A stretch of 64,000 nt of DNA from Paenibacillus brasilensis (GTDB lineage Bacteria > Bacillota > Bacilli > Paenibacillales > Paenibacillaceae). Shown here in pieces: positions 1 to 64,000 of the stretch; position 1 is the stretch's first letter, and each line of letters opens with the position of its first letter. A program made the position numbers and the translations under genes. The stretch covers positions 4,585,501 to 4,649,500 of the forward strand of contig NZ_CP045298.1 of NCBI RefSeq assembly GCF_009363115.1. Direction: 5' to 3'. Under the pieces are notes generated by a model, which saw nothing but the letters and a program-made list of their open reading frames with translations, was not told the origin of the DNA and searched no databases.

Positions 1-1266
1 ACGGTCATTCTCGAAGGGATTAAGGACGGTCAAGCCATGAAGGAGCACACGGTTGTGGAGTGTGTAACCCGCGGGCTCAATCCGTACGGCTCAGATTATG
101 TTGAATATGAGGCGTTATCCCAAAAGCCTGAACTGCGCTTTGTCGTATCGAACACGACGGAGGCAGGGATCACTTATATGCCAGAGGATCGGCTGGAAGA
201 TCGTCCGCAAAAGAGCTTTCCAGGGAAGCTGGCTGCTTTCCTGTACAAGCGCTTTCAATTTTTCGGAGGCGATCAAAATAAAGGACTGGTGATCATTCCG
301 TGCGAGCTGATCGACCGCAATGGTGATGCGCTCAAGGAGATTGTGCTGAGATATGCTGATCAATGGGGGCTTGGGGCCGAATTTACAGCATGGCTTGAGG
401 AAGCAAATACATTCTGCAACAGTTTGGTAGACCGGATTGTACCTGGTTATCCCAGAGACCGGATTCATGAAATTCAAGCCGAATTGGGCTACAAGGACGA
501 TTTGGTGGTTGTGGGCGAACAGTATCATCTGTGGGTCATTGAAGGACCGCAATGGCTGAAGGAGGAATTGCCAGCTCATTTGGCGGGATTGAATGTGCTG
601 ATTGTTGACGACATGTCGCCTTACCGTACACGTAAGGTGCGTATTTTGAATGGGGCGCATATGGCGCTTACACCTGTCGCTTATTTATATGGCCTGGATA
701 CGGTGGGGCAGGCGGTCGAGCATGATGTTATGGGCGTTTTTATCCAAGCGCTGATTCGAGAAGAAATTATTTCGACACTGGACTCCCCGGAAGCGGAATT
801 GGATCTATATGCCGACGATGTTATTGAACGTTTCCGTAATCCATATGTAAATCATTATGTCATGAGCATCGCTCTGAATTCGGTGTCCAAGTTCAAGACA
901 CGGAACTTGCCGTCCTTGCTACAGTATGTGAAGCAGCATAAGGCACTGCCTGCCAAAATGGTATTTTCGCTGGCGTCCCTGCTCGTATTTTACCGGGGAG
1001 ACAGAAACGGTGAGCCAATCGCCCTGGCAGACGAAGCGGAAGTATTGGGTGCGTTTGGTGAGCTGTGGAGTAGATATGACGGAAGCCTTGCCGAAGCGCA
1101 GCAATTAACTGAACAGGTACTTGGCAAGCAGGCATGGTGGGGGCAAGACCTGAACCAGGTCGAAGGGCTGACTGAACAGACGGCACAGCACGTGTATGAA
1201 ATGACAAGCAGAGGAATAAAGGAGACGCTGGAATCTCTAACCGGGAACGGCGTGCCTAGAGCATAA
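1..1266 (+). CDS. uxaB: Tagaturonate reductase (altronate oxidoreductase), 5' end outside window
   Basis: The reading frame is open from the first base, so the N-terminus lies upstream; 421 residues are visible of a family usually near 480-500. UxaB is a cytoplasmic NAD-dependent long-chain mannitol-dehydrogenase-type enzyme that reduces tagaturonate to altronate in galacturonate catabolism. Family-typical stretches are visible: VILEGIKDGQ at the edge, VVSNTTEAGI just after it, and the C-terminal helical domain with ALTPVAYLYG and NPYVNHYVMSIALNSVSKF. The first in-window ATG (37) is internal, not the start. The gene is followed after 17 bases by uxaA on the same strand, which is the usual uxaB-uxaA pairing and supports the call. 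The product name rests on recognised motifs and context, not on a search. Confidence 0.88.
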   Translation, partial: TVILEGIKDGQAMKEHTVVECVTRGLNPYGSDYVEYEALSQKPELRFVVSNTTEAGITYMPEDRLEDRPQKSFPGKLAAFLYKRFQFFGGDQNKGLVIIPCELIDRNGDALKEIVLRYADQWGLGAEFTAWLEEANTFCNSLVDRIVPGYPRDRIHEIQAELGYKDDLVVVGEQYHLWVIEGPQWLKEELPAHLAGLNVLIVDDMSPYRTRKVRILNGAHMALTPVAYLYGLDTVGQAVEHDVMGVFIQALIREEIISTLDSPEAELDLYADDVIERFRNPYVNHYVMSIALNSVSKFKTRNLPSLLQYVKQHKALPAKMVFSLASLLVFYRGDRNGEPIALADEAEVLGAFGELWSRYDGSLAEAQQLTEQVLGKQAWWGQDLNQVEGLTEQTAQHVYEMTSRGIKETLESLTGNGVPRA

Positions 1267-1283
1267 GCAAGGAGGAAACCGGA

Positions 1284-2783
1284 ATGCTGGAATTCATTCA
1301 AATACATGATTAAGATAACGTGGCTGTCGCTCTGCGTGATTATAAGCGGGGAGAGACACTGGCGTGGGGAGAACAAGAAGATCAGCGCGTAGAGCTGTCC
1401 GACGATGTTGCGCGCGGGCATAAAATTGCGCTACAGAACATATCTGAAGGTGAGCATGTGCTGAAATACGGATATCCCATCGGTCATGCCACTCAGCCCA
1501 TTCAGGCCGGGCAGCATGTGCACACGCATAATACGAAGACAAATCTGACAGGCGTCGAGGAATATACCTACAGCCCTAAGCCAGCGCCCCTTTTATATGA
1601 ACAGGAGAACCGGACGTTTCAAGGCTTTCGCCGTAAAGACGGTCGTGTGGGGATTCGCAATGAGTTGTGGATTGTCCCAACGATCGGTTGTGTGAACGGG
1701 ATTGCCGAGCTTATTTTGAACCGCTTCAAGCAGGAAGTGGGCGATATTTCGCCTTTTGAAAATGCACTTGTGCTCAAGCATAACTACGGTTGTTCTCAGC
1801 TTGGGGATGATCATGCCTATACACGCACAATTTTAGTTGATGCCGTGAAGCACGCGAACGCAGGCGGTGTACTTGTTCTTGGTTTGGGCTGCGAGAACAA
1901 CGAGATGAAGGAATTCAAGGAAGCTATCAGTGAATATGATACGGAGCGGGTAAAATTTTTGCTGTCTCAGGAAGTATCGGATGAGGTGGAGGAAGGGGTA
2001 CGGCTGCTGCATGGAATTTTTGCGGCTGTCCAAGAGGGTCGGCGTGAGCCTGTGCCTTTATCCGAGCTGAATATTGGCTTGAAATGCGGCGGCTCTGACG
2101 GCCTGTCAGGCATTACTGCCAATCCACTGCTCGGACGATTGTCGGATTATATGGCAGCGCAGGGTGGAACAACGGTGCTGACTGAGGTGCCTGAAATGTT
2201 CGGTGCAGAGACCATTTTAATGGAGCGTGCCGCCGATGAGCAAGTATTCGGAAAGATTGTACATCTGATTAACGATTTTAAGCAATATTTTCTGGATTAC
2301 AAGCAGCCAGTATACGAAAACCCGTCACCGGGCAATAAAGCAGGGGGCATCACGACACTAGAGGATAAATCACTGGGCTGTACGCAAAAATCCGGGTCCT
2401 CTACGGTCACCGATGTTATTCAATACGGGGAGCGTCTCAAGACCAAAGGACTCAACCTGCTCAGCGCACCGGGGAACGATCTGGTTGCTTCTTCGGCACT
2501 CGCAGCAGCGGGCTGCCAGCTCGTTATTTTCACAACCGGACGCGGCACGCCTTTTGGCTCCTTTGTTCCGACGATGAAGGTATCGACCAACTCACCTCTC
2601 TATCAGGCTAAGCCCCATTGGATCGACTACAACGCCGGTTCGTTGGTGGAGGATGTCAGTATGGAAGATGCGCTCCGCAACTTTGTGGATTATATTGTCG
2701 ATGTAGCCAGCGGAACCTGGGTGAATAATGAGAAAAACAATTTCAGGGAGCTTGCTATTTTTAAAAACGGCGTTACGTTATAG
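1284..2783 (+). pseudogene. uxaA: Altronate dehydratase with an in-frame stop at codon 10
   Basis: UxaA dehydrates altronate to 2-keto-3-deoxygluconate. The natural start is ATG 1284, preceded by GGAGG at 1271-1275, and reads MLEFIQIHD followed by TAA (1311-1313), then continues in the same frame with DNVAVALRDYKRGE, which is the conserved UxaA N-terminus. The stop replaces what is normally a lysine-type position, so a single AAA-to-TAA change would explain it. The remaining 487 codons are intact to TAG 2783 and contain the SAF-like N-domain and the C-terminal dehydratase region (KCGGSDGLSG, KSGSSTVTDV, GAP-like APGNDLVASSALAAAG). A GTG at 1320 could allow reinitiation, but no ribosome binding site precedes it. 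It may be a real nonsense mutation, a tolerated restart, or a base-call error. Confidence 0.8.
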
Positions 2784-2906
2784 AAGCTTGGAACACATCG
2801 GGAGGCGGAATTTATTCCGCTTCCTTTTTACGCTGTATATCTCTAAATAGGTGTGCTAGACTTTAGGGGAAACACGCCGAATCGCGTTAGAATAGGAGGG
2901 AATACA

Positions 2907-3353
2907 GTGCAAAATGCAATTATAGCTTATCGTGAAGAAAATCATGATCAGCTCGTAGATATTTGGCACCGGGCTGTACGCCGGACACACACTTTTTTAG
3001 AGGAAGAGGATATCCAATTTTATCATCATATCGTGCGCAATGGCGCCCTTAGAGAAGTCGAAATTTGGATGGCATGGAATGAAAGTCAAGGTCCAACAGG
3101 GTTTATCGGGCTGGACGGGCCCAAAATAGAGATGCTATTTGTCGATCCTGAGTTTCATGGGCAGGGCATAGGCAGTCGGCTCATCCAGCATGCCGGGAAA
3201 ATAAAAGGTACACACCTCAAAGTGGACGTAAATGAGCAAAATGAGAAAGCACATGCATTTTACAAGCATCTCGGCTTTGTCCAAACAGGACGATCCGAAC
3301 TGGATGGATCAGGTCGGGCATTTCCTTTGCTTCATATGGAGTGGAACCAGTAA
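2907..3353 (+). CDS. GNAT acetyltransferase, YjaB-like
   Basis: This 148-residue protein is a single GNAT-fold N-acetyltransferase. Start GTG 2907 was chosen because AGGAGGG (2894-2900) sits six bases upstream; an in-frame GTG at 2853 has no such site. The acetyl-CoA pyrophosphate loop is visible as a V-x-x-x-x-x-GQGIGSRL element (PEFHGQGIGSRLIQ), followed by the beta-bulge and KVDVNEQNEKAHAFYKHLGF, which closely resembles E. coli YjaB (NEQNEQA-FYKKVGF). The C-terminus GRAFPLLHM also fits YjaB. The substrate is unknown. It stands alone: uxaA ends 123 bases upstream and a perfect inverted repeat follows about 75 bases downstream. Confidence 0.85.
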   Translation: MQNAIIAYREENHDQLVDIWHRAVRRTHTFLEEEDIQFYHHIVRNGALREVEIWMAWNESQGPTGFIGLDGPKIEMLFVDPEFHGQGIGSRLIQHAGKIKGTHLKVDVNEQNEKAHAFYKHLGFVQTGRSELDGSGRAFPLLHMEWNQ

Positions 3354-3428
3354 ACGAAGGATATCCGCCCCCATGTTCATAACTGGAATATATTATCATA
3401 ATTTTGTTGCCACACATTTGATTTTATG

Positions 3429-3469
3429 ATATAACTTAATTACGTAATAAATACGTAATTAAGTTATAT
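3429..3469. repeat. Perfect 18-bp inverted repeat with 5-base loop
   Basis: The arms 3429-3446 and 3452-3469 are exact reverse complements (ATATAACTTAATTACGTA and its complement) around ATAAA. It is AT-rich with no long T-run on either side, so it is not a textbook terminator. It lies between the acetyltransferase and the TPR regulator, about 70 bases before the regulator start, so it may be an operator or a bidirectional terminator. Confidence 0.75.
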
Positions 3470-3536
3470 TTTAGATGGAACGTAGATCATGCTTTTGTTT
3501 GATGAGTACTAAAAGTCGGACAAGGAGGTGGGGAGG

Positions 3537-4394
3537 GTGGATGATCTCGTTCACTCCCATATCACAGATCTGGACACACTTGTTAACATGATTAAGCTGT
3601 CATTTTCATTTGCAGACGGAGCCGACATGATTGCTTTATGTGATCATCTGTATAACCAGGCCAGCCAAAAGTATCAGGAGCTGCAGCTTTATAAAGCGCG
3701 CAAGAAGCCTGTACAACTCATACATAACAAACGGCCGCTAGTATATTATTACGGCTACAGTCATCTTATGAAAGGCATGGCCTTCCAAAAACAGGGCAAT
3801 TATGAAGCCGCCCGCGATTGTATCGAAAAATATGCGGAATTGGGCTGGTTTAATGGGCTTGATCCGTATGGTGAAGCAGAGGTCGAATATTATCGGCATG
3901 CCGCCAGAGCCAATCTGTATGCCCTTGATATTTTGTCCGGTCATTCTGAAGCGCTAGAGGATTACGTCCAATTTCTTCGAGACAATCCGGAAGAGCTGTT
4001 ACCGGGGCTTCTTTCCATCGTAGAGGGAGCGTACAGGTATGACTACCCTTTAGAGGATATACTTCAATCATTTGCCGAACAAATTGATGATTTCAAATAT
4101 TTTGAAGAGCCTGTAAACGTATCTTATTATTTTCGCTTCTGCTATCAACTGGCTCTCTACTATATCAAGCAGCAACAGGTTACAGCCGCATTGGATTATA
4201 TTCTGCAATCCCTCATGCTGTCAGATACCCTGGGTATGGAACATGAGCATGAGTTTAGAAAATGCACCGCTATATTTGAGGTTTTCCGAACCCAAGCTAC
4301 AGCAACACAGCAAGACCAATATATAACTATTCTAAAAGGAGTGTTAAAGGATGAAAAAATTGATTTCACGGCCGTTGTCGCTCAGTCTGTTTAG
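3537..4394 (+). CDS. TPR-type (RRNPP/Rap-like) peptide-responsive regulator
   Basis: This 285-residue, largely helical protein carries tetratricopeptide-like repeats, for example YYGYSHLMKGMAFQKQGNYEAARDCIEKYAELG (about residues 68-100) and YYFRFCYQLALYYIKQQQVTAALDYIL (about 203-230). I see no obvious N-terminal helix-turn-helix, so it resembles Rap/AloR receptors or a receptor that lost its DNA-binding domain. GTG 3537 is preferred over GTG 3528 because AAGGAGG (3522-3528) is eight bases upstream of the former and overlaps the latter. The 3' end overlaps the start of a small signal-peptide-like gene in another frame, the arrangement of rap-phr and of the Alo loci described in P. polymyxa. 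The specific output pathway (sporulation, competence, other) cannot be told from sequence. Confidence 0.72.
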   Translation: MDDLVHSHITDLDTLVNMIKLSFSFADGADMIALCDHLYNQASQKYQELQLYKARKKPVQLIHNKRPLVYYYGYSHLMKGMAFQKQGNYEAARDCIEKYAELGWFNGLDPYGEAEVEYYRHAARANLYALDILSGHSEALEDYVQFLRDNPEELLPGLLSIVEGAYRYDYPLEDILQSFAEQIDDFKYFEEPVNVSYYFRFCYQLALYYIKQQQVTAALDYILQSLMLSDTLGMEHEHEFRKCTAIFEVFRTQATATQQDQYITILKGVLKDEKIDFTAVVAQSV

Positions 4395-4458
4395 CTTGCT
4401 GGTGTTTGTTACAAGTCATGACCTCATCTCGGTATTTTATCATGGAGCCAATCATTAG
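4351..4458 (+). CDS. Candidate secreted signal-peptide precursor (Phr/Alo-like)
   Basis: A 35-codon gene overlaps the last 44 bases of the TPR regulator in a different frame. It has a ribosome binding site (AAAGGAG at 4335-4341, AAAGG at 4346-4350) and begins MKKLISRP, followed by a hydrophobic stretch LSLSLFSLLVFV and a short polar tail ending SVFYHGANH. A basic start, hydrophobic export segment and short C-terminal tail are the hallmarks of Phr/PapR/Alo pre-peptides, whose last 5-10 residues are released and re-imported. The mature signal is therefore probably within the last residues (for example FYHGANH). The pairing with the overlapping receptor is inference from gene arrangement. Confidence 0.65.
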   Translation: MKKLISRPLSLSLFSLLVFVTSHDLISVFYHGANH

Positions 4459-4546
4459 CAGGTAGAGTTAAGTAGACCAAAAAATTTTTTAGCAGATATG
4501 GATTAGATGCAAAGAGTTTGAAGTGAAAAATTTGACGTAAGGCATA

Positions 4547-4594
4547 CCAAATAGCAAGCAAGCTCATTATAATCAGGGTTTACTTGCTATTTGG
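4547..4594. terminator. Inverted repeat between convergent genes
   Basis: CCAAATAGCAAG (4547-4558) pairs perfectly with CTTGCTATTTGG (4583-4594) across a 24-base loop. It sits between the signal-peptide gene and the convergent membrane-protein gene, so it may terminate both. The T-rich stretch CGTTTATTT after it is weak. Confidence 0.5.
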
Positions 4595-4601
4595 CGTTTA
4601 T

Positions 4602-5492
4602 TTAAGCCGTTGTAGACTTATGCAGGAGACCCTGTTCTGAGGGGTGCAATGAAATCCGCGTTTGTTGGTAAGCTGGGAATGTTTCTTCTGTACGATATGT
4701 CCCAATTTTTAGTGCTGTATCCAGTGCTCGCAATAAGGAGCCTATGAACTGCTCTGGAGAAAAGAAAATACTTTTCCCGACCATATGGATGTGAAGCTCG
4801 TTATGGTCACGGTTGCTCACAGACAGCAATATTCCTTTTCCCTGAAAGCCGGTACCGATTACTCGTACCTTGTTTATACCCGAGAGCAGCATTTCTGTTT
4901 TCACCGCACGTCCCTGCTCCTCCACAAACACAGAAATCAGTCGCTTGTCCGTAACGATAACAATTTGATTACCGCGAAATGTATGGGTTAGATGTACAAA
5001 ATCCTTATACACTCCAATCGGTTGTTCCTGCGGAGAAATCATCCCCATCCGTACAAACCCATCCAGTTCGGCGGCATCCGGCTCCTGATGATTTTTAATC
5101 CGTTTCTTAATACTGAACTGAATCGTCAGAATAGCAAGGATGACTATGAGAAAAGAGGTTGGCCGCGTGTCGAACACAAAGATCATCAAGATGATAAAGG
5201 CACCCGCCAGCCACTGCGCCCAAGTGAGATAACGAAGCTTCTGTTGAACTGTACGGCGATAATAACCATAGCCTTTTCCCGGCTGATACTCCTTGGTGAA
5301 CTTTGACATACCACGCATCAGTGTTAAAGCATAGATCCCTAGAACTGTCATTCCCAGCGAGAGGAGCGTCAGAAGCCATTCTTGAGCTGCAACGCCAACC
5401 AAGGTGCACAGACCAAACATAATGATCGCCAGCCAGCAAACAACCTTTTTGAATCGCATCTTTTTTTGAATCGAACGAACTAATTCTTCCAT
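4602..5492 (-). CDS. Four-helix membrane protein of unknown function
   Basis: I do not recognise the family. The start is the ATG at 5492, because AGGAGG (complement of 5501-5506) lies eight bases upstream; the frame extends further but without a ribosome site. The 296-residue product begins MEELVRSIQKKMRFKK and has two pairs of hydrophobic segments (about residues 18-60 and 92-130), then a basic linker RIKNHQ and a soluble C-terminal half with repeated beta-strand-like stretches (IVIVTDKRLISVFVEEQGR, VRVIGTGFQGKGILLSVSNR) that recall bacterial PH-type domains. That comparison is a guess. It is single, convergent with the TPR regulator and faces a 344-base spacer upstream. Confidence 0.7.
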   Translation of the reverse strand: MEELVRSIQKKMRFKKVVCWLAIIMFGLCTLVGVAAQEWLLTLLSLGMTVLGIYALTLMRGMSKFTKEYQPGKGYGYYRRTVQQKLRYLTWAQWLAGAFIILMIFVFDTRPTSFLIVILAILTIQFSIKKRIKNHQEPDAAELDGFVRMGMISPQEQPIGVYKDFVHLTHTFRGNQIVIVTDKRLISVFVEEQGRAVKTEMLLSGINKVRVIGTGFQGKGILLSVSNRDHNELHIHMVGKSIFFSPEQFIGSLLRALDTALKIGTYRTEETFPAYQQTRISLHPSEQGLLHKSTTA

Positions 5493-5836
5493 TTTGTAAT
5501 CCTCCTGATTTAGGTACATAGGTAATGATTGGAATATCATATAGTCTTATCGTATCATCTGATAGTCTTTTTTCGTAAATTCATTCAAACGATATTATAT
5601 TTATGAATATTTAGTGTCCAAGTCGTGTTTTTTAACAACATGGTTCTGAAAATGGAAGGGATCATAAAGTAGCAGTTTTGAGTGAGGAATTAAGCGGTAA
5701 TGGGAAGTAAGGGTGGAGAAAACTTCACTGCCTTTTTACCCTTATCCTGATATAATGAGTGTAAGTATAACCATGTCCTTCGATCAGAAAGTTTGTACAC
5801 ATATGAGATGAATCGCCAAACGGAAGGGGAGAGCAT
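5493..5836. promoter_or_regulatory. Intergenic spacer with extended -10 promoter for the DUF3891 gene
   Basis: This stretch holds no supportable gene. TGATATAAT at 5748-5756 is an extended -10 element about 80 bases before the DUF3891 start; no good -35 is spaced to it. A strong ribosome site (GGAAGGGGAGAG, 5821-5832) precedes ATG 5837. The left part is AT-rich and should hold the promoter of the leftward membrane-protein gene. Confidence 0.5.
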
Positions 5837-6649
5837 ATGGTTATTTATGAAACGGACCAAGCTTATGTAATGACGACGCAGCATGACCATGCCCACATTT
5901 CAGGTGAGCTGGCTTCACAATGGGAAGAGAATGCCTTTAAGAATCGACGGCATAAGCAGGATTTTGTATATGCAGCTAAGGAGCATGACCGAGGTTGGAT
6001 GAAGTTAGACGCTGCTCCTTTCTGGAATGATCATGTATCTGCACCTTATACATTTATTGATTTTCCGCTCAGTCCTCGTTTTGTGTTCTATCATTTGGGG
6101 ATTGATGAAGTGGAGCAAGTGAATTCGTATGCGGCGCTGCTGTGCAGCTTGATGTACAAGGAGCTGGTCGGACGGACTGAGCATGAAAATACTCAGGACA
6201 AGCAGATTACGCGTGCTTATCAGGAGGTGGAGGAACAGCGTCGACACAGGCTCAAACAGGAGCTGGCAGGCGGCGTTACCTTCGAACATCAGGTGCGTAC
6301 AGATGTGCGCAGAATGTTGTTCTGCGATGAATTGAGTCTGTTTCTGTGCAGCCGGCAGCCAGGGACACCTGCGGCAGATTATGAGTGGTTTGCTGATGGT
6401 TTGAGTTTCCCGACTGTACGACATGAAGGCGGGCGGGTTCGGGCCGAATGGTTATCAGTTCAGACGGTGGGTCTTTCCTATTTTCCTTTTAAAGGGAAGG
6501 TGGGGATTACTCATACCTTTAAGCAGGTGGACAAAGAGCAAATTCATACTTCAGGTCTTCTGCAAGCCTACCGTTCCTCCGAATGGAGGCATCGAACCTT
6601 TACCGTTGAACATATCATGGAAGTAGAAAAACACAAGGAGAATGCCTGA
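5837..6649 (+). CDS. DUF3891 family protein
   Basis: This 270-residue soluble protein begins MVIYETDQAYVMTTQHDHAHISGELASQWEE; the TQHDHA-SGxLA-W pattern near the N-terminus is typical of DUF3891. His-Asp pairs (QHDHAH at residues 15-20, KEHDRGW near 47-53) suggest a metal-dependent HD-like fold, but no activity is established. ATG 5837 has a good ribosome site (GGGGAGAG) just upstream. The gene is monocistronic, with an extended -10 promoter before it and a hairpin terminator after it. No functional clue comes from neighbours. Confidence 0.8.
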   Translation: MVIYETDQAYVMTTQHDHAHISGELASQWEENAFKNRRHKQDFVYAAKEHDRGWMKLDAAPFWNDHVSAPYTFIDFPLSPRFVFYHLGIDEVEQVNSYAALLCSLMYKELVGRTEHENTQDKQITRAYQEVEEQRRHRLKQELAGGVTFEHQVRTDVRRMLFCDELSLFLCSRQPGTPAADYEWFADGLSFPTVRHEGGRVRAEWLSVQTVGLSYFPFKGKVGITHTFKQVDKEQIHTSGLLQAYRSSEWRHRTFTVEHIMEVEKHKENA

Positions 6650-6680
6650 CCGTCTTCCGATACGGTTCTGGACAGCCCAA

Positions 6681-6718
6681 AGCCTCCCTGAATAAATCTA
6701 CTCAGAGAGGCTCACTTT
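6681..6718. terminator. Rho-independent terminator after DUF3891 gene
   Basis: AGCCTCCCTGA (6681-6691) pairs with TCAGAGAGGCT (6702-6712) with one mismatch and is followed by CACTTTTCTT. It may also serve the convergent small gene. Confidence 0.65.
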
Positions 6719-6733
6719 TCTTGCTTTAAAGCT

Positions 6734-6871
6734 TTAAGATTTTGTAGATGTTTTCGCGCGGCTGACGAATGTCTGTACCTTGTTCAGCATCTTATCGCGT
6801 GCCCCTTTATTTCTCATCAGATACGTAACACCCATTCCCAATGCGGCTATCACCCATTTTTTATTTTTCAT
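6734..6871 (-). CDS. 45-residue basic membrane-anchored small protein
   Basis: A short gene on the minus strand starts at ATG 6871 with a perfect AAGGAGGTG ribosome site upstream (complement of 6878-6886). The product begins MKNKKWVIAALGMGVTYLMR, giving one hydrophobic segment (residues 6-19) followed by a basic tail RNKGARDKMLNKVQTFVSRA. It resembles the short single-span proteins found in many Bacillales genomes, but I cannot assign a family or role. The strong ribosome site and the clean stop before the shared terminator support a real gene. Confidence 0.65.
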   Translation of the reverse strand: MKNKKWVIAALGMGVTYLMRNKGARDKMLNKVQTFVSRAKTSTKS

Positions 6872-7130
6872 GAATAACACCTCCTTAATGATCATGCTGT
6901 TATAACACCAACGATGTAAATGAATCCAAAATGTGAATTGATGAACTAGATTTTACGATTTAGTGCTTCCTTGCGGTCATTCCGCATAACTATGATTTTA
7001 CCCTTTCCATGAAATCTTACCCGCTCCATCGGCAATGAAACGATTATGAGTGTCTATTCACGTTTAATGGATATTATCAAAATATCCAGCCGCAGTTGCT
7101 TCAGACGTACCTGACAGGGAGGTCTTTGTG

Positions 7131-8276
7131 ATGAGAAAGAAGGAAGTGGTGGCCATGCTGCTTGCCGGCGGGCAGGGCAAAAGACTCAAAGGACTGACCC
7201 GGACACTTGCCAAACCGGCTGTATTTTTTGGAGGAACCTACCGCATCATTGATTTCCCCCTTAGTAATTGCGCCCATTCTGGTATTGACACAGTAGGTGT
7301 ATTAACCCAGTACGAACCGTTGGTGCTTCATTCGTACATCGGCGTAGGCAGTGACTGGGATTTGGATCGCCTGGATGGAGGAGTTTTTGTGTTGCCCCCG
7401 CATGAAAAAGAAGACGGGAATAATTGGTATAGAGGTACTGCGGATGCGATTTACCGTAACCTGCATTTTTTGGATCAATATGACCCGGAGCACGTACTGA
7501 TTTTGTCAGGGGATCACATCTATAAAATGGACTACAGTCTCATGCTTGACTTTCACAAGGAAAAGGGAGCAGATTGCACGATTTCTGTCATCGACGTCAC
7601 GATTCAGGAAGCCAAACGATTCGGGATACTAAACGCGGACGATGACCTGAAAATATACGACTTTGAGGAGAAGCCGGAACAGCCGAAAAGTACATTGGCC
7701 TCGATGGGCATTTATTTGTTCAAATGGGAGGTACTGCGTCGCTATCTGCTGGAAAGTGCAAGCGATTCTGAATCCTCGCATGATTTTGGCAAGGATATCA
7801 TTCCGATGCTGCTCCAGCATGGGCGGTCGCTGTATGCATATCCGTTTGCCAGCTACTGGAAGGATGTGGGTACGATTCAGAGCTTGTGGGAGGCTAACAT
7901 GGATCTTCTGGCTCAGGACCCGCCATTGGATTTGAATGACCCTTTCTGGCGTATCTATACTCGCAGTCCCAATCAACCGGCTCAGTACATCACCCAGCGA
8001 GCGGTGCTGAAAAACAGCATCGTAAATGAAGGCTGCACGGTGGATGGAGAAGTAAGGCATTCTGTGCTGTTCTATGGGGTCGAAGTAGGCAGGGACAGCG
8101 TTATTACCGAGTCTGTCATTATGCCGAATGTAAAAATTGGACGCAATGTACGCATTCACCGGGCTATCGTGAACGAAAACGTCATTATTGATGACAATAC
8201 GGTCATTGGATCTGAGGATAGCTCGAATGAGGTTATTTTGTTCGATCAGGAAAGCAAGCTTCATGCACGAATATAA
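7131..8276 (+). CDS. glgC: Glucose-1-phosphate adenylyltransferase
   Basis: GlgC makes ADP-glucose from ATP and glucose-1-phosphate, the first committed step of glycogen synthesis. The nucleotide-binding signature [14 protein letters not shown] and the following [20 protein letters not shown] are at residues about 10-45, and [10 protein letters not shown] and the C-terminal left-handed beta-helix repeats ([28 protein letters not shown]) complete the usual 380-residue length. ATG 7131 follows GGGAGG at 7118-7123; an adjacent in-frame GTG (7128) is less likely. It begins the glgC-glgD-glgP cluster. The glycogen synthase and branching enzyme genes are not in the window. Confidence 0.95.
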
Positions 8277-8299
8277 CCCGGATAAGGACGGTGTCCGCT

Positions 8300-9403
8300 A
8301 TGAGCCGACTCATTGGAGTGATCAACCTGGATCACGAATTGGATCAGTTGAAGGAGTTGACCTATTTCCGGTGCGGGGCCGCAGTTCCCTTTGCCAGTCG
8401 ATACCGGCTCATTGATTTTACCTTATCCAACATGATGCATGCAGGGGTGCATGATATTGCATTGTTCATCCGCCGCAAATACCGTTCGCTGCTGGATCAT
8501 CTGGGCGAAGGACGGCCTTGGGATTTGGACCGCAGACGAGGAGGGCTGTTTATTTTGCCGCCGGACTGGAATGATCCGACAGATGGTTCACGCGGGGATT
8601 TGCAGCATGTGCACAACAACCTGGACTTTTTTCATCGCTCAGCCGGGCAGACTGTTATACACGCAGGAACGCAGCATGTCAACAAGGTTAATATTGAGGA
8701 TGTGCATCGTTATCATCGGGAAAAGAATGCAGACGTTACCCTCGTCTACAAAGCTACAGAGCAGCTCGAAGCTGAGCATGCGTCTTGCGTGCGGTTGGAG
8801 ATTGCCGAGGACGGACGAGTGACCGGCATTCATCAGGAGCAGGATCATCATAATATTTATCTGGAAATGTTCGTGATGGACAAAAGCTTGTATCTGGATC
8901 AAGTGAAGCATTGCATCGCCCATCAGGATAGCCACTTCTTCCGGGATGCGATCCAGAAAAACCCAAGTGGACTACGCATTTATGCATATCCCTATGAAGG
9001 GTATCATGCGGTCATTAATTCCGTCGAGAGTTACTATAAAAATAGCATGAAGCTGCTGGATCAGCAGCAGTATCAAGCACTGTTCCAGGATCAGCTGGTG
9101 CATACCAAAATCAAGTATGAAGCCCCGACCCGCTATACGCAGAGCGCCGAGGTGGATCATTCACTTGTCGCCAATGGCTGCACGATTGGGGGCAGGGTTG
9201 AGAACAGCATTCTTTTTCGCGGGGTACGGATAGAGGAAGGCGCGCGGGTAAGCAACTCGATTATTATGCAAAAATGCACGATTCGTAAGGGTGCAATTGT
9301 CCAGAATGTCATTTTGGATAAGGATGTGCAGCTTTCACCGGAACGTACTCTGATTGGAGACAGTAAGGTTCCTTATGTCATTGCCAAGAACAGCGTCATT
9401 TAG
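8300..9403 (+). CDS. glgD: Glucose-1-phosphate adenylyltransferase regulatory subunit
   Basis: GlgD is the non-catalytic partner that activates GlgC in Bacillales. The 367-residue product has the same nucleotidyltransferase plus beta-helix architecture (SRYRLIDFTLSNMMHAG; C-terminal VRIEEGARVSNSIIMQKCTIRKGAIVQNVIL), but the glycine-rich GGxGxRL loop that GlgC shows is replaced by VINLDHELDQLKEL, as expected for GlgD. ATG 8300 is chosen over GTG 8291 because AAGGA (8284-8288) is too close to the latter. Only 23 bases separate it from glgC, and glgP follows after 45 bases, so the three are very likely co-transcribed. Confidence 0.93.
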   Translation: MSRLIGVINLDHELDQLKELTYFRCGAAVPFASRYRLIDFTLSNMMHAGVHDIALFIRRKYRSLLDHLGEGRPWDLDRRRGGLFILPPDWNDPTDGSRGDLQHVHNNLDFFHRSAGQTVIHAGTQHVNKVNIEDVHRYHREKNADVTLVYKATEQLEAEHASCVRLEIAEDGRVTGIHQEQDHHNIYLEMFVMDKSLYLDQVKHCIAHQDSHFFRDAIQKNPSGLRIYAYPYEGYHAVINSVESYYKNSMKLLDQQQYQALFQDQLVHTKIKYEAPTRYTQSAEVDHSLVANGCTIGGRVENSILFRGVRIEEGARVSNSIIMQKCTIRKGAIVQNVILDKDVQLSPERTLIGDSKVPYVIAKNSVI

Positions 9404-9448
9404 AAGACATAGAGTGCATTTAAAACCGAAATACAGGAGGTTACACCT

Positions 9449-11902
9449 TTGTTCAGCAATAAAGAAGCATTCAAGCAGGCTTTTCGAGAGCAATTGGTCG
9501 GAAGGCTGGGCAAACCGATGCAGGAAGCTCAGGCGGAAGACGTATACAAGGTTTTGGGCGGTATGATCCGCGAACAGGTCGGCAAGAAATGGGCGGAAAC
9601 GAACCAAGCCTATAAAGAAGGACAAGAGAAGCAGGTCTATTACTTTTCCTTGGAGTTTTTGATAGGCCGTCTGCTGGGCAACAATTTGCTGAATTTGGGC
9701 GTATTGGATATGGTTCGGCAGGCCTTGGGAGAATTGGGCTGGGACTTGGAAGAAATCGAAGAGCAGGAGGCGGATGCCGGGCTGGGGAATGGCGGTCTTG
9801 GTCGTCTGGCTGCTTGCTTTATGGATTCGCTGGCATCTCTCGGCTATGCAGGACATGGCTGTGGTATCCGGTATAAGTACGGTCTGTTTGAGCAGCGGAT
9901 TGTAGACGGAAATCAGGTAGAGCTGCCGGATTATTGGCTGCAAAAGGGGAATGTATGGGAGGAACGCCGCCCTGACAAGAAGGTCGAGGTTCATTTTTGG
10001 GGACGAGTGGAGACTCGTGAGCAGGATGGCCGTCTTATATTCGAGACTCAGGATGCCGAAACGGTCTGGGCTGTTCCGTATGATATTCCGCTGGTGGGCT
10101 ATGGACACGCGCAGGTGAACACGCTGCGGATTTGGAGCGCCGAGTCGGCGCTTGACCCCATCCGGGGACCGATTCGGGGCGAGGGTGGCTATTATCGCTT
10201 TCTCGACTATAACCGCTCGGTGGAGTCCATCTCGGCCTTTCTCTACCCGGATGACTCCAATTATGAGGGCAAGCTGCTTCGTCTGAAGCAGCAGTATTTC
10301 TTGTGCTCGGCTGGATTGCAAAGTATTTTGCGTACGTTCGAAAAGCTTCGTTTACCGTACAGCCAATTGCCTGACAAGATTGCGCTGCACATTAACGATA
10401 CACATCCAACGCTGGTTATACCCGAACTGATGCGTATTCTAATCGACGTGAAGGGCTTGGGCTGGGACGAAGCATGGGATATTACGACCCGGACGGTTTC
10501 GTATACCAACCATACGATATTAAGCGAGGCCTTGGAACAATGGCCTGTCAATATGGTGCGGGAGCTGCTCCCTCGTATTTGTTTAATTATTGAAGAAATG
10601 AACAAGCGTTATTGCGCTATGCTACTGGAGCGTTATCCAGGTCAGGACATCAAAATTGGACAGATGGCAATCATTCACGGTGAACAAATCCGTATGGCCC
10701 ATTTGGCTATTGTCGGCAGCTATAGCGTCAACGGGGTAGCTGCCTTGCACACACAAATTTTGAAGGAACGGGAAATGAGGTCGTTTCACGAGCTGTACCC
10801 GGGGCGTTTTAACAATAAAACGAACGGGATTGCCCATCGCCGCTGGCTGATGCACGCGAACCCCGAGCTGGCAAGCTTGTATGATGAAACGATCGGTACA
10901 CGCTGGAGAACCCGTCCACGCGAGCTAATCGACCTGCTTCGTTACAGTGGGGACGAGTCGTTCAAAGAACGAATTCAGATAATTAAGAGAGATAATAAAA
11001 TCAGGCTGTCCGAGCATGTGTTTGCCAAACACGGTGTCCGACTGGATACGTCCTCCATTTTTGATGTACAAGTCAAACGGCTGCATGGCTACAAGCGACA
11101 GTTGCTTAATATTTTGCATGTTATGCATCTGTACAGCCAGCTCAAAAATAATCCTGCGCTGGATATGGTGCCACGCACGTTTATTTTCGGGGCTAAAGCA
11201 GCTCCGGGCTATTTTCTCGCCAAACAGACGATTAAGCTGATTAACAATGTGGCGGATACGATCAACCGGGATGTGGATGTCAGGGACAAGCTGAAAGTGG
11301 TTTTCCTTGAAAATTATTCCGTTTCGTTGGCAGAGCTGATCATTCCTGCAGCGGATGTCAGTGAGCAGATCTCTACGGCAGGCAAGGAAGCCTCAGGCAC
11401 AGGAAATATGAAATTTATGATGAACGGCGCACTCACCCTGGGGACATTGGATGGAGCCAATGTTGAAATGCATGAAATGGTGGGCGATGCCAACATGTTC
11501 ATTTTTGGATTAAAGGTGGATCAGATCGAAGCATATGTTCAGGACGGCCAGTATTCAGCACGTAAAACAGCCAACAGTGACGAAAGACTGCGCGAGGTGC
11601 TGGATCAACTGGTGAACGATGCCCCTTTTACGCGGCATGAACGAGAATTTGAGGCCATTTATCAATCCCTGATTGATCACAATGATGAATACTTTGTGCT
11701 CAAAGACTTCGCAGCCTATGTGGATACGCAGGTTTATGTGGAGCAGGTGTACCGGAATCCGTCCGAGTGGACGCGGCGAGTGATTGTGAATATGGCTCAC
11801 TCCGGCAAATTTTCCAGCGATTGCACGATTCAGCAGTACGCGGCGGAAATTTGGGACATTGTGCCTCTTGAAACCGATGTCAACAAGCGAATCTTGTCCT
11901 AA
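9449..11902 (+). CDS. glgP: Glycogen phosphorylase
   Basis: This 817-residue enzyme releases glucose-1-phosphate from glycogen using pyridoxal phosphate. The start is TTG 9449, eight bases after AGGAGG (9435-9440). Family signatures are clear: ADAGLGNGGLGRLAACFMDSLA near residue 110, and the cofactor site EASGTGNMKFMMNG with Lys655. Length is normal. A degradative enzyme downstream of the ADP-glucose genes is the common Bacillales order, in which glgA normally lies between glgD and glgP; here glgD is followed directly by glgP. The weak hairpin AAAAGCAA/TTGCTTTT after the stop could be a terminator and overlaps the next promoter. Confidence 0.95.
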   Translation: MFSNKEAFKQAFREQLVGRLGKPMQEAQAEDVYKVLGGMIREQVGKKWAETNQAYKEGQEKQVYYFSLEFLIGRLLGNNLLNLGVLDMVRQALGELGWDLEEIEEQEADAGLGNGGLGRLAACFMDSLASLGYAGHGCGIRYKYGLFEQRIVDGNQVELPDYWLQKGNVWEERRPDKKVEVHFWGRVETREQDGRLIFETQDAETVWAVPYDIPLVGYGHAQVNTLRIWSAESALDPIRGPIRGEGGYYRFLDYNRSVESISAFLYPDDSNYEGKLLRLKQQYFLCSAGLQSILRTFEKLRLPYSQLPDKIALHINDTHPTLVIPELMRILIDVKGLGWDEAWDITTRTVSYTNHTILSEALEQWPVNMVRELLPRICLIIEEMNKRYCAMLLERYPGQDIKIGQMAIIHGEQIRMAHLAIVGSYSVNGVAALHTQILKEREMRSFHELYPGRFNNKTNGIAHRRWLMHANPELASLYDETIGTRWRTRPRELIDLLRYSGDESFKERIQIIKRDNKIRLSEHVFAKHGVRLDTSSIFDVQVKRLHGYKRQLLNILHVMHLYSQLKNNPALDMVPRTFIFGAKAAPGYFLAKQTIKLINNVADTINRDVDVRDKLKVVFLENYSVSLAELIIPAADVSEQISTAGKEASGTGNMKFMMNGALTLGTLDGANVEMHEMVGDANMFIFGLKVDQIEAYVQDGQYSARKTANSDERLREVLDQLVNDAPFTRHEREFEAIYQSLIDHNDEYFVLKDFAAYVDTQVYVEQVYRNPSEWTRRVIVNMAHSGKFSSDCTIQQYAAEIWDIVPLETDVNKRILS

Positions 11903-11926
11903 AAAAGCAAAACAGGCGGAATAGCA

Positions 11927-11954
11927 TTGCTTTTCGACCGCTGAGGGTTATAAT
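11927..11954 (+). promoter_or_regulatory. Sigma-A-type promoter before DUF2062 gene
   Basis: TTGCTT (11927-11932) and a perfect TATAAT (11949-11954) are spaced 16 bases. The start codon of the DUF2062 gene follows about 80 bases later. Confidence 0.55.
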
Positions 11955-12036
11955 GACAGTATAAACCTAAGTAAGGTTGGGGGGCTGTATAACCTCATTC
12001 CCGAACTTGAATAGTACTGTTAAAGGAGTCCTCCTA

Positions 12037-12645
12037 TTGATAAAGCTCAATCCGAACAGGCTCAAACCTGATAAATCCAAGAAGAAATATAATATGTTCC
12101 AAAATATATGGCGGGCGATTCGTCTGAATTTTATCAAGCTGTTGCGTGCGCCCGGTGGCGTCAAAAAAATCTCCTTGGGCTTTGCCATTGGCTTCGGGCT
12201 GGAGATGGTTGTGATTTCCACAGCTTCTCTGATCTACCTTGTGTTTTATCCCATTGTTCGGTTGTCCGGCGGTTCGATGCCTGCGGCCATTGTAGGTAAC
12301 GTCGTAGGCAAGCTGACCTTTTTACCGATTGTGCTGATGCCGTTCGCCAAGCAGATTGGGGCTTGGATTTATCCATCCCATTTTCCAGGACACGTCAGAG
12401 GCGGTCGACTTCATGAGCATTCTTTTATGGAGCTGTTTCATGGCAACTGGTCTGTATTCAGAGACTTGCTGCACGGAGGGCTGCACATTCTGATTGGGAT
12501 GTCGATTTTCGGTGTGGTACTAGGCATTATCTCGTATTTTGTCATTCAAGTCTTGTATAATCGTTCGCTGCACAAACGGCTGGAAAAACGGAAATTGCGT
12601 CATGGTGCAGCCTTTTCAGCGGCCAGACTGCTGAAAAATGGATAA
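12037..12645 (+). CDS. DUF2062 membrane protein
   Basis: The 202-residue product starts at TTG 12037, eight bases after AAAGGAG (12022-12028); the frame runs further upstream without a ribosome site. A basic N-terminus precedes IRLNFIKLLRAPGGVKKISLGFAIGFGLEM, characteristic of DUF2062, and then three hydrophobic segments (VVISTASLIYLVFYPIV; AAIVGNVVGKLTFLPIVLMPF; ILIGMSIFGVVLGIISYFVIQVLY). The function is unknown; it acts in the membrane. It has its own promoter and a strong terminator, so it is probably monocistronic. Confidence 0.82.
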   Translation: MIKLNPNRLKPDKSKKKYNMFQNIWRAIRLNFIKLLRAPGGVKKISLGFAIGFGLEMVVISTASLIYLVFYPIVRLSGGSMPAAIVGNVVGKLTFLPIVLMPFAKQIGAWIYPSHFPGHVRGGRLHEHSFMELFHGNWSVFRDLLHGGLHILIGMSIFGVVLGIISYFVIQVLYNRSLHKRLEKRKLRHGAAFSAARLLKNG

Positions 12646-12657
12646 CGTAGTGAATAA

Positions 12658-12703
12658 GAAGCTCCTTAAGCCTAATAATTAGGCCTGAGGGGCTTCTTTT
12701 GAA
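12658..12703 (+). terminator. Strong rho-independent terminator
   Basis: A long stem combines GAAGC/GCTTC at the base, TCCT/AGGG, and GCCTAA-TAA-TTAGGC at the tip, followed by TTTT (12697-12700). Confidence 0.8.
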
Positions 12704-13101
12704 TTAAAGCAACTTTTTTCGGGTATTCGGATTTTATGGTGGAAAACGAAATGACGATTTCCAGTTGCTATCATCTGTATCTCGGTTCGGTGGTATTCAT
12801 CAACCTTATTTTGACCGTATGACATCATTCCGTTTTGGCAGGTAATCCCCTGCAAGAAGCCAACCTCTTCGCCTTTAGATTATTTAGTGAGTTGGATGCG
12901 TTCCCCTGACCCTCCACCGTGACGAAGCGGAGGTCGGACTTTCGGATGTACTGCTGCGCGAAATCATCGATGGATATCGATATACCTGCCGGGCGGACTG
13001 GTTACAGATAAGACAAACCAGGGGTACAACCTATCGGCCTTGGAACTTCTCCTTTGGGCCATAGAGACCAACCTCCCTTAAATAAAAGGCTATGTTAAAT
13101 C
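12704..13101. other. Stretch without a supportable gene
   Basis: Only short open stretches occur. One forward frame reads FRVFGFYGGKRNDDFQ onward to a stop near 12843 without a start or ribosome site. A segment near 12731-12762 (GGATTTTATGGTGGAA, then ATGACGATTT) is also found on the minus strand of the decayed ORF at 16398-16667, so both may be remnants of related genes. Nothing else is recognised. Confidence 0.4.
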
Positions 13102-13581
13102 TCAATGTTGATTACCCAGCCAAAAATATAATCTCTCTGTTAAGGGCGGTTTATTGATGATGCTGCTCCATCCGCTTACATCACATTGTCCATAATCATT
13201 ATCACCCACAGCAACCACCGTACCGTCAGATTTAAGTCCGAGAGTATGGGCACACCCCGCCGCAACAGCCCTAATGTCGTGCCAATCACTTACATCGCAT
13301 TGGTCATGCCTATTCCAACCCACAGCTGTCACAGTACCGTCAGATTTAAGACCGATTGTATGAGCATTACCCGTGTTCGTCGCCATATGAACATTGCCAG
13401 CAACAACCGAGACGATATGGCACCAATCGCTTACATTACATTGACCGTATTTATTATCACCCACTGCCGTTACCGTTCCGTCAGTTTTAAGACCAACGGT
13501 ATGACGACGACCCGCCGCTATGGTATCGTTACGCAATCGATTCGTCTCAAACACCGCTTCCTTCCGTGAAATGTAGTCCAT
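13102..13581 (-). CDS. RCC1-repeat (beta-propeller) protein, short
   Basis: The 159-residue protein consists of three RCC1-type blades built on HTVGLKTDGTVTAVGDNKYG, HTIGLKSDGTVTAVGWNRHD and HTLGLKSDGTVVAVGDNDYG. ATG 13581 has GGAGG upstream on the minus strand. RCC1 propellers normally have seven blades, so this is either a small paralogue or a truncated remnant: after the third blade the sequence switches to INKPPLTERLYFWLGNQH, which does not look like a blade. No function is assigned. It lies 42 bases downstream of, and in the same orientation as, the IS1595-type transposase, so it may have moved with it. Its DNA repeats are coding repeats, not a CRISPR array. Confidence 0.65.
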   Translation of the reverse strand: MDYISRKEAVFETNRLRNDTIAAGRRHTVGLKTDGTVTAVGDNKYGQCNVSDWCHIVSVVAGNVHMATNTGNAHTIGLKSDGTVTAVGWNRHDQCDVSDWHDIRAVAAGCAHTLGLKSDGTVVAVGDNDYGQCDVSGWSSIINKPPLTERLYFWLGNQH

Positions 13582-13623
13582 ATTTTACCTCCGCAAATTA
13601 AAAATTCCTGCCCGTCCCTCCGT

Positions 13624-14670
13624 TTAGCTCAACAGTAAGTCTATCCGTCGAAGTCTGGCGTTCGTATCTTTCACAGAAAACAGGCATGAGGACACCAACA
13701 TGTTTTTCTTATTCGACGTTGTATTCTCATACTCCTTGCTGTCGAGGTAGCGGAACCACGCCAAGTAATGCTCCAGGTACTTTGTTGCCACCCCGTTGAA
13801 ACGGTCCATCCATCGTTTCAGTCGGCTATGGTAGCTGTTGACGTTCTGGATATGATACACACCTTTGACGCGCTGTTTCCCATCGGATTTGAAACGATAA
13901 TGTGCCAAACCCTTTTGATTGGCATAGGAACTGAATGCCCGCCAAGAATCCGTGCAAAGCACATTGGAGTTTGAAAGGTGAGACCCAATTGCTTCATCCA
14001 GTTTCGAAGTGCGAATGTGCCCGCGTCCAAGAACGCCTGAGAAGGTCATCTTCTGACGGTCTCGGGCGACCAGCACACAGATTTGGTCGTTGCTGATACC
14101 TCGGTGCTTCACTTTTCCCCCGCGCTTTCGCGGCTTGCGCTCGGTTATGTTCCGCCTGCCCTTTTCCGAGTACAGGAAGTAGGTCTCGTCCATTTCGACA
14201 ATACCGTGGAATGCATCAGTTGGAACCTGCTTTAACGCAGCGAGAATTTTATGCCGCCAGTAAAACAAGGTCACGAATGTAACGTCTTCATACATCAGTT
14301 CGGCGCATTTTCGCAGCGAAAATCCTTCAATCATCAGTTCTATAAAACGAACCCACAGATGAGGTCGCCGCGTCCGCTGGAGAGACGTATTTGTCAGGTC
14401 ATTGAACGTTTGGAGGCAAGATTTGCAGCGATAACGCTGACGCTTTACCTCGCCAGCTCGTGTTGTAATTGTGTACTTTCCGAAGCGAACAACGGTATGA
14501 CTATGGCAATGGGGGCAAACCAGCCCATCTTTATGCTTTTGTTCATGAATTTCATCTATCACTCGGATAGGTGCCGCACCGTTGGTTCCTGACTGCAAAG
14601 AGAGAATAAGCTCTTGCTTGTCCTTACTGTCCAAGCCCTTGGCGAGTTTTATCAGTTCCTTTAAATCCAT
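13624..14670 (-). mobile_element. IS1595-family transposase gene
   Basis: The 348-residue product has a helical N-terminus, a zinc ribbon (CPHCHS ... CKSC, about residues 52-85), a helix-turn-helix-like region (SLRKCAELMYEDVTFVTLFYWRHKIL) and a DDE-type catalytic region with MDETYF, TDSWRAF and the H-N-x-E-like segment NSYHSRLKRWMDRFNGVATKYLEHYLAWFRYL. This is the ISXO2/IS1595 architecture. The frame is complete. I could not identify convincing terminal inverted repeats or a target duplication, so element ends are not given. A local palindrome (GGGTAATCA ... TGATTACCC, 14671-14701) just before the start may be a regulatory site. Confidence 0.85.
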
Positions 14671-14814
14671 AGGGTAATCAGCTCCGAGTCATATGATTAC
14701 CCTCATCACAGAACAAATGTTCGCATTGTTCAAATATCAACATTCAAGATAAACATAGCCAAATAAAAAACGCCCCCTGGAACCTGATAGATCCAAGGGT
14801 ACATCTCATTAGGT

Positions 14815-15387
14815 TCAAGCTTCCGCAAGGGCAGAGATGATTTCCTGCGTTGTGCGAGTACGCCCGATGCGTGGAAAAATAAAATTTTTCACGTGATCGT
14901 GCTCGGCTTGGGAAAATCCGGTCATGGCATCGATCGCCAAAATCAGCTGATACCCATGCATAAACGCTTCCCGCGCGGTCGTATCCACGCCAAGCCCGGT
15001 AGCGATGCCGCATAAGACGATGGTGTCGATTCCCCGGCGGCGCAGCTGCAGGTCGAGCTCAGTTCCGTAAAAAGCTCCCCATTGCTTCTTGGTGATGACG
15101 TGGTCCGTCTCGGCCACTCGCATTTCCGGGACAATTTGATCCCATGCCTCGGGCAAATTTAGTGGAGGCGCAGGTGAATCCAACTTCGGCCTCGGGATAT
15201 CCTTCAGATCCTTGCTCGATACCCGGACCAGTGCAACCATCGAGCCTTGCTCACGGAAAGCATCTGCCAAGGCGGCAGCGTTAGATACCACCTGCTCGGC
15301 GGAATAAGGAGCGTATTGATTGCCTAGCCATTTTTGCAAATCAATGACAACCAACGCTGTTTTTTGCGGATCCAACAACTTTTCCAT
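14815..15387 (-). CDS. Isochorismatase-family cysteine hydrolase
   Basis: The 190-residue protein starts at ATG 15387, with GAGGAG upstream on the minus strand; six extra in-frame codons upstream lack a ribosome site. The catalytic triad of the family is visible as Asp in ALVVIDLQ, Lys in TKKQWGAF and Cys in IVLCGIATGLGVDTTAREA. Family members hydrolyse amides, isochorismate or related substrates; the actual substrate is unknown. It is divergent from a TetR regulator with only 126 bases between, so the regulator probably controls it. Confidence 0.85.
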   Translation of the reverse strand: MEKLLDPQKTALVVIDLQKWLGNQYAPYSAEQVVSNAAALADAFREQGSMVALVRVSSKDLKDIPRPKLDSPAPPLNLPEAWDQIVPEMRVAETDHVITKKQWGAFYGTELDLQLRRRGIDTIVLCGIATGLGVDTTAREAFMHGYQLILAIDAMTGFSQAEHDHVKNFIFPRIGRTRTTQEIISALAEA

Positions 15388-15450
15388 TTCGTATGTTCTC
15401 CTCACCCTTTAAATATGACCTATAGTTATAAATATTAAACTTAAGGTCAT

Positions 15451-15479
15451 TTGACTTGATGTCTTATATTTTGTACCAT
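15451..15479 (+). promoter_or_regulatory. Promoter in the isochorismatase/TetR divergent region
   Basis: TTGACT (15451-15456) and TACCAT (15474-15479) are spaced 17 bases, 35 bases before the TetR start. The surrounding AT-rich 126 bases must also carry the leftward promoter and a likely TetR operator, but I cannot define the operator. Confidence 0.5.
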
Positions 15480-15513
15480 AATTCATAAATAGTCAAGTGG
15501 GGAGATTTTGTTT

Positions 15514-16401
15514 ATGAGCGTAACAAGGGAAGAGGTTGTGAAATCGGCGACGAAGCTTTTTAAGGAACGGGGGTTTCTTTCGACGACGATACAGGATATT
15601 GCCGAGGATTGCGGCATTGCCAAAGGATCCGTATACAAATATTTCCCTTCCAAGGATGACCTGTTCAGCGAGGTGTTTGATCAATGCCATAACACCTATT
15701 TTGATCAAGTCGAGGAGTTGAAGCGCCTTCCCGGACTCTCGCCGGAGGAGCAGTTTCTGCAGCAGATTATTCTGCGATTCCGTTATTTTATAGAGCACAA
15801 GCATATTCTGGTCGAATTTACGGAGCTCCCGATCCAACAGGATCCCAAGTTCCAACCGCTTAGACACAAGGTTAGGGGGCGGCTCATCCGATGGCATAGT
15901 GAGTGCTTGCTGCAAGTGTACGGCGAAGAAATCCATCCTTATCTGTGGGATATGGTTTCCATCTACCGAGCGATTCTGAAGGAGTATTTATTTTGGATTG
16001 TTTATGAGGAAAAATCGTTATCGCTAGAGGAAACGGCAAATTTCATTTTGGACAAGCTCAATGTGCTAATTAAGCATTTGAAGGCTTGCAATGTGAAGCC
16101 TCTGCTGAAACAAGCTTCGTTCGAGAGGTATTTAAGCTGGGGGCTCGTGGATCGCCATGGGGAAACGGAGCAGATCCTTACCGAGCTGTTCCGGGAGATG
16201 GATTCGGCCCTTGACACTATTCCGTCCGGCGCCGGACATCGCTCGGAGCTGAAAGAGCTTTGCCATTTTATACAGACGGAGATCAAAAAAGCGGAACCGA
16301 ATCTCCCGTTGGTACAAGCTTCGCTTTACTATTTGGAAAGAGAGAAGGAGCTTAAAAGTCTGGTCATCCAGTTGAGGAATATTATTCATTCGTGTACTTA
16401 G
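15514..16401 (+). CDS. TetR/AcrR-family transcriptional regulator
   Basis: The 295-residue protein begins at ATG 15514 after GGGGAG (15499-15504). The N-terminal helix-turn-helix is typical: EEVVKSATKLFKERGFLSTTIQDIAEDCGIAKGSVYKYFPSKDDLFSEVF (residues about 5-55). The C-terminal ligand domain is longer than the usual 190-220 residues of the family, with an extra helical tail ending in YLEREKELKSLVIQLRNII. It is divergent from the isochorismatase gene, which is its likely target. The ligand is unknown. Confidence 0.88.
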   Translation: MSVTREEVVKSATKLFKERGFLSTTIQDIAEDCGIAKGSVYKYFPSKDDLFSEVFDQCHNTYFDQVEELKRLPGLSPEEQFLQQIILRFRYFIEHKHILVEFTELPIQQDPKFQPLRHKVRGRLIRWHSECLLQVYGEEIHPYLWDMVSIYRAILKEYLFWIVYEEKSLSLEETANFILDKLNVLIKHLKACNVKPLLKQASFERYLSWGLVDRHGETEQILTELFREMDSALDTIPSGAGHRSELKELCHFIQTEIKKAEPNLPLVQASLYYLEREKELKSLVIQLRNIIHSCT

Positions 16402-16667
16402 ATTTTTTCACTCTCTTTGATCTGCGTACGACTATCTGAGGTTTGCAGCATTTGAAGGCTCTTTTTAGGCGTGCTCGGGAATGCGATAAAGTTCTTGTCA
16501 TTTATGACATCAAGTTCTGGCCAACCGACACCTTCCCTTATAATGCACACACCGCCATAACCAGTTTCTTGTAATTTTGGGTTCCATTAAATCGTCATTC
16601 CACCATAAAATCCGTAGAACCCTTTTTTCTTTTGTGTTACGTCTAAGGAATATGTGAACTTCATCAT
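16398..16667 (-). pseudogene. Short decayed gene with one internal stop
   Basis: On the minus strand a frame of 90 codons begins MMKFTYSLDVTQKKKGFYGF and is interrupted once, at codon 27 (TAA, complement of 16587-16589), then continues WNPKLQETGYGGVCIIREGVGWPEL to a stop overlapping the TetR stop. A CAA-to-TAA change would explain the break. There is no good ribosome site, so it may be an old remnant. The family is not recognised. The protein-like composition on both sides of the stop is the reason for listing it. Confidence 0.45.
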
Positions 16668-16704
16668 ATCAGCATTTTACGTAGACACAGGAGGAATCGA
16701 CTAA

Positions 16705-17623
16705 ATGAAAAAATAGAATTCTATCACTGCAACCGCCGCGCAATATCAATCCTTTTGGGAACAGCTCCGGTTGCAATGGCATAGCAGCCCGCTGCTGCCA
16801 CAGCTCAAAACGCACAAACTTCTGTTAACCTAGACCAAACCGTTACCAAGCGTTTAACGGAGGTCCTGAACACATTAGCAGGGAAACAAACGATAAAGTT
16901 TACAAGTGCAGACACTTCTTTTAACGCATGGACTGTAAACGGTATCTTGAGCGGGATAGCGAATGCAGATTTTATCCAAAATTATGATACGAAGAAAGGA
17001 ATCGTGCAGTCCACCAGCATCATCTATGGTGCCGCTGATCTGGATAAGGTTATGGATCATAACCTGCGCAGCAAGGTTGCATCGTTCCTGAAATCATTCG
17101 ATACCGATAAGGTTTTTAAAACGGAAGCCATCTTCAAATAACGGCCAGCTTTATGTATTCGCTCAAAGACTTTAAAGCTGCCCTGACCAACAAAGCACAC
17201 CGTTCCCTTAAAACACTTGGTATGACCACAATTAAGCCATTTGAATATGTGCTTCGTCAGCAGGAAGGCAAGGATACTGTCTGGAACTTTCGGGATGATA
17301 ATGAATTAAACAACGTACTGATTGGCATAAAAACCGGTAAAGTATGGTCCGTAAAAAGTGAGTATGGCATGGACTGGGATGGGGACAAGGACTTTGCCAA
17401 AGCATTTGCCAAGCCAAAGCTCAGCAAAACCCAGGTGCTTGCAGCCGCCAAGTCGAAAGTACAATCCCTTTTTGGAATTAACCTGAAAGGGTACACCGTA
17501 AAAATTAAAGATAACGTGTATACATTCTCCAAAAAGGGCGCAATTACCGTTGTGGGAAAAATCAATAAAAAAGGAGCATTTTATTCACTGGAGGCTAAAC
17601 CTGCAAACGGTGTTCGAAATTAA
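16705..17623 (+). pseudogene. Secreted protein gene, decayed by stops and frameshifts
   Basis: ATG 16705 has AGGAGG upstream and starts MKK, followed at once by TAG. After a one-base shift the frame gives a signal-peptide-like ISILLGTAPVAMA, another TAG, and then QPAAATAQNAQTSVNLDQTVTKRLTEVLNTLAGKQT. It continues to TAA 17139-17141, and a second intact segment (17153-17623) continues with YSLKDFKAALTNKAHRSLKTLGMTT to ANGVRN. Together these look like one exported protein of about 300 residues. At least two nonsense codons and two frameshifts break it. I do not recognise the family. Confidence 0.6.
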
Positions 17624-17729
17624 GTAAGATCATAGTTCCCCTAATTGGCTTCATCCACTCAAATCGTTTACAATACGTGTGCATACAACACTGGACGATA
17701 GGTTAATGTACATACAAGGAGTGGTGAGG

Positions 17730-20405
17730 TTGCGGAAGATATGGCAAATCTACTTAACAGACTGGAAGAATGTATTCAAAGTATCGACCGGGACTTTATT
17801 AGTCATTGGCATCATTCTTTTGCCTTCCGTCTATGCATGGGTGAATTTGAAAGCAATGTGGGACCCGTACGCAAATACATCAGGTATTAAAATTGCAGTA
17901 ACGAGCCAGGACCAGGGTGCTGAGGTGAACGGGAAGAAAATTAATATCGGCGACGAGGTTTTGCATAACCTTCAAAATAACAAGAAGCTGGGCTGGACGT
18001 TTGTGAATGAAGCAGAGGCACGAAAAGGTGTCCTAAACGGTGATTATTATGCCAGCCTGCTCATCCCCAAGGATTTTTCAAAGAAAATTACGAGCGTGCT
18101 TACGGAAAATCCGCAAAAGCCTGAGATTGATTACGCTGTAAATGAAAAAATCAATGCAGTTGCTCCGAAAATTACCTCCTCGGGGGCAACCTCTCTGACC
18201 AACCAGATTAGTCAAAACTTTATTGAAACAGCCAGTCAGGCCGTGTTGACTAAGCTCAAGGAAGCCGGGGTCAAGCTGGAGGAGGAACTGCCTACCATTC
18301 GCAACATTGAGAACCGGGTGCTGGAGCTGAACAATCGCCTGCCGGATATCGACAAATTAGGCAAACAGGCTATTGAGCTGGAGCAGAATTTGCCCAAAAT
18401 TAAGGCGCAGGGGCAAAAAATCATTGCCCTAAAGGAGAAAATTCAAGAAATTAACCGCGCCGGCGATCTGGTGCTTAAAATAGACAAAAACCTGCCTGAG
18501 CTGGATAAGGTAGCGGCGGTTATTTTGGATATACAAAAAAGACTGCCAGACATTCAAAAGGCCGGAGACCGGATTGTTGAGCTGGATCAAAACTTTGGCA
18601 AGGTGGAAAGCGCGTTGGCCACTGCCCTGGAGGATACACAAACGTCTCTTAAGGTCATTAATGCTGCACAGAAAGCACTACCGGAAGTACAGAAGATTGC
18701 GGATACAGGCAAGGATTTTACAACCGGCTTACTTGAATTTCTGGATAAAAACGACGGTGCACTCGACTCCATTGGAACGCTGGTCAAAGAGGACCTGCAG
18801 CTCGTACAGCAAATTGCGAATGAAGTTTCCGAGATCACAGGCATCATTCGTGGTGTGGATTTTGATCCTAAAGCAGCACAAGCTGCGGCGAATCGGGTTA
18901 GCGGCAGGCTGACGACTGCCGTAGGTGTGCTGGATCATATTTCTCAGTTGTTGAACCGTGTGAACGGGTATTTGCCTAGTCAGCCTCTGAATTCGCTTAT
19001 TTCCCGCGTGAACGGGTTGAAGGATCGTCTTGGTCGCCTGAACAGCACGGTGACAAGCATTGGAGATGCCATACAGCGTGGCGAGAAGCCTGCACAAAAT
19101 TTGCTGGATGACGCTGACCGCTTGGCCGCAGAGGTAAGCAGCGGAATTGACAGCATTTTGAGCAATTATGATACGGAGTATGCGCCCGCTATCCAAAAGG
19201 CACTGGATCAAATTAAAACCATTGCGCGCAATTCTGCCAATGTACTGAAAACCGCTCAAGAGCAACTGCCGAATATTGAAAAGATATTAAATGATGCACA
19301 GGCTGCTGCGGTATTCGGTCAGGAAGAGCTGACTCGTCTCCAGCAGGATTTGCCACAATATAGGCAGAAGCTGCATGAAGCGGCTACGACGATTCAGGGG
19401 CGCATGGGCGAATTCACGACTGCTGTCAACAAAGCGGCAGATTTCGTAAAAAACGATTTGCCGACGGTTAAAGGTAAAATTCATCAGGCGGCAGAATTTG
19501 TACGTAACGATTTACCGAAGGCGGAGCAACAGTTTGTCAAAATGGCTGACTTGATTGAAAACAAGTTCCCCGAAGCAGAAAAAGCGGTACACCAGGTTGC
19601 TAATTTTGTGAGAACGGATCTTCCAGCTGCCGAGGATTCGATACGTCACGCGGCTGACACGATTCGTAAGCTGAGAGGTGAAAACGCACTCGGACGAGCG
19701 ATCGCATTGCTCAAAGGGGATGTGAAGAAGGAAAGTGATTTTCTCGGCAGTCCGGTAGCGTTGAAGCAGGAGCGAATATACCCGATCCCGAACTATGGCT
19801 CTGCGATGTCCCCTTTTTACACTACATTATCTATTTGGGTAGGTGCGATGCTGCTGGTCTCGATGTTCAGGGTCGATGTGGAGGACCCGGAAGGCCAATA
19901 TAAAAGCTACCAAGTATATTTCGGACGGCTGATGACGTTCTCTACGATTGGTATTTTTCAGGCGCTGAGCGTGTCTTTAGGTGATTTGTTCCTGCTCGGG
20001 GCGTATGTGGATGCCAAAGTAGCATTTGTACTATCGTCTATGCTGATCAGTCTGGTGTTTACGGCGATGACCTATACGTTGGTTTCTGTGTTCGGCAATA
20101 TCGGGAAGGGGCTGGCGGTCATTCTGCTGGTGCTTCAATTCTCTAGTTCAGGAGGGACATTCCCGGTTGCGACGAGTACACCGTTTTTCCAGGCGCTGAA
20201 TCCGTTCGTACCATTTACCTATGCGGTTAGTCTGCTACGGGAAACGGTAGGAGGGATGCTGCCTTCAACGGTAACACGAGATGTGGTGATGCTGATTGTA
20301 TTTATCGGAGTTTGCTCCCTGTTTGGATTGGTGCTTAAAAAGCCGCTCAGCAAGCATACGAAAAAAATGGCCGAGCGCGCGAAAGAAACGAAATTAATTC
20401 CTTGA
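17730..20405 (+). CDS. YhgE/Pip-type membrane protein with long coiled-coil domain
   Basis: The 891-residue product starts at TTG 17730, eight bases after AAGGAG (17716-17721). It has one N-terminal membrane segment (VSTGTLLVIGIILLPSVYAWVNLKAMWDPY), an extracellular domain with NGDYYASLLIPKDFSK, a very long helical region with many DLP/NLP heptad-like repeats (about residues 190-660), and a C-terminal block of about five membrane segments ending in an ABC-2-like LRETVGGMLPSTV. This is the YhgE/Pip (phage infection protein) layout. Family members are membrane proteins linked to phage receptors and ESX/type VII export; the role here is unknown. It is monocistronic, with a hairpin terminator about 230 bases downstream. 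Confidence 0.88.
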   Translation: MRKIWQIYLTDWKNVFKVSTGTLLVIGIILLPSVYAWVNLKAMWDPYANTSGIKIAVTSQDQGAEVNGKKINIGDEVLHNLQNNKKLGWTFVNEAEARKGVLNGDYYASLLIPKDFSKKITSVLTENPQKPEIDYAVNEKINAVAPKITSSGATSLTNQISQNFIETASQAVLTKLKEAGVKLEEELPTIRNIENRVLELNNRLPDIDKLGKQAIELEQNLPKIKAQGQKIIALKEKIQEINRAGDLVLKIDKNLPELDKVAAVILDIQKRLPDIQKAGDRIVELDQNFGKVESALATALEDTQTSLKVINAAQKALPEVQKIADTGKDFTTGLLEFLDKNDGALDSIGTLVKEDLQLVQQIANEVSEITGIIRGVDFDPKAAQAAANRVSGRLTTAVGVLDHISQLLNRVNGYLPSQPLNSLISRVNGLKDRLGRLNSTVTSIGDAIQRGEKPAQNLLDDADRLAAEVSSGIDSILSNYDTEYAPAIQKALDQIKTIARNSANVLKTAQEQLPNIEKILNDAQAAAVFGQEELTRLQQDLPQYRQKLHEAATTIQGRMGEFTTAVNKAADFVKNDLPTVKGKIHQAAEFVRNDLPKAEQQFVKMADLIENKFPEAEKAVHQVANFVRTDLPAAEDSIRHAADTIRKLRGENALGRAIALLKGDVKKESDFLGSPVALKQERIYPIPNYGSAMSPFYTTLSIWVGAMLLVSMFRVDVEDPEGQYKSYQVYFGRLMTFSTIGIFQALSVSLGDLFLLGAYVDAKVAFVLSSMLISLVFTAMTYTLVSVFGNIGKGLAVILLVLQFSSSGGTFPVATSTPFFQALNPFVPFTYAVSLLRETVGGMLPSTVTRDVVMLIVFIGVCSLFGLVLKKPLSKHTKKMAERAKETKLIP

Positions 20406-20410
20406 TTGTT

Positions 20411-20607
20411 AAAAAAAGAGAGATTTACGGTGGTTGAAGTGAGCGGGCTCCGCGAAGGATTTGATCTTATGATCGCTGTTGCCACGGGATTCTTTGGATG
20501 GGATAGGACATGAAAAGGTAAGAATCCCGTGGCAAAGGCGAACGCTCCGCTTCTCCAGATTCAAATCCTCCGCTCCGCTGGCAACCACCGTAAAGTCACT
20601 TTCTTTT
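20411..20607. repeat. Large imperfect inverted repeat (about 200 bases)
   Basis: Two nested perfect arms define it. TTTACGGTGGTTG (20424-20436) pairs with 20582-20594, and TTGCCACGGGATTCTT (20479-20494) pairs with 20520-20535 around a 25-base loop. Between them AGGATTTGA/TTCAAATCCT and GCGG/CCGC-type blocks also pair, so the whole segment can fold into one long stem. Outer purine/pyrimidine tracts extend the arms to 20411 and 20607. It is intergenic and encodes no evident protein. It could be a MITE-like intergenic repeat, a structured RNA or a long attenuating hairpin. Confidence 0.65.
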
Positions 20608-20635
20608 AACATTCGGCGGGTAGTACGAGGGGATG

Positions 20636-20676
20636 GCCTCCGCATGTAATGCTTCGGCATAATGCGAGGGCTTTTT
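20636..20676 (+). terminator. Hairpin terminator with TTCG loop
   Basis: CCTCCGCAT ... ATGCGAGG frames an inner ATGC-TTCG-GCAT stem-loop and is followed by GCTTTTTGC. It lies downstream of the YhgE/Pip gene and the large palindrome. Confidence 0.65.
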
Positions 20677-20808
20677 GCTATACATAGAGAAGTAATTTGT
20701 GTTCAAGGGTGTTTCAAAGTGGTTTTTTCTGGTGAATGAAATGGGTATGGTCTTTTTAATGGAATTTTTGCTGAATTTTAAAATCCTTAGGCAAAGGCGG
20801 GAGGCAGT

Positions 20809-21783
20809 ATGGAATATTCATACTTGGGTAAGTCAGGTTTGAAGGTTAGTCGGTTATGTCTGGGCACGATGAATTTCGGACCGGAAACCGAAGAAAAGGA
20901 TGCGTTTAAAATCATGGATGCCGCGCTGGATGCGGGCATTAACTTCTTTGATACAGCCAATGTATACGGGCATGACCGCAAAGGATGGACAGAGGAAATT
21001 ATTGGACGCTGGTTCCAGCAGGGTGGTGGAAGACGTGAGAAGGTCGTGCTGGCGACGAAGGTATACGGGGATATGAAAAATGAAAATGACGGACCGAACG
21101 CAGGCTCAGGCTTGTCTGCATACAAAATTCGCCGTCATTTGGATGCTTCTCTGCAACGTTTGCAGACCGATCACATTGAGCTATACCAAATGCATCACGT
21201 TGATCGTAACGTGTCCTGGGATGAACTGTGGGGCGTATTTGAATCCGTTGTGGATCGGGGACAAGTGGATTATATCGGTTCCAGTAACTTTGCGGGCTGG
21301 CACATTGCGGTGGCGCAGGCCGAAGCAAAGGCACGACGCTTTTTAGGTCTTGTATCCGAGCAGCATCTGTACAATCTGAATGAACGCTCTGCTGAGCTTG
21401 AAGTATTGCCGGCGGCTCAGGAACTGGGACTTGGAGTGATTCCTTGGAGCCCGTTGGCAGGTGGACTATTGGGACGTAATGCGTTAGCAGGTACAGGCTC
21501 CCGTAGCGCACGCGCCAAGGAAAAAGTGGAACAGAACCGTGCAAAGCTGGAGCAGTTTGCAGCATTGTCCCGCGAACTGGGCGAGAAGGAGGACGTGATT
21601 GCACTGGCCTGGGTATTGTCCCATCCGGCTGTAACCGCTCCAATTATTGGCCCGCGGACCTTGGAACAGCTGGAGGATGCTCTGCGGGTGCCTGAGGTCA
21701 AATTGACTGACGATGTTCTTGCCAAGCTGAACGAGATTTTCCCTGGCCCGGGCAAACCTGCACCGGAAGCTTACGCTTGGTAA
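20809..21783 (+). CDS. Aldo/keto reductase
   Basis: This 324-residue NADPH-dependent oxidoreductase starts at ATG 20809 after GGGAGG. Family features are N-terminal LCLGTMNFG, the catalytic Asp/Tyr in FFDTANVYG (about residues 46-54), a catalytic Lys in LATKVYG, the active-site His in YQMHHVD, and the cofactor-binding GVIPWSPLAGGLL. It resembles the YhdN/YrpG type of AKR. The substrate is unknown. It is monocistronic, with a terminator shared with the convergent exporter gene. Confidence 0.9.
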   Translation: MEYSYLGKSGLKVSRLCLGTMNFGPETEEKDAFKIMDAALDAGINFFDTANVYGHDRKGWTEEIIGRWFQQGGGRREKVVLATKVYGDMKNENDGPNAGSGLSAYKIRRHLDASLQRLQTDHIELYQMHHVDRNVSWDELWGVFESVVDRGQVDYIGSSNFAGWHIAVAQAEAKARRFLGLVSEQHLYNLNERSAELEVLPAAQELGLGVIPWSPLAGGLLGRNALAGTGSRSARAKEKVEQNRAKLEQFAALSRELGEKEDVIALAWVLSHPAVTAPIIGPRTLEQLEDALRVPEVKLTDDVLAKLNEIFPGPGKPAPEAYAW

Positions 21784-21807
21784 TCTGAGCACAATCATCG
21801 CAAAAAG

Positions 21808-21850
21808 GCAGCAGATTAGGAGTTATCTCCTTAATTAGCTGTCTTTTTTT
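21808..21850. terminator. Bidirectional terminator
   Basis: GCAGCAGATTAGGAG pairs, with small bulges, with CTCCTTAATTAGCTGTC and is followed by TTTTTTT. It separates the aldo/keto reductase from the convergent exporter gene. Confidence 0.65.
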
Positions 21851-21867
21851 ATACATAACAGTAAACG

Positions 21868-22857
21868 CTAAACAGTGTCTATCTTTGTGGGTATCATTTG
21901 AGGGTCTGGTTTCTTCTGATGTGTAACATAGCTGTGCAGAACCATGCCGAGGATGACGACAAACATACCCAGCCAAGATAGAAGTGACGGAAAAGGTATG
22001 GATAAAAAGATCAGTTCTCCCATTAATGCGAACAGAACTTCCAGAGATTGTGTTGCTTCAACTGTCGCCAGCTTTTGCATATTTCCGCGAACCTGATCCG
22101 TAGCTTTAAAAAATAAAACTGTTGCAATCACTCCTGAAAATATGGCCACCAGAGCAGACTGTATTGTCTGATCCATGCTTGGCATTCCTGCACTGAACAC
22201 TCCATATATCGAAAGCAGTATCCAGAAGGGCAAACTGGCTAAAGTCATCCCGAGCACACGTTGATAGGCATCTAACCGTCCTGCACAGACCTCCATCATT
22301 TTGCGATTACCCAATGGATATGCGAAGGAGGCAATGATGACCGGCAGGAGGCCAAATAAAAAATCCTGCGTAGAAATGGATTGTGCATGCTCAACTTGCA
22401 TGAGAAGAATTCCAATGAGAATAATCAGAGACATCATAAGTCCCTGGATGGGAATTTTCCCGCGTGTTTTTACTGGGCCGTTCTCCGTTTGTACAACCTC
22501 TGTAAATAATGGCACAAGCAGAGAACCCGAAATAATAGTAATTTGCCAAGTACCCGCGATCAGCCAACCCGGCGAATAAGCCGATGCGAAGCATAATGGA
22601 GCATAAAATAAGCCAAATCCGATGAAGCTCCACAACAGCCACGTTCCCGGTCGTTCCTTCATAACGTCCAACAGAAGCCTAAGCTTCTGTTGGCTCAAAA
22701 CAATGACGAATAAAATAGGAACCATAAACACATACCGCAATGAAGCACTCCAAATCCAGCTCCCGCCAGACAGCTCCATAGACCGATTGAGAACAAATGT
22801 AAAAGCAAAAAAGAAAGCAGCCAACACACCTAGCGAAATAGATCGCAATATATTCAC
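21868..22857 (-). CDS. EmrE-type multidrug/metabolite exporter (DMT superfamily)
   Basis: The 329-residue protein has about ten hydrophobic segments, beginning MNILRSISLGVLAAFFFAFTFVLNRSMELSGG, which matches the two-fold EamA/EmrE-like layout of the drug/metabolite transporter superfamily. Polar loops are short, and the C-terminal tail HQKKPDPQMIPTK is cytoplasmic by the positive-inside rule. The substrate cannot be told. It is divergent from the Zur-box CobW gene, with 180 bases between; no shared function is evident. Confidence 0.82.
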   Translation of the reverse strand: MNILRSISLGVLAAFFFAFTFVLNRSMELSGGSWIWSASLRYVFMVPILFVIVLSQQKLRLLLDVMKERPGTWLLWSFIGFGLFYAPLCFASAYSPGWLIAGTWQITIISGSLLVPLFTEVVQTENGPVKTRGKIPIQGLMMSLIILIGILLMQVEHAQSISTQDFLFGLLPVIIASFAYPLGNRKMMEVCAGRLDAYQRVLGMTLASLPFWILLSIYGVFSAGMPSMDQTIQSALVAIFSGVIATVLFFKATDQVRGNMQKLATVEATQSLEVLFALMGELIFLSIPFPSLLSWLGMFVVILGMVLHSYVTHQKKPDPQMIPTKIDTV

Positions 22858-22929
22858 CTTATTCTTTAAATTTCGTTATTACCCATAATAATAACTTTGA
22901 ATCGTTTTATTTCAAGAGCTTCTTCATCG

Positions 22930-22958
22930 TTGACAAGGCAAAACGGATACTGTATATT
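22930..22958 (+). promoter_or_regulatory. Sigma-A promoter of the CobW-family gene
   Basis: TTGACA (22930-22935) and TATATT (22953-22958) are spaced exactly 17 bases. The transcription start should fall near 22965, just before the Zur-box-like site. Confidence 0.75.
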
Positions 22959-22974
22959 ACTACATACCAGATTT

Positions 22975-22993
22975 AATAGTAATTATTACGATT
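22975..22993 (+). promoter_or_regulatory. Zur-box-like operator
   Basis: AATAGTAATTATTACGATT matches the Bacillus Zur consensus (AATCGTAATnATTACGATT) at 18 of the positions compared, with only the first half-site C changed to A. It lies just downstream of the predicted transcription start, a good place for repression by zinc-bound Zur. Confidence 0.65.
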
Positions 22994-23037
22994 AAAAAAG
23001 AGAATGAAAAACCAATCATAAAAGGAGCATATCATCA

Positions 23038-24249
23038 ATGAATAAGAAAGCAATACCGGTAACTGTGCTGAGCGGATATTTGGGTGCAGGGAAAACGACG
23101 ATTTTGAATCATGTATTAAACAATCGGGACGGAATGAAAGTGGCGGTAATCGTCAATGACATGAGTGAAGTAAATATAGATGCCGAACTGGTTAAAAAAG
23201 AAGGAGGCCTGTCCAGAACAGAGGAAAAACTGGTCGAGTTGTCTAATGGCTGTATATGCTGTACATTGCGTGAGGATTTATTACTGGAGGCTAAGAAGCT
23301 GTCAGAACAGGGTGAGTTTGATTATATTTTAATTGAATCAACAGGAATTAGTGAGCCTGTGCCCATCGCTCAAACCTTTACGTACATTGATGAAGAAACG
23401 GGCATTGATTTGGCCTCCTTGGCAAAACTGGATTGCATGGTGACCGTGGTCGATGCGAACCGCTTCTGGCATGATTTTGAATCGGGAGAAACGCTGCTGG
23501 ACCGCAGGCAGGCTACTGGTGAAGACGACACGCGTGATATCTCGGATTTGCTGATTGACCAGATTGAAACGTGCGATGTACTGATTCTGAATAAATGCGA
23601 TCTGGTTCAGCCTGTGGAGCTGGACAAGCTGGAGGGTGTACTGCGCAGATTGCAGCCTGAAGCCAGAATCATCCGTACTTCCAAGGGACAGGTGGCTCCT
23701 GCGGACATTTTAAACACGGGATTGTTTAACTTTGACAAGGCCAGCCAATCCGCCGGATGGATTCGTGAGCTGGAGCTGGAAAGCCATACCCCGGAAACGG
23801 ACGAATATGGTATTCACTCCTTTGTGTATCGGCGCAGAAGACCGTTTCATCCAGCCAGATTGGCTGAATTTATGAGCTATTGGCCGGAGGAGGTCGTTCG
23901 TGCGAAAGGTTTAGCCTGGATTGCAACCCCTCAGGATTGGGCGGCCAGTATTAGCCAGGCAGGCCCATCCATTCAGTTCGGACCGGCGGGAAGCTGGCTT
24001 GCGGCGTTGTCGGAGGAAGAACGGCAGGAGATCGTCGCAGCCAATCCTGAAGCTATGGACCATTGGGATGATCAATGGGGCGACCGCATGAACGAAATTG
24101 TCATGATCGGCATCGGAATGAAGCAATCGGACCTGGAAGTCGAACTGGATCAATGTCTGCTAAGCGATAAGGAAATGGACATGGACTGGTCAGGCTTTGA
24201 AAATCCCTTGCCATGGCCGACAGACGACAATTCTTCGTCTCTGAATTAA
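23038..24249 (+). CDS. CobW/COG0523-family zinc-associated GTPase (ZagA/YciC-like)
   Basis: The 403-residue protein has the G3E GTPase motifs: Walker A SGYLGAGKTT (residues 12-21), metal-binding NGCICC (a GCxCC-type motif near residue 69), IESTGISEP and the NKCD specificity motif. The C-terminal CobW domain follows. ATG 23038 has AAAGGAG upstream. The zinc-box operator in its promoter makes a zinc-starvation metallochaperone role, as for B. subtilis YciC/ZagA, the best inference. It is a single gene; LysR follows convergently. Confidence 0.88.
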   Translation: MNKKAIPVTVLSGYLGAGKTTILNHVLNNRDGMKVAVIVNDMSEVNIDAELVKKEGGLSRTEEKLVELSNGCICCTLREDLLLEAKKLSEQGEFDYILIESTGISEPVPIAQTFTYIDEETGIDLASLAKLDCMVTVVDANRFWHDFESGETLLDRRQATGEDDTRDISDLLIDQIETCDVLILNKCDLVQPVELDKLEGVLRRLQPEARIIRTSKGQVAPADILNTGLFNFDKASQSAGWIRELELESHTPETDEYGIHSFVYRRRRPFHPARLAEFMSYWPEEVVRAKGLAWIATPQDWAASISQAGPSIQFGPAGSWLAALSEEERQEIVAANPEAMDHWDDQWGDRMNEIVMIGIGMKQSDLEVELDQCLLSDKEMDMDWSGFENPLPWPTDDNSSSLN

Positions 24250-24279
24250 ACAGGATGTATAGCTATTAACATATTGATA

Positions 24280-25146
24280 TTAGCGAATCCATTCAGCAAT
24301 GAAGTTCATACATTTTTTGGCGGCTGGAGCCATGCTCTTTAAAGAAGCAGCGGCAATACCAATGGAACGTGAATATGGCCCATCCAAAGGTCGAATACAA
24401 AGTTCATAAGGATTTTGAACTAAAATCATTTCCGGAAGAATACTTACGCCCAGTCCGTTTTGCACCATAGCCATAATGGCATGATCATCTTCTAATTCAT
24501 ATTTGATTGTCGGAGCAAGCTTGTGCTGAGAAAAAATTCTCCATACATCGGTGTCGCAGCCAGAAGCAGGCATAATGAAGGGCTCATCGAGGAGTTGATC
24601 CACGCGAATGGTTGTTTGCTCCCGAAGCATGTGATTAGATGGCAGTACACACAGCATTCTTTCTTTTTTTAGCGGCAGTACTTCCAGTACGTCTAAAGTA
24701 GGCAGATTAACGAAGCCAAAATCAGCTTCTCCGCTGGCTATCCAATTCTCAATCTCATGGTAGTTACCGTCGAGCAGTTTCAGTTCAATAAGTGGGAACT
24801 GCTCGTTAAATTTATGAATAATACCGGGCAACCACTGGATGGATACACTTGAGAACGTACCTATCTTTACGGTTCCGGTCTCCAGTCCTTTGATTAGAGC
24901 AACCTCTTGATAAAGCCTTTCGTTCATTTGTACAATCTCTCTGAAATGCCTCATCAGACGTTCTCCGTTGCTGGTCAATTTGATGCCTGAACGTCCTCTG
25001 ATCAGCAGAGTCAAGCCCAATTCATGTTCCAAACCGGAAACAGCATGGCTAATGGCGGATTGTGTAAGGTTGAGAAGTTCTCCCGCTTTGGTAAAGCTTC
25101 CTGTTTCTACAACACTAAGAAAGACCTTATATTTAAACAAATTCAT
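24280..25146 (-). CDS. LysR-family transcriptional regulator
   Basis: The 288-residue regulator starts at ATG 25146 with AGGAGG upstream (complement of 25151-25156). The N-terminal winged helix MNLFKYKVFLSVVETGSFTKAGELLNLTQSAISHAVSGLE is canonical, followed by a periplasmic-binding-like effector domain. It is divergent from a small antibiotic-biosynthesis-monooxygenase gene across 124 bases that contain direct repeats of ATATATTCAT-type sequence (around 25170-25200), possible LysR sites. It probably controls that gene. The inducer is unknown. Confidence 0.9.
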   Translation of the reverse strand: MNLFKYKVFLSVVETGSFTKAGELLNLTQSAISHAVSGLEHELGLTLLIRGRSGIKLTSNGERLMRHFREIVQMNERLYQEVALIKGLETGTVKIGTFSSVSIQWLPGIIHKFNEQFPLIELKLLDGNYHEIENWIASGEADFGFVNLPTLDVLEVLPLKKERMLCVLPSNHMLREQTTIRVDQLLDEPFIMPASGCDTDVWRIFSQHKLAPTIKYELEDDHAIMAMVQNGLGVSILPEMILVQNPYELCIRPLDGPYSRSIGIAAASLKSMAPAAKKCMNFIAEWIR

Positions 25147-25223
25147 GTGTCCTCCTACGTTAAATGAAATATATTCATACATAGTATCATATATATTCAT
25201 TTTTTTTATCTCAGTCTTGTAGT

Positions 25224-25229
25224 TATAAT
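25224..25229 (+). promoter_or_regulatory. -10 element of the monooxygenase gene
   Basis: A perfect TATAAT lies 42 bases before the start codon. The region at the -35 position is a T-run rather than TTGACA, which fits activator dependence on the divergent LysR protein. Confidence 0.45.
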
Positions 25230-25270
25230 CGAACTTAAGAAAAAAACCATTTAATTTCTGGGAGGTACCT

Positions 25271-25600
25271 ATGAATTCAATTGCAAAAACGCCACAACCC
25301 CCTTATTATGCCGTTATCTTTACTTCTGAACGTACTGAAGGAGATGGCGGATACGGAAAGATGGGAGACCTAATGGAAACACTGGCTGCTGAACAACCTG
25401 GTTTTCTGGGCGTGGAAAGTGTTCGTGACCAAAACGGAGTAGGCATCACGGTTTCCTATTGGGAGTCCTTAGACGCTATAAAAAATTGGAAGCATAACGA
25501 GCTGCACAAGGCAGCACAGGAGAAAGGGAAAGCCGAATGGTATAAAACGTTTGGTTTAAGAGTCAGCAAGGTAGAACGAGATTATTTTTTTACGATATAA
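25271..25600 (+). CDS. Antibiotic-biosynthesis-monooxygenase (ABM) domain protein
   Basis: This 109-residue protein is a single ABM ferredoxin-like dimeric alpha/beta-barrel domain: YYAVIFTSERTEGDGGYGKM, the TLAAEQPGFLGVESVR stretch and the GITVSYWESLDAIKNWKHN ... HKAAQEKGKAEWYKTFGLRV end are family-typical of the COG2329 group. ATG 25271 follows GGGAGGT. Members include quinol monooxygenases and haem-degrading enzymes, but this subgroup is uncharacterised. It is probably controlled by the divergent LysR gene. Confidence 0.83.
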   Translation: MNSIAKTPQPPYYAVIFTSERTEGDGGYGKMGDLMETLAAEQPGFLGVESVRDQNGVGITVSYWESLDAIKNWKHNELHKAAQEKGKAEWYKTFGLRVSKVERDYFFTI

Positions 25601-25726
25601 ATAGGTTCAATACCAAAAAGTTAGTGCTTGAGGCATCAAGTCGAATCTGGGGATCGGTATGCTGGTTGTGCATCTGTCAATTCTCGAGAGGATAGGTCCT
25701 TCCCTAAGAAGGTAAAAAGGAGAGTA

Positions 25727-25784
25727 AACGGTTCTATTCATATTCAGTTCATAAATGTGGGTTATCCTCTCTATAGAAACCGTT
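25727..25784 (+). promoter_or_regulatory. Inverted repeat in the leader of the DrrAB operon
   Basis: AACGGTTCTAT (25727-25737) pairs with ATAGAAACCGTT (25773-25784) with one bulged base. The right arm ends a few bases before the drrA-like ribosome site, so it could be an operator or a leader hairpin. Confidence 0.4.
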
Positions 25785-25801
25785 ATAGGGAGGAAATGAT
25801 A

Positions 25802-26815
25802 GTGGATTATACAGACAGAAAAGAGGCCTTGGCCATTGAAGCAAGGGGACTCGTTAAAGTATTTGGCAACAAGCACGCGGTTAACGGTGTCGATCTGAAT
25901 GTGCGTGTTGGAACGATCTACGGCGTGCTTGGTCCTAATGGAGCAGGCAAGACGACGACCATCCGGATGCTGTCAACGTTATTGCGGCCTGATGGGGGAT
26001 CGGCGCGCATCTTCGGGCATGATGCAGTAAAGGAGCCACAGGTTGTTCGTCAATTGATCGGCGTGACAGGCCAGTACGCATCGGTCGATGAGTCGCTTAG
26101 CGCTACCGAGAATTTGATTATCTTCTCCAGACTGCTCGGACTGGGGCGTGCCGAGGCACGTCATAAGGCAGCGGAGCTACTGGAGGAATTTGGCTTGACA
26201 GACGCGGCCAAGCGACCGTTAAAGTATTTCTCTGGGGGCATGCGCCGCCGGCTGGATTTGGCCGCCAGTCTCATTGCCAAGCCGCCGTTGATCTTCCTGG
26301 ATGAGCCGACTACCGGGCTGGATCCGCGCACGCGTGCCCAGATGTGGGACACGATCCGGCGTCTGGTCAAGACAGGTTCCACTGTACTGCTCACTACCCA
26401 GTACCTTGACGAGGCGGATCAACTTGCTGACCGAATCGCGGTGATCGACCATGGTCGGGTAGTTGCCGAGGGTACAGTGGACGAACTGAAAGCAGCAGTG
26501 GGGGCATCGACTCTGCAACTCAAAGTGCAAAATCAACACGACATCGAGAGGGCTGCTCAGATCGTGGAACAGGTGCTTTCAGTTAAGCCTAACGTGTCGG
26601 TGGAGGATGGAAAGATCGTTTCTCCGATGGCCAATGTTGATCGGGTGACGGACCTGCTGATCGCCCTCCGTACCGGAGAAATTCACCTGGTAGAGATGAG
26701 TGTGCAGAAGCCAACGCTTGACGAGGTGTTTCTGTCCATCACTGGCCAAGGGGGACAAGTAAATGAGCAGCAGACGGCCCAAGGAGCGCATGCTGTGGAG
26801 GGGGTGAGAGCATGA
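25802..26815 (+). CDS. ABC transporter ATPase, DrrA type
   Basis: The 337-residue ATPase has Walker A GPNGAGKTT, signature YFSGGMRRRLDLAASL, Walker B PPLIFLDEPTTGLDPRTR and the C-terminal extension typical of daunorubicin-resistance (DrrA) ATPases. GTG 25802 is chosen because AGGGAGG (25787-25793) lies eight bases upstream; the frame runs much further upstream but without ribosome sites. Its stop overlaps the start of the permease gene (ATGA, 26812-26815), so translation is coupled. It should energise export of a drug or peptide. Confidence 0.92.
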   Translation: MDYTDRKEALAIEARGLVKVFGNKHAVNGVDLNVRVGTIYGVLGPNGAGKTTTIRMLSTLLRPDGGSARIFGHDAVKEPQVVRQLIGVTGQYASVDESLSATENLIIFSRLLGLGRAEARHKAAELLEEFGLTDAAKRPLKYFSGGMRRRLDLAASLIAKPPLIFLDEPTTGLDPRTRAQMWDTIRRLVKTGSTVLLTTQYLDEADQLADRIAVIDHGRVVAEGTVDELKAAVGASTLQLKVQNQHDIERAAQIVEQVLSVKPNVSVEDGKIVSPMANVDRVTDLLIALRTGEIHLVEMSVQKPTLDEVFLSITGQGGQVNEQQTAQGAHAVEGVRA

Positions 26816-27627
26816 AGAACGCTGCTGTTATGACAGGTTCTGATCGCACACTGAAAAAGTCTGTGAGTTTCGGCCAGGCGTTTGCCAACTCCATGACGAT
26901 GGCCTACCGGGGCATTCTGAAGATCCGGCATACTCCCGAGCAATTGTTTGATGTCACGCTCCAGCCGATCATTTTCACCCTTATGTTTACCTATATCTTT
27001 GGCGGCGCCATCTCAGGAGACGTGCAGCATTATTTGCCGGTCATCATTCCAGGTATCCTCGTACAGACTGTAATCTCGACTTCCGTCGTTACCGGCGTTC
27101 AACTGCGGGAGGATATGGACAAGGGCGTGTTCGACAGGTTCAAGTCACTCCCGATCGCGCGTATTGCGCCCTTGGCTGGAGCTCTGCTGGCCGACAGCAT
27201 TCGATATACGATTGCGACTGTACTTACCTTCACTATGGGGTATATATTGGGGTATCGGCCAGAAGGAGGACTACTGAGTGTCGCTATCGCCGCGCTTCTG
27301 GTCATCGTGTGTTCCTGGGCAGTCAGCTGGATTTTCGCCTTTTTTGGCGTGATTGCCCGCACGGCTTCAAGTGTACAGGGCATATCCATGATTGTTTTGT
27401 TTCCGCTCACTTTTGTTTCCAACGCATTTGTGCCTGTGGACACAATGCCTGGCTGGCTGCAGTGGTTTGTGAACGTCAACCCGATTTCGCATCTGGTGAA
27501 TGCGGTCAGGGAGCTTGCGAATACGGGAGTGATTGGCGGGGAACTGGCGATCTCCCTGTTTGGTGCTGCAGTTATTGTGGCGATCTTCGCGCCGCTTACG
27601 GTGCGTGCTTATATGCGTAAAGCTTAA
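26812..27627 (+). CDS. ABC-2 type permease, DrrB type
   Basis: The 271-residue permease has six hydrophobic segments and the ABC-2 transporter signature region (LREDMDKGVFDRFKSLPIARIAPLAGALLADSIRYT). It overlaps the DrrA-like ATPase by four bases. With the two-component genes 62 bases downstream on the same strand, it probably forms an inducible resistance operon, although regulators usually precede rather than follow the transporter. Confidence 0.9.
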   Translation: MKNAAVMTGSDRTLKKSVSFGQAFANSMTMAYRGILKIRHTPEQLFDVTLQPIIFTLMFTYIFGGAISGDVQHYLPVIIPGILVQTVISTSVVTGVQLREDMDKGVFDRFKSLPIARIAPLAGALLADSIRYTIATVLTFTMGYILGYRPEGGLLSVAIAALLVIVCSWAVSWIFAFFGVIARTASSVQGISMIVLFPLTFVSNAFVPVDTMPGWLQWFVNVNPISHLVNAVRELANTGVIGGELAISLFGAAVIVAIFAPLTVRAYMRKA

Positions 27628-27688
27628 GATAGCGTTCTTCTTGACGAGGACGAGAGGTTTAAGGCAGAGTTAGTTAGGGGAGATTGTA

Positions 27689-28363
27689 ATGACGCGTGTA
27701 TTGGTCGTTGATGATGATCCGCATATTCGTGAACTGGTCGGACACTTTTTGCGACTGGAAGGTCTGGAAGTAGTTGAGGCGGTGGATGGTTTGAACGCGC
27801 TGCGAATTTTTGACGAAATCAAGCTCGATTTGCTTGTTCTTGATATCATGATGCCGGGAATGGATGGCTGGGAGCTGTGTCGTAAGCTGCGCGAGCAGAC
27901 CGACCTGCCGCTGCTTATGCTTACAGCCAAAGGCGAGACATCACAGATCGTAAAAGGCTTCGCGCTCGGAACGGACGACTATCTTGTCAAGCCCTTCGAC
28001 CCCATGGTGCTTGTCGCACGCGTGAAGGCTTTATTAAAACGCTATCGTATCATGGCTTCAAAATCGGTGACTGTCGGAGAGCTTGTCCTGCGCAGCGATA
28101 CATTTGAGTGCCGGGCTGGGGCGAAGGAGATTACCTTGCCGCGCAAGGAATTTGAACTGCTCTTCAAGCTTGCCAGCTATCCTGGAAAAACCTTTACCCG
28201 CGACCAGTTGATCGAACAGATCTGGGGTTATGATTACGAGGGAGATGAAAGAACGGTTGATGTGCATATCAAGCGCCTTCGGGTACGGTTTCCGGAGGCC
28301 AACCACTCCTTCCGGATCCGTACGATCCGGGGCTTGGGTTATCGGCTGGAGGTGCAGCAATGA
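27689..28363 (+). CDS. OmpR/PhoB-family response regulator
   Basis: The 224-residue regulator has a receiver domain with acidic pair DDD near residue 8, phosphoacceptor Asp in LLVLDIMMPGMDG (about residue 52), conserved Lys in DDYLVKPFDP, and a C-terminal winged helix (LPRKEFELLFKLASYPGKTFTRDQLIEQIWGYDYEGDERTVDVHIKRLR). ATG 27689 follows GGGGAG. It overlaps the kinase gene by four bases. It is the cognate partner and may activate the adjacent DrrAB exporter. Confidence 0.93.
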   Translation: MTRVLVVDDDPHIRELVGHFLRLEGLEVVEAVDGLNALRIFDEIKLDLLVLDIMMPGMDGWELCRKLREQTDLPLLMLTAKGETSQIVKGFALGTDDYLVKPFDPMVLVARVKALLKRYRIMASKSVTVGELVLRSDTFECRAGAKEITLPRKEFELLFKLASYPGKTFTRDQLIEQIWGYDYEGDERTVDVHIKRLRVRFPEANHSFRIRTIRGLGYRLEVQQ

Positions 28364-29460
28364 AGCGGGAACCGGGGTTCCTCCATATCCTCGCGAGAGT
28401 CCTGCTGGTATTATTGGTGTTGTATCTTAGCTGGGCTGCGGCGTTTTTTATTACGGCGGCGATCTATTCGCGCATGTTATGGGCTCCCCATGATTTGTTT
28501 GTCTTTCTTATTAATGCGACGCTGGGCTTTTTCTTCTTCGGTATCATCAGCATGACTGTAAAGCGCTTCATTCGGCCTAGAGAGCAGCACGTTTTTACCG
28601 AAATGATCGACGCTTTAAAACGCATCTCTCAAGGGGACTTTCACATTAATCTGGATTGGGACCTCGGCGGGAGGAACGGTAAAAATCGGAGGCCGCATCC
28701 TTATATACAGCTGGTGGACAGCATCAATGATATGGCGGCAAATCTGAAGGCTATGGAAGAGCTGCGGGAGGAGTTTATTTCGAACGTATCCCATGAAATC
28801 GGCTCACCACTGACCTCGATCATCGGATTCGCGAAGGCGCTCAAGGATGAGAATCTGGATCAGGAGCAGCGAGACCGGTATTTGACGATCATCGAGACGG
28901 AGTGTATACGTCTGTCCAAGCTGAGCGATAATCTCATGAAGCTGGCGGTTCTGGATTCGGAGCGGTATCCGTTTCGTCCGTCCCGTTATCGGCTGGATAA
29001 GCAGTTGATATCGCTTATCCTCGCCTGCGAACCGCAATGGGAGGGGAAAAAAATCGACATGATTGTGGAGGCGGATAAAGTTGAGGTCAACGCGGACGAG
29101 GATCTGTTGGGCCAGGTTTGGGTGAATCTCCTTCACAATGCCATTAAATTTACACCACAGGGTGGAAGCATATCTGTTTCTCTTTCAAGTAACGGTGATC
29201 AGGCGGTTGTCTGCATTGCCGATACGGGACCGGGCATCGACGAACAGGATCAGCAGCGCATTTTTGAACGATTTTATAAAGCAGACAAGTCACGGGCTCG
29301 AACCGAAGGCGGCAGCGGCTTGGGACTTTCCATAGCCCACAAAATTACGGAGATGCATTGCGGATCTATATCTGTATCCAGCAAGATGGGAGAAGGAACG
29401 GCAGTTACAGTTTTGCTGCCATTGTACCAGGAAGCAAAGAAAGGCAGCAGCAACTGCTGA
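28360..29460 (+). CDS. Sensor histidine kinase
   Basis: The 366-residue kinase has two membrane segments (about residues 10-30 and 47-65) with only a short loop between them, so it may sense within the membrane, as intramembrane kinases of antibiotic-resistance loci do. A HAMP-like linker precedes the phosphoacceptor box (SNVSHEIGSPLTSI, His near residue 146), and N, G1 and G2 boxes follow (NLLHNAIKFT, DTGPGID, GGSGLGLSIA). Note EIGSPL in place of the common ELRTPL. It is translationally coupled to the response regulator and ends in a clear terminator. Confidence 0.92.
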   Translation: MKREPGFLHILARVLLVLLVLYLSWAAAFFITAAIYSRMLWAPHDLFVFLINATLGFFFFGIISMTVKRFIRPREQHVFTEMIDALKRISQGDFHINLDWDLGGRNGKNRRPHPYIQLVDSINDMAANLKAMEELREEFISNVSHEIGSPLTSIIGFAKALKDENLDQEQRDRYLTIIETECIRLSKLSDNLMKLAVLDSERYPFRPSRYRLDKQLISLILACEPQWEGKKIDMIVEADKVEVNADEDLLGQVWVNLLHNAIKFTPQGGSISVSLSSNGDQAVVCIADTGPGIDEQDQQRIFERFYKADKSRARTEGGSGLGLSIAHKITEMHCGSISVSSKMGEGTAVTVLLPLYQEAKKGSSNC

Positions 29461-29564
29461 CTGCACATCGGCACAGATAATAAAAGGTCGATGACCCGCA
29501 TTCAAAGAAAAAATGCTGGCATTCGGTATGATTACTGTAAACATAAAGGAAATCATGACAGGCT

Positions 29565-29613
29565 AAAGGGAGCGTCTTCAAAGCCATAAACGGCTGAAAG
29601 GACGCTCCCTTTT
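29565..29613 (+). terminator. Rho-independent terminator after the two-component genes
   Basis: AAAGGGAGCGTC (29565-29576) pairs with GACGCTCCCTTTT (29601-29613), the T-run being part of the arm. It also suits the convergent YetF-like gene. Confidence 0.8.
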
Positions 29614-29654
29614 GGTTGTGTACTCATATTCTTATGTCATCTACGACGTATAGC

Positions 29655-30329
29655 TCAGGGGTTAGTTGAATTGATAGGCTGCATTTCCTGAATAGCTTCC
29701 TTCAAGTTGTGTGAGCATAACTCATACAGTTGCTTTCTTTGCTGCTCACTGGAATTCGAGGCCAACTTTTGCAGCTCTGTTGTACATTGCTCCAGCAGCG
29801 TCAGCACCGCTTGATTAGAGTCCTGTACCTTGGACATCTGTACGTTATCACTGTACTGGTCAATGTATAGCTCCCCTTGCGGGTCCACCTGCGCGAAAAA
29901 TACGTCTTTGACCGTCAGACTTTTTTCTTTCAGCTTGGCATCCAGCCATTGTTGAGTAATGCCCATGTATGCCATTTGCTGCTCCATAACTTTTCCATCC
30001 ATAATAATAGCCGTTGGTTCCTTCTCCGGCAGTTGCAGCATATTAAGATCCTTAAGCGTCACAGGCTGCTTGTCTTTGGTCAGCAGAACGTTGATCTCAC
30101 CGCTGGTCTCCATAATGGCAAACTCCACGTCAGATACCTTGAATACATTTTTACTCCGTAGCTGCTCCATAAGCTCATCCAGGGTAAGTCGTTCCTTTTT
30201 CAGATTATCCTCTAGGATTTTGCCGTCTTTGATCAGGGTCCTGGTTTTTCCATCCGCAAAATCCCTGACTTTCTTGCTTTTAATTTGCAATATTTCAATT
30301 GCTAATGTTACTAGGACCCATACTGCCAA
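29655..30329 (-). pseudogene. YetF-like (DUF421) membrane protein, N-terminus missing
   Basis: The 224 visible residues begin inside the last membrane helix (AVWVLVTLAIEILQIKSKKVRDFADGKTRTLIKDGKI), exactly as DUF421 proteins read after their N-terminal membrane segments. DUF421/YetF proteins are normally about 230-290 residues with two or three membrane helices first; here about 60-70 residues are lost. No ribosome site precedes the apparent start. The upstream DNA instead encodes, on the other strand, the end of an unrelated gene (see 30308-30453), so a deletion has joined the two. The C-terminal domain is intact. Confidence 0.6.
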
Positions 30330-30453
30330 GGATATATGGTATTCGTTATGTCCCTGTCGTAGAGGTAGGTGGGGATAACAAATATGAAGCTCTGCTCAAC
30401 CCGGATCTGGAAGCGTTGGCTAAAGTGCTGGAAAGTTACAATCAAGCGGTATA
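30308..30453 (+). pseudogene. 3' remnant of an unidentified gene
   Basis: A forward frame without a start reads PRIYGIRYVPVVEVGGDN onward to LNPDLEALAKVLESYNQAV and a TAA at 30451-30453. The composition is protein-like, and the end lies 43 bases before the flavin monooxygenase. It abuts, and overlaps, the truncated YetF-like gene on the other strand, so it is the surviving end of a deleted gene. The family is not recognised. Confidence 0.4.
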
Positions 30454-30496
30454 AGCCGACGGGAAATCATTATGTTCAAGAGAGGTGGATGAATTC

Positions 30497-31837
30497 ATGG
30501 CTAAGAATAGACAAATCAAATTTGGTGCAATTATTCATGGTGTTGGGGGAAGCATGACGACTTGGCGTCACCCCGACGTGCCTGCAGACGCGAGTGTTAA
30601 TTTTGAATTTTATAAAACACAGGCGCAAAAGGCGGAGGAAGGCAAGTTTGACCTCGTATTTATCGCAGATGGCCTGTTTATTAACGAAAAATCCATTCCC
30701 CACTTTCTGAACCGTTTTGAACCTATTACGATTTTGTCCGCTTTGGCCGGGGTGACGAAACATATCGGACTGGTCGGCACATTGTCGACTTCCTATAGCG
30801 AGCCGTTTACGGTAGCACGCCAATTTTCTTCCATTGATCATATCAGCGGCGGTCGTGCAGGCTGGAACGTGGTGACTTCTCCGCTGGAAGGCTCTGCCCT
30901 CAACTTTAACAAAGGCGAGCATCCGTCGCATCCGCAGCGCTATAAGATTGCCGATGAATATTTGCAGGTAACCAAAGGGCTGTGGGATTCATGGGAAGAG
31001 GATGCGTTCATTCGTGATAAGGAAACCGGTGTATTCTTTGACCCTGAAAAGCTTCATACACTGAATCATCAAGGCGAGTTCTTCTCTGTGCAGGGTCCAT
31101 TGAATATTGGGCGTTCCAAGCAGGGACAGCCGGTTATTTTCCAGGCAGGTTCCTCGGAGGATGGCAAAAACTTGGCTGCGAAGGAAGCGGACGCTGTGTT
31201 TACGGGACATGAAACGTTGGAGGAAGCGCAGCAGTTTTATCGTGATGTGAAGGAACGTGCGGTCCGCTATGGCAGATCGGAAGAGGATATCGTCATTTTA
31301 CCGGGCATTTCACCGATTATCGGCAGCACAGCGGAAGAAGCGGAACGGAAGTATAAGGAAATCACCAATCTGGTGACCATTGAGGCCGCACTAAAATATT
31401 TGGGACGTTTCTTCGATCATCATGATTTCTCACAATATCCGCTGGATGAGCCATTCCCTGAGCTTGAGGGTATTGGCAGCAATGCGTTCCGCAGCGGTAC
31501 AGATAAAATCAAACGGACAGCCAAAGAGCAAAATCTGACTTTGCGTGAGGTTGCATTGCGTTCAGCAACACCTAGAACCTCTTTTATCGGGACTGCTAAG
31601 CAGGTGGCGGATCGGGTGCAGGAGTGGATTGAAAGAAAAGGAGCAGACGGGTTTATTATCGGCTCTGATGTGCCATCGGGTCTGCATGACTTTGTAAATC
31701 TGGTTGTGCCTATTTTGCAGGAGCGCGGGATTTATCGTCAGGATTATGAATTTAGCACACTCCGTGAAAACCTGGGCGTGCCCATTCCAGAAAACCGCTA
31801 CACCGCAGCTAGAGCCAAAGTGAAGGTAGACGCGTAA
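30497..31837 (+). CDS. FMN-dependent LLM-class monooxygenase (NtaA/SnaA/SoxA type)
   Basis: The 446-residue enzyme belongs to the bacterial luciferase-like flavin monooxygenases that need reduced FMN from a partner reductase. Typical stretches are [68 protein letters not shown] and [29 protein letters not shown] 30497 is preferred to GTG 30485, which overlaps the ribosome site (GAGAGGTGG). It is followed after 16 bases by the 5' end of an FMN-reductase gene, its expected partner, but that gene is truncated. Substrates in the family include nitrilotriacetate, pristinamycin intermediates and sulfur compounds. Confidence 0.9.
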
Positions 31838-31853
31838 TAAAGGAGGGAACGGT

Positions 31854-31955
31854 ATGTCGAAGGCTATTATCCTGTCAGGCAGTCCGTCAACACAATCCCG
31901 TTTATACGGATTGCGGCGGTGGGGCCGGTGGCGACTGGGGGCAACGTATGTCTGA
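31854..31955 (+). pseudogene. NADPH-dependent FMN reductase, only the first ~18 codons
   Basis: ATG 31854 follows a perfect ribosome site (AAGGAGGG) and reads MSKAIILSGSPSTQSRLYG, the conserved flavodoxin-like start of SsuE/MsuE-type FMN reductases. After about codon 18 the sequence becomes unrelated, and a stop comes at codon 34 (31953-31955). The downstream DNA belongs to a metalloprotease gene in another frame. The monooxygenase upstream has therefore lost its reductase. Confidence 0.7.
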
Positions 31956-32193
31956 TGATTATATCCTGAGCACCCTGAACTCTGATGAAGTTCATGTTAC
32001 GGAGCATGAGATGGGGCATGGATTCGGCTTGCCTGATTTCTATGAAGAAAATGATCATCCCCCCGGTGGATTCCCTACGCCAACCATTATGTGGGCCGGA
32101 AATTCTTCCAAGATAACAGAGTGGGATACCTGGATGCTGCGTTATACCTGGAGCCAGATCAAGAAGGATGCTTCCCGTTTTCCTACTCGATAA
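31906..32193 (+). pseudogene. C-terminal remnant of a zinc metallopeptidase
   Basis: The frame reads DCGGGAGGDWGQRMSDDYILSTLNS and then the metzincin-type zinc motif HEMGHGFGLPD (HExxHxxGxxD), followed by the usual Met-turn-like PTIMWAGNS and an end at TAA 32193. Only about 95 residues remain. The N-terminal part and start are missing, replaced by the FMN-reductase fragment. The peptidase was probably secreted. Confidence 0.6.
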
Positions 32194-32666
32194 AAATATT
32201 TAGAATAGCGAAAAAAGCTGATGAATAGGACCGTTTCTTCCGAAGTCACCATATTGGCGGCTTTTTTGTTTTAACGATGTAAGTTCTTGTCCCAAGTTAA
32301 GGAATGTGTTCCCTGAATATCCGTTTTTCATCAGCAAAATCAGAAAATAATCAGACTATGTGTAAATCGACTTACTGTAGCCACTCTATTTCTATAGGCT
32401 TGGTTGCACAACCTGCTGCTAACTTCTAGAATTTCGCGAATATTTTTTTGCATTTTGCGATATAAAAATATCCACTAAAGACGCGATGCTCCCGTTTTAT
32501 TTTATTAATCGTGAATAACAAGAATCCGCTTCATAAATAATAAGTTTTAATCTTCATCAAGCTTCCCGTCAGATAAGCGAAAGATCACCCTGATCAGCAT
32601 TACCTTCCAAAGAATAACTAAAAAGGTGCCCGGCGACCCTGGGATCGTTGGACACCTTTTCTGTTC
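32194..32666. other. Intergenic region with two terminators
   Basis: No gene is seen. AAAAAGCTG ... CGGCTTTTTT (about 32207-32273) is a terminator for the rightward remnant. AAAAGGTG (32621-32628) pairs with CACCTTTT (32653-32660) and is the terminator of the leftward fructokinase gene. The AT-rich DNA between them shows nothing else supportable. Confidence 0.55.
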
Positions 32667-33662
32667 TTACGCTTCAATTTTTGATTCACCCTGTTGCTCT
32701 ACGAAACGCTTAACTTCTTCCAACGACGGCAAGGCTGCAATCGCTCCAACTTTGGTGCACACGATAGCGCCGACTTGATTGGCAAGTGTTACAAATTCCT
32801 GCTGCTGCTTCGCGTTGGAGGTAAATGCCTTAGGCTGACTCAGCTGGCTGATTTGATACAGCATAGCTCCGACGAAGGCATCTCCGGCTCCGGTAGAGTC
32901 GATCGATTTAACAGTAATACTGCTGATTAGCGAACGGGAGGCACCGCTTGAGATGAGGGTTCCTTCTTTCCCCAAGGTAACTGCTACTGTCTTGGCTCCC
33001 AACCCATGCAAAAGATCCAATGAAGCATGGCGGTCAGTCAGCCCTGTAATGATGCTTAATTCCTCTTCACTTACCTTTACGAAATCCGCATTGTGTATTC
33101 CTCTTCTGGACAGTGCGATAAATTCCTCAAGCCTGTCTTTCCAGAGGTCCCCCCGGTAATTGGGATCAAAGGAGGTGAATTGCCCATTGGCTTTCGCTTC
33201 GTCCAATAAAGATAAATACGCTTCACGGAAAGGATCGGCGAGCAAGGCCGTTGCCGAGCCAAAATGCAGAATGGCAGCCTGCCGGACCCATTCTTTATCA
33301 ATGTCCTGCAGAGACAGCTGACGGTCAGCTCCGCGGTTGAAAACGAAATCCCGTTCGCCGTTAGCGGTAAGGGAAACAAAGGCCAGTGTAGTCGGTGTTG
33401 CCGGATCAAAAAGGAGCATGGACGTATCCACATGCTGCTCATCCAGTGTTTGCTTCAGGTACATGCCGAAGGGATCAGCTCCGACTTTCCCCAAGAATGA
33501 CGCTTTTCCTCCGAGCTTGGCTACGGCTGCGCTTACATTTGCCGGAGCGCCGCCAGCCTGCTTGGAGAAATGCTGACCCTTGGCAAGATTGACGTCAATA
33601 TCTGTACAGAAAAAATCAATGAGCAGCTCTCCCACACAAAGAATCGTTCCGTTATTTTTCAC
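32667..33662 (-). CDS. Fructokinase (PfkB family)
   Basis: The 331-residue sugar kinase starts at GTG 33662 behind AGGTGAAG on the minus strand. PfkB features are GELLIDFF, the [21 protein letters not shown] sugar-binding region, and the anion-hole/catalytic base motif [13 protein letters not shown] near residue 265. In context it should phosphorylate fructose released by the nearby GH32 enzyme. It lies 22 bases after the LacI gene on the same strand, so the two form an operon divergent from the uptake genes. Confidence 0.9.
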
Positions 33663-33684
33663 TTTGCTTCACCTCTTGATAGAT

Positions 33685-34719
33685 TTAGTTTAGAACAGGC
33701 GTCGAGTCCCTGTATACGATATCCGTTGCCACATGGGTCACTCGGTATGGCATGGTATTCTCTTTGATTCTGGACAATAACATTTTGGCTGAAATAATAC
33801 CCATTTGTCTACTGTAAATATGCACGGTTGTAAGATGGGGCTCGACAACCCGGGATTCCGAAGCATCATCGAACCCGCAGACAGCAACATCTTCTGGAAC
33901 TATAATCCCCTTGTTCTTCAACGATTTGATCACGCTGATGGCAATGAAATCATTGGCGCAAATAAAGACGGAGGGGTACTCCTTGAGGGCATCCAATTGC
34001 TGCTCCATCCAGCTCTCCTCTATAAAGAAGTTGCGGTCCGGCGCTACAATACTATGGGCAGGATTCGGGGTGACTCCGGCTTCTGCCAGGGCCTTATTGA
34101 ATCCGGTCCAGCGTTCATTGAAGCTTTTGCAATGATTGTAATCGCCTACAAAACCGAAGCTTTTATAGCCATGATTGATTAATTTCCGGGTAACACAGTA
34201 TGTGCTGTGCTCATTTTCCATTAATACGAGATCCGCCTTTAATTCCGGATACATCATATCCGCAGCGCAATCAATGAAAATGGTTGGGATACCAAGATTC
34301 ATGATCAGCTTGCTGTATTCCTTACTGAACATTTCGATGCAGAAGATGCCAGCTACATTCGAAGGCTCGAAATTACCAGGTAGGGTCATCGTATTGATAT
34401 CGTTCTCACGAACAAAGAAAATGGATAAAGTATAGCCCTGGTTGCTGATTTCCTTCTCGAGCCCGCTGATCAGCAGCGATCCAAAGTGTGAGCTATTGGG
34501 AAGATTACAGGTCAAAAGTGCGATATTGCCTTGTTTTTCAGAGGCTGTTTCCATATAAGAAAATTGTTTGTATTTAAGCTCCATCGCTTTTTTGATCACC
34601 TTGTCCCTGGTAACGGCAGGAATATTCTCCACTCCATTAAGCGCCTTGGATGCAGTGTTTCTGGAAATCCCCAAGGCATCAGCGATATCCTGAATAGTAA
34701 CCTTTGACTTTCTCATCAT
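33685..34719 (-). CDS. LacI-family repressor of the fructan/sucrose locus
   Basis: The 344-residue repressor has the LacI helix-turn-helix VTIQDIADALGISRNTASKALNGVENIPAVTRDKV (residues about 7-42) and a sugar-binding core with SVIVPDR-like and FICANDFIAISVIKSLKNKGIIVPEDVAVCGFDD (the usual CxFDD/GFDD end). ATG 34719 has AAGGTGG upstream; the adjacent ATG 34716 is an alternative. It probably controls its own operon with fructokinase and the divergent transporter/GH32 operon. Confidence 0.9.
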   Translation of the reverse strand: MMRKSKVTIQDIADALGISRNTASKALNGVENIPAVTRDKVIKKAMELKYKQFSYMETASEKQGNIALLTCNLPNSSHFGSLLISGLEKEISNQGYTLSIFFVRENDINTMTLPGNFEPSNVAGIFCIEMFSKEYSKLIMNLGIPTIFIDCAADMMYPELKADLVLMENEHSTYCVTRKLINHGYKSFGFVGDYNHCKSFNERWTGFNKALAEAGVTPNPAHSIVAPDRNFFIEESWMEQQLDALKEYPSVFICANDFIAISVIKSLKNKGIIVPEDVAVCGFDDASESRVVEPHLTTVHIYSRQMGIISAKMLLSRIKENTMPYRVTHVATDIVYRDSTPVLN

Positions 34720-34926
34720 ATTGTTCCACCTTATTCTCCGAATTAAGATTCTTCATATTTCTAAATATATAGTACTTTCATGCTTTTAACAATGAATTTA
34801 TCCAAATGAACAAAAAAAGTTTACATTTATTCATTTAAATAGTGCATTTTTAAGAGATGAATGCTAAAAATAATATATTTTATCTTAGTTCATGCATTTA
34901 TGACGAATTTATTTGCCCGAAATATA

Positions 34927-34955
34927 TTGACTTATTAAATGTCCATCTGTTAAAT
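34927..34955 (+). promoter_or_regulatory. Promoter of the sugar-uptake operon
   Basis: TTGACT (34927-34932) and TTAAAT (34950-34955) are spaced 17 bases. The 435-base divergent region (34720-35154) contains several TTCATTTA/TGAATGAA-like half-sites that could be LacI operators, but I cannot single one out. The leader is about 190 bases long. Confidence 0.55.
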
Positions 34956-35154
34956 TGTAAGAGAAAATAATGTTCAAATGTAAAATGTAAGCCCATTCAT
35001 TTTGTGAAAGTGTAAACTGCTAGTTCTGTTGGAGGTGGGGATATAACCAGCAAAGCATTTGAAAAACATCTTGGTGAATTATGTCAGAGAGATGACATAA
35101 CATGGCTTATAAATTGTCTTTTATAACAAGCCGTGAACAGTAGGAGGGAAAAGA

Positions 35155-36114
35155 TTGGCAAACTTGATCGTTCAAAAAAGGGGAGTTAGGGCTTCAGAAA
35201 CAAAAAAAAGAAACCATTGGCTAAGCTACATGGTTCGAAATTATATATTATATTTGTTTCTGGTTCCGTCCATAATTCTTACCGTCATTTTCAAGTATGT
35301 TCCCATGTATGGCTCGATCATTGCGTTTAAAAATTTCAGTCCAAGAAAAGGCATCATGGGCAGCGAATGGGTTGGATTCGAACATTTTCAACGGTTTCTT
35401 TCATCACCAAATTTTTATGACATTTTAATGAATACGCTTAAATTAAGCGCTTACGGTCTTATTCTCGGTTTCCCAGTACCCATCATTCTGGCTTTGATGC
35501 TCAATCTGATCCGAGGAGCGAAGCTCAAAAAGAATATTCAACTTATTGTATACGCACCTAACTTTATCTCGGTTGTTGTTGTTGCCGGCATGCTGTTTGT
35601 TTTTCTATCGCCGACTGGAATAGTGAACGTTATGATCACAACCTTCACCGGCAAGCCGATTTCTTTTATGACTGATCCCGCCTATTTCCGAACGGTATAT
35701 ATTTTGTCCGGTATATGGCAAACAGCGGGCTGGTCCTCAATCATTTATGTAGCCACCTTGTCGAATGTGGACCCGCAGTTGCATGACGCTGCAACAATTG
35801 ATGGCGCTTCTTTGATCAAGAGAATCTTGCACATTGATCTGCCGGCTCTCAAACCCGTTATGGCCGTCCTGTTCATTCTCGCTGCAGGGGGCATCATGTC
35901 GATCGGTTATGAAAAGGCTTTCCTGATGCAAACAGCTCTGAACACGCCAACCTCGGAAATCATCGCGACTTATGTATACAAGGTGGGGTTGCAATCCGGT
36001 GATTATGCTTATTCTACGGCAATCGGGTTATTCAATTCCGTGATTAATGTAGTCCTGCTGATTTTCGTAAATACCGTCGTCAAGAAGTTGAACGAAGGGG
36101 AAGGGCTGTATTAA
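35155..36114 (+). CDS. Sugar ABC transporter permease (LplB type)
   Basis: The 319-residue permease starts at TTG 35155, six bases after AGGAGGG. It has about six membrane segments and the binding-protein-dependent transport EAA loop (DPQLHDAATIDGASLIKRILHIDLPAL). The N-terminal YILYLFLVPSIILTVIFKYVPMYGSIIAFKNFSPRKGIMGSEWVG matches the LplB/YtcP partner family common in Paenibacillus. It forms a CUT1-like importer with the next two genes; the ATPase is absent and is probably a shared MsmX-type protein elsewhere. Confidence 0.92.
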   Translation: MANLIVQKRGVRASETKKRNHWLSYMVRNYILYLFLVPSIILTVIFKYVPMYGSIIAFKNFSPRKGIMGSEWVGFEHFQRFLSSPNFYDILMNTLKLSAYGLILGFPVPIILALMLNLIRGAKLKKNIQLIVYAPNFISVVVVAGMLFVFLSPTGIVNVMITTFTGKPISFMTDPAYFRTVYILSGIWQTAGWSSIIYVATLSNVDPQLHDAATIDGASLIKRILHIDLPALKPVMAVLFILAAGGIMSIGYEKAFLMQTALNTPTSEIIATYVYKVGLQSGDYAYSTAIGLFNSVINVVLLIFVNTVVKKLNEGEGLY

Positions 36115-36129
36115 AGAAGGAGGTACTCA

Positions 36130-37011
36130 ATGAATATTCAATACACCGGGAAGGACCGGATTCTGCTCATCATCAATTATATTTTGCTTGGATTGTTTGT
36201 TCTCGCTATTCTGTTACCGCTGATTTATGTGGTGCTTGCGTCCTTTTTGACTCCAAACACCCTGATTACCAAAGCACTGGCCATTACATCATCTGACTGG
36301 ACAGTCACGGGATATGCCAAAATCCTAAACAACAGTGCCATGGTCCGCGGTTTTTTTAATGCTATTTTTTATTCAGCAGCCTTTGCGTTCGCAACCGTAT
36401 TTTTTTCCGTCTTCGCGGCTTACCCGCTTGCGATTGAAGGGCTGGTCGGGAAACGGCCGATTATGATCTTTTTCCTGATTACGATGTTTTTCGGGGGCGG
36501 TCTGATTCCGACCTATCTCGTGGTTAAGGATTTAGGCATGTTGAATACGGTGTGGGCCATAATTCTCCCCGGCTCGATCAGCGTATTCAATATTATTTTG
36601 GCAAAGACTTACTTCCAGGGGCTTCCCAAAGAGATGTTCCAGGCGGCGAGTATAGACGGAGCTTCCGAGCTCAGTATTTTCTTTAAAATCGTCCTGCCGT
36701 TGTCGAAGCCTATTATTTTTGTTCTGGCTTTATACGCTTTTGTCGGGCAGTGGAACTCTTATTTCGACGCCATGATTTATCTCGATGATCCGAAGCTGTT
36801 TCCGCTTCAACTGGTGCTGCGCTCCATTCTGATACAGAATCAGGTTCAGCCCGGTATGATTGCCGATGCACTGGCGCAAGCGGAGCTTAAGAAATTGTCC
36901 GAAATGATAAAATACTCTGCTATTGTCATATCAAGTTTGCCTTTGATTGTCATGTATCCATTCTTCCAGAAGTATTTCGAAAAGGGTGCCATGGTAGGGT
37001 CGATCAAATAA
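36130..37011 (+). CDS. Sugar ABC transporter permease (YtcP type)
   Basis: The 293-residue permease follows after 15 bases, ATG 36130 behind GAAGGAGG. It has six membrane segments and the EAA motif GLPKEMFQAASIDGASELSIFFKIVLPLSKPI. The C-terminal YPFFQKYFEKGAMVGSIKG-like end (FEKGAMVGSIK) is diagnostic of the YtcP/LplC subgroup. It pairs with the LplB-type subunit. Confidence 0.92.
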   Translation: MNIQYTGKDRILLIINYILLGLFVLAILLPLIYVVLASFLTPNTLITKALAITSSDWTVTGYAKILNNSAMVRGFFNAIFYSAAFAFATVFFSVFAAYPLAIEGLVGKRPIMIFFLITMFFGGGLIPTYLVVKDLGMLNTVWAIILPGSISVFNIILAKTYFQGLPKEMFQAASIDGASELSIFFKIVLPLSKPIIFVLALYAFVGQWNSYFDAMIYLDDPKLFPLQLVLRSILIQNQVQPGMIADALAQAELKKLSEMIKYSAIVISSLPLIVMYPFFQKYFEKGAMVGSIK

Positions 37012-37029
37012 CACACCGGGGGAATAGAG

Positions 37030-38649
37030 ATGAAAAAAACATTACTAACCTTGTCAGTGCTGGTACTTTCTACTTCATTGCTTGCTGGATGCGGCGGTGC
37101 AGACAATAATTCTGCTGCATCCGAAGATTACAAGCTAAACAACGTCACTCTGCCGCTTAAAGAGAAAGTTAGCTTGCATTTTATGACTCAAAGCTCGCCG
37201 CTGGCACCTTCCGATCCAAATGAAAAGCTGATATATAAAAGACTGGAAGAAAAAACGGGTGTGCATATCGACTTTACCAACTTCACCTCTGATTCTTTCA
37301 TTGAGAAAAGAAACCTGGCGGTTGCCAGCGGGGATCTTCCAGATGCCATACTGGATGCCGGCTATTCCGACTACGATTTGTTGAACCTCGGAAAGGATGG
37401 AACCATTATCCCGCTGGAGGATTTGATTGATAAATATATGCCGAATTTGCAGAAGGTATTGAAGGCAGCGCCTGAGTACAGATCCATGATGACCGCACAG
37501 GATGGGCATATTTATGCTTTTCCTTGGATTGAGGAACTGGGGGCCGGGAAGGAAAGCATTCATTCTGTAAACGACATGCCATGGATCAATGTGGAGTGGC
37601 TGAAAAAGCTGGGGCTTAAAATGCCAAAAACCACCGAGGATTTAAAAAACGTCCTGCTCGCATTTAAAAATGGCGATCCTAACGGAAATGGCAAAGCAGA
37701 TGAAATTCCGCTGTCCTTCATACTCAATAATGGCAATGAGGACCTGAATTTTCTGTTCGGATCATTCGGTCTTGGGGACAACGGCGATCATACGGTAGTC
37801 ACCAATGAGGGGAAAGTGGTCTTCACCGCCGATCAGGATGGTTACAAAGAGGGGATTAAATACCTTAATGAGCTGTATAAACTGAACCTGATCGACGAGG
37901 AATCATTCGAGCAGGATTATAACACGTATCTGGCCAAAGGCCAGAGTGAAAGATATGGCCTCTACTTCCAATGGGATAAGGCGAATATTTCAGGAGACAA
38001 CGATAAATATGATTTGATGAATCCGCTCGCGGGACCAAGCGGTGAAGTCAATGTAACCCGGACAAACAATCTCGGCTTTGACCGGGGGAGAATGGTGATT
38101 ACCAGCGCCAACAAAAATCTCGAGCTTACGGCAAAATGGATTGACCAGCTGTATGATCCCATCCAGTCCGTACAGGACAATTGGGGCACCTACGGCGATA
38201 AAACTCAGCAGAACATTTTTGAGTACGATGAAGCGAGTCATATGCTGAAGCATCTTCCGCTTAACGGAACTGCCCCTGTCGAGCTGCGGCAAAAAACGAA
38301 TATCGGTGGTCCATTGGCAATTCTTGACGAGTATTACGGAACCGTGACGACCAAGCCCGCCGATGCAGTGGGACGGCTCAAGCTCATGAAAGAAAGACTC
38401 GTTCCTTATATGAAGGCTGACCATAATTTCCCGAAAGTCTTCTTCTCGCTGGAGGATCAGAAGCAGATCTCCACACTGGAAACCGATTTGTTTGCTTACG
38501 TTAACCGCAAACGGGCGGAATGGATCAAAACGGGCAAAGTGGAAGAAGAGTGGGCGGAATATAAGACCGAGCTGTCCAGACTGGGACTCGACAAATGGCT
38601 GGAAATTAAACAAAAAGGCTATGACAGATACCTTAAAGATCAAGGCTGA
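37030..38649 (+). CDS. Extracellular sugar-binding lipoprotein (LipO/YtcQ type)
   Basis: The 539-residue protein starts at ATG 37030 and has a lipoprotein signal peptide with lipobox LLAGC (Cys21). The mature part is a large solute-binding protein, with the family-typical GVHIDFTN and WINVEWLKKLGLKMPKT(T)EDL segments and a calcium-loop-like DPNGNGKADEIPLS. It delivers the oligosaccharide to the two permeases just upstream. Given the GH32 enzyme downstream and fructokinase divergent, the ligand is probably sucrose or a fructo-oligosaccharide. Confidence 0.9.
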   Translation: MKKTLLTLSVLVLSTSLLAGCGGADNNSAASEDYKLNNVTLPLKEKVSLHFMTQSSPLAPSDPNEKLIYKRLEEKTGVHIDFTNFTSDSFIEKRNLAVASGDLPDAILDAGYSDYDLLNLGKDGTIIPLEDLIDKYMPNLQKVLKAAPEYRSMMTAQDGHIYAFPWIEELGAGKESIHSVNDMPWINVEWLKKLGLKMPKTTEDLKNVLLAFKNGDPNGNGKADEIPLSFILNNGNEDLNFLFGSFGLGDNGDHTVVTNEGKVVFTADQDGYKEGIKYLNELYKLNLIDEESFEQDYNTYLAKGQSERYGLYFQWDKANISGDNDKYDLMNPLAGPSGEVNVTRTNNLGFDRGRMVITSANKNLELTAKWIDQLYDPIQSVQDNWGTYGDKTQQNIFEYDEASHMLKHLPLNGTAPVELRQKTNIGGPLAILDEYYGTVTTKPADAVGRLKLMKERLVPYMKADHNFPKVFFSLEDQKQISTLETDLFAYVNRKRAEWIKTGKVEEEWAEYKTELSRLGLDKWLEIKQKGYDRYLKDQG

Positions 38650-38686
38650 AACATTTAACAAGAGGAGAGTGGACACCATTAAAGGA

Positions 38687-40255
38687 ATGAATCTAACGGA
38701 CGACAATAGCAGCAGAAAAGGATCACGAAGCGATTATTATAGAGAGACATACAGACCTCAATTTCATTATTCACCAGAGAAAAATTGGATGAACGATCCC
38801 AACGGCATGGTTTACTACGAAGGAGAGTACCACTTGTTCTACCAGCATACGCCCCATGATACACGGCCTGACTTTGGTAGGATGCATTGGGGGCATGCGG
38901 TAAGCAAGGATCTAGTGCATTGGGATGAACTCCCACCGGCAATTCCGCCTGGGGAGGACGGTGCGATTTTCTCGGGAAGTGCGGTAGTGGATAAGAACAA
39001 TACCAGCGGATTTTTCAACGAAGAAGGATCAGGATTGGTTGCAATTTATACGAATGAGGGCAACAAGGCTCAGCCTGGCAAGTCGCAGGTGCAAAGTATT
39101 GCTTACAGCAAGGATCAAGGCCGAACCTGGACAAAATATGAAGGTAACCCGGTTTTATTCCCAACGGACACGCTAGACTTTCGTGATCCGAAGGTGTTTT
39201 GGCATGATGAGTCGTCGATGTGGATCATGGTTCTTGCCGTAAGAGATCGTGTAGAATTTTACTCGTCTCCAAATTTGAAAGAATGGACTTTTGCAAGCGA
39301 ATTCGGTGCCGACATTCCGGGTATCCACCGAGGGGTATTTGAATGTCCTGATGTATTTCGAATTCCAGTGGATGAGGATCCGAATACCATGAAGTGGATT
39401 CTGATGCTAAGCGTCGGGGATAGAAATGGTGTGAATCCAAACGATCCAGAACCACCGGCAGGCGGTTCGGGCATGATGTATTTTATAGGCAACTTTGACG
39501 GTAAGGCATTTACTCTGGATGAAACATTGGAATCTTTTGATAGCATCAAATGGGTAGACTACGGATCAGATTTTTACGCGGCCGTGACCTGGAATGGCAT
39601 TCCAAACGAGAACGGACGAAAGATTTGGGTCGGCTGGATGAACAATTGGCGTTATGCTACCACGCTGCCTTCGGAGGAATGGCGTGGCAAGACATCAATT
39701 CCCCGGGAGCTACAGCTTAGGACTTATCCGGAGGGACTTCGCTTAATCCAAGCACCCATTAGTGAATTAAGTCAGCTAAGAAAACCAATTTTGTCTCTGC
39801 AAGACTTGACGATTAAGCCAGGTATGAACGTATTGTCTGATATTTCCGCTGCAAAGGCAGAAATTATTGCAGAATTTGAAATCGGTACTGCCGTGGAATT
39901 CGGGTTTAAAGTACGGAAGTCTTCCGATCAGGAGACGATCATCGGATATAATATCTCGAATGGGGAGTTGTTCGTTGATCGGACGAAGGCGAGCACCATT
40001 GATTTCCATACCGATTTTACAGCAAAACACAAAGCTCCTATGAAGCCAGAGCATGAACGGATACAGTTGAGCATTTACGTGGATTGGTCAAGTGTCGAGG
40101 TCTTCGGCAATCATGGAAAAACAATCATTTCGGACATGATTTTTCCTGAATTGGAAAGCATGGGGCTAGAACTCTATGCCGTTGGTGGAGAACTAAAGGT
40201 TGTGTCGCTTCAAATCAATGATCTGGTAAGCATTTGGGGAAATGAGACTGTTTAA
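38687..40255 (+). CDS. Intracellular GH32 fructan/sucrose hydrolase
   Basis: The roughly 522-residue protein has the GH32 catalytic motifs: nucleophile in WMNDPNG (near residue 28), stabiliser in FRDPKVFW, and acid/base in FECPDVF. A C-terminal beta-sandwich with VEVFGNHGKTIISDMIFPE follows. There is no signal peptide, so it acts in the cytoplasm on imported sugar. The start is uncertain: ATG 38687 has only AAAGGA directly before it, while GTG 38669 overlaps GAGGAG; the frame itself runs far upstream through the lipoprotein gene. It is the last gene of the uptake operon and ends in a terminator. Confidence 0.85.
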   Translation: MNLTDDNSSRKGSRSDYYRETYRPQFHYSPEKNWMNDPNGMVYYEGEYHLFYQHTPHDTRPDFGRMHWGHAVSKDLVHWDELPPAIPPGEDGAIFSGSAVVDKNNTSGFFNEEGSGLVAIYTNEGNKAQPGKSQVQSIAYSKDQGRTWTKYEGNPVLFPTDTLDFRDPKVFWHDESSMWIMVLAVRDRVEFYSSPNLKEWTFASEFGADIPGIHRGVFECPDVFRIPVDEDPNTMKWILMLSVGDRNGVNPNDPEPPAGGSGMMYFIGNFDGKAFTLDETLESFDSIKWVDYGSDFYAAVTWNGIPNENGRKIWVGWMNNWRYATTLPSEEWRGKTSIPRELQLRTYPEGLRLIQAPISELSQLRKPILSLQDLTIKPGMNVLSDISAAKAEIIAEFEIGTAVEFGFKVRKSSDQETIIGYNISNGELFVDRTKASTIDFHTDFTAKHKAPMKPEHERIQLSIYVDWSSVEVFGNHGKTIISDMIFPELESMGLELYAVGGELKVVSLQINDLVSIWGNETV

Positions 40256-40290
40256 CACAGAATAAAGTAACATCTTCTGCCTGGACACAT

Positions 40291-40327
40291 AACACCCGGT
40301 CGGCTCACAACCGTATCGGGTGTTTTC
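40291..40327 (+). terminator. Terminator of the sugar-uptake operon
   Basis: AACACCCGGT pairs with ACCG-TAT-CGGGTGTT, followed by TTC. It lies 36 bases after the GH32 stop. Confidence 0.7.
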
Positions 40328-40669
40328 GTATCCTTTGAAAGTTAGCAGAAGTCGAAAAACGTAAGAATCTGTCCGAGGGTTAATGAGCAAATCCAAGATG
40401 GTAGCTTATCTAATTAATTTTATTACGCGTTGCTTAGAGTTAGATGAGTTCGGCAACTTCTGGGGGTATTGAGCGCTTATTCCTCGAAAGCGTTTGAAGA
40501 CCTATAGAAGATAGAAAATGCTCCCCTTGAGGTCAAAGCGGCTTCGGACACCGTAACTCTATCGAATGATGAGGATGGAGTAGCTCATGCGCTGATAAAA
40601 ATGTTCTGTTCACTGAACAAGCAGGTTGAAATCAATTTTCAAGGACTGATTCCGACTGGAGGAAAACAG
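40328..40669. other. Spacer before levR with a cre-like site and a short orphan frame
   Basis: CGAAAGCGTTTGAA at 40484-40497 matches the CcpA cre consensus at most positions. A forward frame from about 40536 (LEVKAASDTVTLSNDEDG) runs without a start into the levR start; it may be the end of a deleted gene. The ribosome site GGAGG (40658-40662) for levR is intact. Confidence 0.4.
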
Positions 40670-42718
40670 GTGAAACGAATAGATATTGGAGTATATTGCC
40701 GAAAACACCAAGAAAATTTCCGAAGAGGCTTTGCTTGACAGAGAAGGGATTACGGTTACGGAAATTGCTGACAATCAAAAAATGCTTAGAAACAATGTGA
40801 GCAAAGAGTTGAACAATCTCCTGCGTGCCGGTCTAGTCCTTAAAATCAAAGGAAGACCGGTCAAGTTTCTGCACAAGCAGGTTATAGAAGACACCTTTCG
40901 GGTCCGGATGAAAGAGAAACAAATTGAGGTTAAAAGTATTAAGGATGTACTGCTGCCTGGTGAACAGGTCGATCCGTTCCACGCCTTGATCGGTTTCAGG
41001 GGCAGCATGCGAAACCAGGTTGAGCAGGGGAAGGCGGCAATTCTGTATCCTCCAAGAGGCCTGCATACGCTGATAGTGGGACAGACAGGTGTTGGAAAAA
41101 CTATGTTTGCCAGGTTGATGTACCATTATGGCAAGCATATGAAGCGATTTGCAGAGCATGCGCCATTTATCGTTTTTAACTGCGCTGATTATTTCAATAA
41201 TCCCCAACTGTTACTTTCCCACATTTTTGGTCATGTGAAAGGAGCGTTTACCGGAGCAGATCAGGAAAAAGCAGGTCTGGTGGAGAAGGCTGACGGAGGG
41301 ATCATATTTTTGGATGAGATTCACCGTTTGCCCCCGGAAGGCCAGGAAATGATATTCTATTTCATGGATACCCACAGCTATAACAAATTGGGCGAAACGG
41401 ACCGGAACAGAGACGCGAATGTGTTGTTAATTGGAGCAACAACGGAAGACCCCGCATCTTCCATGCTGAAAACCTTCATCAGGCGCATACCCATTACGAT
41501 CAATATTCCTTCCTTTCAGGAGCGTACTATTGAGGGGCGGTTGTTGATCTTAAAGCATTTGTTCAATAGCGAGGCCCATCGGGTAAAAAAGCCAATCAGG
41601 GCTGAATCAGAGGTAGTGAAAGCACTGATCGGAAGCGTAACCTTCGGCAATATCGGCCAGTTAAAGTCCAACATCCAACTGGTCTGTGCTAAAGGATTTT
41701 TAAACACCATTCATGAAAACAAGGAAGAAATAGGACTTGATTTTAAAAACCTGCCGGGAAACATCCGAGAGGGCTTATTCAATATCGGTAAAACAAGGGG
41801 AGAGAGGGATGAAGTGGGAATTCTTCCCTCATACTTGTATTTTACTCCCGAAGGAAAAATAGAATTGGAAGAAGAGGTTGATTCCGAGCTGCCGTTTAAT
41901 CTTTACAGACTGATTGAGGATAAGATTGGCATGCTGAAGGAAGAAGGGCTCGACGACAGCTACATCAACAGATTTATAACTATGGATGTCAATAACCATA
42001 TTAAAAGTTTTTATAACCGGTTTTATAACACTAAGGGGAGCAGGGAACGGATCCTGAAAATTGTGGATAAAGACATCCTCGAATTCGCTGAGCAGGTAAA
42101 GGAAATGGTCGAAAAAGAACTGAGCCGAATATACAGAAAATATTGGTTGTCCCGGCCAGCGTAAGGGAGTTGGATCAAGTGGTCAAGGATATGCGGTCCA
42201 AGCATGCAATTCTCGCCGTGGTTGGAGTAAAGCGACCAAGCCAGCCGGATATCCCGTTCATTCCCTTGGAAAAGCTGATCGAAGCAAGCGGTGAGCAGAC
42301 ATTGAGAGAACTACTGCTGAACAATAATCAGCTTCCTTCTGCTGCGGATCGAAGCATAGGCATTAGAGAGTTGTGCGAGGACAGTCTAAAAGAATTTTTG
42401 ACTTATTTGAATCCCCACAAAGTTTTGGGAATGGTGATGAGATTCGTGCAAGCGCTGGAACAGGGATTGGAAGTCAATTTTGGTTATGCAACAAAAGTTC
42501 AAATTGCCGTTCACACGGCTTATGCGCTGGAACGCATGGTCATTCGCGATGGATTGGTTTATCGAGGGGAAGTGGAACTGCTCGACCAGCTTATATTCGA
42601 AGAGGTAAACCGTGCCTCCGGGATATTTGTTTCCGGTATGAACCTGACACTGTCTGATGACGAAAAATATTATATTTGCGAAATGTTGAGCGAAGTATAT
42701 AATTTTGTTTCACAGTAA
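40670..42718 (+). pseudogene. levR: LevR-type sigma-54 activator, frameshifted and internally deleted
   Basis: LevR activates levan-PTS genes through sigma-54 and is controlled by PTS phosphorylation of its PRD domains; the intact protein is about 940 residues. Here GTG 40670 starts MKRID, then two bases appear lost and the frame continues LEYIAENTKKISEEALL. The AAA+ domain is intact, with Walker A VGQTGVGKT, the sigma-54-contact GAFTGA and Walker B FLDEIHRLP. The first PRD begins (about 41890) but breaks near 42125-42140, where the sequence jumps to the end of the EIIB-like domain (ILVVPASVRELDQVVKDMRS) and the second PRD in another frame. About 300-350 codons are missing. A terminator follows. 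Confidence 0.78.
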
Positions 42719-42730
42719 GGGAGAAACAAT

Positions 42731-42744
42731 ATAAAGCGCTTTCG
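42731..42744. promoter_or_regulatory. cre-like site after levR
   Basis: ATAAAGCGCTTTCG closely matches the palindromic CcpA consensus TGAAAGCGCTTTCA. It lies about 117 bases upstream of the sigma-54 -24 element. Confidence 0.45.
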
Positions 42745-42795
42745 CATGAATATGGAAGCAGCGAAAATGATAAATAATGATTAGTTCAGACTGGC

Positions 42796-42834
42796 AAAAA
42801 CCTCCGATGGCCCGGGGGCTTTTGTTGTTTATAG
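42796..42834 (+). terminator. Terminator after levR
   Basis: AAAAACCTCC pairs with GGGGGCTTTT across GATGGCCC, followed by GTTG. Confidence 0.55.
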
Positions 42835-42860
42835 AAATATACCGGATGGATACAGATGTT

Positions 42861-42876
42861 TGGCACGGAACTTGCA
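42861..42876 (+). promoter_or_regulatory. Sigma-54 (SigL) promoter
   Basis: TGGCAC (42861-42866), five bases, then TTGCA (42872-42876) is a perfect -24/-12 element. In B. subtilis the LevR-activated promoter drives levDEFG-sacC. Here it sits between the broken levR and sacC, with no PTS genes between. Confidence 0.8.
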
Positions 42877-42968
42877 ATACTAATATAAATGAGAGAGACG
42901 AAAGGGGGGAGACCAGAATTTTGTGACGTATACAGCTTGAATCCATAGAATTGAGCTACGGAGAAAAT

Positions 42969-42982
42969 GTAAACGCTTTATT
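42969..42982 (+). promoter_or_regulatory. cre site upstream of sacC
   Basis: TGTAAACGCTTTAT matches the CcpA consensus TGWAARCGYTWNCW at 13 of 14 positions. It lies downstream of the sigma-54 promoter and about 60 bases before sacC, suitable for roadblock repression by glucose. Confidence 0.65.
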
Positions 42983-43041
42983 TTTTGCCATTGTAGTACA
43001 ACAGAGAAGTTGTAAAATTTCAAAAAAGGATGTGAAAGATT

Positions 43042-44260
43042 GTGAAGAGGAAGTTAAGTGTGCTGCTTATTTGTTTTATGGTAATGGGTTTACTTTTAAC
43101 TCCCGCCTTTGCTGCGGACTCTGGTTATTATGATGAACCATACCGTAATCAGATTCATTTTTCCCCCGAGACTAACTGGATGAATGACCCGAATGGAATG
43201 GTTTATTACAAGGGTGAATATCACTTGTTTTATCAACACAATCCCTACGGGACGACATGGGGATCGTTGCATTGGGGTCATGCCGTAAGTAAAGATCTTG
43301 TTCATTGGAAACATTTACCGATCGCATTATCTCCTGATGAAAAAGGGCAAATTTTCTCAGGCAGTGCTGTGATTGATTGGAACAACACAGCAGGATTTGG
43401 AAAAGAAGCGATGGTGGCTATCTTTACTCATGCAGGAGAAAAAGGCCAAGTTCAAAGTATTGCCTACAGCCTATACAAAGGCAGAACATGGAAGATGTAT
43501 AAAAAAATCCAATAATGCCAAATCCACCTTTGCCGGATTGGCGTGATCCAAAAGTATTTTGGCATGAAGACTCCCATCAATGGGTCATGTTATTAGCTGT
43601 AAAGGATAAAATGATGTTTTATACCTCACCCAATTTAAAAGAGTGGAATTACGCAAGTGAATTTGGCCAAGATGGCGGGATACAAGCAAATAGCCTTGAT
43701 AGAACTTCTTATGCCATGTCTTCACAAACTGGTGGATCATTTACTTATGAAGGGAATATTACCCTTAACGAAAAGAATGGCCGGGAGGGAGCAGGTGGTC
43801 TAGTTTTTCGTGCTGATAAGAATGCGAAAAACGGCTATGTTGTCAGCTTAGATGCAAAAAATGATGTCGTAACATTAAATAAGAATATAAATGGATCGAA
43901 CCAGGAAATAGCGAGAAACTCCTTAACCCTCGAAACCTCATCTACTTACAATGTGCGGGTGAACGCAGAAGGCGATCATATTCAGGTATTTGTAAACGAT
44001 AAGCCTATTATTGAGAAAATAGATACTGAATTTAATTACGGTTATTATGGGTTAACAGCCTGGAATTCAACAGCTGCCTTTCGAAATGTAGAATTTAAGA
44101 ATACCTCTAACTTTGCAAACAACTTATCAAAATGGAAAGTTGTAAATGGCAAATAGCGCAAGGCGATATCACAAAGGTTTATTTGAACAATAAATTAGTT
44201 ATCGACACAAAAGATCAAACTTATAAAGAAGGATACTTTGGTCTCAATGTGACACGGGTG
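43042..44260 (+). pseudogene. sacC: Secreted levanase SacC, frameshifted and internally deleted
   Basis: GTG 43042 begins a signal peptide (MKRKLSVLLICFMVMGLLL, TPAFA) and then a GH32 domain (NWMNDPNGMVYY). At 43503-43509 a run of seven A causes a frameshift; with one more A the frame continues MPNPPLPDWRDPKVFW. After the segment WNYASEFGQDGG (about 43677) the protein jumps directly to the C-terminal levanase module (TSYAMSSQTGGSFTYEGNITL), so the acid/base half of the catalytic domain, some 300 residues in B. subtilis SacC, is gone. A stop at 44156 is followed, in another frame, by a second copy of the module end (VYLNNKLVIDTKDQTYKEG). The enzyme cannot be active. Confidence 0.8.
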
Positions 44261-44508
44261 CATCTTTTTTTCATTTCACATCATTATAATCTAATTTGCA
44301 GCATATCATGAAAAATACCCAATTTGAGAATGAGAGGCAATGGACTTGACAGATACTGTTTTTTGTAGAATAAAGGCTATTTGTTTCCTTTTATGTAATT
44401 ATAGACAATATACTAGGAATATTATGTATAATATTGTATGATAGTGGGCATGGAAGAGGGATAGCGGAGGGCAATACCAATTTCTAATTTCGAAAGGAAT
44501 CATCCATT
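44261..44508. other. AT-rich spacer with possible promoters
   Basis: TTGACA (about 44347) and several TATAAT-like boxes (TATAAT near 44425) are present. No gene is supported here apart from the ribosome site AAAGGAA before ATG 44509. Confidence 0.35.
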
Positions 44509-45042
44509 ATGTATTTATTTATTTATTTATTATTAGTGCTGAAGTTTTATTCTAGGTTTTTGTTGTTGCAGGGTTGATCGCAAGGTATATGTTTGGCTTG
44601 AAGAAATTAGGCGGTCTTCTTTTACTATTTACTCCTATATTGATATCCTGTTACTGCTTGCGGTGTTCATCACGGTGAGCAGCGGCATGGAGATTACGAC
44701 CGCTACTGGCCTGGCGGCCTGCTATTTTGGCATTACGGTAGCATTTGGTCATAGGTTAATTAAATGAGCAGATATGCAGTTCTCTCATTGGTTTGGTAAG
44801 GGGCCGAAGCCTGAACGCAAGTATGGTGCTGCTCATGCAAAAGAGGAACGGATTGGTTGTTGCTTCACCTCTTGGGCTGGGCCATCGGCAACGGTCTGTT
44901 GCTCGCCATCATTGTGTATGTAGATGATCCACAGCGTACGGTTTCTTTGGAGGGCATTATAACAACATGGGCACTCGTTCTGGCAATCGACTTTATTGTC
45001 TCCTTTAGCTATACCTTGTCTCCAAGGAAACATAAGGCGTAG
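44509..45042 (+). pseudogene. Small integral membrane protein gene, several lesions
   Basis: ATG 44509 starts MYLFIYLLLVLKF and stops early, but by changing frame one can follow a single protein: LIARYMFGLKKLGGLLLLFTP, then LLLLAVFITVSSGMEITTAT and YFGITVAFGHRLIK, a TGA (44765-44767) where a Trp is expected, ADMQFSHWFGKGPKPERKYGAA, another shift near 44855, and a final WLLHLLGWAIGNGLLLAIIVYVDD to SPRKHKA. It would be a membrane protein of about 175 residues with four helices. The family is not recognised. It lies immediately upstream of the fus operon. Confidence 0.5.
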
Positions 45043-45237
45043 CCTCAGGGATATAAGGCTTCACACTTGGATGAAATAAGGCCGGTCACTCAGGATGTTC
45101 GAATCGGGAGGGTCGTTGATGGTAAAAAATAAAGTTGTCACTTCCGGTAGTTTGATGAGTCCGTCGCTATCTGTGGAATAGTCCTGCCAATCCTCATGAA
45201 TTTTAAAGTTAATTCTTGCAATTGCCTAAAACGTCTA

Positions 45238-45267
45238 TTGTTTAACTTTGGCAACTAACATGATAAT
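45238..45267 (+). promoter_or_regulatory. Probable promoter of the fus operon
   Basis: TTGTTT (45238-45243) and GATAAT (45262-45267) are spaced 18 bases, with TG directly before the -10 forming an extended element. The transcript would start near 45274, just before the palindrome. Confidence 0.45.
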
Positions 45268-45285
45268 ATTCCAGAAAAGATTACA

Positions 45286-45305
45286 TATGTCTATACATAG
45301 ACATA
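45286..45305. promoter_or_regulatory. Perfect palindrome, candidate operator of the fus operon
   Basis: TATGTCTAT (45286-45294) and ATAGACATA (45297-45305) are exact complements around AC. The site lies 53 bases before the fusG start and just downstream of the likely promoter, a typical repressor position. The protein that binds it is not evident. Confidence 0.55.
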
Positions 45306-45357
45306 CGCAATTAAGTTGTTTTTTGTTGAAAAATGTAAAAAAAGAAAGGTGGTTTCT

Positions 45358-46128
45358 GTGACAACGCTGCTGAGTGGTAAGAACATTTTGATTATGGGGG
45401 TGGCTAATAACAGGAGTATTGCCTGGGGGACAGCCCAATCTTTAGCTGCTGAAGGAGCAAGGCTTATTTTTACTTACGAAAATGAGAGGGTTGCAGATCG
45501 CGTGCTAAAGCTCGTTGAAACGATTCCGGGGTCCATTGTCTGTCCTTGTAATGTACAAAGCGATGAAGAATTGGATACACTGGCGGATTTCCTAAAGGAG
45601 AAAGTAGGCGTTCTGCATGGTTATTTTCACAGTGTTGCCTATGCTAAGGCTGAGGATTTGGATGGCTTGTTCGTCGACACTTCTCGCGAGGGATTCGCCA
45701 TTGCTCAAGAAATCAGTGCCTACTCTCTCGCTGCTGTTTCCCAACGAATTTACCCGCTGATGACGGAGGGGGGAAGTATCGTCACCATGACGTATATTGG
45801 CGCAGAACGAGCGATCAAGAATTACAACGTTATGGGTGTGGCGAAGGCTTCACTGGAAGCAAGCATGCGCTATCTATCGAACGATCTGGGTACTTATGGC
45901 ATTCGGGTAAATGCGATTTCGGCGGGTCCCATACGGACTTTGGCCGCCTATGGTATTAAGGATTTTAGCACGATGCTAAAGCATATTGAAGAAACTACGC
46001 CCCTACGCAAGACGGTTGATACGTCCGAAGTTGGAGATACCGCGTTATTCCTATTTTCCCATTTATCGAGAGGCATTACGGGAGAAGTTATCCATGTTGA
46101 TGCAGGATACCATATTACGGGGATGTAA
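45358..46128 (+). CDS. fusG: Enoyl-ACP reductase (FabI type), lipid-tail gene of the fus operon
   Basis: The 256-residue short-chain dehydrogenase starts at GTG 45358 behind AAAGGTGG. It is FabI-like: NAD-binding GVANNRSIAWG, the first active-site Tyr in TMTYIGAERAI, and Y-x6-K in YNVMGVAKASLEASMRYLS. FabI reduces trans-2-enoyl-ACP in the last step of each elongation cycle. As first gene of the operon, followed after 12 bases by the acyl ligase, it should work on the lipopeptide side chain rather than on housekeeping fatty acids. The fus letter follows the order reported for P. polymyxa, from memory. Confidence 0.85.
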   Translation: MTTLLSGKNILIMGVANNRSIAWGTAQSLAAEGARLIFTYENERVADRVLKLVETIPGSIVCPCNVQSDEELDTLADFLKEKVGVLHGYFHSVAYAKAEDLDGLFVDTSREGFAIAQEISAYSLAAVSQRIYPLMTEGGSIVTMTYIGAERAIKNYNVMGVAKASLEASMRYLSNDLGTYGIRVNAISAGPIRTLAAYGIKDFSTMLKHIEETTPLRKTVDTSEVGDTALFLFSHLSRGITGEVIHVDAGYHITGM

Positions 46129-46140
46129 GGAGGGAACGCT

Positions 46141-47601
46141 GTGCTTGTTACGCATACGGATTGCCGTATTATCTCACCTGAAGGGATTATGACAAGGGAG
46201 CGTCTGGAGCGGGATGTTACGATCTTCTCCCGTATGTTGGCTCTCCGAGGAATTCCTGAAGAAGGCAGAGTGATTCTGAAGGCGGCCAATTCTTATTATT
46301 TTGTTGTGTCTCTGTTCTCCCTGTGCAACATTGCTGTTTCGGTGACTGTAGTGGACGAGCAGACTGTGCTCGATGAGGTAGCCCAAATCTATGATGAAGC
46401 GGCTGCCTGCTGCATCCTGACGGATTGCGATCTAGAACTTCCTCATGCGCTCGTTATTCTGATTCAAGATCTAATTCAAGAAGAAGCCGTACACCCGCAT
46501 TGGGTGGGAGAGCCAGAGATTGAAGCCCTCGACTTTAACAAGTGGTGCGAGAGGCCGGATGCCCTCATTCTGTATTCTTCTGGTACGACGGGAAAACCCA
46601 AGGGAATCGTGAAAGCTGGTTCAGCTTTCATGGAGAATATCAGGCACTCTATACACGCCATGAATTACTTACCGTCTGACCATATGCTCCCCGTTGTACC
46701 GTTTTCTCACTTCTATGGTATTTCACTCATCTTCTCCTGGTGGTTAACCTCATGTTCTCTAATTATCTGCAATCCTAAAAACCTCTGGAGCGTCATTGCA
46801 AGTATTACGAAAGACCGGGCGACGGTCGTAGACGCCAACCCCTCTGCTTTTTACACCTTGTTGCGTATGTTAAGCCGAAAACCCGAACAACTGGAAATGG
46901 TCAAGGAATCTCCGGTGCGCATGTGGTGCGTAGGCGGTTCCCCACTTACCCAAGACCTCGAAGAGAAATTTAACAACATATTTGGACAGCCCCTGCTGAA
47001 TGGTTACGGCCTTTCTGAATTGGGCAACGTTACGCTGGGGACGCTGGAGTGTCCGCAAGGCTGTGGCAAACCGTTGCCTGGTGTGGACCTGAAAATACTT
47101 GATGCTGCTGGTAGCCAGCAGGCGGATGGCATCGTAGGCGAAGTGTGGATACGCAGTGCCGGATGTATGGAAGGTTACCTGAATCGTCCAGACCTGACGC
47201 AGTCCGTTCTACAGGACGGCTGGTTCAAGACAGGGGATCTGGGCTATCTGGATGACGAAATGCTGTATGTCATTGGCCGCAGCGGTAAGACGGTCAACCG
47301 GATGGGCTATATGGTATCTCCGGTCTATATCGAGGACCGGATTGGTTCGCTAGGATACCGATCCTGCGTGATCACCCTGGAGGACGAGGCTAAAGGAACA
47401 TTGCTTATCGCATACATCGAAGGCGAATCCTCGCAGGCCTTGTCTGTACTCCGCAAAGAAATGAATCGGGTACTTCCCTCATACATGTTTCCCGATCTGT
47501 TGCTTCCGCTTGCCCATTTTCCATTAAATCGGAATGGAAAAGTAAACCGGCTGGAAATGGAGCGCATTGCCCTGGAGAAAGTTGCTTCTCGCAAAGTGTA
47601 A
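46141..47601 (+). CDS. fusF: Acyl-AMP/CoA ligase of the fus operon
   Basis: The 486-residue ANL-superfamily adenylating enzyme starts at GTG 46141 behind AGGAGGG. Core motifs are LYSSGTTGKPKG (A3), NGYGLSELGNVTL (A5), KTGDLGYLDDE (A7) and the C-terminal catalytic Lys region RNGKVNRLEM (A10). It should activate a carboxylic acid as acyl-adenylate, either the starter unit or the finished fatty acid, and hand it to CoA or a carrier protein. No carrier-protein gene is seen in the operon. Confidence 0.87.
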   Translation: MLVTHTDCRIISPEGIMTRERLERDVTIFSRMLALRGIPEEGRVILKAANSYYFVVSLFSLCNIAVSVTVVDEQTVLDEVAQIYDEAAACCILTDCDLELPHALVILIQDLIQEEAVHPHWVGEPEIEALDFNKWCERPDALILYSSGTTGKPKGIVKAGSAFMENIRHSIHAMNYLPSDHMLPVVPFSHFYGISLIFSWWLTSCSLIICNPKNLWSVIASITKDRATVVDANPSAFYTLLRMLSRKPEQLEMVKESPVRMWCVGGSPLTQDLEEKFNNIFGQPLLNGYGLSELGNVTLGTLECPQGCGKPLPGVDLKILDAAGSQQADGIVGEVWIRSAGCMEGYLNRPDLTQSVLQDGWFKTGDLGYLDDEMLYVIGRSGKTVNRMGYMVSPVYIEDRIGSLGYRSCVITLEDEAKGTLLIAYIEGESSQALSVLRKEMNRVLPSYMFPDLLLPLAHFPLNRNGKVNRLEMERIALEKVASRKV

Positions 47602-47646
47602 CAAGATATTTACCAAAAACCGCATAAAGGAAAGGGAGGATGTATC

Positions 47647-48870
47647 ATGAGTATGAATCCGGAACTGGAAAAAAATACGCTTTTTTTGGAAAGGCATGAG
47701 GCAATTCTGAAGTGCCTTAATTATTTGATGGAGTATCGGCAGGAAGTGATGGATATTCTCACGCAATTTTCATCCTATCGGGCCGCCGATGCAGAAATTG
47801 ATTCCACGATCCTCACACTCCAAGGTGCTTTGCAAGAAGTGCAGACCTATCAGCCAAGCTGGCAACGATCTATGGCTGTATTCATGCCTTCCAACGTCGT
47901 TTTGTACTCCTATGCATTATACCTTTTGCTTCCGTCTCTGTACGTTGAAAAGATAGACTTTCGCCCTTCTTCTCACGTAAACGAGTACGTTAATATGCTG
48001 CATGAGAAGCTTCATGCTGTACATGGATTACCCATCTGTATTCGTAAAGTTAGCCAGAAGGAGTTCTTGGAGAATTCAGTTATGCCAGCTGATATTGTGG
48101 TGTTCACTGGGAGCTATACCAATGCGGAGAAGATCAAAAAACAAATCCGAAAAGAGCAACTCTACATTTTCTACGGACAAGGGATAAATCCTTTCATTAT
48201 CGGACCCGATGCCGATCTGGAATTGGCGGTTACCGATGTGACTCGAATGAGATTGTACAACTCCGGACAGGATTGCCTGGGACCTGACATCATTCTGGTG
48301 CATCAGGATGTGAGGGAGAGCTTTAAAAACCTGCTGATTGAGCGGCTTGACCAACTCGTGTTTGGAGCCAACAATGATCCGAACGCGAACTATTCCCCTA
48401 TTTTCTATAAAGACACGCTGTATTCGGTTTCTGAATATTTTAATACAAATGATAAGTTTATTATTTATGGCGGTGGCATCGATTTCCGTACGAAAAAGAT
48501 GGAGCCGACGATTGTATATAGCGAACTAGATCAGGATTTGGAGATTATCGAGTATTTTTCACCAGTCTTCAACGTGGTTAGCTACCGAGACGACGAGCAA
48601 CTGATCAAGCGTATTTCCTCCAGTTATTTCAGTGAACGTGCGATGGGCTGCAGCTTATACGGATCTAATCACCTGGCGGACGTCCTGCGAAAGAAGCACA
48701 CGCTGACCATTAATGAGACGCTTGAGGATGTGGATCAGGGCAATAAGCCCTTTGGTGGCTATGGCACGATGTCGAACTATATTTTTTACGATTTTAAGCT
48801 CGTTTCGAAGCCCATTTTGATTTCAGAAATTGTCGCAGAATATTTGTCGGAAAAGAGGAGTTTGGTATGA
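47647..48870 (+). CDS. fusE: Aldehyde-dehydrogenase-fold protein of the fus operon
   Basis: The 407-residue protein starts at ATG 47647 behind GGGAGG. It is shorter than standard aldehyde dehydrogenases (about 480) but keeps the catalytic-cysteine region NSGQDCLGPD (Cys near residue 214) and the terminal NKPFGGYGTMSNYIFYD. The nucleotide-binding region MPSNVVLYSYALYLLLPSLYVEKIDFRPS resembles acyl-CoA reductases (LuxC/ALDH). It probably oxidises an aldehyde to an acid, or the reverse, when the omega-functional starter of the lipid is made. Its stop overlaps the start of fusD (ATGA). Confidence 0.8.
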   Translation: MSMNPELEKNTLFLERHEAILKCLNYLMEYRQEVMDILTQFSSYRAADAEIDSTILTLQGALQEVQTYQPSWQRSMAVFMPSNVVLYSYALYLLLPSLYVEKIDFRPSSHVNEYVNMLHEKLHAVHGLPICIRKVSQKEFLENSVMPADIVVFTGSYTNAEKIKKQIRKEQLYIFYGQGINPFIIGPDADLELAVTDVTRMRLYNSGQDCLGPDIILVHQDVRESFKNLLIERLDQLVFGANNDPNANYSPIFYKDTLYSVSEYFNTNDKFIIYGGGIDFRTKKMEPTIVYSELDQDLEIIEYFSPVFNVVSYRDDEQLIKRISSSYFSERAMGCSLYGSNHLADVLRKKHTLTINETLEDVDQGNKPFGGYGTMSNYIFYDFKLVSKPILISEIVAEYLSEKRSLV

Positions 48871-50567
48871 CTGCGAGCTTACTCCCCTGGGATGCCATCA
48901 TTGGCTACTTAAAATCGGCTGGGGTTCGGCATCTCTTTGGATTACCAAGTGATGATCTCAAAATCGTATCGTCACTCCCCTCGTCGGGTATGGATTTTAT
49001 TCTGTGCAAAGATCAACGTAATGCTGTGTTCATGGCAGCAGGCTATGCGCTCACAACCAACCAGATGTCTGTATGTGTTGTGGGTAAAGGCCCTGCGCTC
49101 AGTAATACACTCACGGGGCTGCTGGAAGCGAAGAACCTTGGTGCTCCGCTTTTACTTTTGGCGCTTGGCACCGGAGGAGACAAGCTGGGTACCCGATCCT
49201 TTCAGGAGGCAGATCAAATCTTACTCGTGAAGCCGCTCGTAAAATGGGCTTACCGTGTCGAGCATGTGGATCGGCTTGTATGGGCGATGGAGCGAGCGGC
49301 TTTTTTGGCCATCAATGGGGCCCCAGGTCCTGTCTATATTGAACTACCCGAAAACCTGATGGACCAGCCTGTGCCGACAGAGCTTCAGTTTATTCCGCCA
49401 GAAAAGCTTTCGTGCTCTCCGTCTCTTCGGGAGCTGGATGCGGCATGGGAGATTATCAAGACTGCTCGCAGGCCTGTCATTTTGGTCGGAGGCGGGATGA
49501 AGTCAGTTAAAAATGATGTAATTGAGATATTCGCTAATCTGCGAGGAGCAGCCTTGTTCGCAACCGCCTCGGGACGGAGTGCAATTGATGAAGACGATGA
49601 ACTCTTCTGTGGTGTTGCCGGGCTCTATACGGATCTCAGTCTGAGACAAATCTGGAAGGAATCTGATGTGGTGATTGCGCTGGGCAGCCGATTGGAAGAA
49701 ACGGCTACGTTTGAGTGGGATATTTTTCTAGAGGATACACCCTTAATTCAAGTCAATGTCGAGCTGGAGGATTTTGCACACGAATACCGGGGCGTCAAAG
49801 TGCTTGGAGATGGATATGCAGCATTAGAGCAGTGGGTTCAACGGTACAGACATAAACCTGATGGAGTGTGGCTTGAAACGATCAGAAGGTGTAAGCAGAA
49901 GGCATTCTCTAATAGAGCCATTTATATGGAGGAACTGAAAAAGGCTCCTGGAATTCACGTTCCAGAGCTGCTGGAGATCATTCAGACAGAATTTCCAGAA
50001 AAAATGGTGCTTGTTCAGGAAAATGGATTACAGGATATGTGGTCTTACTTTTATCCATATTTTTGCTTCATGCAAGGTTCTCTTTCAATTGTTCCCAGTG
50101 ACCAAACGAGCCTTGGATTCGGTGCGGCTGCTGCTCTGGGGGCAAGTGTGGCAACAGAACGTCCAGTAGTGGCACTGGTAGGGGACGGTGCGTTCAATCT
50201 CTTCTATTCGGATTTTATGACGGCGGTGCAGTATCAAATACCGTTAATCTATATCGTACTCAATAATGGCGGCTACGGTTGGCTGCAAAATCAGATGAAT
50301 TATAAGCATCTTTCGGATCAATCCTTGCCATTTGTCTCCGAGGAGGCCAAGGCAGGAATCCAAATTCCACAGTATGAGTTTGTGGAAAGTCTTGCGATCC
50401 GGAGCAAGGGGGAGGCCCGGGAACAGCTTCAGCTTGCTTGGCAAAAGTATCAGGAGAACAAGCTTGTGGTCGTCGAGGTATATGCTGATCTTGCTGATGT
50501 GCATGAGAAAATCAGTCATGTGTATGGCGACTTTCCTCTCTACGAGCAACAGGCTTCCAAGAATTAA
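48867..50567 (+). CDS. fusD: ThDP-dependent enzyme, acetolactate-synthase-like
   Basis: The 566-residue protein has the three-domain ThDP-enzyme fold: an N-terminal PYR domain (FGLPSDDLKIV), a central domain, and the PP domain with the ThDP motif GDGAFNLFYSDF through LNNGGYG. The catalytic glutamate of the family (usually in RHEQxA) appears as Asp in FILCKDQRNAVFMAAGYA. This is unusual, because that residue normally activates the cofactor. Start ATG 48867 is coupled to fusE. In the cluster it presumably works with the ALDH to make the unusual starter unit of the lipid; the reaction is unproven. Confidence 0.85.
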   Translation: MTASLLPWDAIIGYLKSAGVRHLFGLPSDDLKIVSSLPSSGMDFILCKDQRNAVFMAAGYALTTNQMSVCVVGKGPALSNTLTGLLEAKNLGAPLLLLALGTGGDKLGTRSFQEADQILLVKPLVKWAYRVEHVDRLVWAMERAAFLAINGAPGPVYIELPENLMDQPVPTELQFIPPEKLSCSPSLRELDAAWEIIKTARRPVILVGGGMKSVKNDVIEIFANLRGAALFATASGRSAIDEDDELFCGVAGLYTDLSLRQIWKESDVVIALGSRLEETATFEWDIFLEDTPLIQVNVELEDFAHEYRGVKVLGDGYAALEQWVQRYRHKPDGVWLETIRRCKQKAFSNRAIYMEELKKAPGIHVPELLEIIQTEFPEKMVLVQENGLQDMWSYFYPYFCFMQGSLSIVPSDQTSLGFGAAAALGASVATERPVVALVGDGAFNLFYSDFMTAVQYQIPLIYIVLNNGGYGWLQNQMNYKHLSDQSLPFVSEEAKAGIQIPQYEFVESLAIRSKGEAREQLQLAWQKYQENKLVVVEVYADLADVHEKISHVYGDFPLYEQQASKN

Positions 50568-50590
50568 TTTCAGCGAAGGACGTGGGTACA

Positions 50591-51832
50591 GTGAGAAGAC
50601 GTGTTGTAGTGACAGGACAGGGAGTCGTAACGCCGGTCGGGCTTAATCTTCCAGATTTCTGGAATTCACTGTTGGAAGGAAAGAGCGGAATCGGACCTGT
50701 CACTGCTTTTGATACAGCGGACATTCCGACAAAAATTGGTGCACATGTTACGGGCTTTGATCCGTTGCAATATATGAGCAAGAAGGAAGCTAATAAAGTA
50801 GCACAGTTCACCCAATTTGCCTTGGCGGCTGCCCGTCAGGCAGTCGAGCAATCTAAATTAGTGATTGACGAGCGGAATGCAAGCCGCGTGGGGGTTATTG
50901 TCGGCTCTGGAGCAGGCGGCCTCGACGTCATAGAGGAGAACTATGGGAAATTAACAAAGCTTGGTCCCAAAAGGGTTTCTCCTTATTTTGTTTCCTCGAT
51001 GATGATTAATTCTGCGCCTGGTGAAATCTCCATTGCTATCGGAGCCAAGGGACCTTCGTTTGCCGTGGTTACGGCTTGTGCTACTGGAAGTAATGCCATC
51101 GGTGAAGCATTACGTACGATCCAGTACGGCACGGCTGATGTCGTGGTCGCTGGAGGAGCAGAAGCGAATTTCAGTCAGCTTGATTTAGCATCCTTTGCGA
51201 ATATCCATGCGCTCTCCAGATGCAATGAAGAGCCGCAGAAGGCCAGTCGTCCGTTTGATGTGGACCGCGACGGATTCGTCATCGGCGGAGGAGCAGGGGT
51301 GTTGGTGCTGGAGGAGCTAGAGCATGCCTTGAACCGCGGAGCCACGATTTTGGCCGAGGTTGCGGGTTATGGATGCACGACCGATGCGTACCATATCACG
51401 GCTCCTGATCCCTCGGGCTCCGGTCCGGCGGAAGCGATCAGCATCGCTCTGCAGGATGGCGGTTTGACACCGCAGGAAATCGACTATGTCAATGCCCATG
51501 GTACGAGTACGCCGTTTAACGACCGTATGGAGATCAATGCGATTCAGAGCGTATTCGGAGCGCATGCTCCCCGTTTGGCGATATCATCTATTAAATCGAT
51601 GACAGGCCATTTAATGGGCGGAGCAGGGGCAGTTGAATTAATCGCCACTGTACAGAGCTTGCTCCACAACAAGGTACCACCGACACTCAATTGCGACAAC
51701 CCTGAAGCCCCTGAACTGAATTTTGTACCGCACGTATATCAGGAACGCGAGGTCCATGCGGCGATTAGTAATTCCTTTGGTTTCGGGGGGCACAATGTCT
51801 GTCTTGCTGTTCGCAAGTGGGAGGGGGTATAG
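50591..51832 (+). CDS. fusC: Beta-ketoacyl-ACP synthase II (FabF type)
   Basis: The 413-residue condensing enzyme starts at GTG 50591 (AAGGA 11 bases upstream; an in-frame GTG at 50582 is too close). The Cys-His-His triad is present: Cys in VTACATGSNAIGEA, His in NAHGTSTPFND and His in KSMTGHLMGGAGAVE. It extends the growing acyl chain with malonyl-ACP. No KS III (FabH) is in the cluster, so how the starter is loaded is open. The next gene, a FabZ-like dehydratase, starts four bases after the stop. Confidence 0.93.
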   Translation: MRRRVVVTGQGVVTPVGLNLPDFWNSLLEGKSGIGPVTAFDTADIPTKIGAHVTGFDPLQYMSKKEANKVAQFTQFALAAARQAVEQSKLVIDERNASRVGVIVGSGAGGLDVIEENYGKLTKLGPKRVSPYFVSSMMINSAPGEISIAIGAKGPSFAVVTACATGSNAIGEALRTIQYGTADVVVAGGAEANFSQLDLASFANIHALSRCNEEPQKASRPFDVDRDGFVIGGGAGVLVLEELEHALNRGATILAEVAGYGCTTDAYHITAPDPSGSGPAEAISIALQDGGLTPQEIDYVNAHGTSTPFNDRMEINAIQSVFGAHAPRLAISSIKSMTGHLMGGAGAVELIATVQSLLHNKVPPTLNCDNPEAPELNFVPHVYQEREVHAAISNSFGFGGHNVCLAVRKWEGV

Positions 51833-51835
51833 CCT

Positions 51836-52243
51836 GTGAGCGAAGAGCTAATCCATATCCCGGATGTGCTTCCGCACAGGTATCCGTTTCTTCTGCTGGA
51901 TGGCGTGACTGGATACGAAACGTCGCAATGGGCGAAGGGGTACAAGTTTGTTACCTGGAGTGAATGGTTTATTACAGAGGCTAGTCCATACATGCCTCCT
52001 ATGTTGATCGTGGAGTCGCTCGCACAATTGGCGGCATTCGCTGCGATTGATAAAAAAGGTATTGCATACCTGACCAACCTCAATGGAATTCGATTCCACA
52101 GCTTGGCAAAGCCAGGGGACCGAATTGATCTTTATTTTGAAGTGATCAAGCGTCGGCGGGGTTATGTACTCGGAAGTGGTCGGGCTTCCGTAGGCGATCG
52201 ATTGGTGGCTGAGGCGGAAGAAATTGTTTCACTTGGTCAATGA
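51836..52243 (+). CDS. fusB: 3-hydroxyacyl-ACP dehydratase (FabZ type)
   Basis: The 135-residue hotdog-fold protein starts at GTG 51836; its ribosome site GGGAGGGGG lies inside the end of fusC. The catalytic His is in LPHRYPFLLLDGV and the Glu in MPPMLIVESLAQLAAFA. It dehydrates 3-hydroxyacyl-ACP in each elongation cycle. Since the final lipid keeps a 3-hydroxyl, the last cycle must escape it. It precedes the NRPS gene by 93 bases containing a hairpin. Confidence 0.88.
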   Translation: MSEELIHIPDVLPHRYPFLLLDGVTGYETSQWAKGYKFVTWSEWFITEASPYMPPMLIVESLAQLAAFAAIDKKGIAYLTNLNGIRFHSLAKPGDRIDLYFEVIKRRRGYVLGSGRASVGDRLVAEAEEIVSLGQ

Positions 52244-52276
52244 CGGGGTGGAAGCGCACGTTGAACTGTCCTTTTG

Positions 52277-52306
52277 TCCTCCTGACTGCCAGTAGCAGCG
52301 GGAGGA
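52277..52306 (+). other. Intercistronic hairpin between fusB and fusA
   Basis: TCCTCC (52277-52282) pairs with GGAGGA (52301-52306), and CTGC (52286-52289) with GCAG (52295-52298). There is no T-run, so it is not a terminator. It may stabilise or process the mRNA before the NRPS gene. Confidence 0.5.
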
Positions 52307-52336
52307 TATTCACATCACGGAATAGGAGTGAATGAG

Positions 52337-55300
52337 ATGAATGACATGCAGTTATATGATTTAACAAATGCGCAGAAGCGTATATGGTATACCGAATTAC
52401 TCTACCCAGGTACGTCAGTGTCACAGCTTTCCGGTACAGCTAAGATGAAGGGTCATATAAATATCGCTGCCTTCATGCAGTCCAATAATTTGATTATCAA
52501 ACAGTATGATGCGTTCCGCATTCGTATTACCTCAGTGGATGGAGTGCCTCAGCAGTATGTCGTTCCTTATGAAGAGAGACAGTTTGAGTACCTGGATCTT
52601 ACCCACTATGAAAGTATCTCTGAGGTGGAAGCCTTACTTGAGCAACACAAAAGCAAACCCTTGCCACTGCTGGATTCTGAACTCTTCCAGTTTTTAATTG
52701 TGAAGATTAGCGAGGATGAGTATTGGATTAACACCAAGATGCACCATATTATTTCTGACGGGATCTCAATGGTGGTCTATGGCAATCAGCTAACAGCGTT
52801 TTACATGGATTTAATTCAAGGAAATGAACCGAAGCTGAACGACGATTGCTCTTATATTCAATATATTGCAGAAGAGAACGCATACGAGCTTTCGGACAGA
52901 TACCAAAAGGATAAGGCATACTGGCTGGATAAATTTTCTGATTTGCCTGAACTTACGGGTTGGAAGTCATATAATCCGTTATCTCTGAGTACCCACGCCG
53001 TTCGGGAGCATTTTACCGTGCCAGAGGTGCTATATCACGAGCTACAGGCATTTTGCCAACAGAACAGGATTTCTCTGTTCCAGTTCCTCATGGGTGCGAT
53101 GTATATCTACATACACAAAGTGACGAATCAGCCGGATGTGGTGATTGGTACTTCGCTCGCTAACCGGGGGAACAAAAAAGAGAAGCAAAAGATAGGTATG
53201 TTCGTCAGCACGGTTGCAGCCAGAGCATACGTCGAAAAGGATATGGATGTGTTGAGCTTCCTGCAGGATGTAGCCAGGGATCAGATGTCGGTCCTGCGGC
53301 ATCAGAAGTATCCATATAATCACTTAATTCAGGATCTTAGAGAAATGCATGGTAACAAGGATATTCAGCGGCTTTTTGGCGTTTCAATGGAATACCGCCT
53401 TATCAATTGGGTTGATTTGGATGACGTGTGCATTTTGATGGATTATGATTTCTGCGACGACGAAGTGAACGATTTCGTGCTTCATATCGTGGAGATCCTG
53501 GATGAAGGCGAGCTGGTACTGGATGTCGTTTATCGGACGAAGCTGTTTGAACCCAGTGAAGTAAAGGACATGGTTTCCCAGTTGCTTACGATCGCCGAGC
53601 AGATCATTCATGCACCGCAGCTTTCCATTGCAGAGGTACACTTATTGGGTGAAGCAGAAGAGCAATCCATTTTGGCTCTTTCGGAAGGCGTTGCAGTCGA
53701 TTATCCGCGTGAGAAGACAATCCATGGCTTATTCGAAGAACAAGCTGAGCGCACGCCAGATCACATAGCCGTTCAGATGGACGAGCAGAGCATTACATAC
53801 CTAGCTCTAAACGAGCAGGCTAACCAGCTCGCGAGATATTTGCGCACCGAAGGCGTTGGTGCAGATGTACTCGTCGGGATTATGGCTGATCGTTCCTTGG
53901 AGATGGTCGTCGGCATGCTGGCGGTTTTGAAGGCGGGAGGAGCCTATGTGCCCATTGATCCCGATTATCCCGAAGAACGTATCCATTATATGCTGGAGGA
54001 TTCGGGAGTCCATCTGTTGCTCACCCAAAGCCATCTATGGGAGTGCACCACATTTGGCGGAAAGCTTGTGAATCTGGACGAAGTTGCATCGTATAAAGGG
54101 GACACTTCAAATCTGGAGAGCATTTCGGGGGCGAGCAATCTTGCCTACGTCATCTATACATCGGGTACGACAGGCAAGCCAAAGGGAACGCTGATCGAGC
54201 ACAAAAATGTAGTTTGCCTGCTCTTTAATGATAAAAATATGTTTGATTTCGGTCCTCAGGATACGTGGACCCTGTTCCATTCATTCTGCTTTGACTTCTC
54301 CGTATGGGAAATGTACGGGGCATTGCTGAATGGAGGACGTCTGGTCATCGTTCCATCGCTTACCGCGAAGAGTCCAGATCGTTTCTTGCAATTGCTTAAG
54401 GACCAGAAGGTCACCGTTTTGAACCAGACGCCGACATATTTCTATCAGTTACTACAGGAAGAGCTTGGTCATCATGCGGCAGAACTGAGTCTCCGTATGA
54501 TTATCTTCGGTGGCGAGGCATTAAGCCCGGCCTTGCTCAAGGACTGGAGAACGAAGTACCCGCAAGTGCAGCTCATCAACATGTACGGCATTACCGAAAC
54601 AACCGTGCATGTAACATACAAAGAAATTACGGATCTGGAAATTGAACAGGGCCGCAGCAATATCGGTACCACGATTCCGACGCTGCGTGCATACATTCTG
54701 GATGAACAACGCCGTCCACAGCCGATTGGCATTCCAGGTGAACTCTACGTGGCGGGCGAAGGCCTGGCACGCGGCTACCTGAACCGACCGGAATTGACGG
54801 AAGAGAAGTTTGTCGCTCATCCGTTTGAAGAAGGCGAGCGTATGTACCGCTCGGGTGACCTGGCACGCTGGCTGCCGGATGGCAGCATGGAGTATTTGGG
54901 ACGGATTGACCACCAGGTTAAAATCCGGGGTTACCGCATCGAGCTGGGCGAAGTGGAAGCGAAGTTGCTCCATGCTCCGTCTGTAAGGGAGGCTGTAGTG
55001 CTCGCTCAGGAGGATGGAAGTGGACAAAAGGTGCTTGTCGGCTATTTTACAGCCGATCAGATGCTGACGGTAGGCGAATTGAGACAAGCCTTGGCGGCAG
55101 AGCTGCCAGCTTATATGATTCCGTCTTACTTTATGCAATTGGAACAGATGCCTTTGACGCCAAATGGCAAGCTGGATCGCAAAGCACTTCCGGCTCCGGA
55201 AGCCAATGTGCAGACTGGAGCAGTTTATGAACCGCCAAGGACGAAGGCTGAGGAAGCCTTGGTGTCCGTATGGCAAGGGGTGCTGGGAGCACAGCAGGTC

Positions 55301-58300
55301 GGCATCCATGATCATTTCTTCGATCTGGGTGGTGACTCCATCAAGGCGATCCAGGTATCCTCGAGATTGTTCCAAGCCGGGTATAAGCTAGAGATGAAGG
55401 ATCTCTTCAAATGTCCGACAATTGCTGAGCTAAGCCCGTATCTTCAAGCAGCCGGACGCACAGCAGAACAGGGTGAAATTAAAGGCGCAGCAGAGTTGAT
55501 GCCAATTCAGCGATGGTTCTTTGAACGTCATACAGAGGAGCCGCATCATTACAATCATGCCGTCATGCTCTATCGGAAAGACGGCTTTGATGAGGCTGCA
55601 CTCCGGTTGACGATGACCCAAATTGCTACCCACCATGACGCGCTGCGTATGATCTTCCGATCTACAGAAGCTGGTTATACAGCCTGGAATCGTGGAACGG
55701 ATGAAGGCGAGCTCTATACCTTGGATATAGCTGATGTGCGACAGGCGGATGATCAGGCTGCTGCCGTTCAAGCCAAAGCCGATGCCATCCAGGCAAGCTT
55801 CCACTTGGAAGACGGCCCACTGTTCAAGCTAGGCTTGTTCCATTGTGAAGATGGGGATCATCTATTAATTGTTATCCATCACCTTCTAGTTGACGGGGTA
55901 TCCTGGCGCATCCTGTTTGAGGACATCGCAACGGGATACGAGCAGGCGTTGAATGGACAAGCGATTGTCCTTCCACAAAAGACAGATTCGTATCTTGTAT
56001 GGTCTGAACAAGCGGCGAAGTATGCAGCAGGGCCTGCTCTGGACAAGGAGCGTGCATACTGGCAGCAGATCGAGGATACAATTCTGGCCCCACTGCCAAA
56101 AGATGAAGATCAGGAGCCGGGCACCATTCGGGATACCGAGTCGGTAACGGTAACGTGGTCTGCGCAAGAAACAGACCTGCTGCTGCGACAAGCGAACCGG
56201 GCGTATCATACGGAGACGAATGATTTGCTTTTGACTGCTCTGAGAGCAGCAATCCAGCGCTGGACAGGCATGGGACAGGTTCTGGTCAATCTTGAAGGGC
56301 ATGGACGGGAAATGATCATACCGGAACTGGATATTACCCGTACCGTGGGCTGGTTTACAACCCAGTATCCGGTTCTGCTGAACCTGCAAGACGGACAGGA
56401 AGTATCTGCACGAATCAAGCGTATTAAGGAGAATTTGCGCCAGGTTCCGCACAAGGGAATCGGCTACGGTCTTCTGAAGTATATGGCACCGGAGAAAAGT
56501 GTCGGATTCGGCATAAAGCCTGAGATTTCCTTCAATTATCTCGGACAGTTTGATCAGGACTTGGAGGGTAATGCCCTTAGCCTATCCACACATTCCGTCG
56601 GTAAGGCGCTCAGTGATCACACACCACAGCAATATGCTTTGGATGTGAATGGCATGATTGCCGAAGGCCAGCTATCACTGACGATTACGTACAGCAGCAG
56701 GCAGTATCGCGAGGAAACGGTGAGTCATTTTGCCGAATTATTACAGTCGAGTTTAAGCGAGGTCATCCGACATTGTGTGGCTCAGGAGTGCTCACAGCTT
56801 ACGCCAAGTGATATTCTGTTCCAGGGATTAACACTGGAGCAGCTTGATCAACTCACGACGCAAACGGCCCACATTGGAGAGATTGAGGATGTGTACAAGC
56901 TGACGCCGATGCAGAAGGGGATGCTGTTTCACAGTCTGCTGGAGCCGGACTCCTCTTCATACTTCGAGCAGGCTACGTTCGAGCTGCGAGGCAGCTTCGA
57001 TGTAGATATCTTCTTCGAGAGCTTCCAGGCTCTGGCACAAAGACATGCCATACTCCGTACCGGCTTTTACAACAATATCGCTGATGTACCGCTGCAAGTT
57101 GTCTTTAAGCAACGGTCAATCCCTCTGCGCTACGTAGATCTGCGTTCCGCTACGTTGCAGGAGCAAGAAGCTCAGATCAAGGCTTACACTGCTGAGGATA
57201 TGGCTAAAGGTTTCAGTTTGTCGGAGGACCCGCTGATGCGAGTAACCGTCCTGCAAACGGAGCAGAGTTCCCTGGTATTATGGAGCTTCCATCATATTGT
57301 TATGGATGGCTGGTGCATCCCGATCATTACCCAGGAGCTGTTCGATTATTATTCTGCCCTGCGCCAGCAAATGCAGCCTGTGCTGCCGCCAGCTCAGTCT
57401 TATAGCCGTTATATTGAGTGGCTTGATGCACAGGATAATGGAGAAGCTTCAACGTATTGGAGCCGATACCTCGAGGATTATGACGGGAATACCGTATTGC
57501 CGGAAGGCAAAACGAAATCTCAAGCCAAAGAAGCGGGCTATGTTCTGAATGAGCATGTTCTCCATCTGGGTGCATCCTTGACCGGTAAAATGGATGTTGT
57601 CGCGAAGCGCAATCACGTGACCGTCAACACGCTCATGCAGACAGCCTGGGGACTGATTCTTCAACGTTACAATGCCAGCTCGGATGTGGTTTTCGGCGGT
57701 GTTGTATCAGGTAGACCGGCTGAGATTGCAGGTATCGAAAATATGGTGGGTCTGTTCATTAATACAGTACCTATCCGTGTGCAGTCCTCCAAAGACGAAG
57801 CCTTTGTCGAGATCATGAAACGCACACAGGCACAATCACTGGCAGGACGTGCTTACGATACCTACCCACTGTATGAGATTCAGGGGAAAACAACCCAAAA
57901 GCAGGACCTGATTTCTCATATTATGATCTTTGAAAATTATCCGCTCGACGAACAGGTGGAGCAATCGGGTAATCAAAATGAAGACAATCTCGAAGTCGCG
58001 AACTTCACCATGTTTGAACAAACGAACTATGACTTTAACCTGGTTGTGATTCCAGGCGAGGATATCAAGGTCTGCATTCGTTACAACGCTTTGGTCTATG
58101 AGCAAGAAAGTATTGCGCGGATCGGAGATCATTTGTTGCAAATGCTCGATCAGGTAGCTACTCGTCCGCAAGCGACGATACAGGAACTGGAGATTGTAAC
58201 GCCTGAGGAACGCACGAAACTGCTTGACTGGGGCGGCAAGGCCCAAACCTATCCAAGTGATCAGGGTCTGCATACCTTGTTTGAAGAGCAGGTTGTCCGT

Positions 58301-61300
58301 ACGCCGGATAAGATTGCGGCTGTAAACGGCGACATCCAGATCACGTATCGGGAGCTGAACGAGCAGGCGAACAGGCTGGCCTCCACCTTGATAGCTCAGG
58401 GACTACGAAGTGAACAAGTGATAGGTCTGTTGGCAGACCGTTCTGTGGAGCTGCTTGTTGCCATCATGGGTGTGCTCAAAGCGGGCGGAGCCTATGTACC
58501 TATTGATCCTGAATATCCGCAGGAACGGATTCAATATATTCTCAAGGATTCCGGCGCTGAGATTCTGCTTACACAGAGCCACCTGACGGAGCTGGCTTCC
58601 TTTGATGGAACGGTTATGGAATTGGATTCCCCGCACATCTACGGAACCGGAGTGGATAATCCTAATATTCCTGTTGGAGGAAACGATCTGGTGTATTTAA
58701 TCTATACATCGGGTACAACCGGCAATCCGAAGGGAACCATGATTAACCACAAGGGGATCGTGAACTACATCTGGTGGGCCAATAAGGTCTATTGTGCTGG
58801 AAAACCAACGGATTTCCCGCTTTACTCATCCATTTCGTTTGACCTGACACTGACGTCGATCTTTACTCCATTAATGAATGGAGGATTAGTACGGATATAT
58901 GATGGTATAGATAAAGCGGAGGTTGTACAGCATATTTTGCGCGAAAATGCGGTGGATATCCTCAAGCTGACGCCGACTCATCTCAGTCTTATTAAAGATA
59001 TGGCCATCCCGGCGGAAAGTCGCATTCAGCAGCTCATTGTGGGTGGAGAGAATTTGACCACATATTTATCGAAAACCATCACAGATCTCTTTGGTGGCAA
59101 CATCAAAATCTACAATGAATACGGTCCAACCGAGACGGTCGTCGGCTGTATGATTCACCTCTACGATCCTGCGAAGGATACGCGTGAATCCGTGCCGATT
59201 GGATTGCCAGCAGACAATATATATATCCATATCCTGGATGAACAGCTCCGTCTCGTACCGTTAGGTGTGGAAGGCGAAATGTACATCGCCGGGGACGGGG
59301 TAGCCCGTGGATATCTGAACCGGCCTGAGCTTACCGCAGAAAAATTCATTAGAAATCCGTTCGCTTCGGAAGGAAATATGTATCGAACCGGGGATTTGGC
59401 TCGTCGCCTTCCTAATGGAGACATTGAGTACATTGGGCGTATTGACCATCAAGTTAAAATACGGGGCTATCGTATTGAGCTTGGTGAGATTGAAGCCAAG
59501 CTGCTGGATATTCCACTTGTCGATGAAGCTCTCGTTGTCGCGTGGGCAGATGCCCAAGGGCAGAAATCGCTATGCGCCTACTTCGTAGCTGACCAGGAAA
59601 TGTCTGTCAGTGAGCTCAGAAACGAACTGTCTGCTGAACTGCCTGCATATATGATCCCGTCTTACTTCGTCCAACTAGACGTGATGCCTTTGACACCGAA
59701 TGGCAAGCTGGATCGTAAGGCATTGCCTGAACCAAACTCAGGTGTAAAGGCAGGAGCAGACTTTACCGCTCCGCGGACGGATGTGGAGACCATTTTGGCA
59801 TCGATTTGGCAAGGTGTGCTAGGTGTGCCGCTTGTCGGCATCCATGACAATTTTTTTGAGCTCGGAGGCGACTCGATCAAATCCATTCAAGTATCATCAA
59901 GGCTTCTCCACGCAGGCTATAAACTTGACATGAAGGATTTGCTCGGCTATCCAACCATTGCAGAGCTGGCCCAGCGCGTTAACGCAGTCAGCCGAATTGC
60001 AGATCAGAGCGAGGTACACGGAGCGGTAAGACCGGGACCTGCCCAGCGCAGATTTTTCGACGAGCAGTCGACGGACCTGCACCACTTTAATCAGTCGGTC
60101 ATGTTGTACAGACGGGAAGGCTTCAATACTGATGCGCTCGCCAAGGTTGTTCGGAAAATTGCAGAACATCATGATGCACTGCGACTGGTGTTCCGCCAAG
60201 GAGAGCGGGGCTTTGAAGCCTGGAACCGCAGCTTAGGTGAGGGTGAGCTTTATAGCCTTCAGATCCACGATCTGCGGGATGAAACAGACCCGGCTTCGGC
60301 AATAGAAGCAGGTGCGGAAGCCATTCAGCGCAGCATCTCTCTCGGTAATGGACCTCTCTTAAGATTGGGCCTGTTCCGCTGCGCGGACGGGGAACATCTG
60401 TTAATCGTTATTCATCATCTGGCTGTTGATGGCGTATCCTGGCGCATCCTCTTTGAGGACCTGCAGGAAGGCTACGAGCAGGCAGCACGCGGAGAAGCTG
60501 TCAAGCTTCCGCAGAAGACGGATTCGTACCGTGCATGGGCCCAGGGAATCACACAATATGCGAACAGTCCGGAGGCTGAACAAGAACGCAGCTATTGGGC
60601 AGAGGTAGAAGGAGATGGCTTTGTCCCTCTTCCAAAAGACAAGGTAGACGGCGATCTTCTCATCAAAGACAGCGAGGCTGTTACAGTAAGATGGTCACCA
60701 GAAGAGACAGAGCAGTTCCTGAAAGAGGCGAACCGCACTTACAACACGGAAGTTAACGATCTGCTCCTGACGGCACTCGGCATGGCTGTTCACGAGTGGA
60801 CGGGGATCGAACGTGTAGGCATCCTTCTGGAAGGGCATGGACGGGAGCCTATTGTACCGGAACTGGATATCACTCGCACAATAGGCTGGTTTACAAGTCA
60901 ATACCCTGTCGCCCTTGAGATGGGAGAGAAACTGGAGATCGGCGCCAGAATCAAGCGCGTCAAGGAAGGTTTGCGTCGTATTCCTAACAAAGGTGTCGGA
61001 TATGGTATTTTGAAATATTTGAGCGACGTATCCGATGTCTCCTCCTTCTCGGCTGAACCGGAGATTATCTTCAACTACCTGGGACAGTTCGACCAGGATC
61101 TTGCGGGGGGGACGATGGAGGTATCCCCTTACTCGGTAGGACCTGCGGTCAGTGAGCAGATGGTGCAGCATCAGGCGTTGAACATTAATGGACTGATTGC
61201 CGAAGGACAACTGCACCTTTCGGTCAGCTATAACCGTCAGCAGTTCCACACGGAGTCGGTAGCGAAGTTTGTCGGCATCCTGAAGGACCGTCTCAGCGAA

Positions 61301-64000
61301 GTCATTGGACATTGTGTACGCAAGGAAAGAACGGAACTTACACCAAGTGATGTACTCCTCAAAGATATCAGCCTGGAAAAAATCGAGGAGCTGGAAGAGC
61401 AGACACGGCATATCGGCAGCATTGAAAATATGTATAAACTGACACCGATGCAAAAGGGAATGTTGTTCCACAACTTGCTGGAGCCTCATTCGGAAGTCTA
61501 CTTTGAGCAGGCCAAATTTGAAATTCAAGGAGCATTCTATCCTGAGGATTTCAAACGCAGCTTAAAGCATCTGATGAAACGGCATGCCATATTGAGAACG
61601 AATTTCCATGCCGGATGGGGCGATTTCCCTATACAGATTGTGTTCAAAGAAAGAGCGTGTGACTTCGTATACGAGGACCTGCACGAGCTGGAATCCGGTG
61701 AAATTGAAGCGCGTCTTGCAGCTTATACTGCTCAGGACAAAGCAAGAGGCTTTGATCTTGCCGAAGGAGCATTGCTGCGTGTGACCATTCTACGGACGGC
61801 AAAAGAGGCTTACCATCTGCTGTGGAGCTCTCATCACATCATTTTGGATGGCTGGAGTATGCCTCTTGTGCTTCAGGAAGTGTTTGAAACGTACGGGGTT
61901 CTGCGTGAGCAAAGGGAGCCTGAACTTCCTGCTGCTGTATCGTACAGCCAGTATATTCAATGGCTGGAGGAGCAAGGTGAGGAAGAGGCATCCTCTTACT
62001 GGAGAGGGTATCTGGAAGGCTACGAACAGCAGACGAAGCTGCCGCAGGCGATAGCACAGCCACTAGCAAAAGCGGAAGCCTACGTATCGGAGAAGCTTGT
62101 ATTCACGTTGGATGCGGAACTGACCGAGCGGTTGGAACAAGTGGCCAAGCAGAACCAGGTAACGATGAACACGCTGATGCAAGCAGCCTGGGGAATCGTG
62201 TTGCAGCGCTACAATAGAAGTCAGGATGTCGTCTTCGGAAGTGTGGTATCGGGAAGACCTGCCGAGATTCCGGGTATCGAAAGCATGATCGGTCTCTTCA
62301 TTAATACGGTTCCGGTTCGGGTACAGGCAGAGGGAAGCGATACGTTCTCCCATGTGATGAAAAGACAGCAGGAATTATATTTGGCAGGACATGCTTACGA
62401 TTCCTATCCGCTCTATGAGATTCAAGCACAGAGCGAACAGAAGCAAGATTTAATTTCTCATATTATGGTATTCGAGAATTACCCGGTAGAGGAGCATCTG
62501 GAAGAGAAAATTGCCAGTGAAGAGGCTGAATACAAAATTACGGATGTTCAGATGTTTGAACAGACGAATTATGATTTTAACCTTATTGTGCTGCCGGGCC
62601 GTAATCTGGAGTTCTTGTACCGTTACAATGCCCGTGTCTATGATCAGGAGAGCGTGGAACGGATTCAAGGGCACTTAATGAAAATTCTGGAAAATGTATC
62701 TGTTCATCCTGCCATCCGCATTGATGAGCTGGAGCTGATCACGCCGGAAGAGAAATCGCAGATTATAGAGGTGTGGGGCGATACAGCAGCTCCTTATCCG
62801 CGTGAGAAGACCCTTCACGGCATATTTGAGGAAAAAGCGGCGCTCACACCGGATCGTACAGCACTTATCTATGGCGAAACGAAGCTTACCTACGGAGAAC
62901 TTCATCGGCAGGCGAACCGCCTCGCACGTACGTTGTGTGACCAAGGGGTCAAACCGGACCAGCCGGTCGGCATCATGGTTGAGCGCTCGCTTGAGATGAT
63001 CATCGGCATCCATGCCATTCTAAAAGCGGGTGGGGCCTATGTACCGATTGATCCGGAATTCCCGGAAGATCGTATTCGCCACATGCTGGAGGATTCGGGT
63101 GCGAAGCTTCTGCTGACGAAAAATCATCTCAAAGATCGTTTTCCGTTTGCTGGCACGCTCCTGGCACTTGATGACCCGCAGGCGTATCATGCGGATGACT
63201 CGAATCTGGAGCTACTCGCGGGGCCGGAGCATCTGGCGTATATCATTTACACGTCAGGTTCAACGGGCAAGCCGAAAGGTGTAATGATTGAGCATCGCTC
63301 TGCCGTCCATACGCTGAGCCAGTTGGAAGCTGAATATCCGATGTTGGCAGGCGACCGATTCCTGCTTAAAACGACATTCACATTTGACTTCTCCGTGCCG
63401 GAGCTGTTCTGCTGGTTCTTTGGGCAGGGAACCCTCGTGATCCTGCCGCAGGGCGTGGACAAAGATCCGGTGGCACTGCTGGAGGCCGTGGATACGAGCC
63501 GTATCACGCATCTCAATCTGGTGCCGTCGATGCTCAGTGTTCTTGTTCAATATTTGAAAGAAAGCGGCAGCCAAGGATTCCTTACTTTGAAATACCTGTT
63601 TGCCTGCGGCGAGACGCTGCCTGCCAAACTTGTGGAAGAGTACTATAAAGTATCTCCATACGCAGTGCTGGAGAACATCTATGGTCCTACCGAAGCGGCC
63701 GTATATGCGACCCGATATACAACGAGCCTTGAGACTGCTGCTCTAACGTATGTGCCTATCGGTAAACCGTACGCTAACGTCCAAGTATGGATGATGGACA
63801 GTGCTGCTCAGGTATCACCTGTGGGTGTACCGGGAGAACTCTGCATTGCAGGCGAAGGGGTAGCGCGAGGGTACTTCAACCAGCCGGACCTGACGGCAGA
63901 GAAGTTCATTCCTCACCCGTACAAACCGGGAGCACGGATTTACCGGACGGGCGATTTGGCCCGATGGCTGCCAGACGGGAATATTGAGTATTTGGGACGG
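52337..64000 (+). CDS. fusA: Lipopeptide NRPS, fusaricidin-synthetase-like, 3' end outside window
   Basis: ATG 52337 (AGGAG eight bases upstream) opens a frame that runs 3,888 codons to the window edge. Domains in order: starter-type C (residues 1-455, HHIISDG); A1 (about 465-960) with code DFWNIGMVHK, the Thr code; T1 (LGGDSIKAIQ, Ser1001); E1 (about 1053-1500, HHLLVDGVSW, EGHGRE, FNYLGQ); DCL-type C2 (LTPMQKGMLFH, HHIVMDG); A2 with DLTKIGEVGK, the Asn code; T2 (Ser2513); E2; DCL-type C3; A3 (from about 3488) with DFPNFCIVYK up to the visible part, which I recall for Ala in FusA module 6. The last code residue (Lys) is assumed. Predicted product: acyl-D-allo-Thr-D-Asn-Ala. Canonical FusA has Thr-Val-X before these three; here they are absent. 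Confidence 0.88.
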   Translation, partial: MNDMQLYDLTNAQKRIWYTELLYPGTSVSQLSGTAKMKGHINIAAFMQSNNLIIKQYDAFRIRITSVDGVPQQYVVPYEERQFEYLDLTHYESISEVEALLEQHKSKPLPLLDSELFQFLIVKISEDEYWINTKMHHIISDGISMVVYGNQLTAFYMDLIQGNEPKLNDDCSYIQYIAEENAYELSDRYQKDKAYWLDKFSDLPELTGWKSYNPLSLSTHAVREHFTVPEVLYHELQAFCQQNRISLFQFLMGAMYIYIHKVTNQPDVVIGTSLANRGNKKEKQKIGMFVSTVAARAYVEKDMDVLSFLQDVARDQMSVLRHQKYPYNHLIQDLREMHGNKDIQRLFGVSMEYRLINWVDLDDVCILMDYDFCDDEVNDFVLHIVEILDEGELVLDVVYRTKLFEPSEVKDMVSQLLTIAEQIIHAPQLSIAEVHLLGEAEEQSILALSEGVAVDYPREKTIHGLFEEQAERTPDHIAVQMDEQSITYLALNEQANQLARYLRTEGVGADVLVGIMADRSLEMVVGMLAVLKAGGAYVPIDPDYPEERIHYMLEDSGVHLLLTQSHLWECTTFGGKLVNLDEVASYKGDTSNLESISGASNLAYVIYTSGTTGKPKGTLIEHKNVVCLLFNDKNMFDFGPQDTWTLFHSFCFDFSVWEMYGALLNGGRLVIVPSLTAKSPDRFLQLLKDQKVTVLNQTPTYFYQLLQEELGHHAAELSLRMIIFGGEALSPALLKDWRTKYPQVQLINMYGITETTVHVTYKEITDLEIEQGRSNIGTTIPTLRAYILDEQRRPQPIGIPGELYVAGEGLARGYLNRPELTEEKFVAHPFEEGERMYRSGDLARWLPDGSMEYLGRIDHQVKIRGYRIELGEVEAKLLHAPSVREAVVLAQEDGSGQKVLVGYFTADQMLTVGELRQALAAELPAYMIPSYFMQLEQMPLTPNGKLDRKALPAPEANVQTGAVYEPPRTKAEEALVSVWQGVLGAQQVGIHDHFFDLGGDSIKAIQVSSRLFQAGYKLEMKDLFKCPTIAELSPYLQAAGRTAEQGEIKGAAELMPIQRWFFERHTEEPHHYNHAVMLYRKDGFDEAALRLTMTQIATHHDALRMIFRSTEAGYTAWNRGTDEGELYTLDIADVRQADDQAAAVQAKADAIQASFHLEDGPLFKLGLFHCEDGDHLLIVIHHLLVDGVSWRILFEDIATGYEQALNGQAIVLPQKTDSYLVWSEQAAKYAAGPALDKERAYWQQIEDTILAPLPKDEDQEPGTIRDTESVTVTWSAQETDLLLRQANRAYHTETNDLLLTALRAAIQRWTGMGQVLVNLEGHGREMIIPELDITRTVGWFTTQYPVLLNLQDGQEVSARIKRIKENLRQVPHKGIGYGLLKYMAPEKSVGFGIKPEISFNYLGQFDQDLEGNALSLSTHSVGKALSDHTPQQYALDVNGMIAEGQLSLTITYSSRQYREETVSHFAELLQSSLSEVIRHCVAQECSQLTPSDILFQGLTLEQLDQLTTQTAHIGEIEDVYKLTPMQKGMLFHSLLEPDSSSYFEQATFELRGSFDVDIFFESFQALAQRHAILRTGFYNNIADVPLQVVFKQRSIPLRYVDLRSATLQEQEAQIKAYTAEDMAKGFSLSEDPLMRVTVLQTEQSSLVLWSFHHIVMDGWCIPIITQELFDYYSALRQQMQPVLPPAQSYSRYIEWLDAQDNGEASTYWSRYLEDYDGNTVLPEGKTKSQAKEAGYVLNEHVLHLGASLTGKMDVVAKRNHVTVNTLMQTAWGLILQRYNASSDVVFGGVVSGRPAEIAGIENMVGLFINTVPIRVQSSKDEAFVEIMKRTQAQSLAGRAYDTYPLYEIQGKTTQKQDLISHIMIFENYPLDEQVEQSGNQNEDNLEVANFTMFEQTNYDFNLVVIPGEDIKVCIRYNALVYEQESIARIGDHLLQMLDQVATRPQATIQELEIVTPEERTKLLDWGGKAQTYPSDQGLHTLFEEQVVRTPDKIAAVNGDIQITYRELNEQANRLASTLIAQGLRSEQVIGLLADRSVELLVAIMGVLKAGGAYVPIDPEYPQERIQYILKDSGAEILLTQSHLTELASFDGTVMELDSPHIYGTGVDNPNIPVGGNDLVYLIYTSGTTGNPKGTMINHKGIVNYIWWANKVYCAGKPTDFPLYSSISFDLTLTSIFTPLMNGGLVRIYDGIDKAEVVQHILRENAVDILKLTPTHLSLIKDMAIPAESRIQQLIVGGENLTTYLSKTITDLFGGNIKIYNEYGPTETVVGCMIHLYDPAKDTRESVPIGLPADNIYIHILDEQLRLVPLGVEGEMYIAGDGVARGYLNRPELTAEKFIRNPFASEGNMYRTGDLARRLPNGDIEYIGRIDHQVKIRGYRIELGEIEAKLLDIPLVDEALVVAWADAQGQKSLCAYFVADQEMSVSELRNELSAELPAYMIPSYFVQLDVMPLTPNGKLDRKALPEPNSGVKAGADFTAPRTDVETILASIWQGVLGVPLVGIHDNFFELGGDSIKSIQVSSRLLHAGYKLDMKDLLGYPTIAELAQRVNAVSRIADQSEVHGAVRPGPAQRRFFDEQSTDLHHFNQSVMLYRREGFNTDALAKVVRKIAEHHDALRLVFRQGERGFEAWNRSLGEGELYSLQIHDLRDETDPASAIEAGAEAIQRSISLGNGPLLRLGLFRCADGEHLLIVIHHLAVDGVSWRILFEDLQEGYEQAARGEAVKLPQKTDSYRAWAQGITQYANSPEAEQERSYWAEVEGDGFVPLPKDKVDGDLLIKDSEAVTVRWSPEETEQFLKEANRTYNTEVNDLLLTALGMAVHEWTGIERVGILLEGHGREPIVPELDITRTIGWFTSQYPVALEMGEKLEIGARIKRVKEGLRRIPNKGVGYGILKYLSDVSDVSSFSAEPEIIFNYLGQFDQDLAGGTMEVSPYSVGPAVSEQMVQHQALNINGLIAEGQLHLSVSYNRQQFHTESVAKFVGILKDRLSEVIGHCVRKERTELTPSDVLLKDISLEKIEELEEQTRHIGSIENMYKLTPMQKGMLFHNLLEPHSEVYFEQAKFEIQGAFYPEDFKRSLKHLMKRHAILRTNFHAGWGDFPIQIVFKERACDFVYEDLHELESGEIEARLAAYTAQDKARGFDLAEGALLRVTILRTAKEAYHLLWSSHHIILDGWSMPLVLQEVFETYGVLREQREPELPAAVSYSQYIQWLEEQGEEEASSYWRGYLEGYEQQTKLPQAIAQPLAKAEAYVSEKLVFTLDAELTERLEQVAKQNQVTMNTLMQAAWGIVLQRYNRSQDVVFGSVVSGRPAEIPGIESMIGLFINTVPVRVQAEGSDTFSHVMKRQQELYLAGHAYDSYPLYEIQAQSEQKQDLISHIMVFENYPVEEHLEEKIASEEAEYKITDVQMFEQTNYDFNLIVLPGRNLEFLYRYNARVYDQESVERIQGHLMKILENVSVHPAIRIDELELITPEEKSQIIEVWGDTAAPYPREKTLHGIFEEKAALTPDRTALIYGETKLTYGELHRQANRLARTLCDQGVKPDQPVGIMVERSLEMIIGIHAILKAGGAYVPIDPEFPEDRIRHMLEDSGAKLLLTKNHLKDRFPFAGTLLALDDPQAYHADDSNLELLAGPEHLAYIIYTSGSTGKPKGVMIEHRSAVHTLSQLEAEYPMLAGDRFLLKTTFTFDFSVPELFCWFFGQGTLVILPQGVDKDPVALLEAVDTSRITHLNLVPSMLSVLVQYLKESGSQGFLTLKYLFACGETLPAKLVEEYYKVSPYAVLENIYGPTEAAVYATRYTTSLETAALTYVPIGKPYANVQVWMMDSAAQVSPVGVPGELCIAGEGVARGYFNQPDLTAEKFIPHPYKPGARIYRTGDLARWLPDGNIEYLGR

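Follow-up and report, generated by a model that had tools for sequence, protein, structure and literature searches.

The fusaricidin synthetase FusA of Paenibacillus polymyxa is a nonribosomal peptide synthetase (NRPS) of six modules, with epimerization (E) domains in modules 2, 4 and 5 (PMC10562733). The lipopeptides of Paenibacillus are reported to contain 6 to 13 residues (PMC8621861). NRPSs are known to evolve through module loss: paenidepsin (pdn) clusters without modules 5 and 6 occur in Paenibacillus (PMC13036774), and nodularin derived from microcystin by a two-module deletion (PMC8097286). Natural recombination of NRPS genes tends to fall in the core of the adenylation (A) domain, and the C-A linker and the A-sub/T interface are spared (PMC8097286). 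The short synthetase described here is an extreme variant of module loss; neither a trimodular FusA nor two fus clusters in one genome seem to have been described in the part of the published literature that was searched.

The window analysed is the whole stretch of 64,000 nt from Paenibacillus brasilensis contig NZ_CP045298.1 (positions 4,585,501-4,649,500 of the forward strand; genome G000), and coordinates follow its numbering unless a genome position is given. It contains, on the + strand, a FusA-type synthetase open reading frame which begins with a GTG codon at 52328, occupies the window to its end (52328-64000) and stops 1320 bp beyond it (genome position 4650820; L031:18320). The frame of about 13 kb has no internal stop or frameshift and encodes 4330 aa. 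Five condensation-type, three AMP-binding and three PP-binding domains and one thioesterase (TE) domain were identified with Pfam, in the arrangement Cs-A(Thr)-T-E / C-A(Asn)-T-E / C-A(Ala)-T-TE. The starter condensation domain (Cs, 52349-53671) is followed by the N-terminal part of the first A domain (53675-54136), by the remainder of that domain, carrying the Thr code, together with its T domain (54148-55483), and by an E domain (55484-56818). A C-A(Asn)-T-E module (56888-61357) and the C-A part of the Ala-type module (61427-64000) come next, all on the + strand; beyond the window the last A domain is followed by T and then TE, reaching 65179.

Each of the five C/E domains has the HHxxxDG motif, each of the three T domains has GG[DH]S, and the TE has GYSLGG. 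The specificity codes, derived by alignment at nine positions (the tenth was excluded), are DFWNIGMVH, DLTKIGEVG and DFPNFCIVY, which we take to specify Thr, Asn and the fusaricidin Ala type, respectively. A preliminary description of this DNA had given the layout as Cs-A-T-E, C-A-T-E and C-A with Thr, Asn and Ala codes, in agreement with these domains, motifs and aligned codes. The Cs is 91-92% identical to the starter domains of P. terrae, P. maysiensis, P. ottowii and Paenibacillus sp. BJ-4, which places it among the FusA-type starter C domains.

Upstream from the synthetase, also on the + strand, lies the six-gene fatty-acid cassette of fus clusters in its fixed order (45316-52243): a FabI-like enoyl-ACP reductase (45316-46128; the start codon was assigned mechanically and the family match begins at residue 17), an AMP-dependent acyl ligase (46141-47601), an aldehyde dehydrogenase/LuxC-like acyl reductase (47647-48870), a thiamine-diphosphate (TPP; acetolactate synthase-like) enzyme (48867-50567), a FabF-like ketoacyl synthase (50582-51832) and a FabZ-like dehydratase (51836-52243). 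None of the six genes has an internal stop, and counterparts were found in all 16 other fus loci compared (G390, G376 and G378 lie outside that set). Their products are changed at 0, 0, 2, 1, 2 and 2 otherwise invariant positions, within the range of the other loci. The upstream flank of the operon (44250-45315, + strand) starts where homology to the canonical fus loci begins and forms the left edge of the ectopic block described below. A scan for sigma-70-like promoters over 44200-45400, which is a weak test, yielded no match on the + strand and two on the - strand, fewer than in shuffled sequences.

The TPP enzyme of the cassette was found (E up to 1e-150) in 19 of 394 family genomes including that of P. 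brasilensis, the only one with two copies. Six C-A modules were counted in 14 of the 18 other genomes (G060, G017, G059, G063, G027, G045, G025, G026, G018, G024, G016, G390, G376 and G378) and seven in two (G007 and G012); the count is incomplete in the last two, where the gene runs off its contig (G022) or contains N gaps (G062). Among the cassette-bearing genomes with countable modules, that is, all except G022 and G062, no other trimodular gene was present. Some of the six-module genes have irregularities of their own: the gene of G024 (L110/L111) has an in-frame TAA stop inside the fourth A domain, the third-module A domain of G060 (L092) is partial, with a match of about 285 aa, and the third-module A domain is weakly matched in G390, G376 and G378 (L136-L141), three genomes of another genus.

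The breakpoint, the selection tests and the main trees were worked out with nine six-module relatives, the set being without G024, G062, G007, G012, G016, G022, G390, G376 and G378. In all nine, an E domain comes after each of A2, A4 and A5, and the six A domains have Thr, Val-type, variable, Thr, Asn and Ala-type codes; this matches FusA of P. polymyxa (PMC10562733) and the six-module plan assumed in the preliminary description. The short synthetase departs from that plan, having three modules with E domains in modules 1 and 2. Its cluster shares with the P. polymyxa-type fus clusters the order of the cassette, the Cs, the Thr, Asn and Ala modules and the TE, and is unlike them in the number of modules (three, not six), in the E domain of the first module and in its ectopic site. 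Compared with G059, the locus aligns in two pieces, 45196-55200 with the cassette and Cs-A1, and 53699-65397 with A4-TE. Apart from a single in-frame gap, which amounts to 10,740 bp absent relative to G059, it is colinear with the nine six-module genes, and the long aligned pieces are 86-94% identical at the DNA level to ten polymyxa-group six-module clusters.

The join was located by comparison with A1 and A4 of the nine relatives. In 90-nt intervals up to 54184 the best identity was 0.90-0.97 to A1 and 0.36-0.78 to A4; in the interval 54185-54274 the values were 0.89 and 0.98, and from 54275 onward 0.47-0.77 and 0.93-1.00. Diagnostic columns, consistent in at least seven of the nine relatives on both sides, were inspected over the range 53900-54420. 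From 53902 to 54136 all diagnostic bases are of the A1 type with the exception of 53932 and 54096 (A4 type) and of 53950, 53953 and 54057 (neither), and from 54148 onward 100% are of the A4 type. Since the last A1-diagnostic base is 54136 and the next A4-diagnostic base is 54148, the crossover is most simply placed in the tract 54137-54147 (+ strand), directly before the A3 motif YTSGTTGKPKG. A longer homologous parent and a single in-frame breakpoint, which characterize module deletion in an NRPS, are both found. By this comparison the specificity residues, the A-sub, T and E domains are those of module 4, and the C-A linker is retained with its own Cs.

The preliminary description had proposed a fusion of the start of module 1 to module 4 onward through one homologous crossover inside A1/A4. 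The fusion is upheld by the colinearity and by the switch in similarity, and the crossover by the single breakpoint in the diagnostic bases; alignment of the A domain with reference A1 and A4, the check suggested at the time, led to the tract 54137-54147. The breakpoint had been placed near 54650, a position ruled out by both the 90-nt intervals, which are nearer to A4 from 54185, and the diagnostic bases: the true switch is about 500 bp upstream. The step in GC content on which that placement relied is roughly right in its numbers (0.517 at 53700-54136, 0.481 at 54148-54600 and 0.553 at 54650-55400), but it does not mark the join and was rejected as a sign of the crossover, which lies elsewhere.

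The structure and the origin of the short synthetase, as read from these alignments, appear close to certain. For the locus as a whole, natural derivation from the six-module fusaricidin synthetase, leaving three modules after one A1/A4 crossover, is also a probable explanation. The in-frame crossover deleted what followed in module 1, all of modules 2 and 3 and the first part of module 4, three module-lengths in total. Cs (52349-53671), with the C-A linker that belongs to it in module 1, was thereby joined to A4-T4-E4, and modules 5 and 6 and the TE were kept, the Asn module representing ancestral module 5 and the Ala-type module ancestral module 6.

In the pdn clusters, too, a Paenibacillus lipopeptide synthetase has lost entire modules, but there the missing part is located behind the A-T linker of module 4 (PMC13036774), whereas the fus join lies inside the A core, half of the modules are gone and the starter module itself is fused. 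As with nodularin, a peptide assembly line has been naturally shortened by module deletion; that case is cyanobacterial and concerns two genes, mcyA and mcyB (PMC8097286), whereas the fus event took place between two Thr A domains of a single gene. The breakpoint resembles the known hotspot in that it lies inside the A core near a conserved motif, with the C-A linker and the A-sub/T interface kept, and differs from it in that there the substrate is exchanged, whereas here the substrate is the same and three module-lengths are lost (PMC8097286).

The preliminary description had also raised the possibility that a six-module gene was collapsed during assembly at its repeated Thr A domains. A likely collapse of this kind is seen in the G062 draft, in which Cs-A is connected with the final two modules through runs of ten N, and A1 and A5 of the seven-module gene of G000 (see below) are 87% identical, with an exact run of 80 bp. 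In the nine six-module relatives, however, A1 shares 63-64% identity with A4, and exact runs between the two extend to 16-29 bp at most; exact repeats within the gene reach 23-24 bp in G059, G045 and G060; there is no N at the junction; and the genome, in two contigs, carries an intact NRPS frame of 8985 aa despite internal repeats of up to 89 bp. Because of the low A1/A4 identity, the short repeats and the intact 8985-aa frame in a two-contig genome, a collapse is highly improbable and, as far as the sequence tells, the deletion is very unlikely to be an artefact. The synthetase might instead have been trimodular from its origin, with no deletion at all, and in keeping with this no six-module version of the ectopic copy was found in G000; against it stand the A1/A4 mosaic with its single breakpoint and the six C-A modules common to the distant relatives G016, G390, G376 and G378. 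Since these distant relatives share six C-A modules, three modules are the derived state, and an origin without deletion is improbable in the extreme.

The genome has two fus clusters. The short one, at 4.63 Mb, is a second copy at an ectopic site; the canonical locus lies at 2.36 Mb (G000:C1:2366421-2393375; L033, L034) and was recognized by synteny over about 20 kb upstream with G063, G060, G027 and G007 and over about 20 kb downstream with G063. The synthetase of the canonical locus has seven modules, of which 2, 4 and 6 contain E domains, and its codes were assigned to Ser, Val, Val-like, Ser, Ser, Asn and Ala. By colinearity its predicted product would be a guanidino-lipoheptapeptide; no such product of a fus locus was found in the part of the published Paenibacillus fusaricidin literature that was searched.

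Homology of the short cluster to canonical loci extends over 44250-65397 only, and then over 71740-73303 and an rRNA operon. The flanks were best matched by G045 among the seven genomes searched, its own included (94-99% in the main matches), and in G045 the sequences matching 44154-44250 and 80207 onward are about 158 bp apart. Since G045 thus has the site without the block, it is most simply proposed that a block of about 36 kb, comprising the fus cluster, later insertions and the rRNA operon, was inserted at the ectopic site. The last 1.4 kb of the block (78784-80225) match another region of the same genome (5244468-5246175). The right edge of the block, the region behind the synthetase and the G045 site were searched for tRNA genes; none was found at these three places, and integration at a tRNA gene was rejected.

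Other rearrangements were observed in and around the block. An insertion of 6.34 kb (65397-71740; L031:18397-L032:5240) starts 77 bp behind the synthetase stop. It holds a group II intron RNA with a reverse transcriptase, genes for a zinc alcohol dehydrogenase and an IS110-type transposase, and an ORF that weakly matches a regulator. To the left, a sucrose-6-phosphate hydrolase/fructosidase gene is broken (43042-44156), a 2.3-kb stretch of G045 (L135:3320-5628) is absent at 44154, and a sigma-54-type DagR-like regulator is split over two frames (40686-42718).

In the trees, G045 is the fully supported sister of the A4-TE part, and the Cs-A1N part falls in another position, some forks being unresolved; the different placements of the two parts indicate that the short copy is a mosaic. 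Within the cassette, identity to the canonical copy is 99.0-99.7% at 47250-47550 and 51150-51750, where the best of six six-module loci reaches 91.0-93.3%. The segment 46950-47250 is 99.3% identical to the canonical copy, yet G045 is also 98.7% identical there, and the remaining segments of the cassette are 84.7-97.0% identical to the canonical copy. The two synthetase genes have in common an exact stretch of 236 bp near the 3' end. These near-identical tracts and the exact stretch point to gene conversion between the two fus clusters.

The A4-TE part has a dN/dS of 0.076-0.109 against the nine relatives, and its unique changes (80 synonymous, 27 nonsynonymous) are distributed as in five of these relatives pooled (515 and 161; p = 0.81). 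For the Cs-A1N part the counts were 35 and 21, against 81 and 20 in the pooled relatives (p = 0.022, one of three tests), with no significant difference from its own A4-TE part (p = 0.11). Strict-unique changes in the Cs were 2 synonymous and 6 nonsynonymous, against 65 and 14 for the nine relatives summed. Of 186 positions that do not vary among 18 other starter domains, six are altered in the Cs (I53N, F254L, R368C, T371M, G377D and D401V), against 0-3 in each of those 18, a table that excludes G376 and in which close pairs such as G059/G060 and G016/G022 mask each other's changes; the fairest comparisons are the lone branches G017 (one change) and G045 (none). No clear excess of unique changes was found in the other domains or in the six cassette genes, and the Cs has the clearest excess. 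Gene conversion from the seven-module copy as source of the Cs changes was unsupported, the residues matching in 2 of 15 unique Cs-A1N positions. The changes are consistent with either adaptation to a new acceptor or a decay starting in the Cs, and the constraint on the rest of the short synthetase may predate the deletion.

If the assembly line is active, the cassette would still make guanidino-hydroxypentadecanoate (GHPD), which the Cs would load on Thr; the E domain would yield D-allo-Thr, module 5 would add D-Asn and module 6 Ala, and the TE would release GHPD-aThr-Asn-Ala as the acid or as a 10-membered lactone. Guanidino-hydroxypentadecanoyl-D-allo-Thr-D-Asn-Ala, linear or lactone, is a plausible product on the evidence of domain order and codes, and with three modules a hexapeptide is not expected by colinearity. 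Hydrolysis may be favoured because the lactone would, by our own count, be 10-membered. The calculated [M+H]+ values are 602.387 for the acid and 584.377 for the lactone; as a control, the calculation gave 931.561 for fusaricidin LI-F07a, for which 931.81 is printed (PMC10562733). A guanidino-lipid fragment of fusaricidin is reported at about m/z 256 (PMC10562733).

Activity as a lipotripeptide synthetase is, in our estimate, slightly favoured. In engineered FusA, inactivation of module 1 or 5 lowers activity slightly and that of module 6 raises it, but antifungal activity is lost when module 2, 3 or 4 is inactivated, so the antifungal activity of the tripeptide is uncertain (PMC10562733). This result was counted against function, together with the Cs changes, which may mean decay, and with the missing + strand sigma-70-like match.

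Two further readings accept the deletion as real. The truncation could have happened in a donor lineage, the trimodular cluster being acquired ready-made with the rRNA operon; this variant, compatible with the derivation from a six-module synthetase preferred here, accords with the ectopic fus and rRNA operon block and with the mosaic history of the gene. The tracts at least 99% identical to the canonical cluster and the 236-bp stretch suggest, on the contrary, a cohabitation of the two clusters with time for deletion in place, and no second trimodular gene was met among the countable cassette-bearing genomes; a donor truncation is held only tentatively. The synthetase might also be a decaying remnant that makes nothing useful, the cell being served by the seven-module locus while the Cs accumulates damage. 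Such a reading would account for the six changes at otherwise invariant Cs positions and agrees with the presence of a second synthetase, with the 6.34-kb intron/IS insertion just behind the gene and with the loss of activity in the engineered module 2, 3 or 4 mutants (PMC10562733). It is countered by 13 kb free of stops and frameshifts, by the retention of all catalytic motifs and by the absence of a clear excess of unique changes elsewhere in the gene and the cassette, and we regard it as a real possibility, somewhat below an even chance.

If the enzyme works, a natural half-length fusaricidin synthetase would make a guanidino-lipotripeptide, the shortest known Paenibacillus lipopeptide; its Cs, which now delivers to the carrier and E domain of what was module 4, would be in the course of adapting to this new acceptor; and three- and seven-module synthetases with sequence-exchanging cassettes would reside in one cell. 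We place this combined reading just short of an even chance. The gene offers a starter C domain joined by nature to an internal module, with the breakpoint resolved to about 10 bp, a 13-kb frame open and the checked motifs all kept. It lends itself directly to asking if an assembly line still works after being cut within the A core, upstream of A3, how the FusA TE acts on a tripeptide, and whether a starter domain adapts or decays after fusion.
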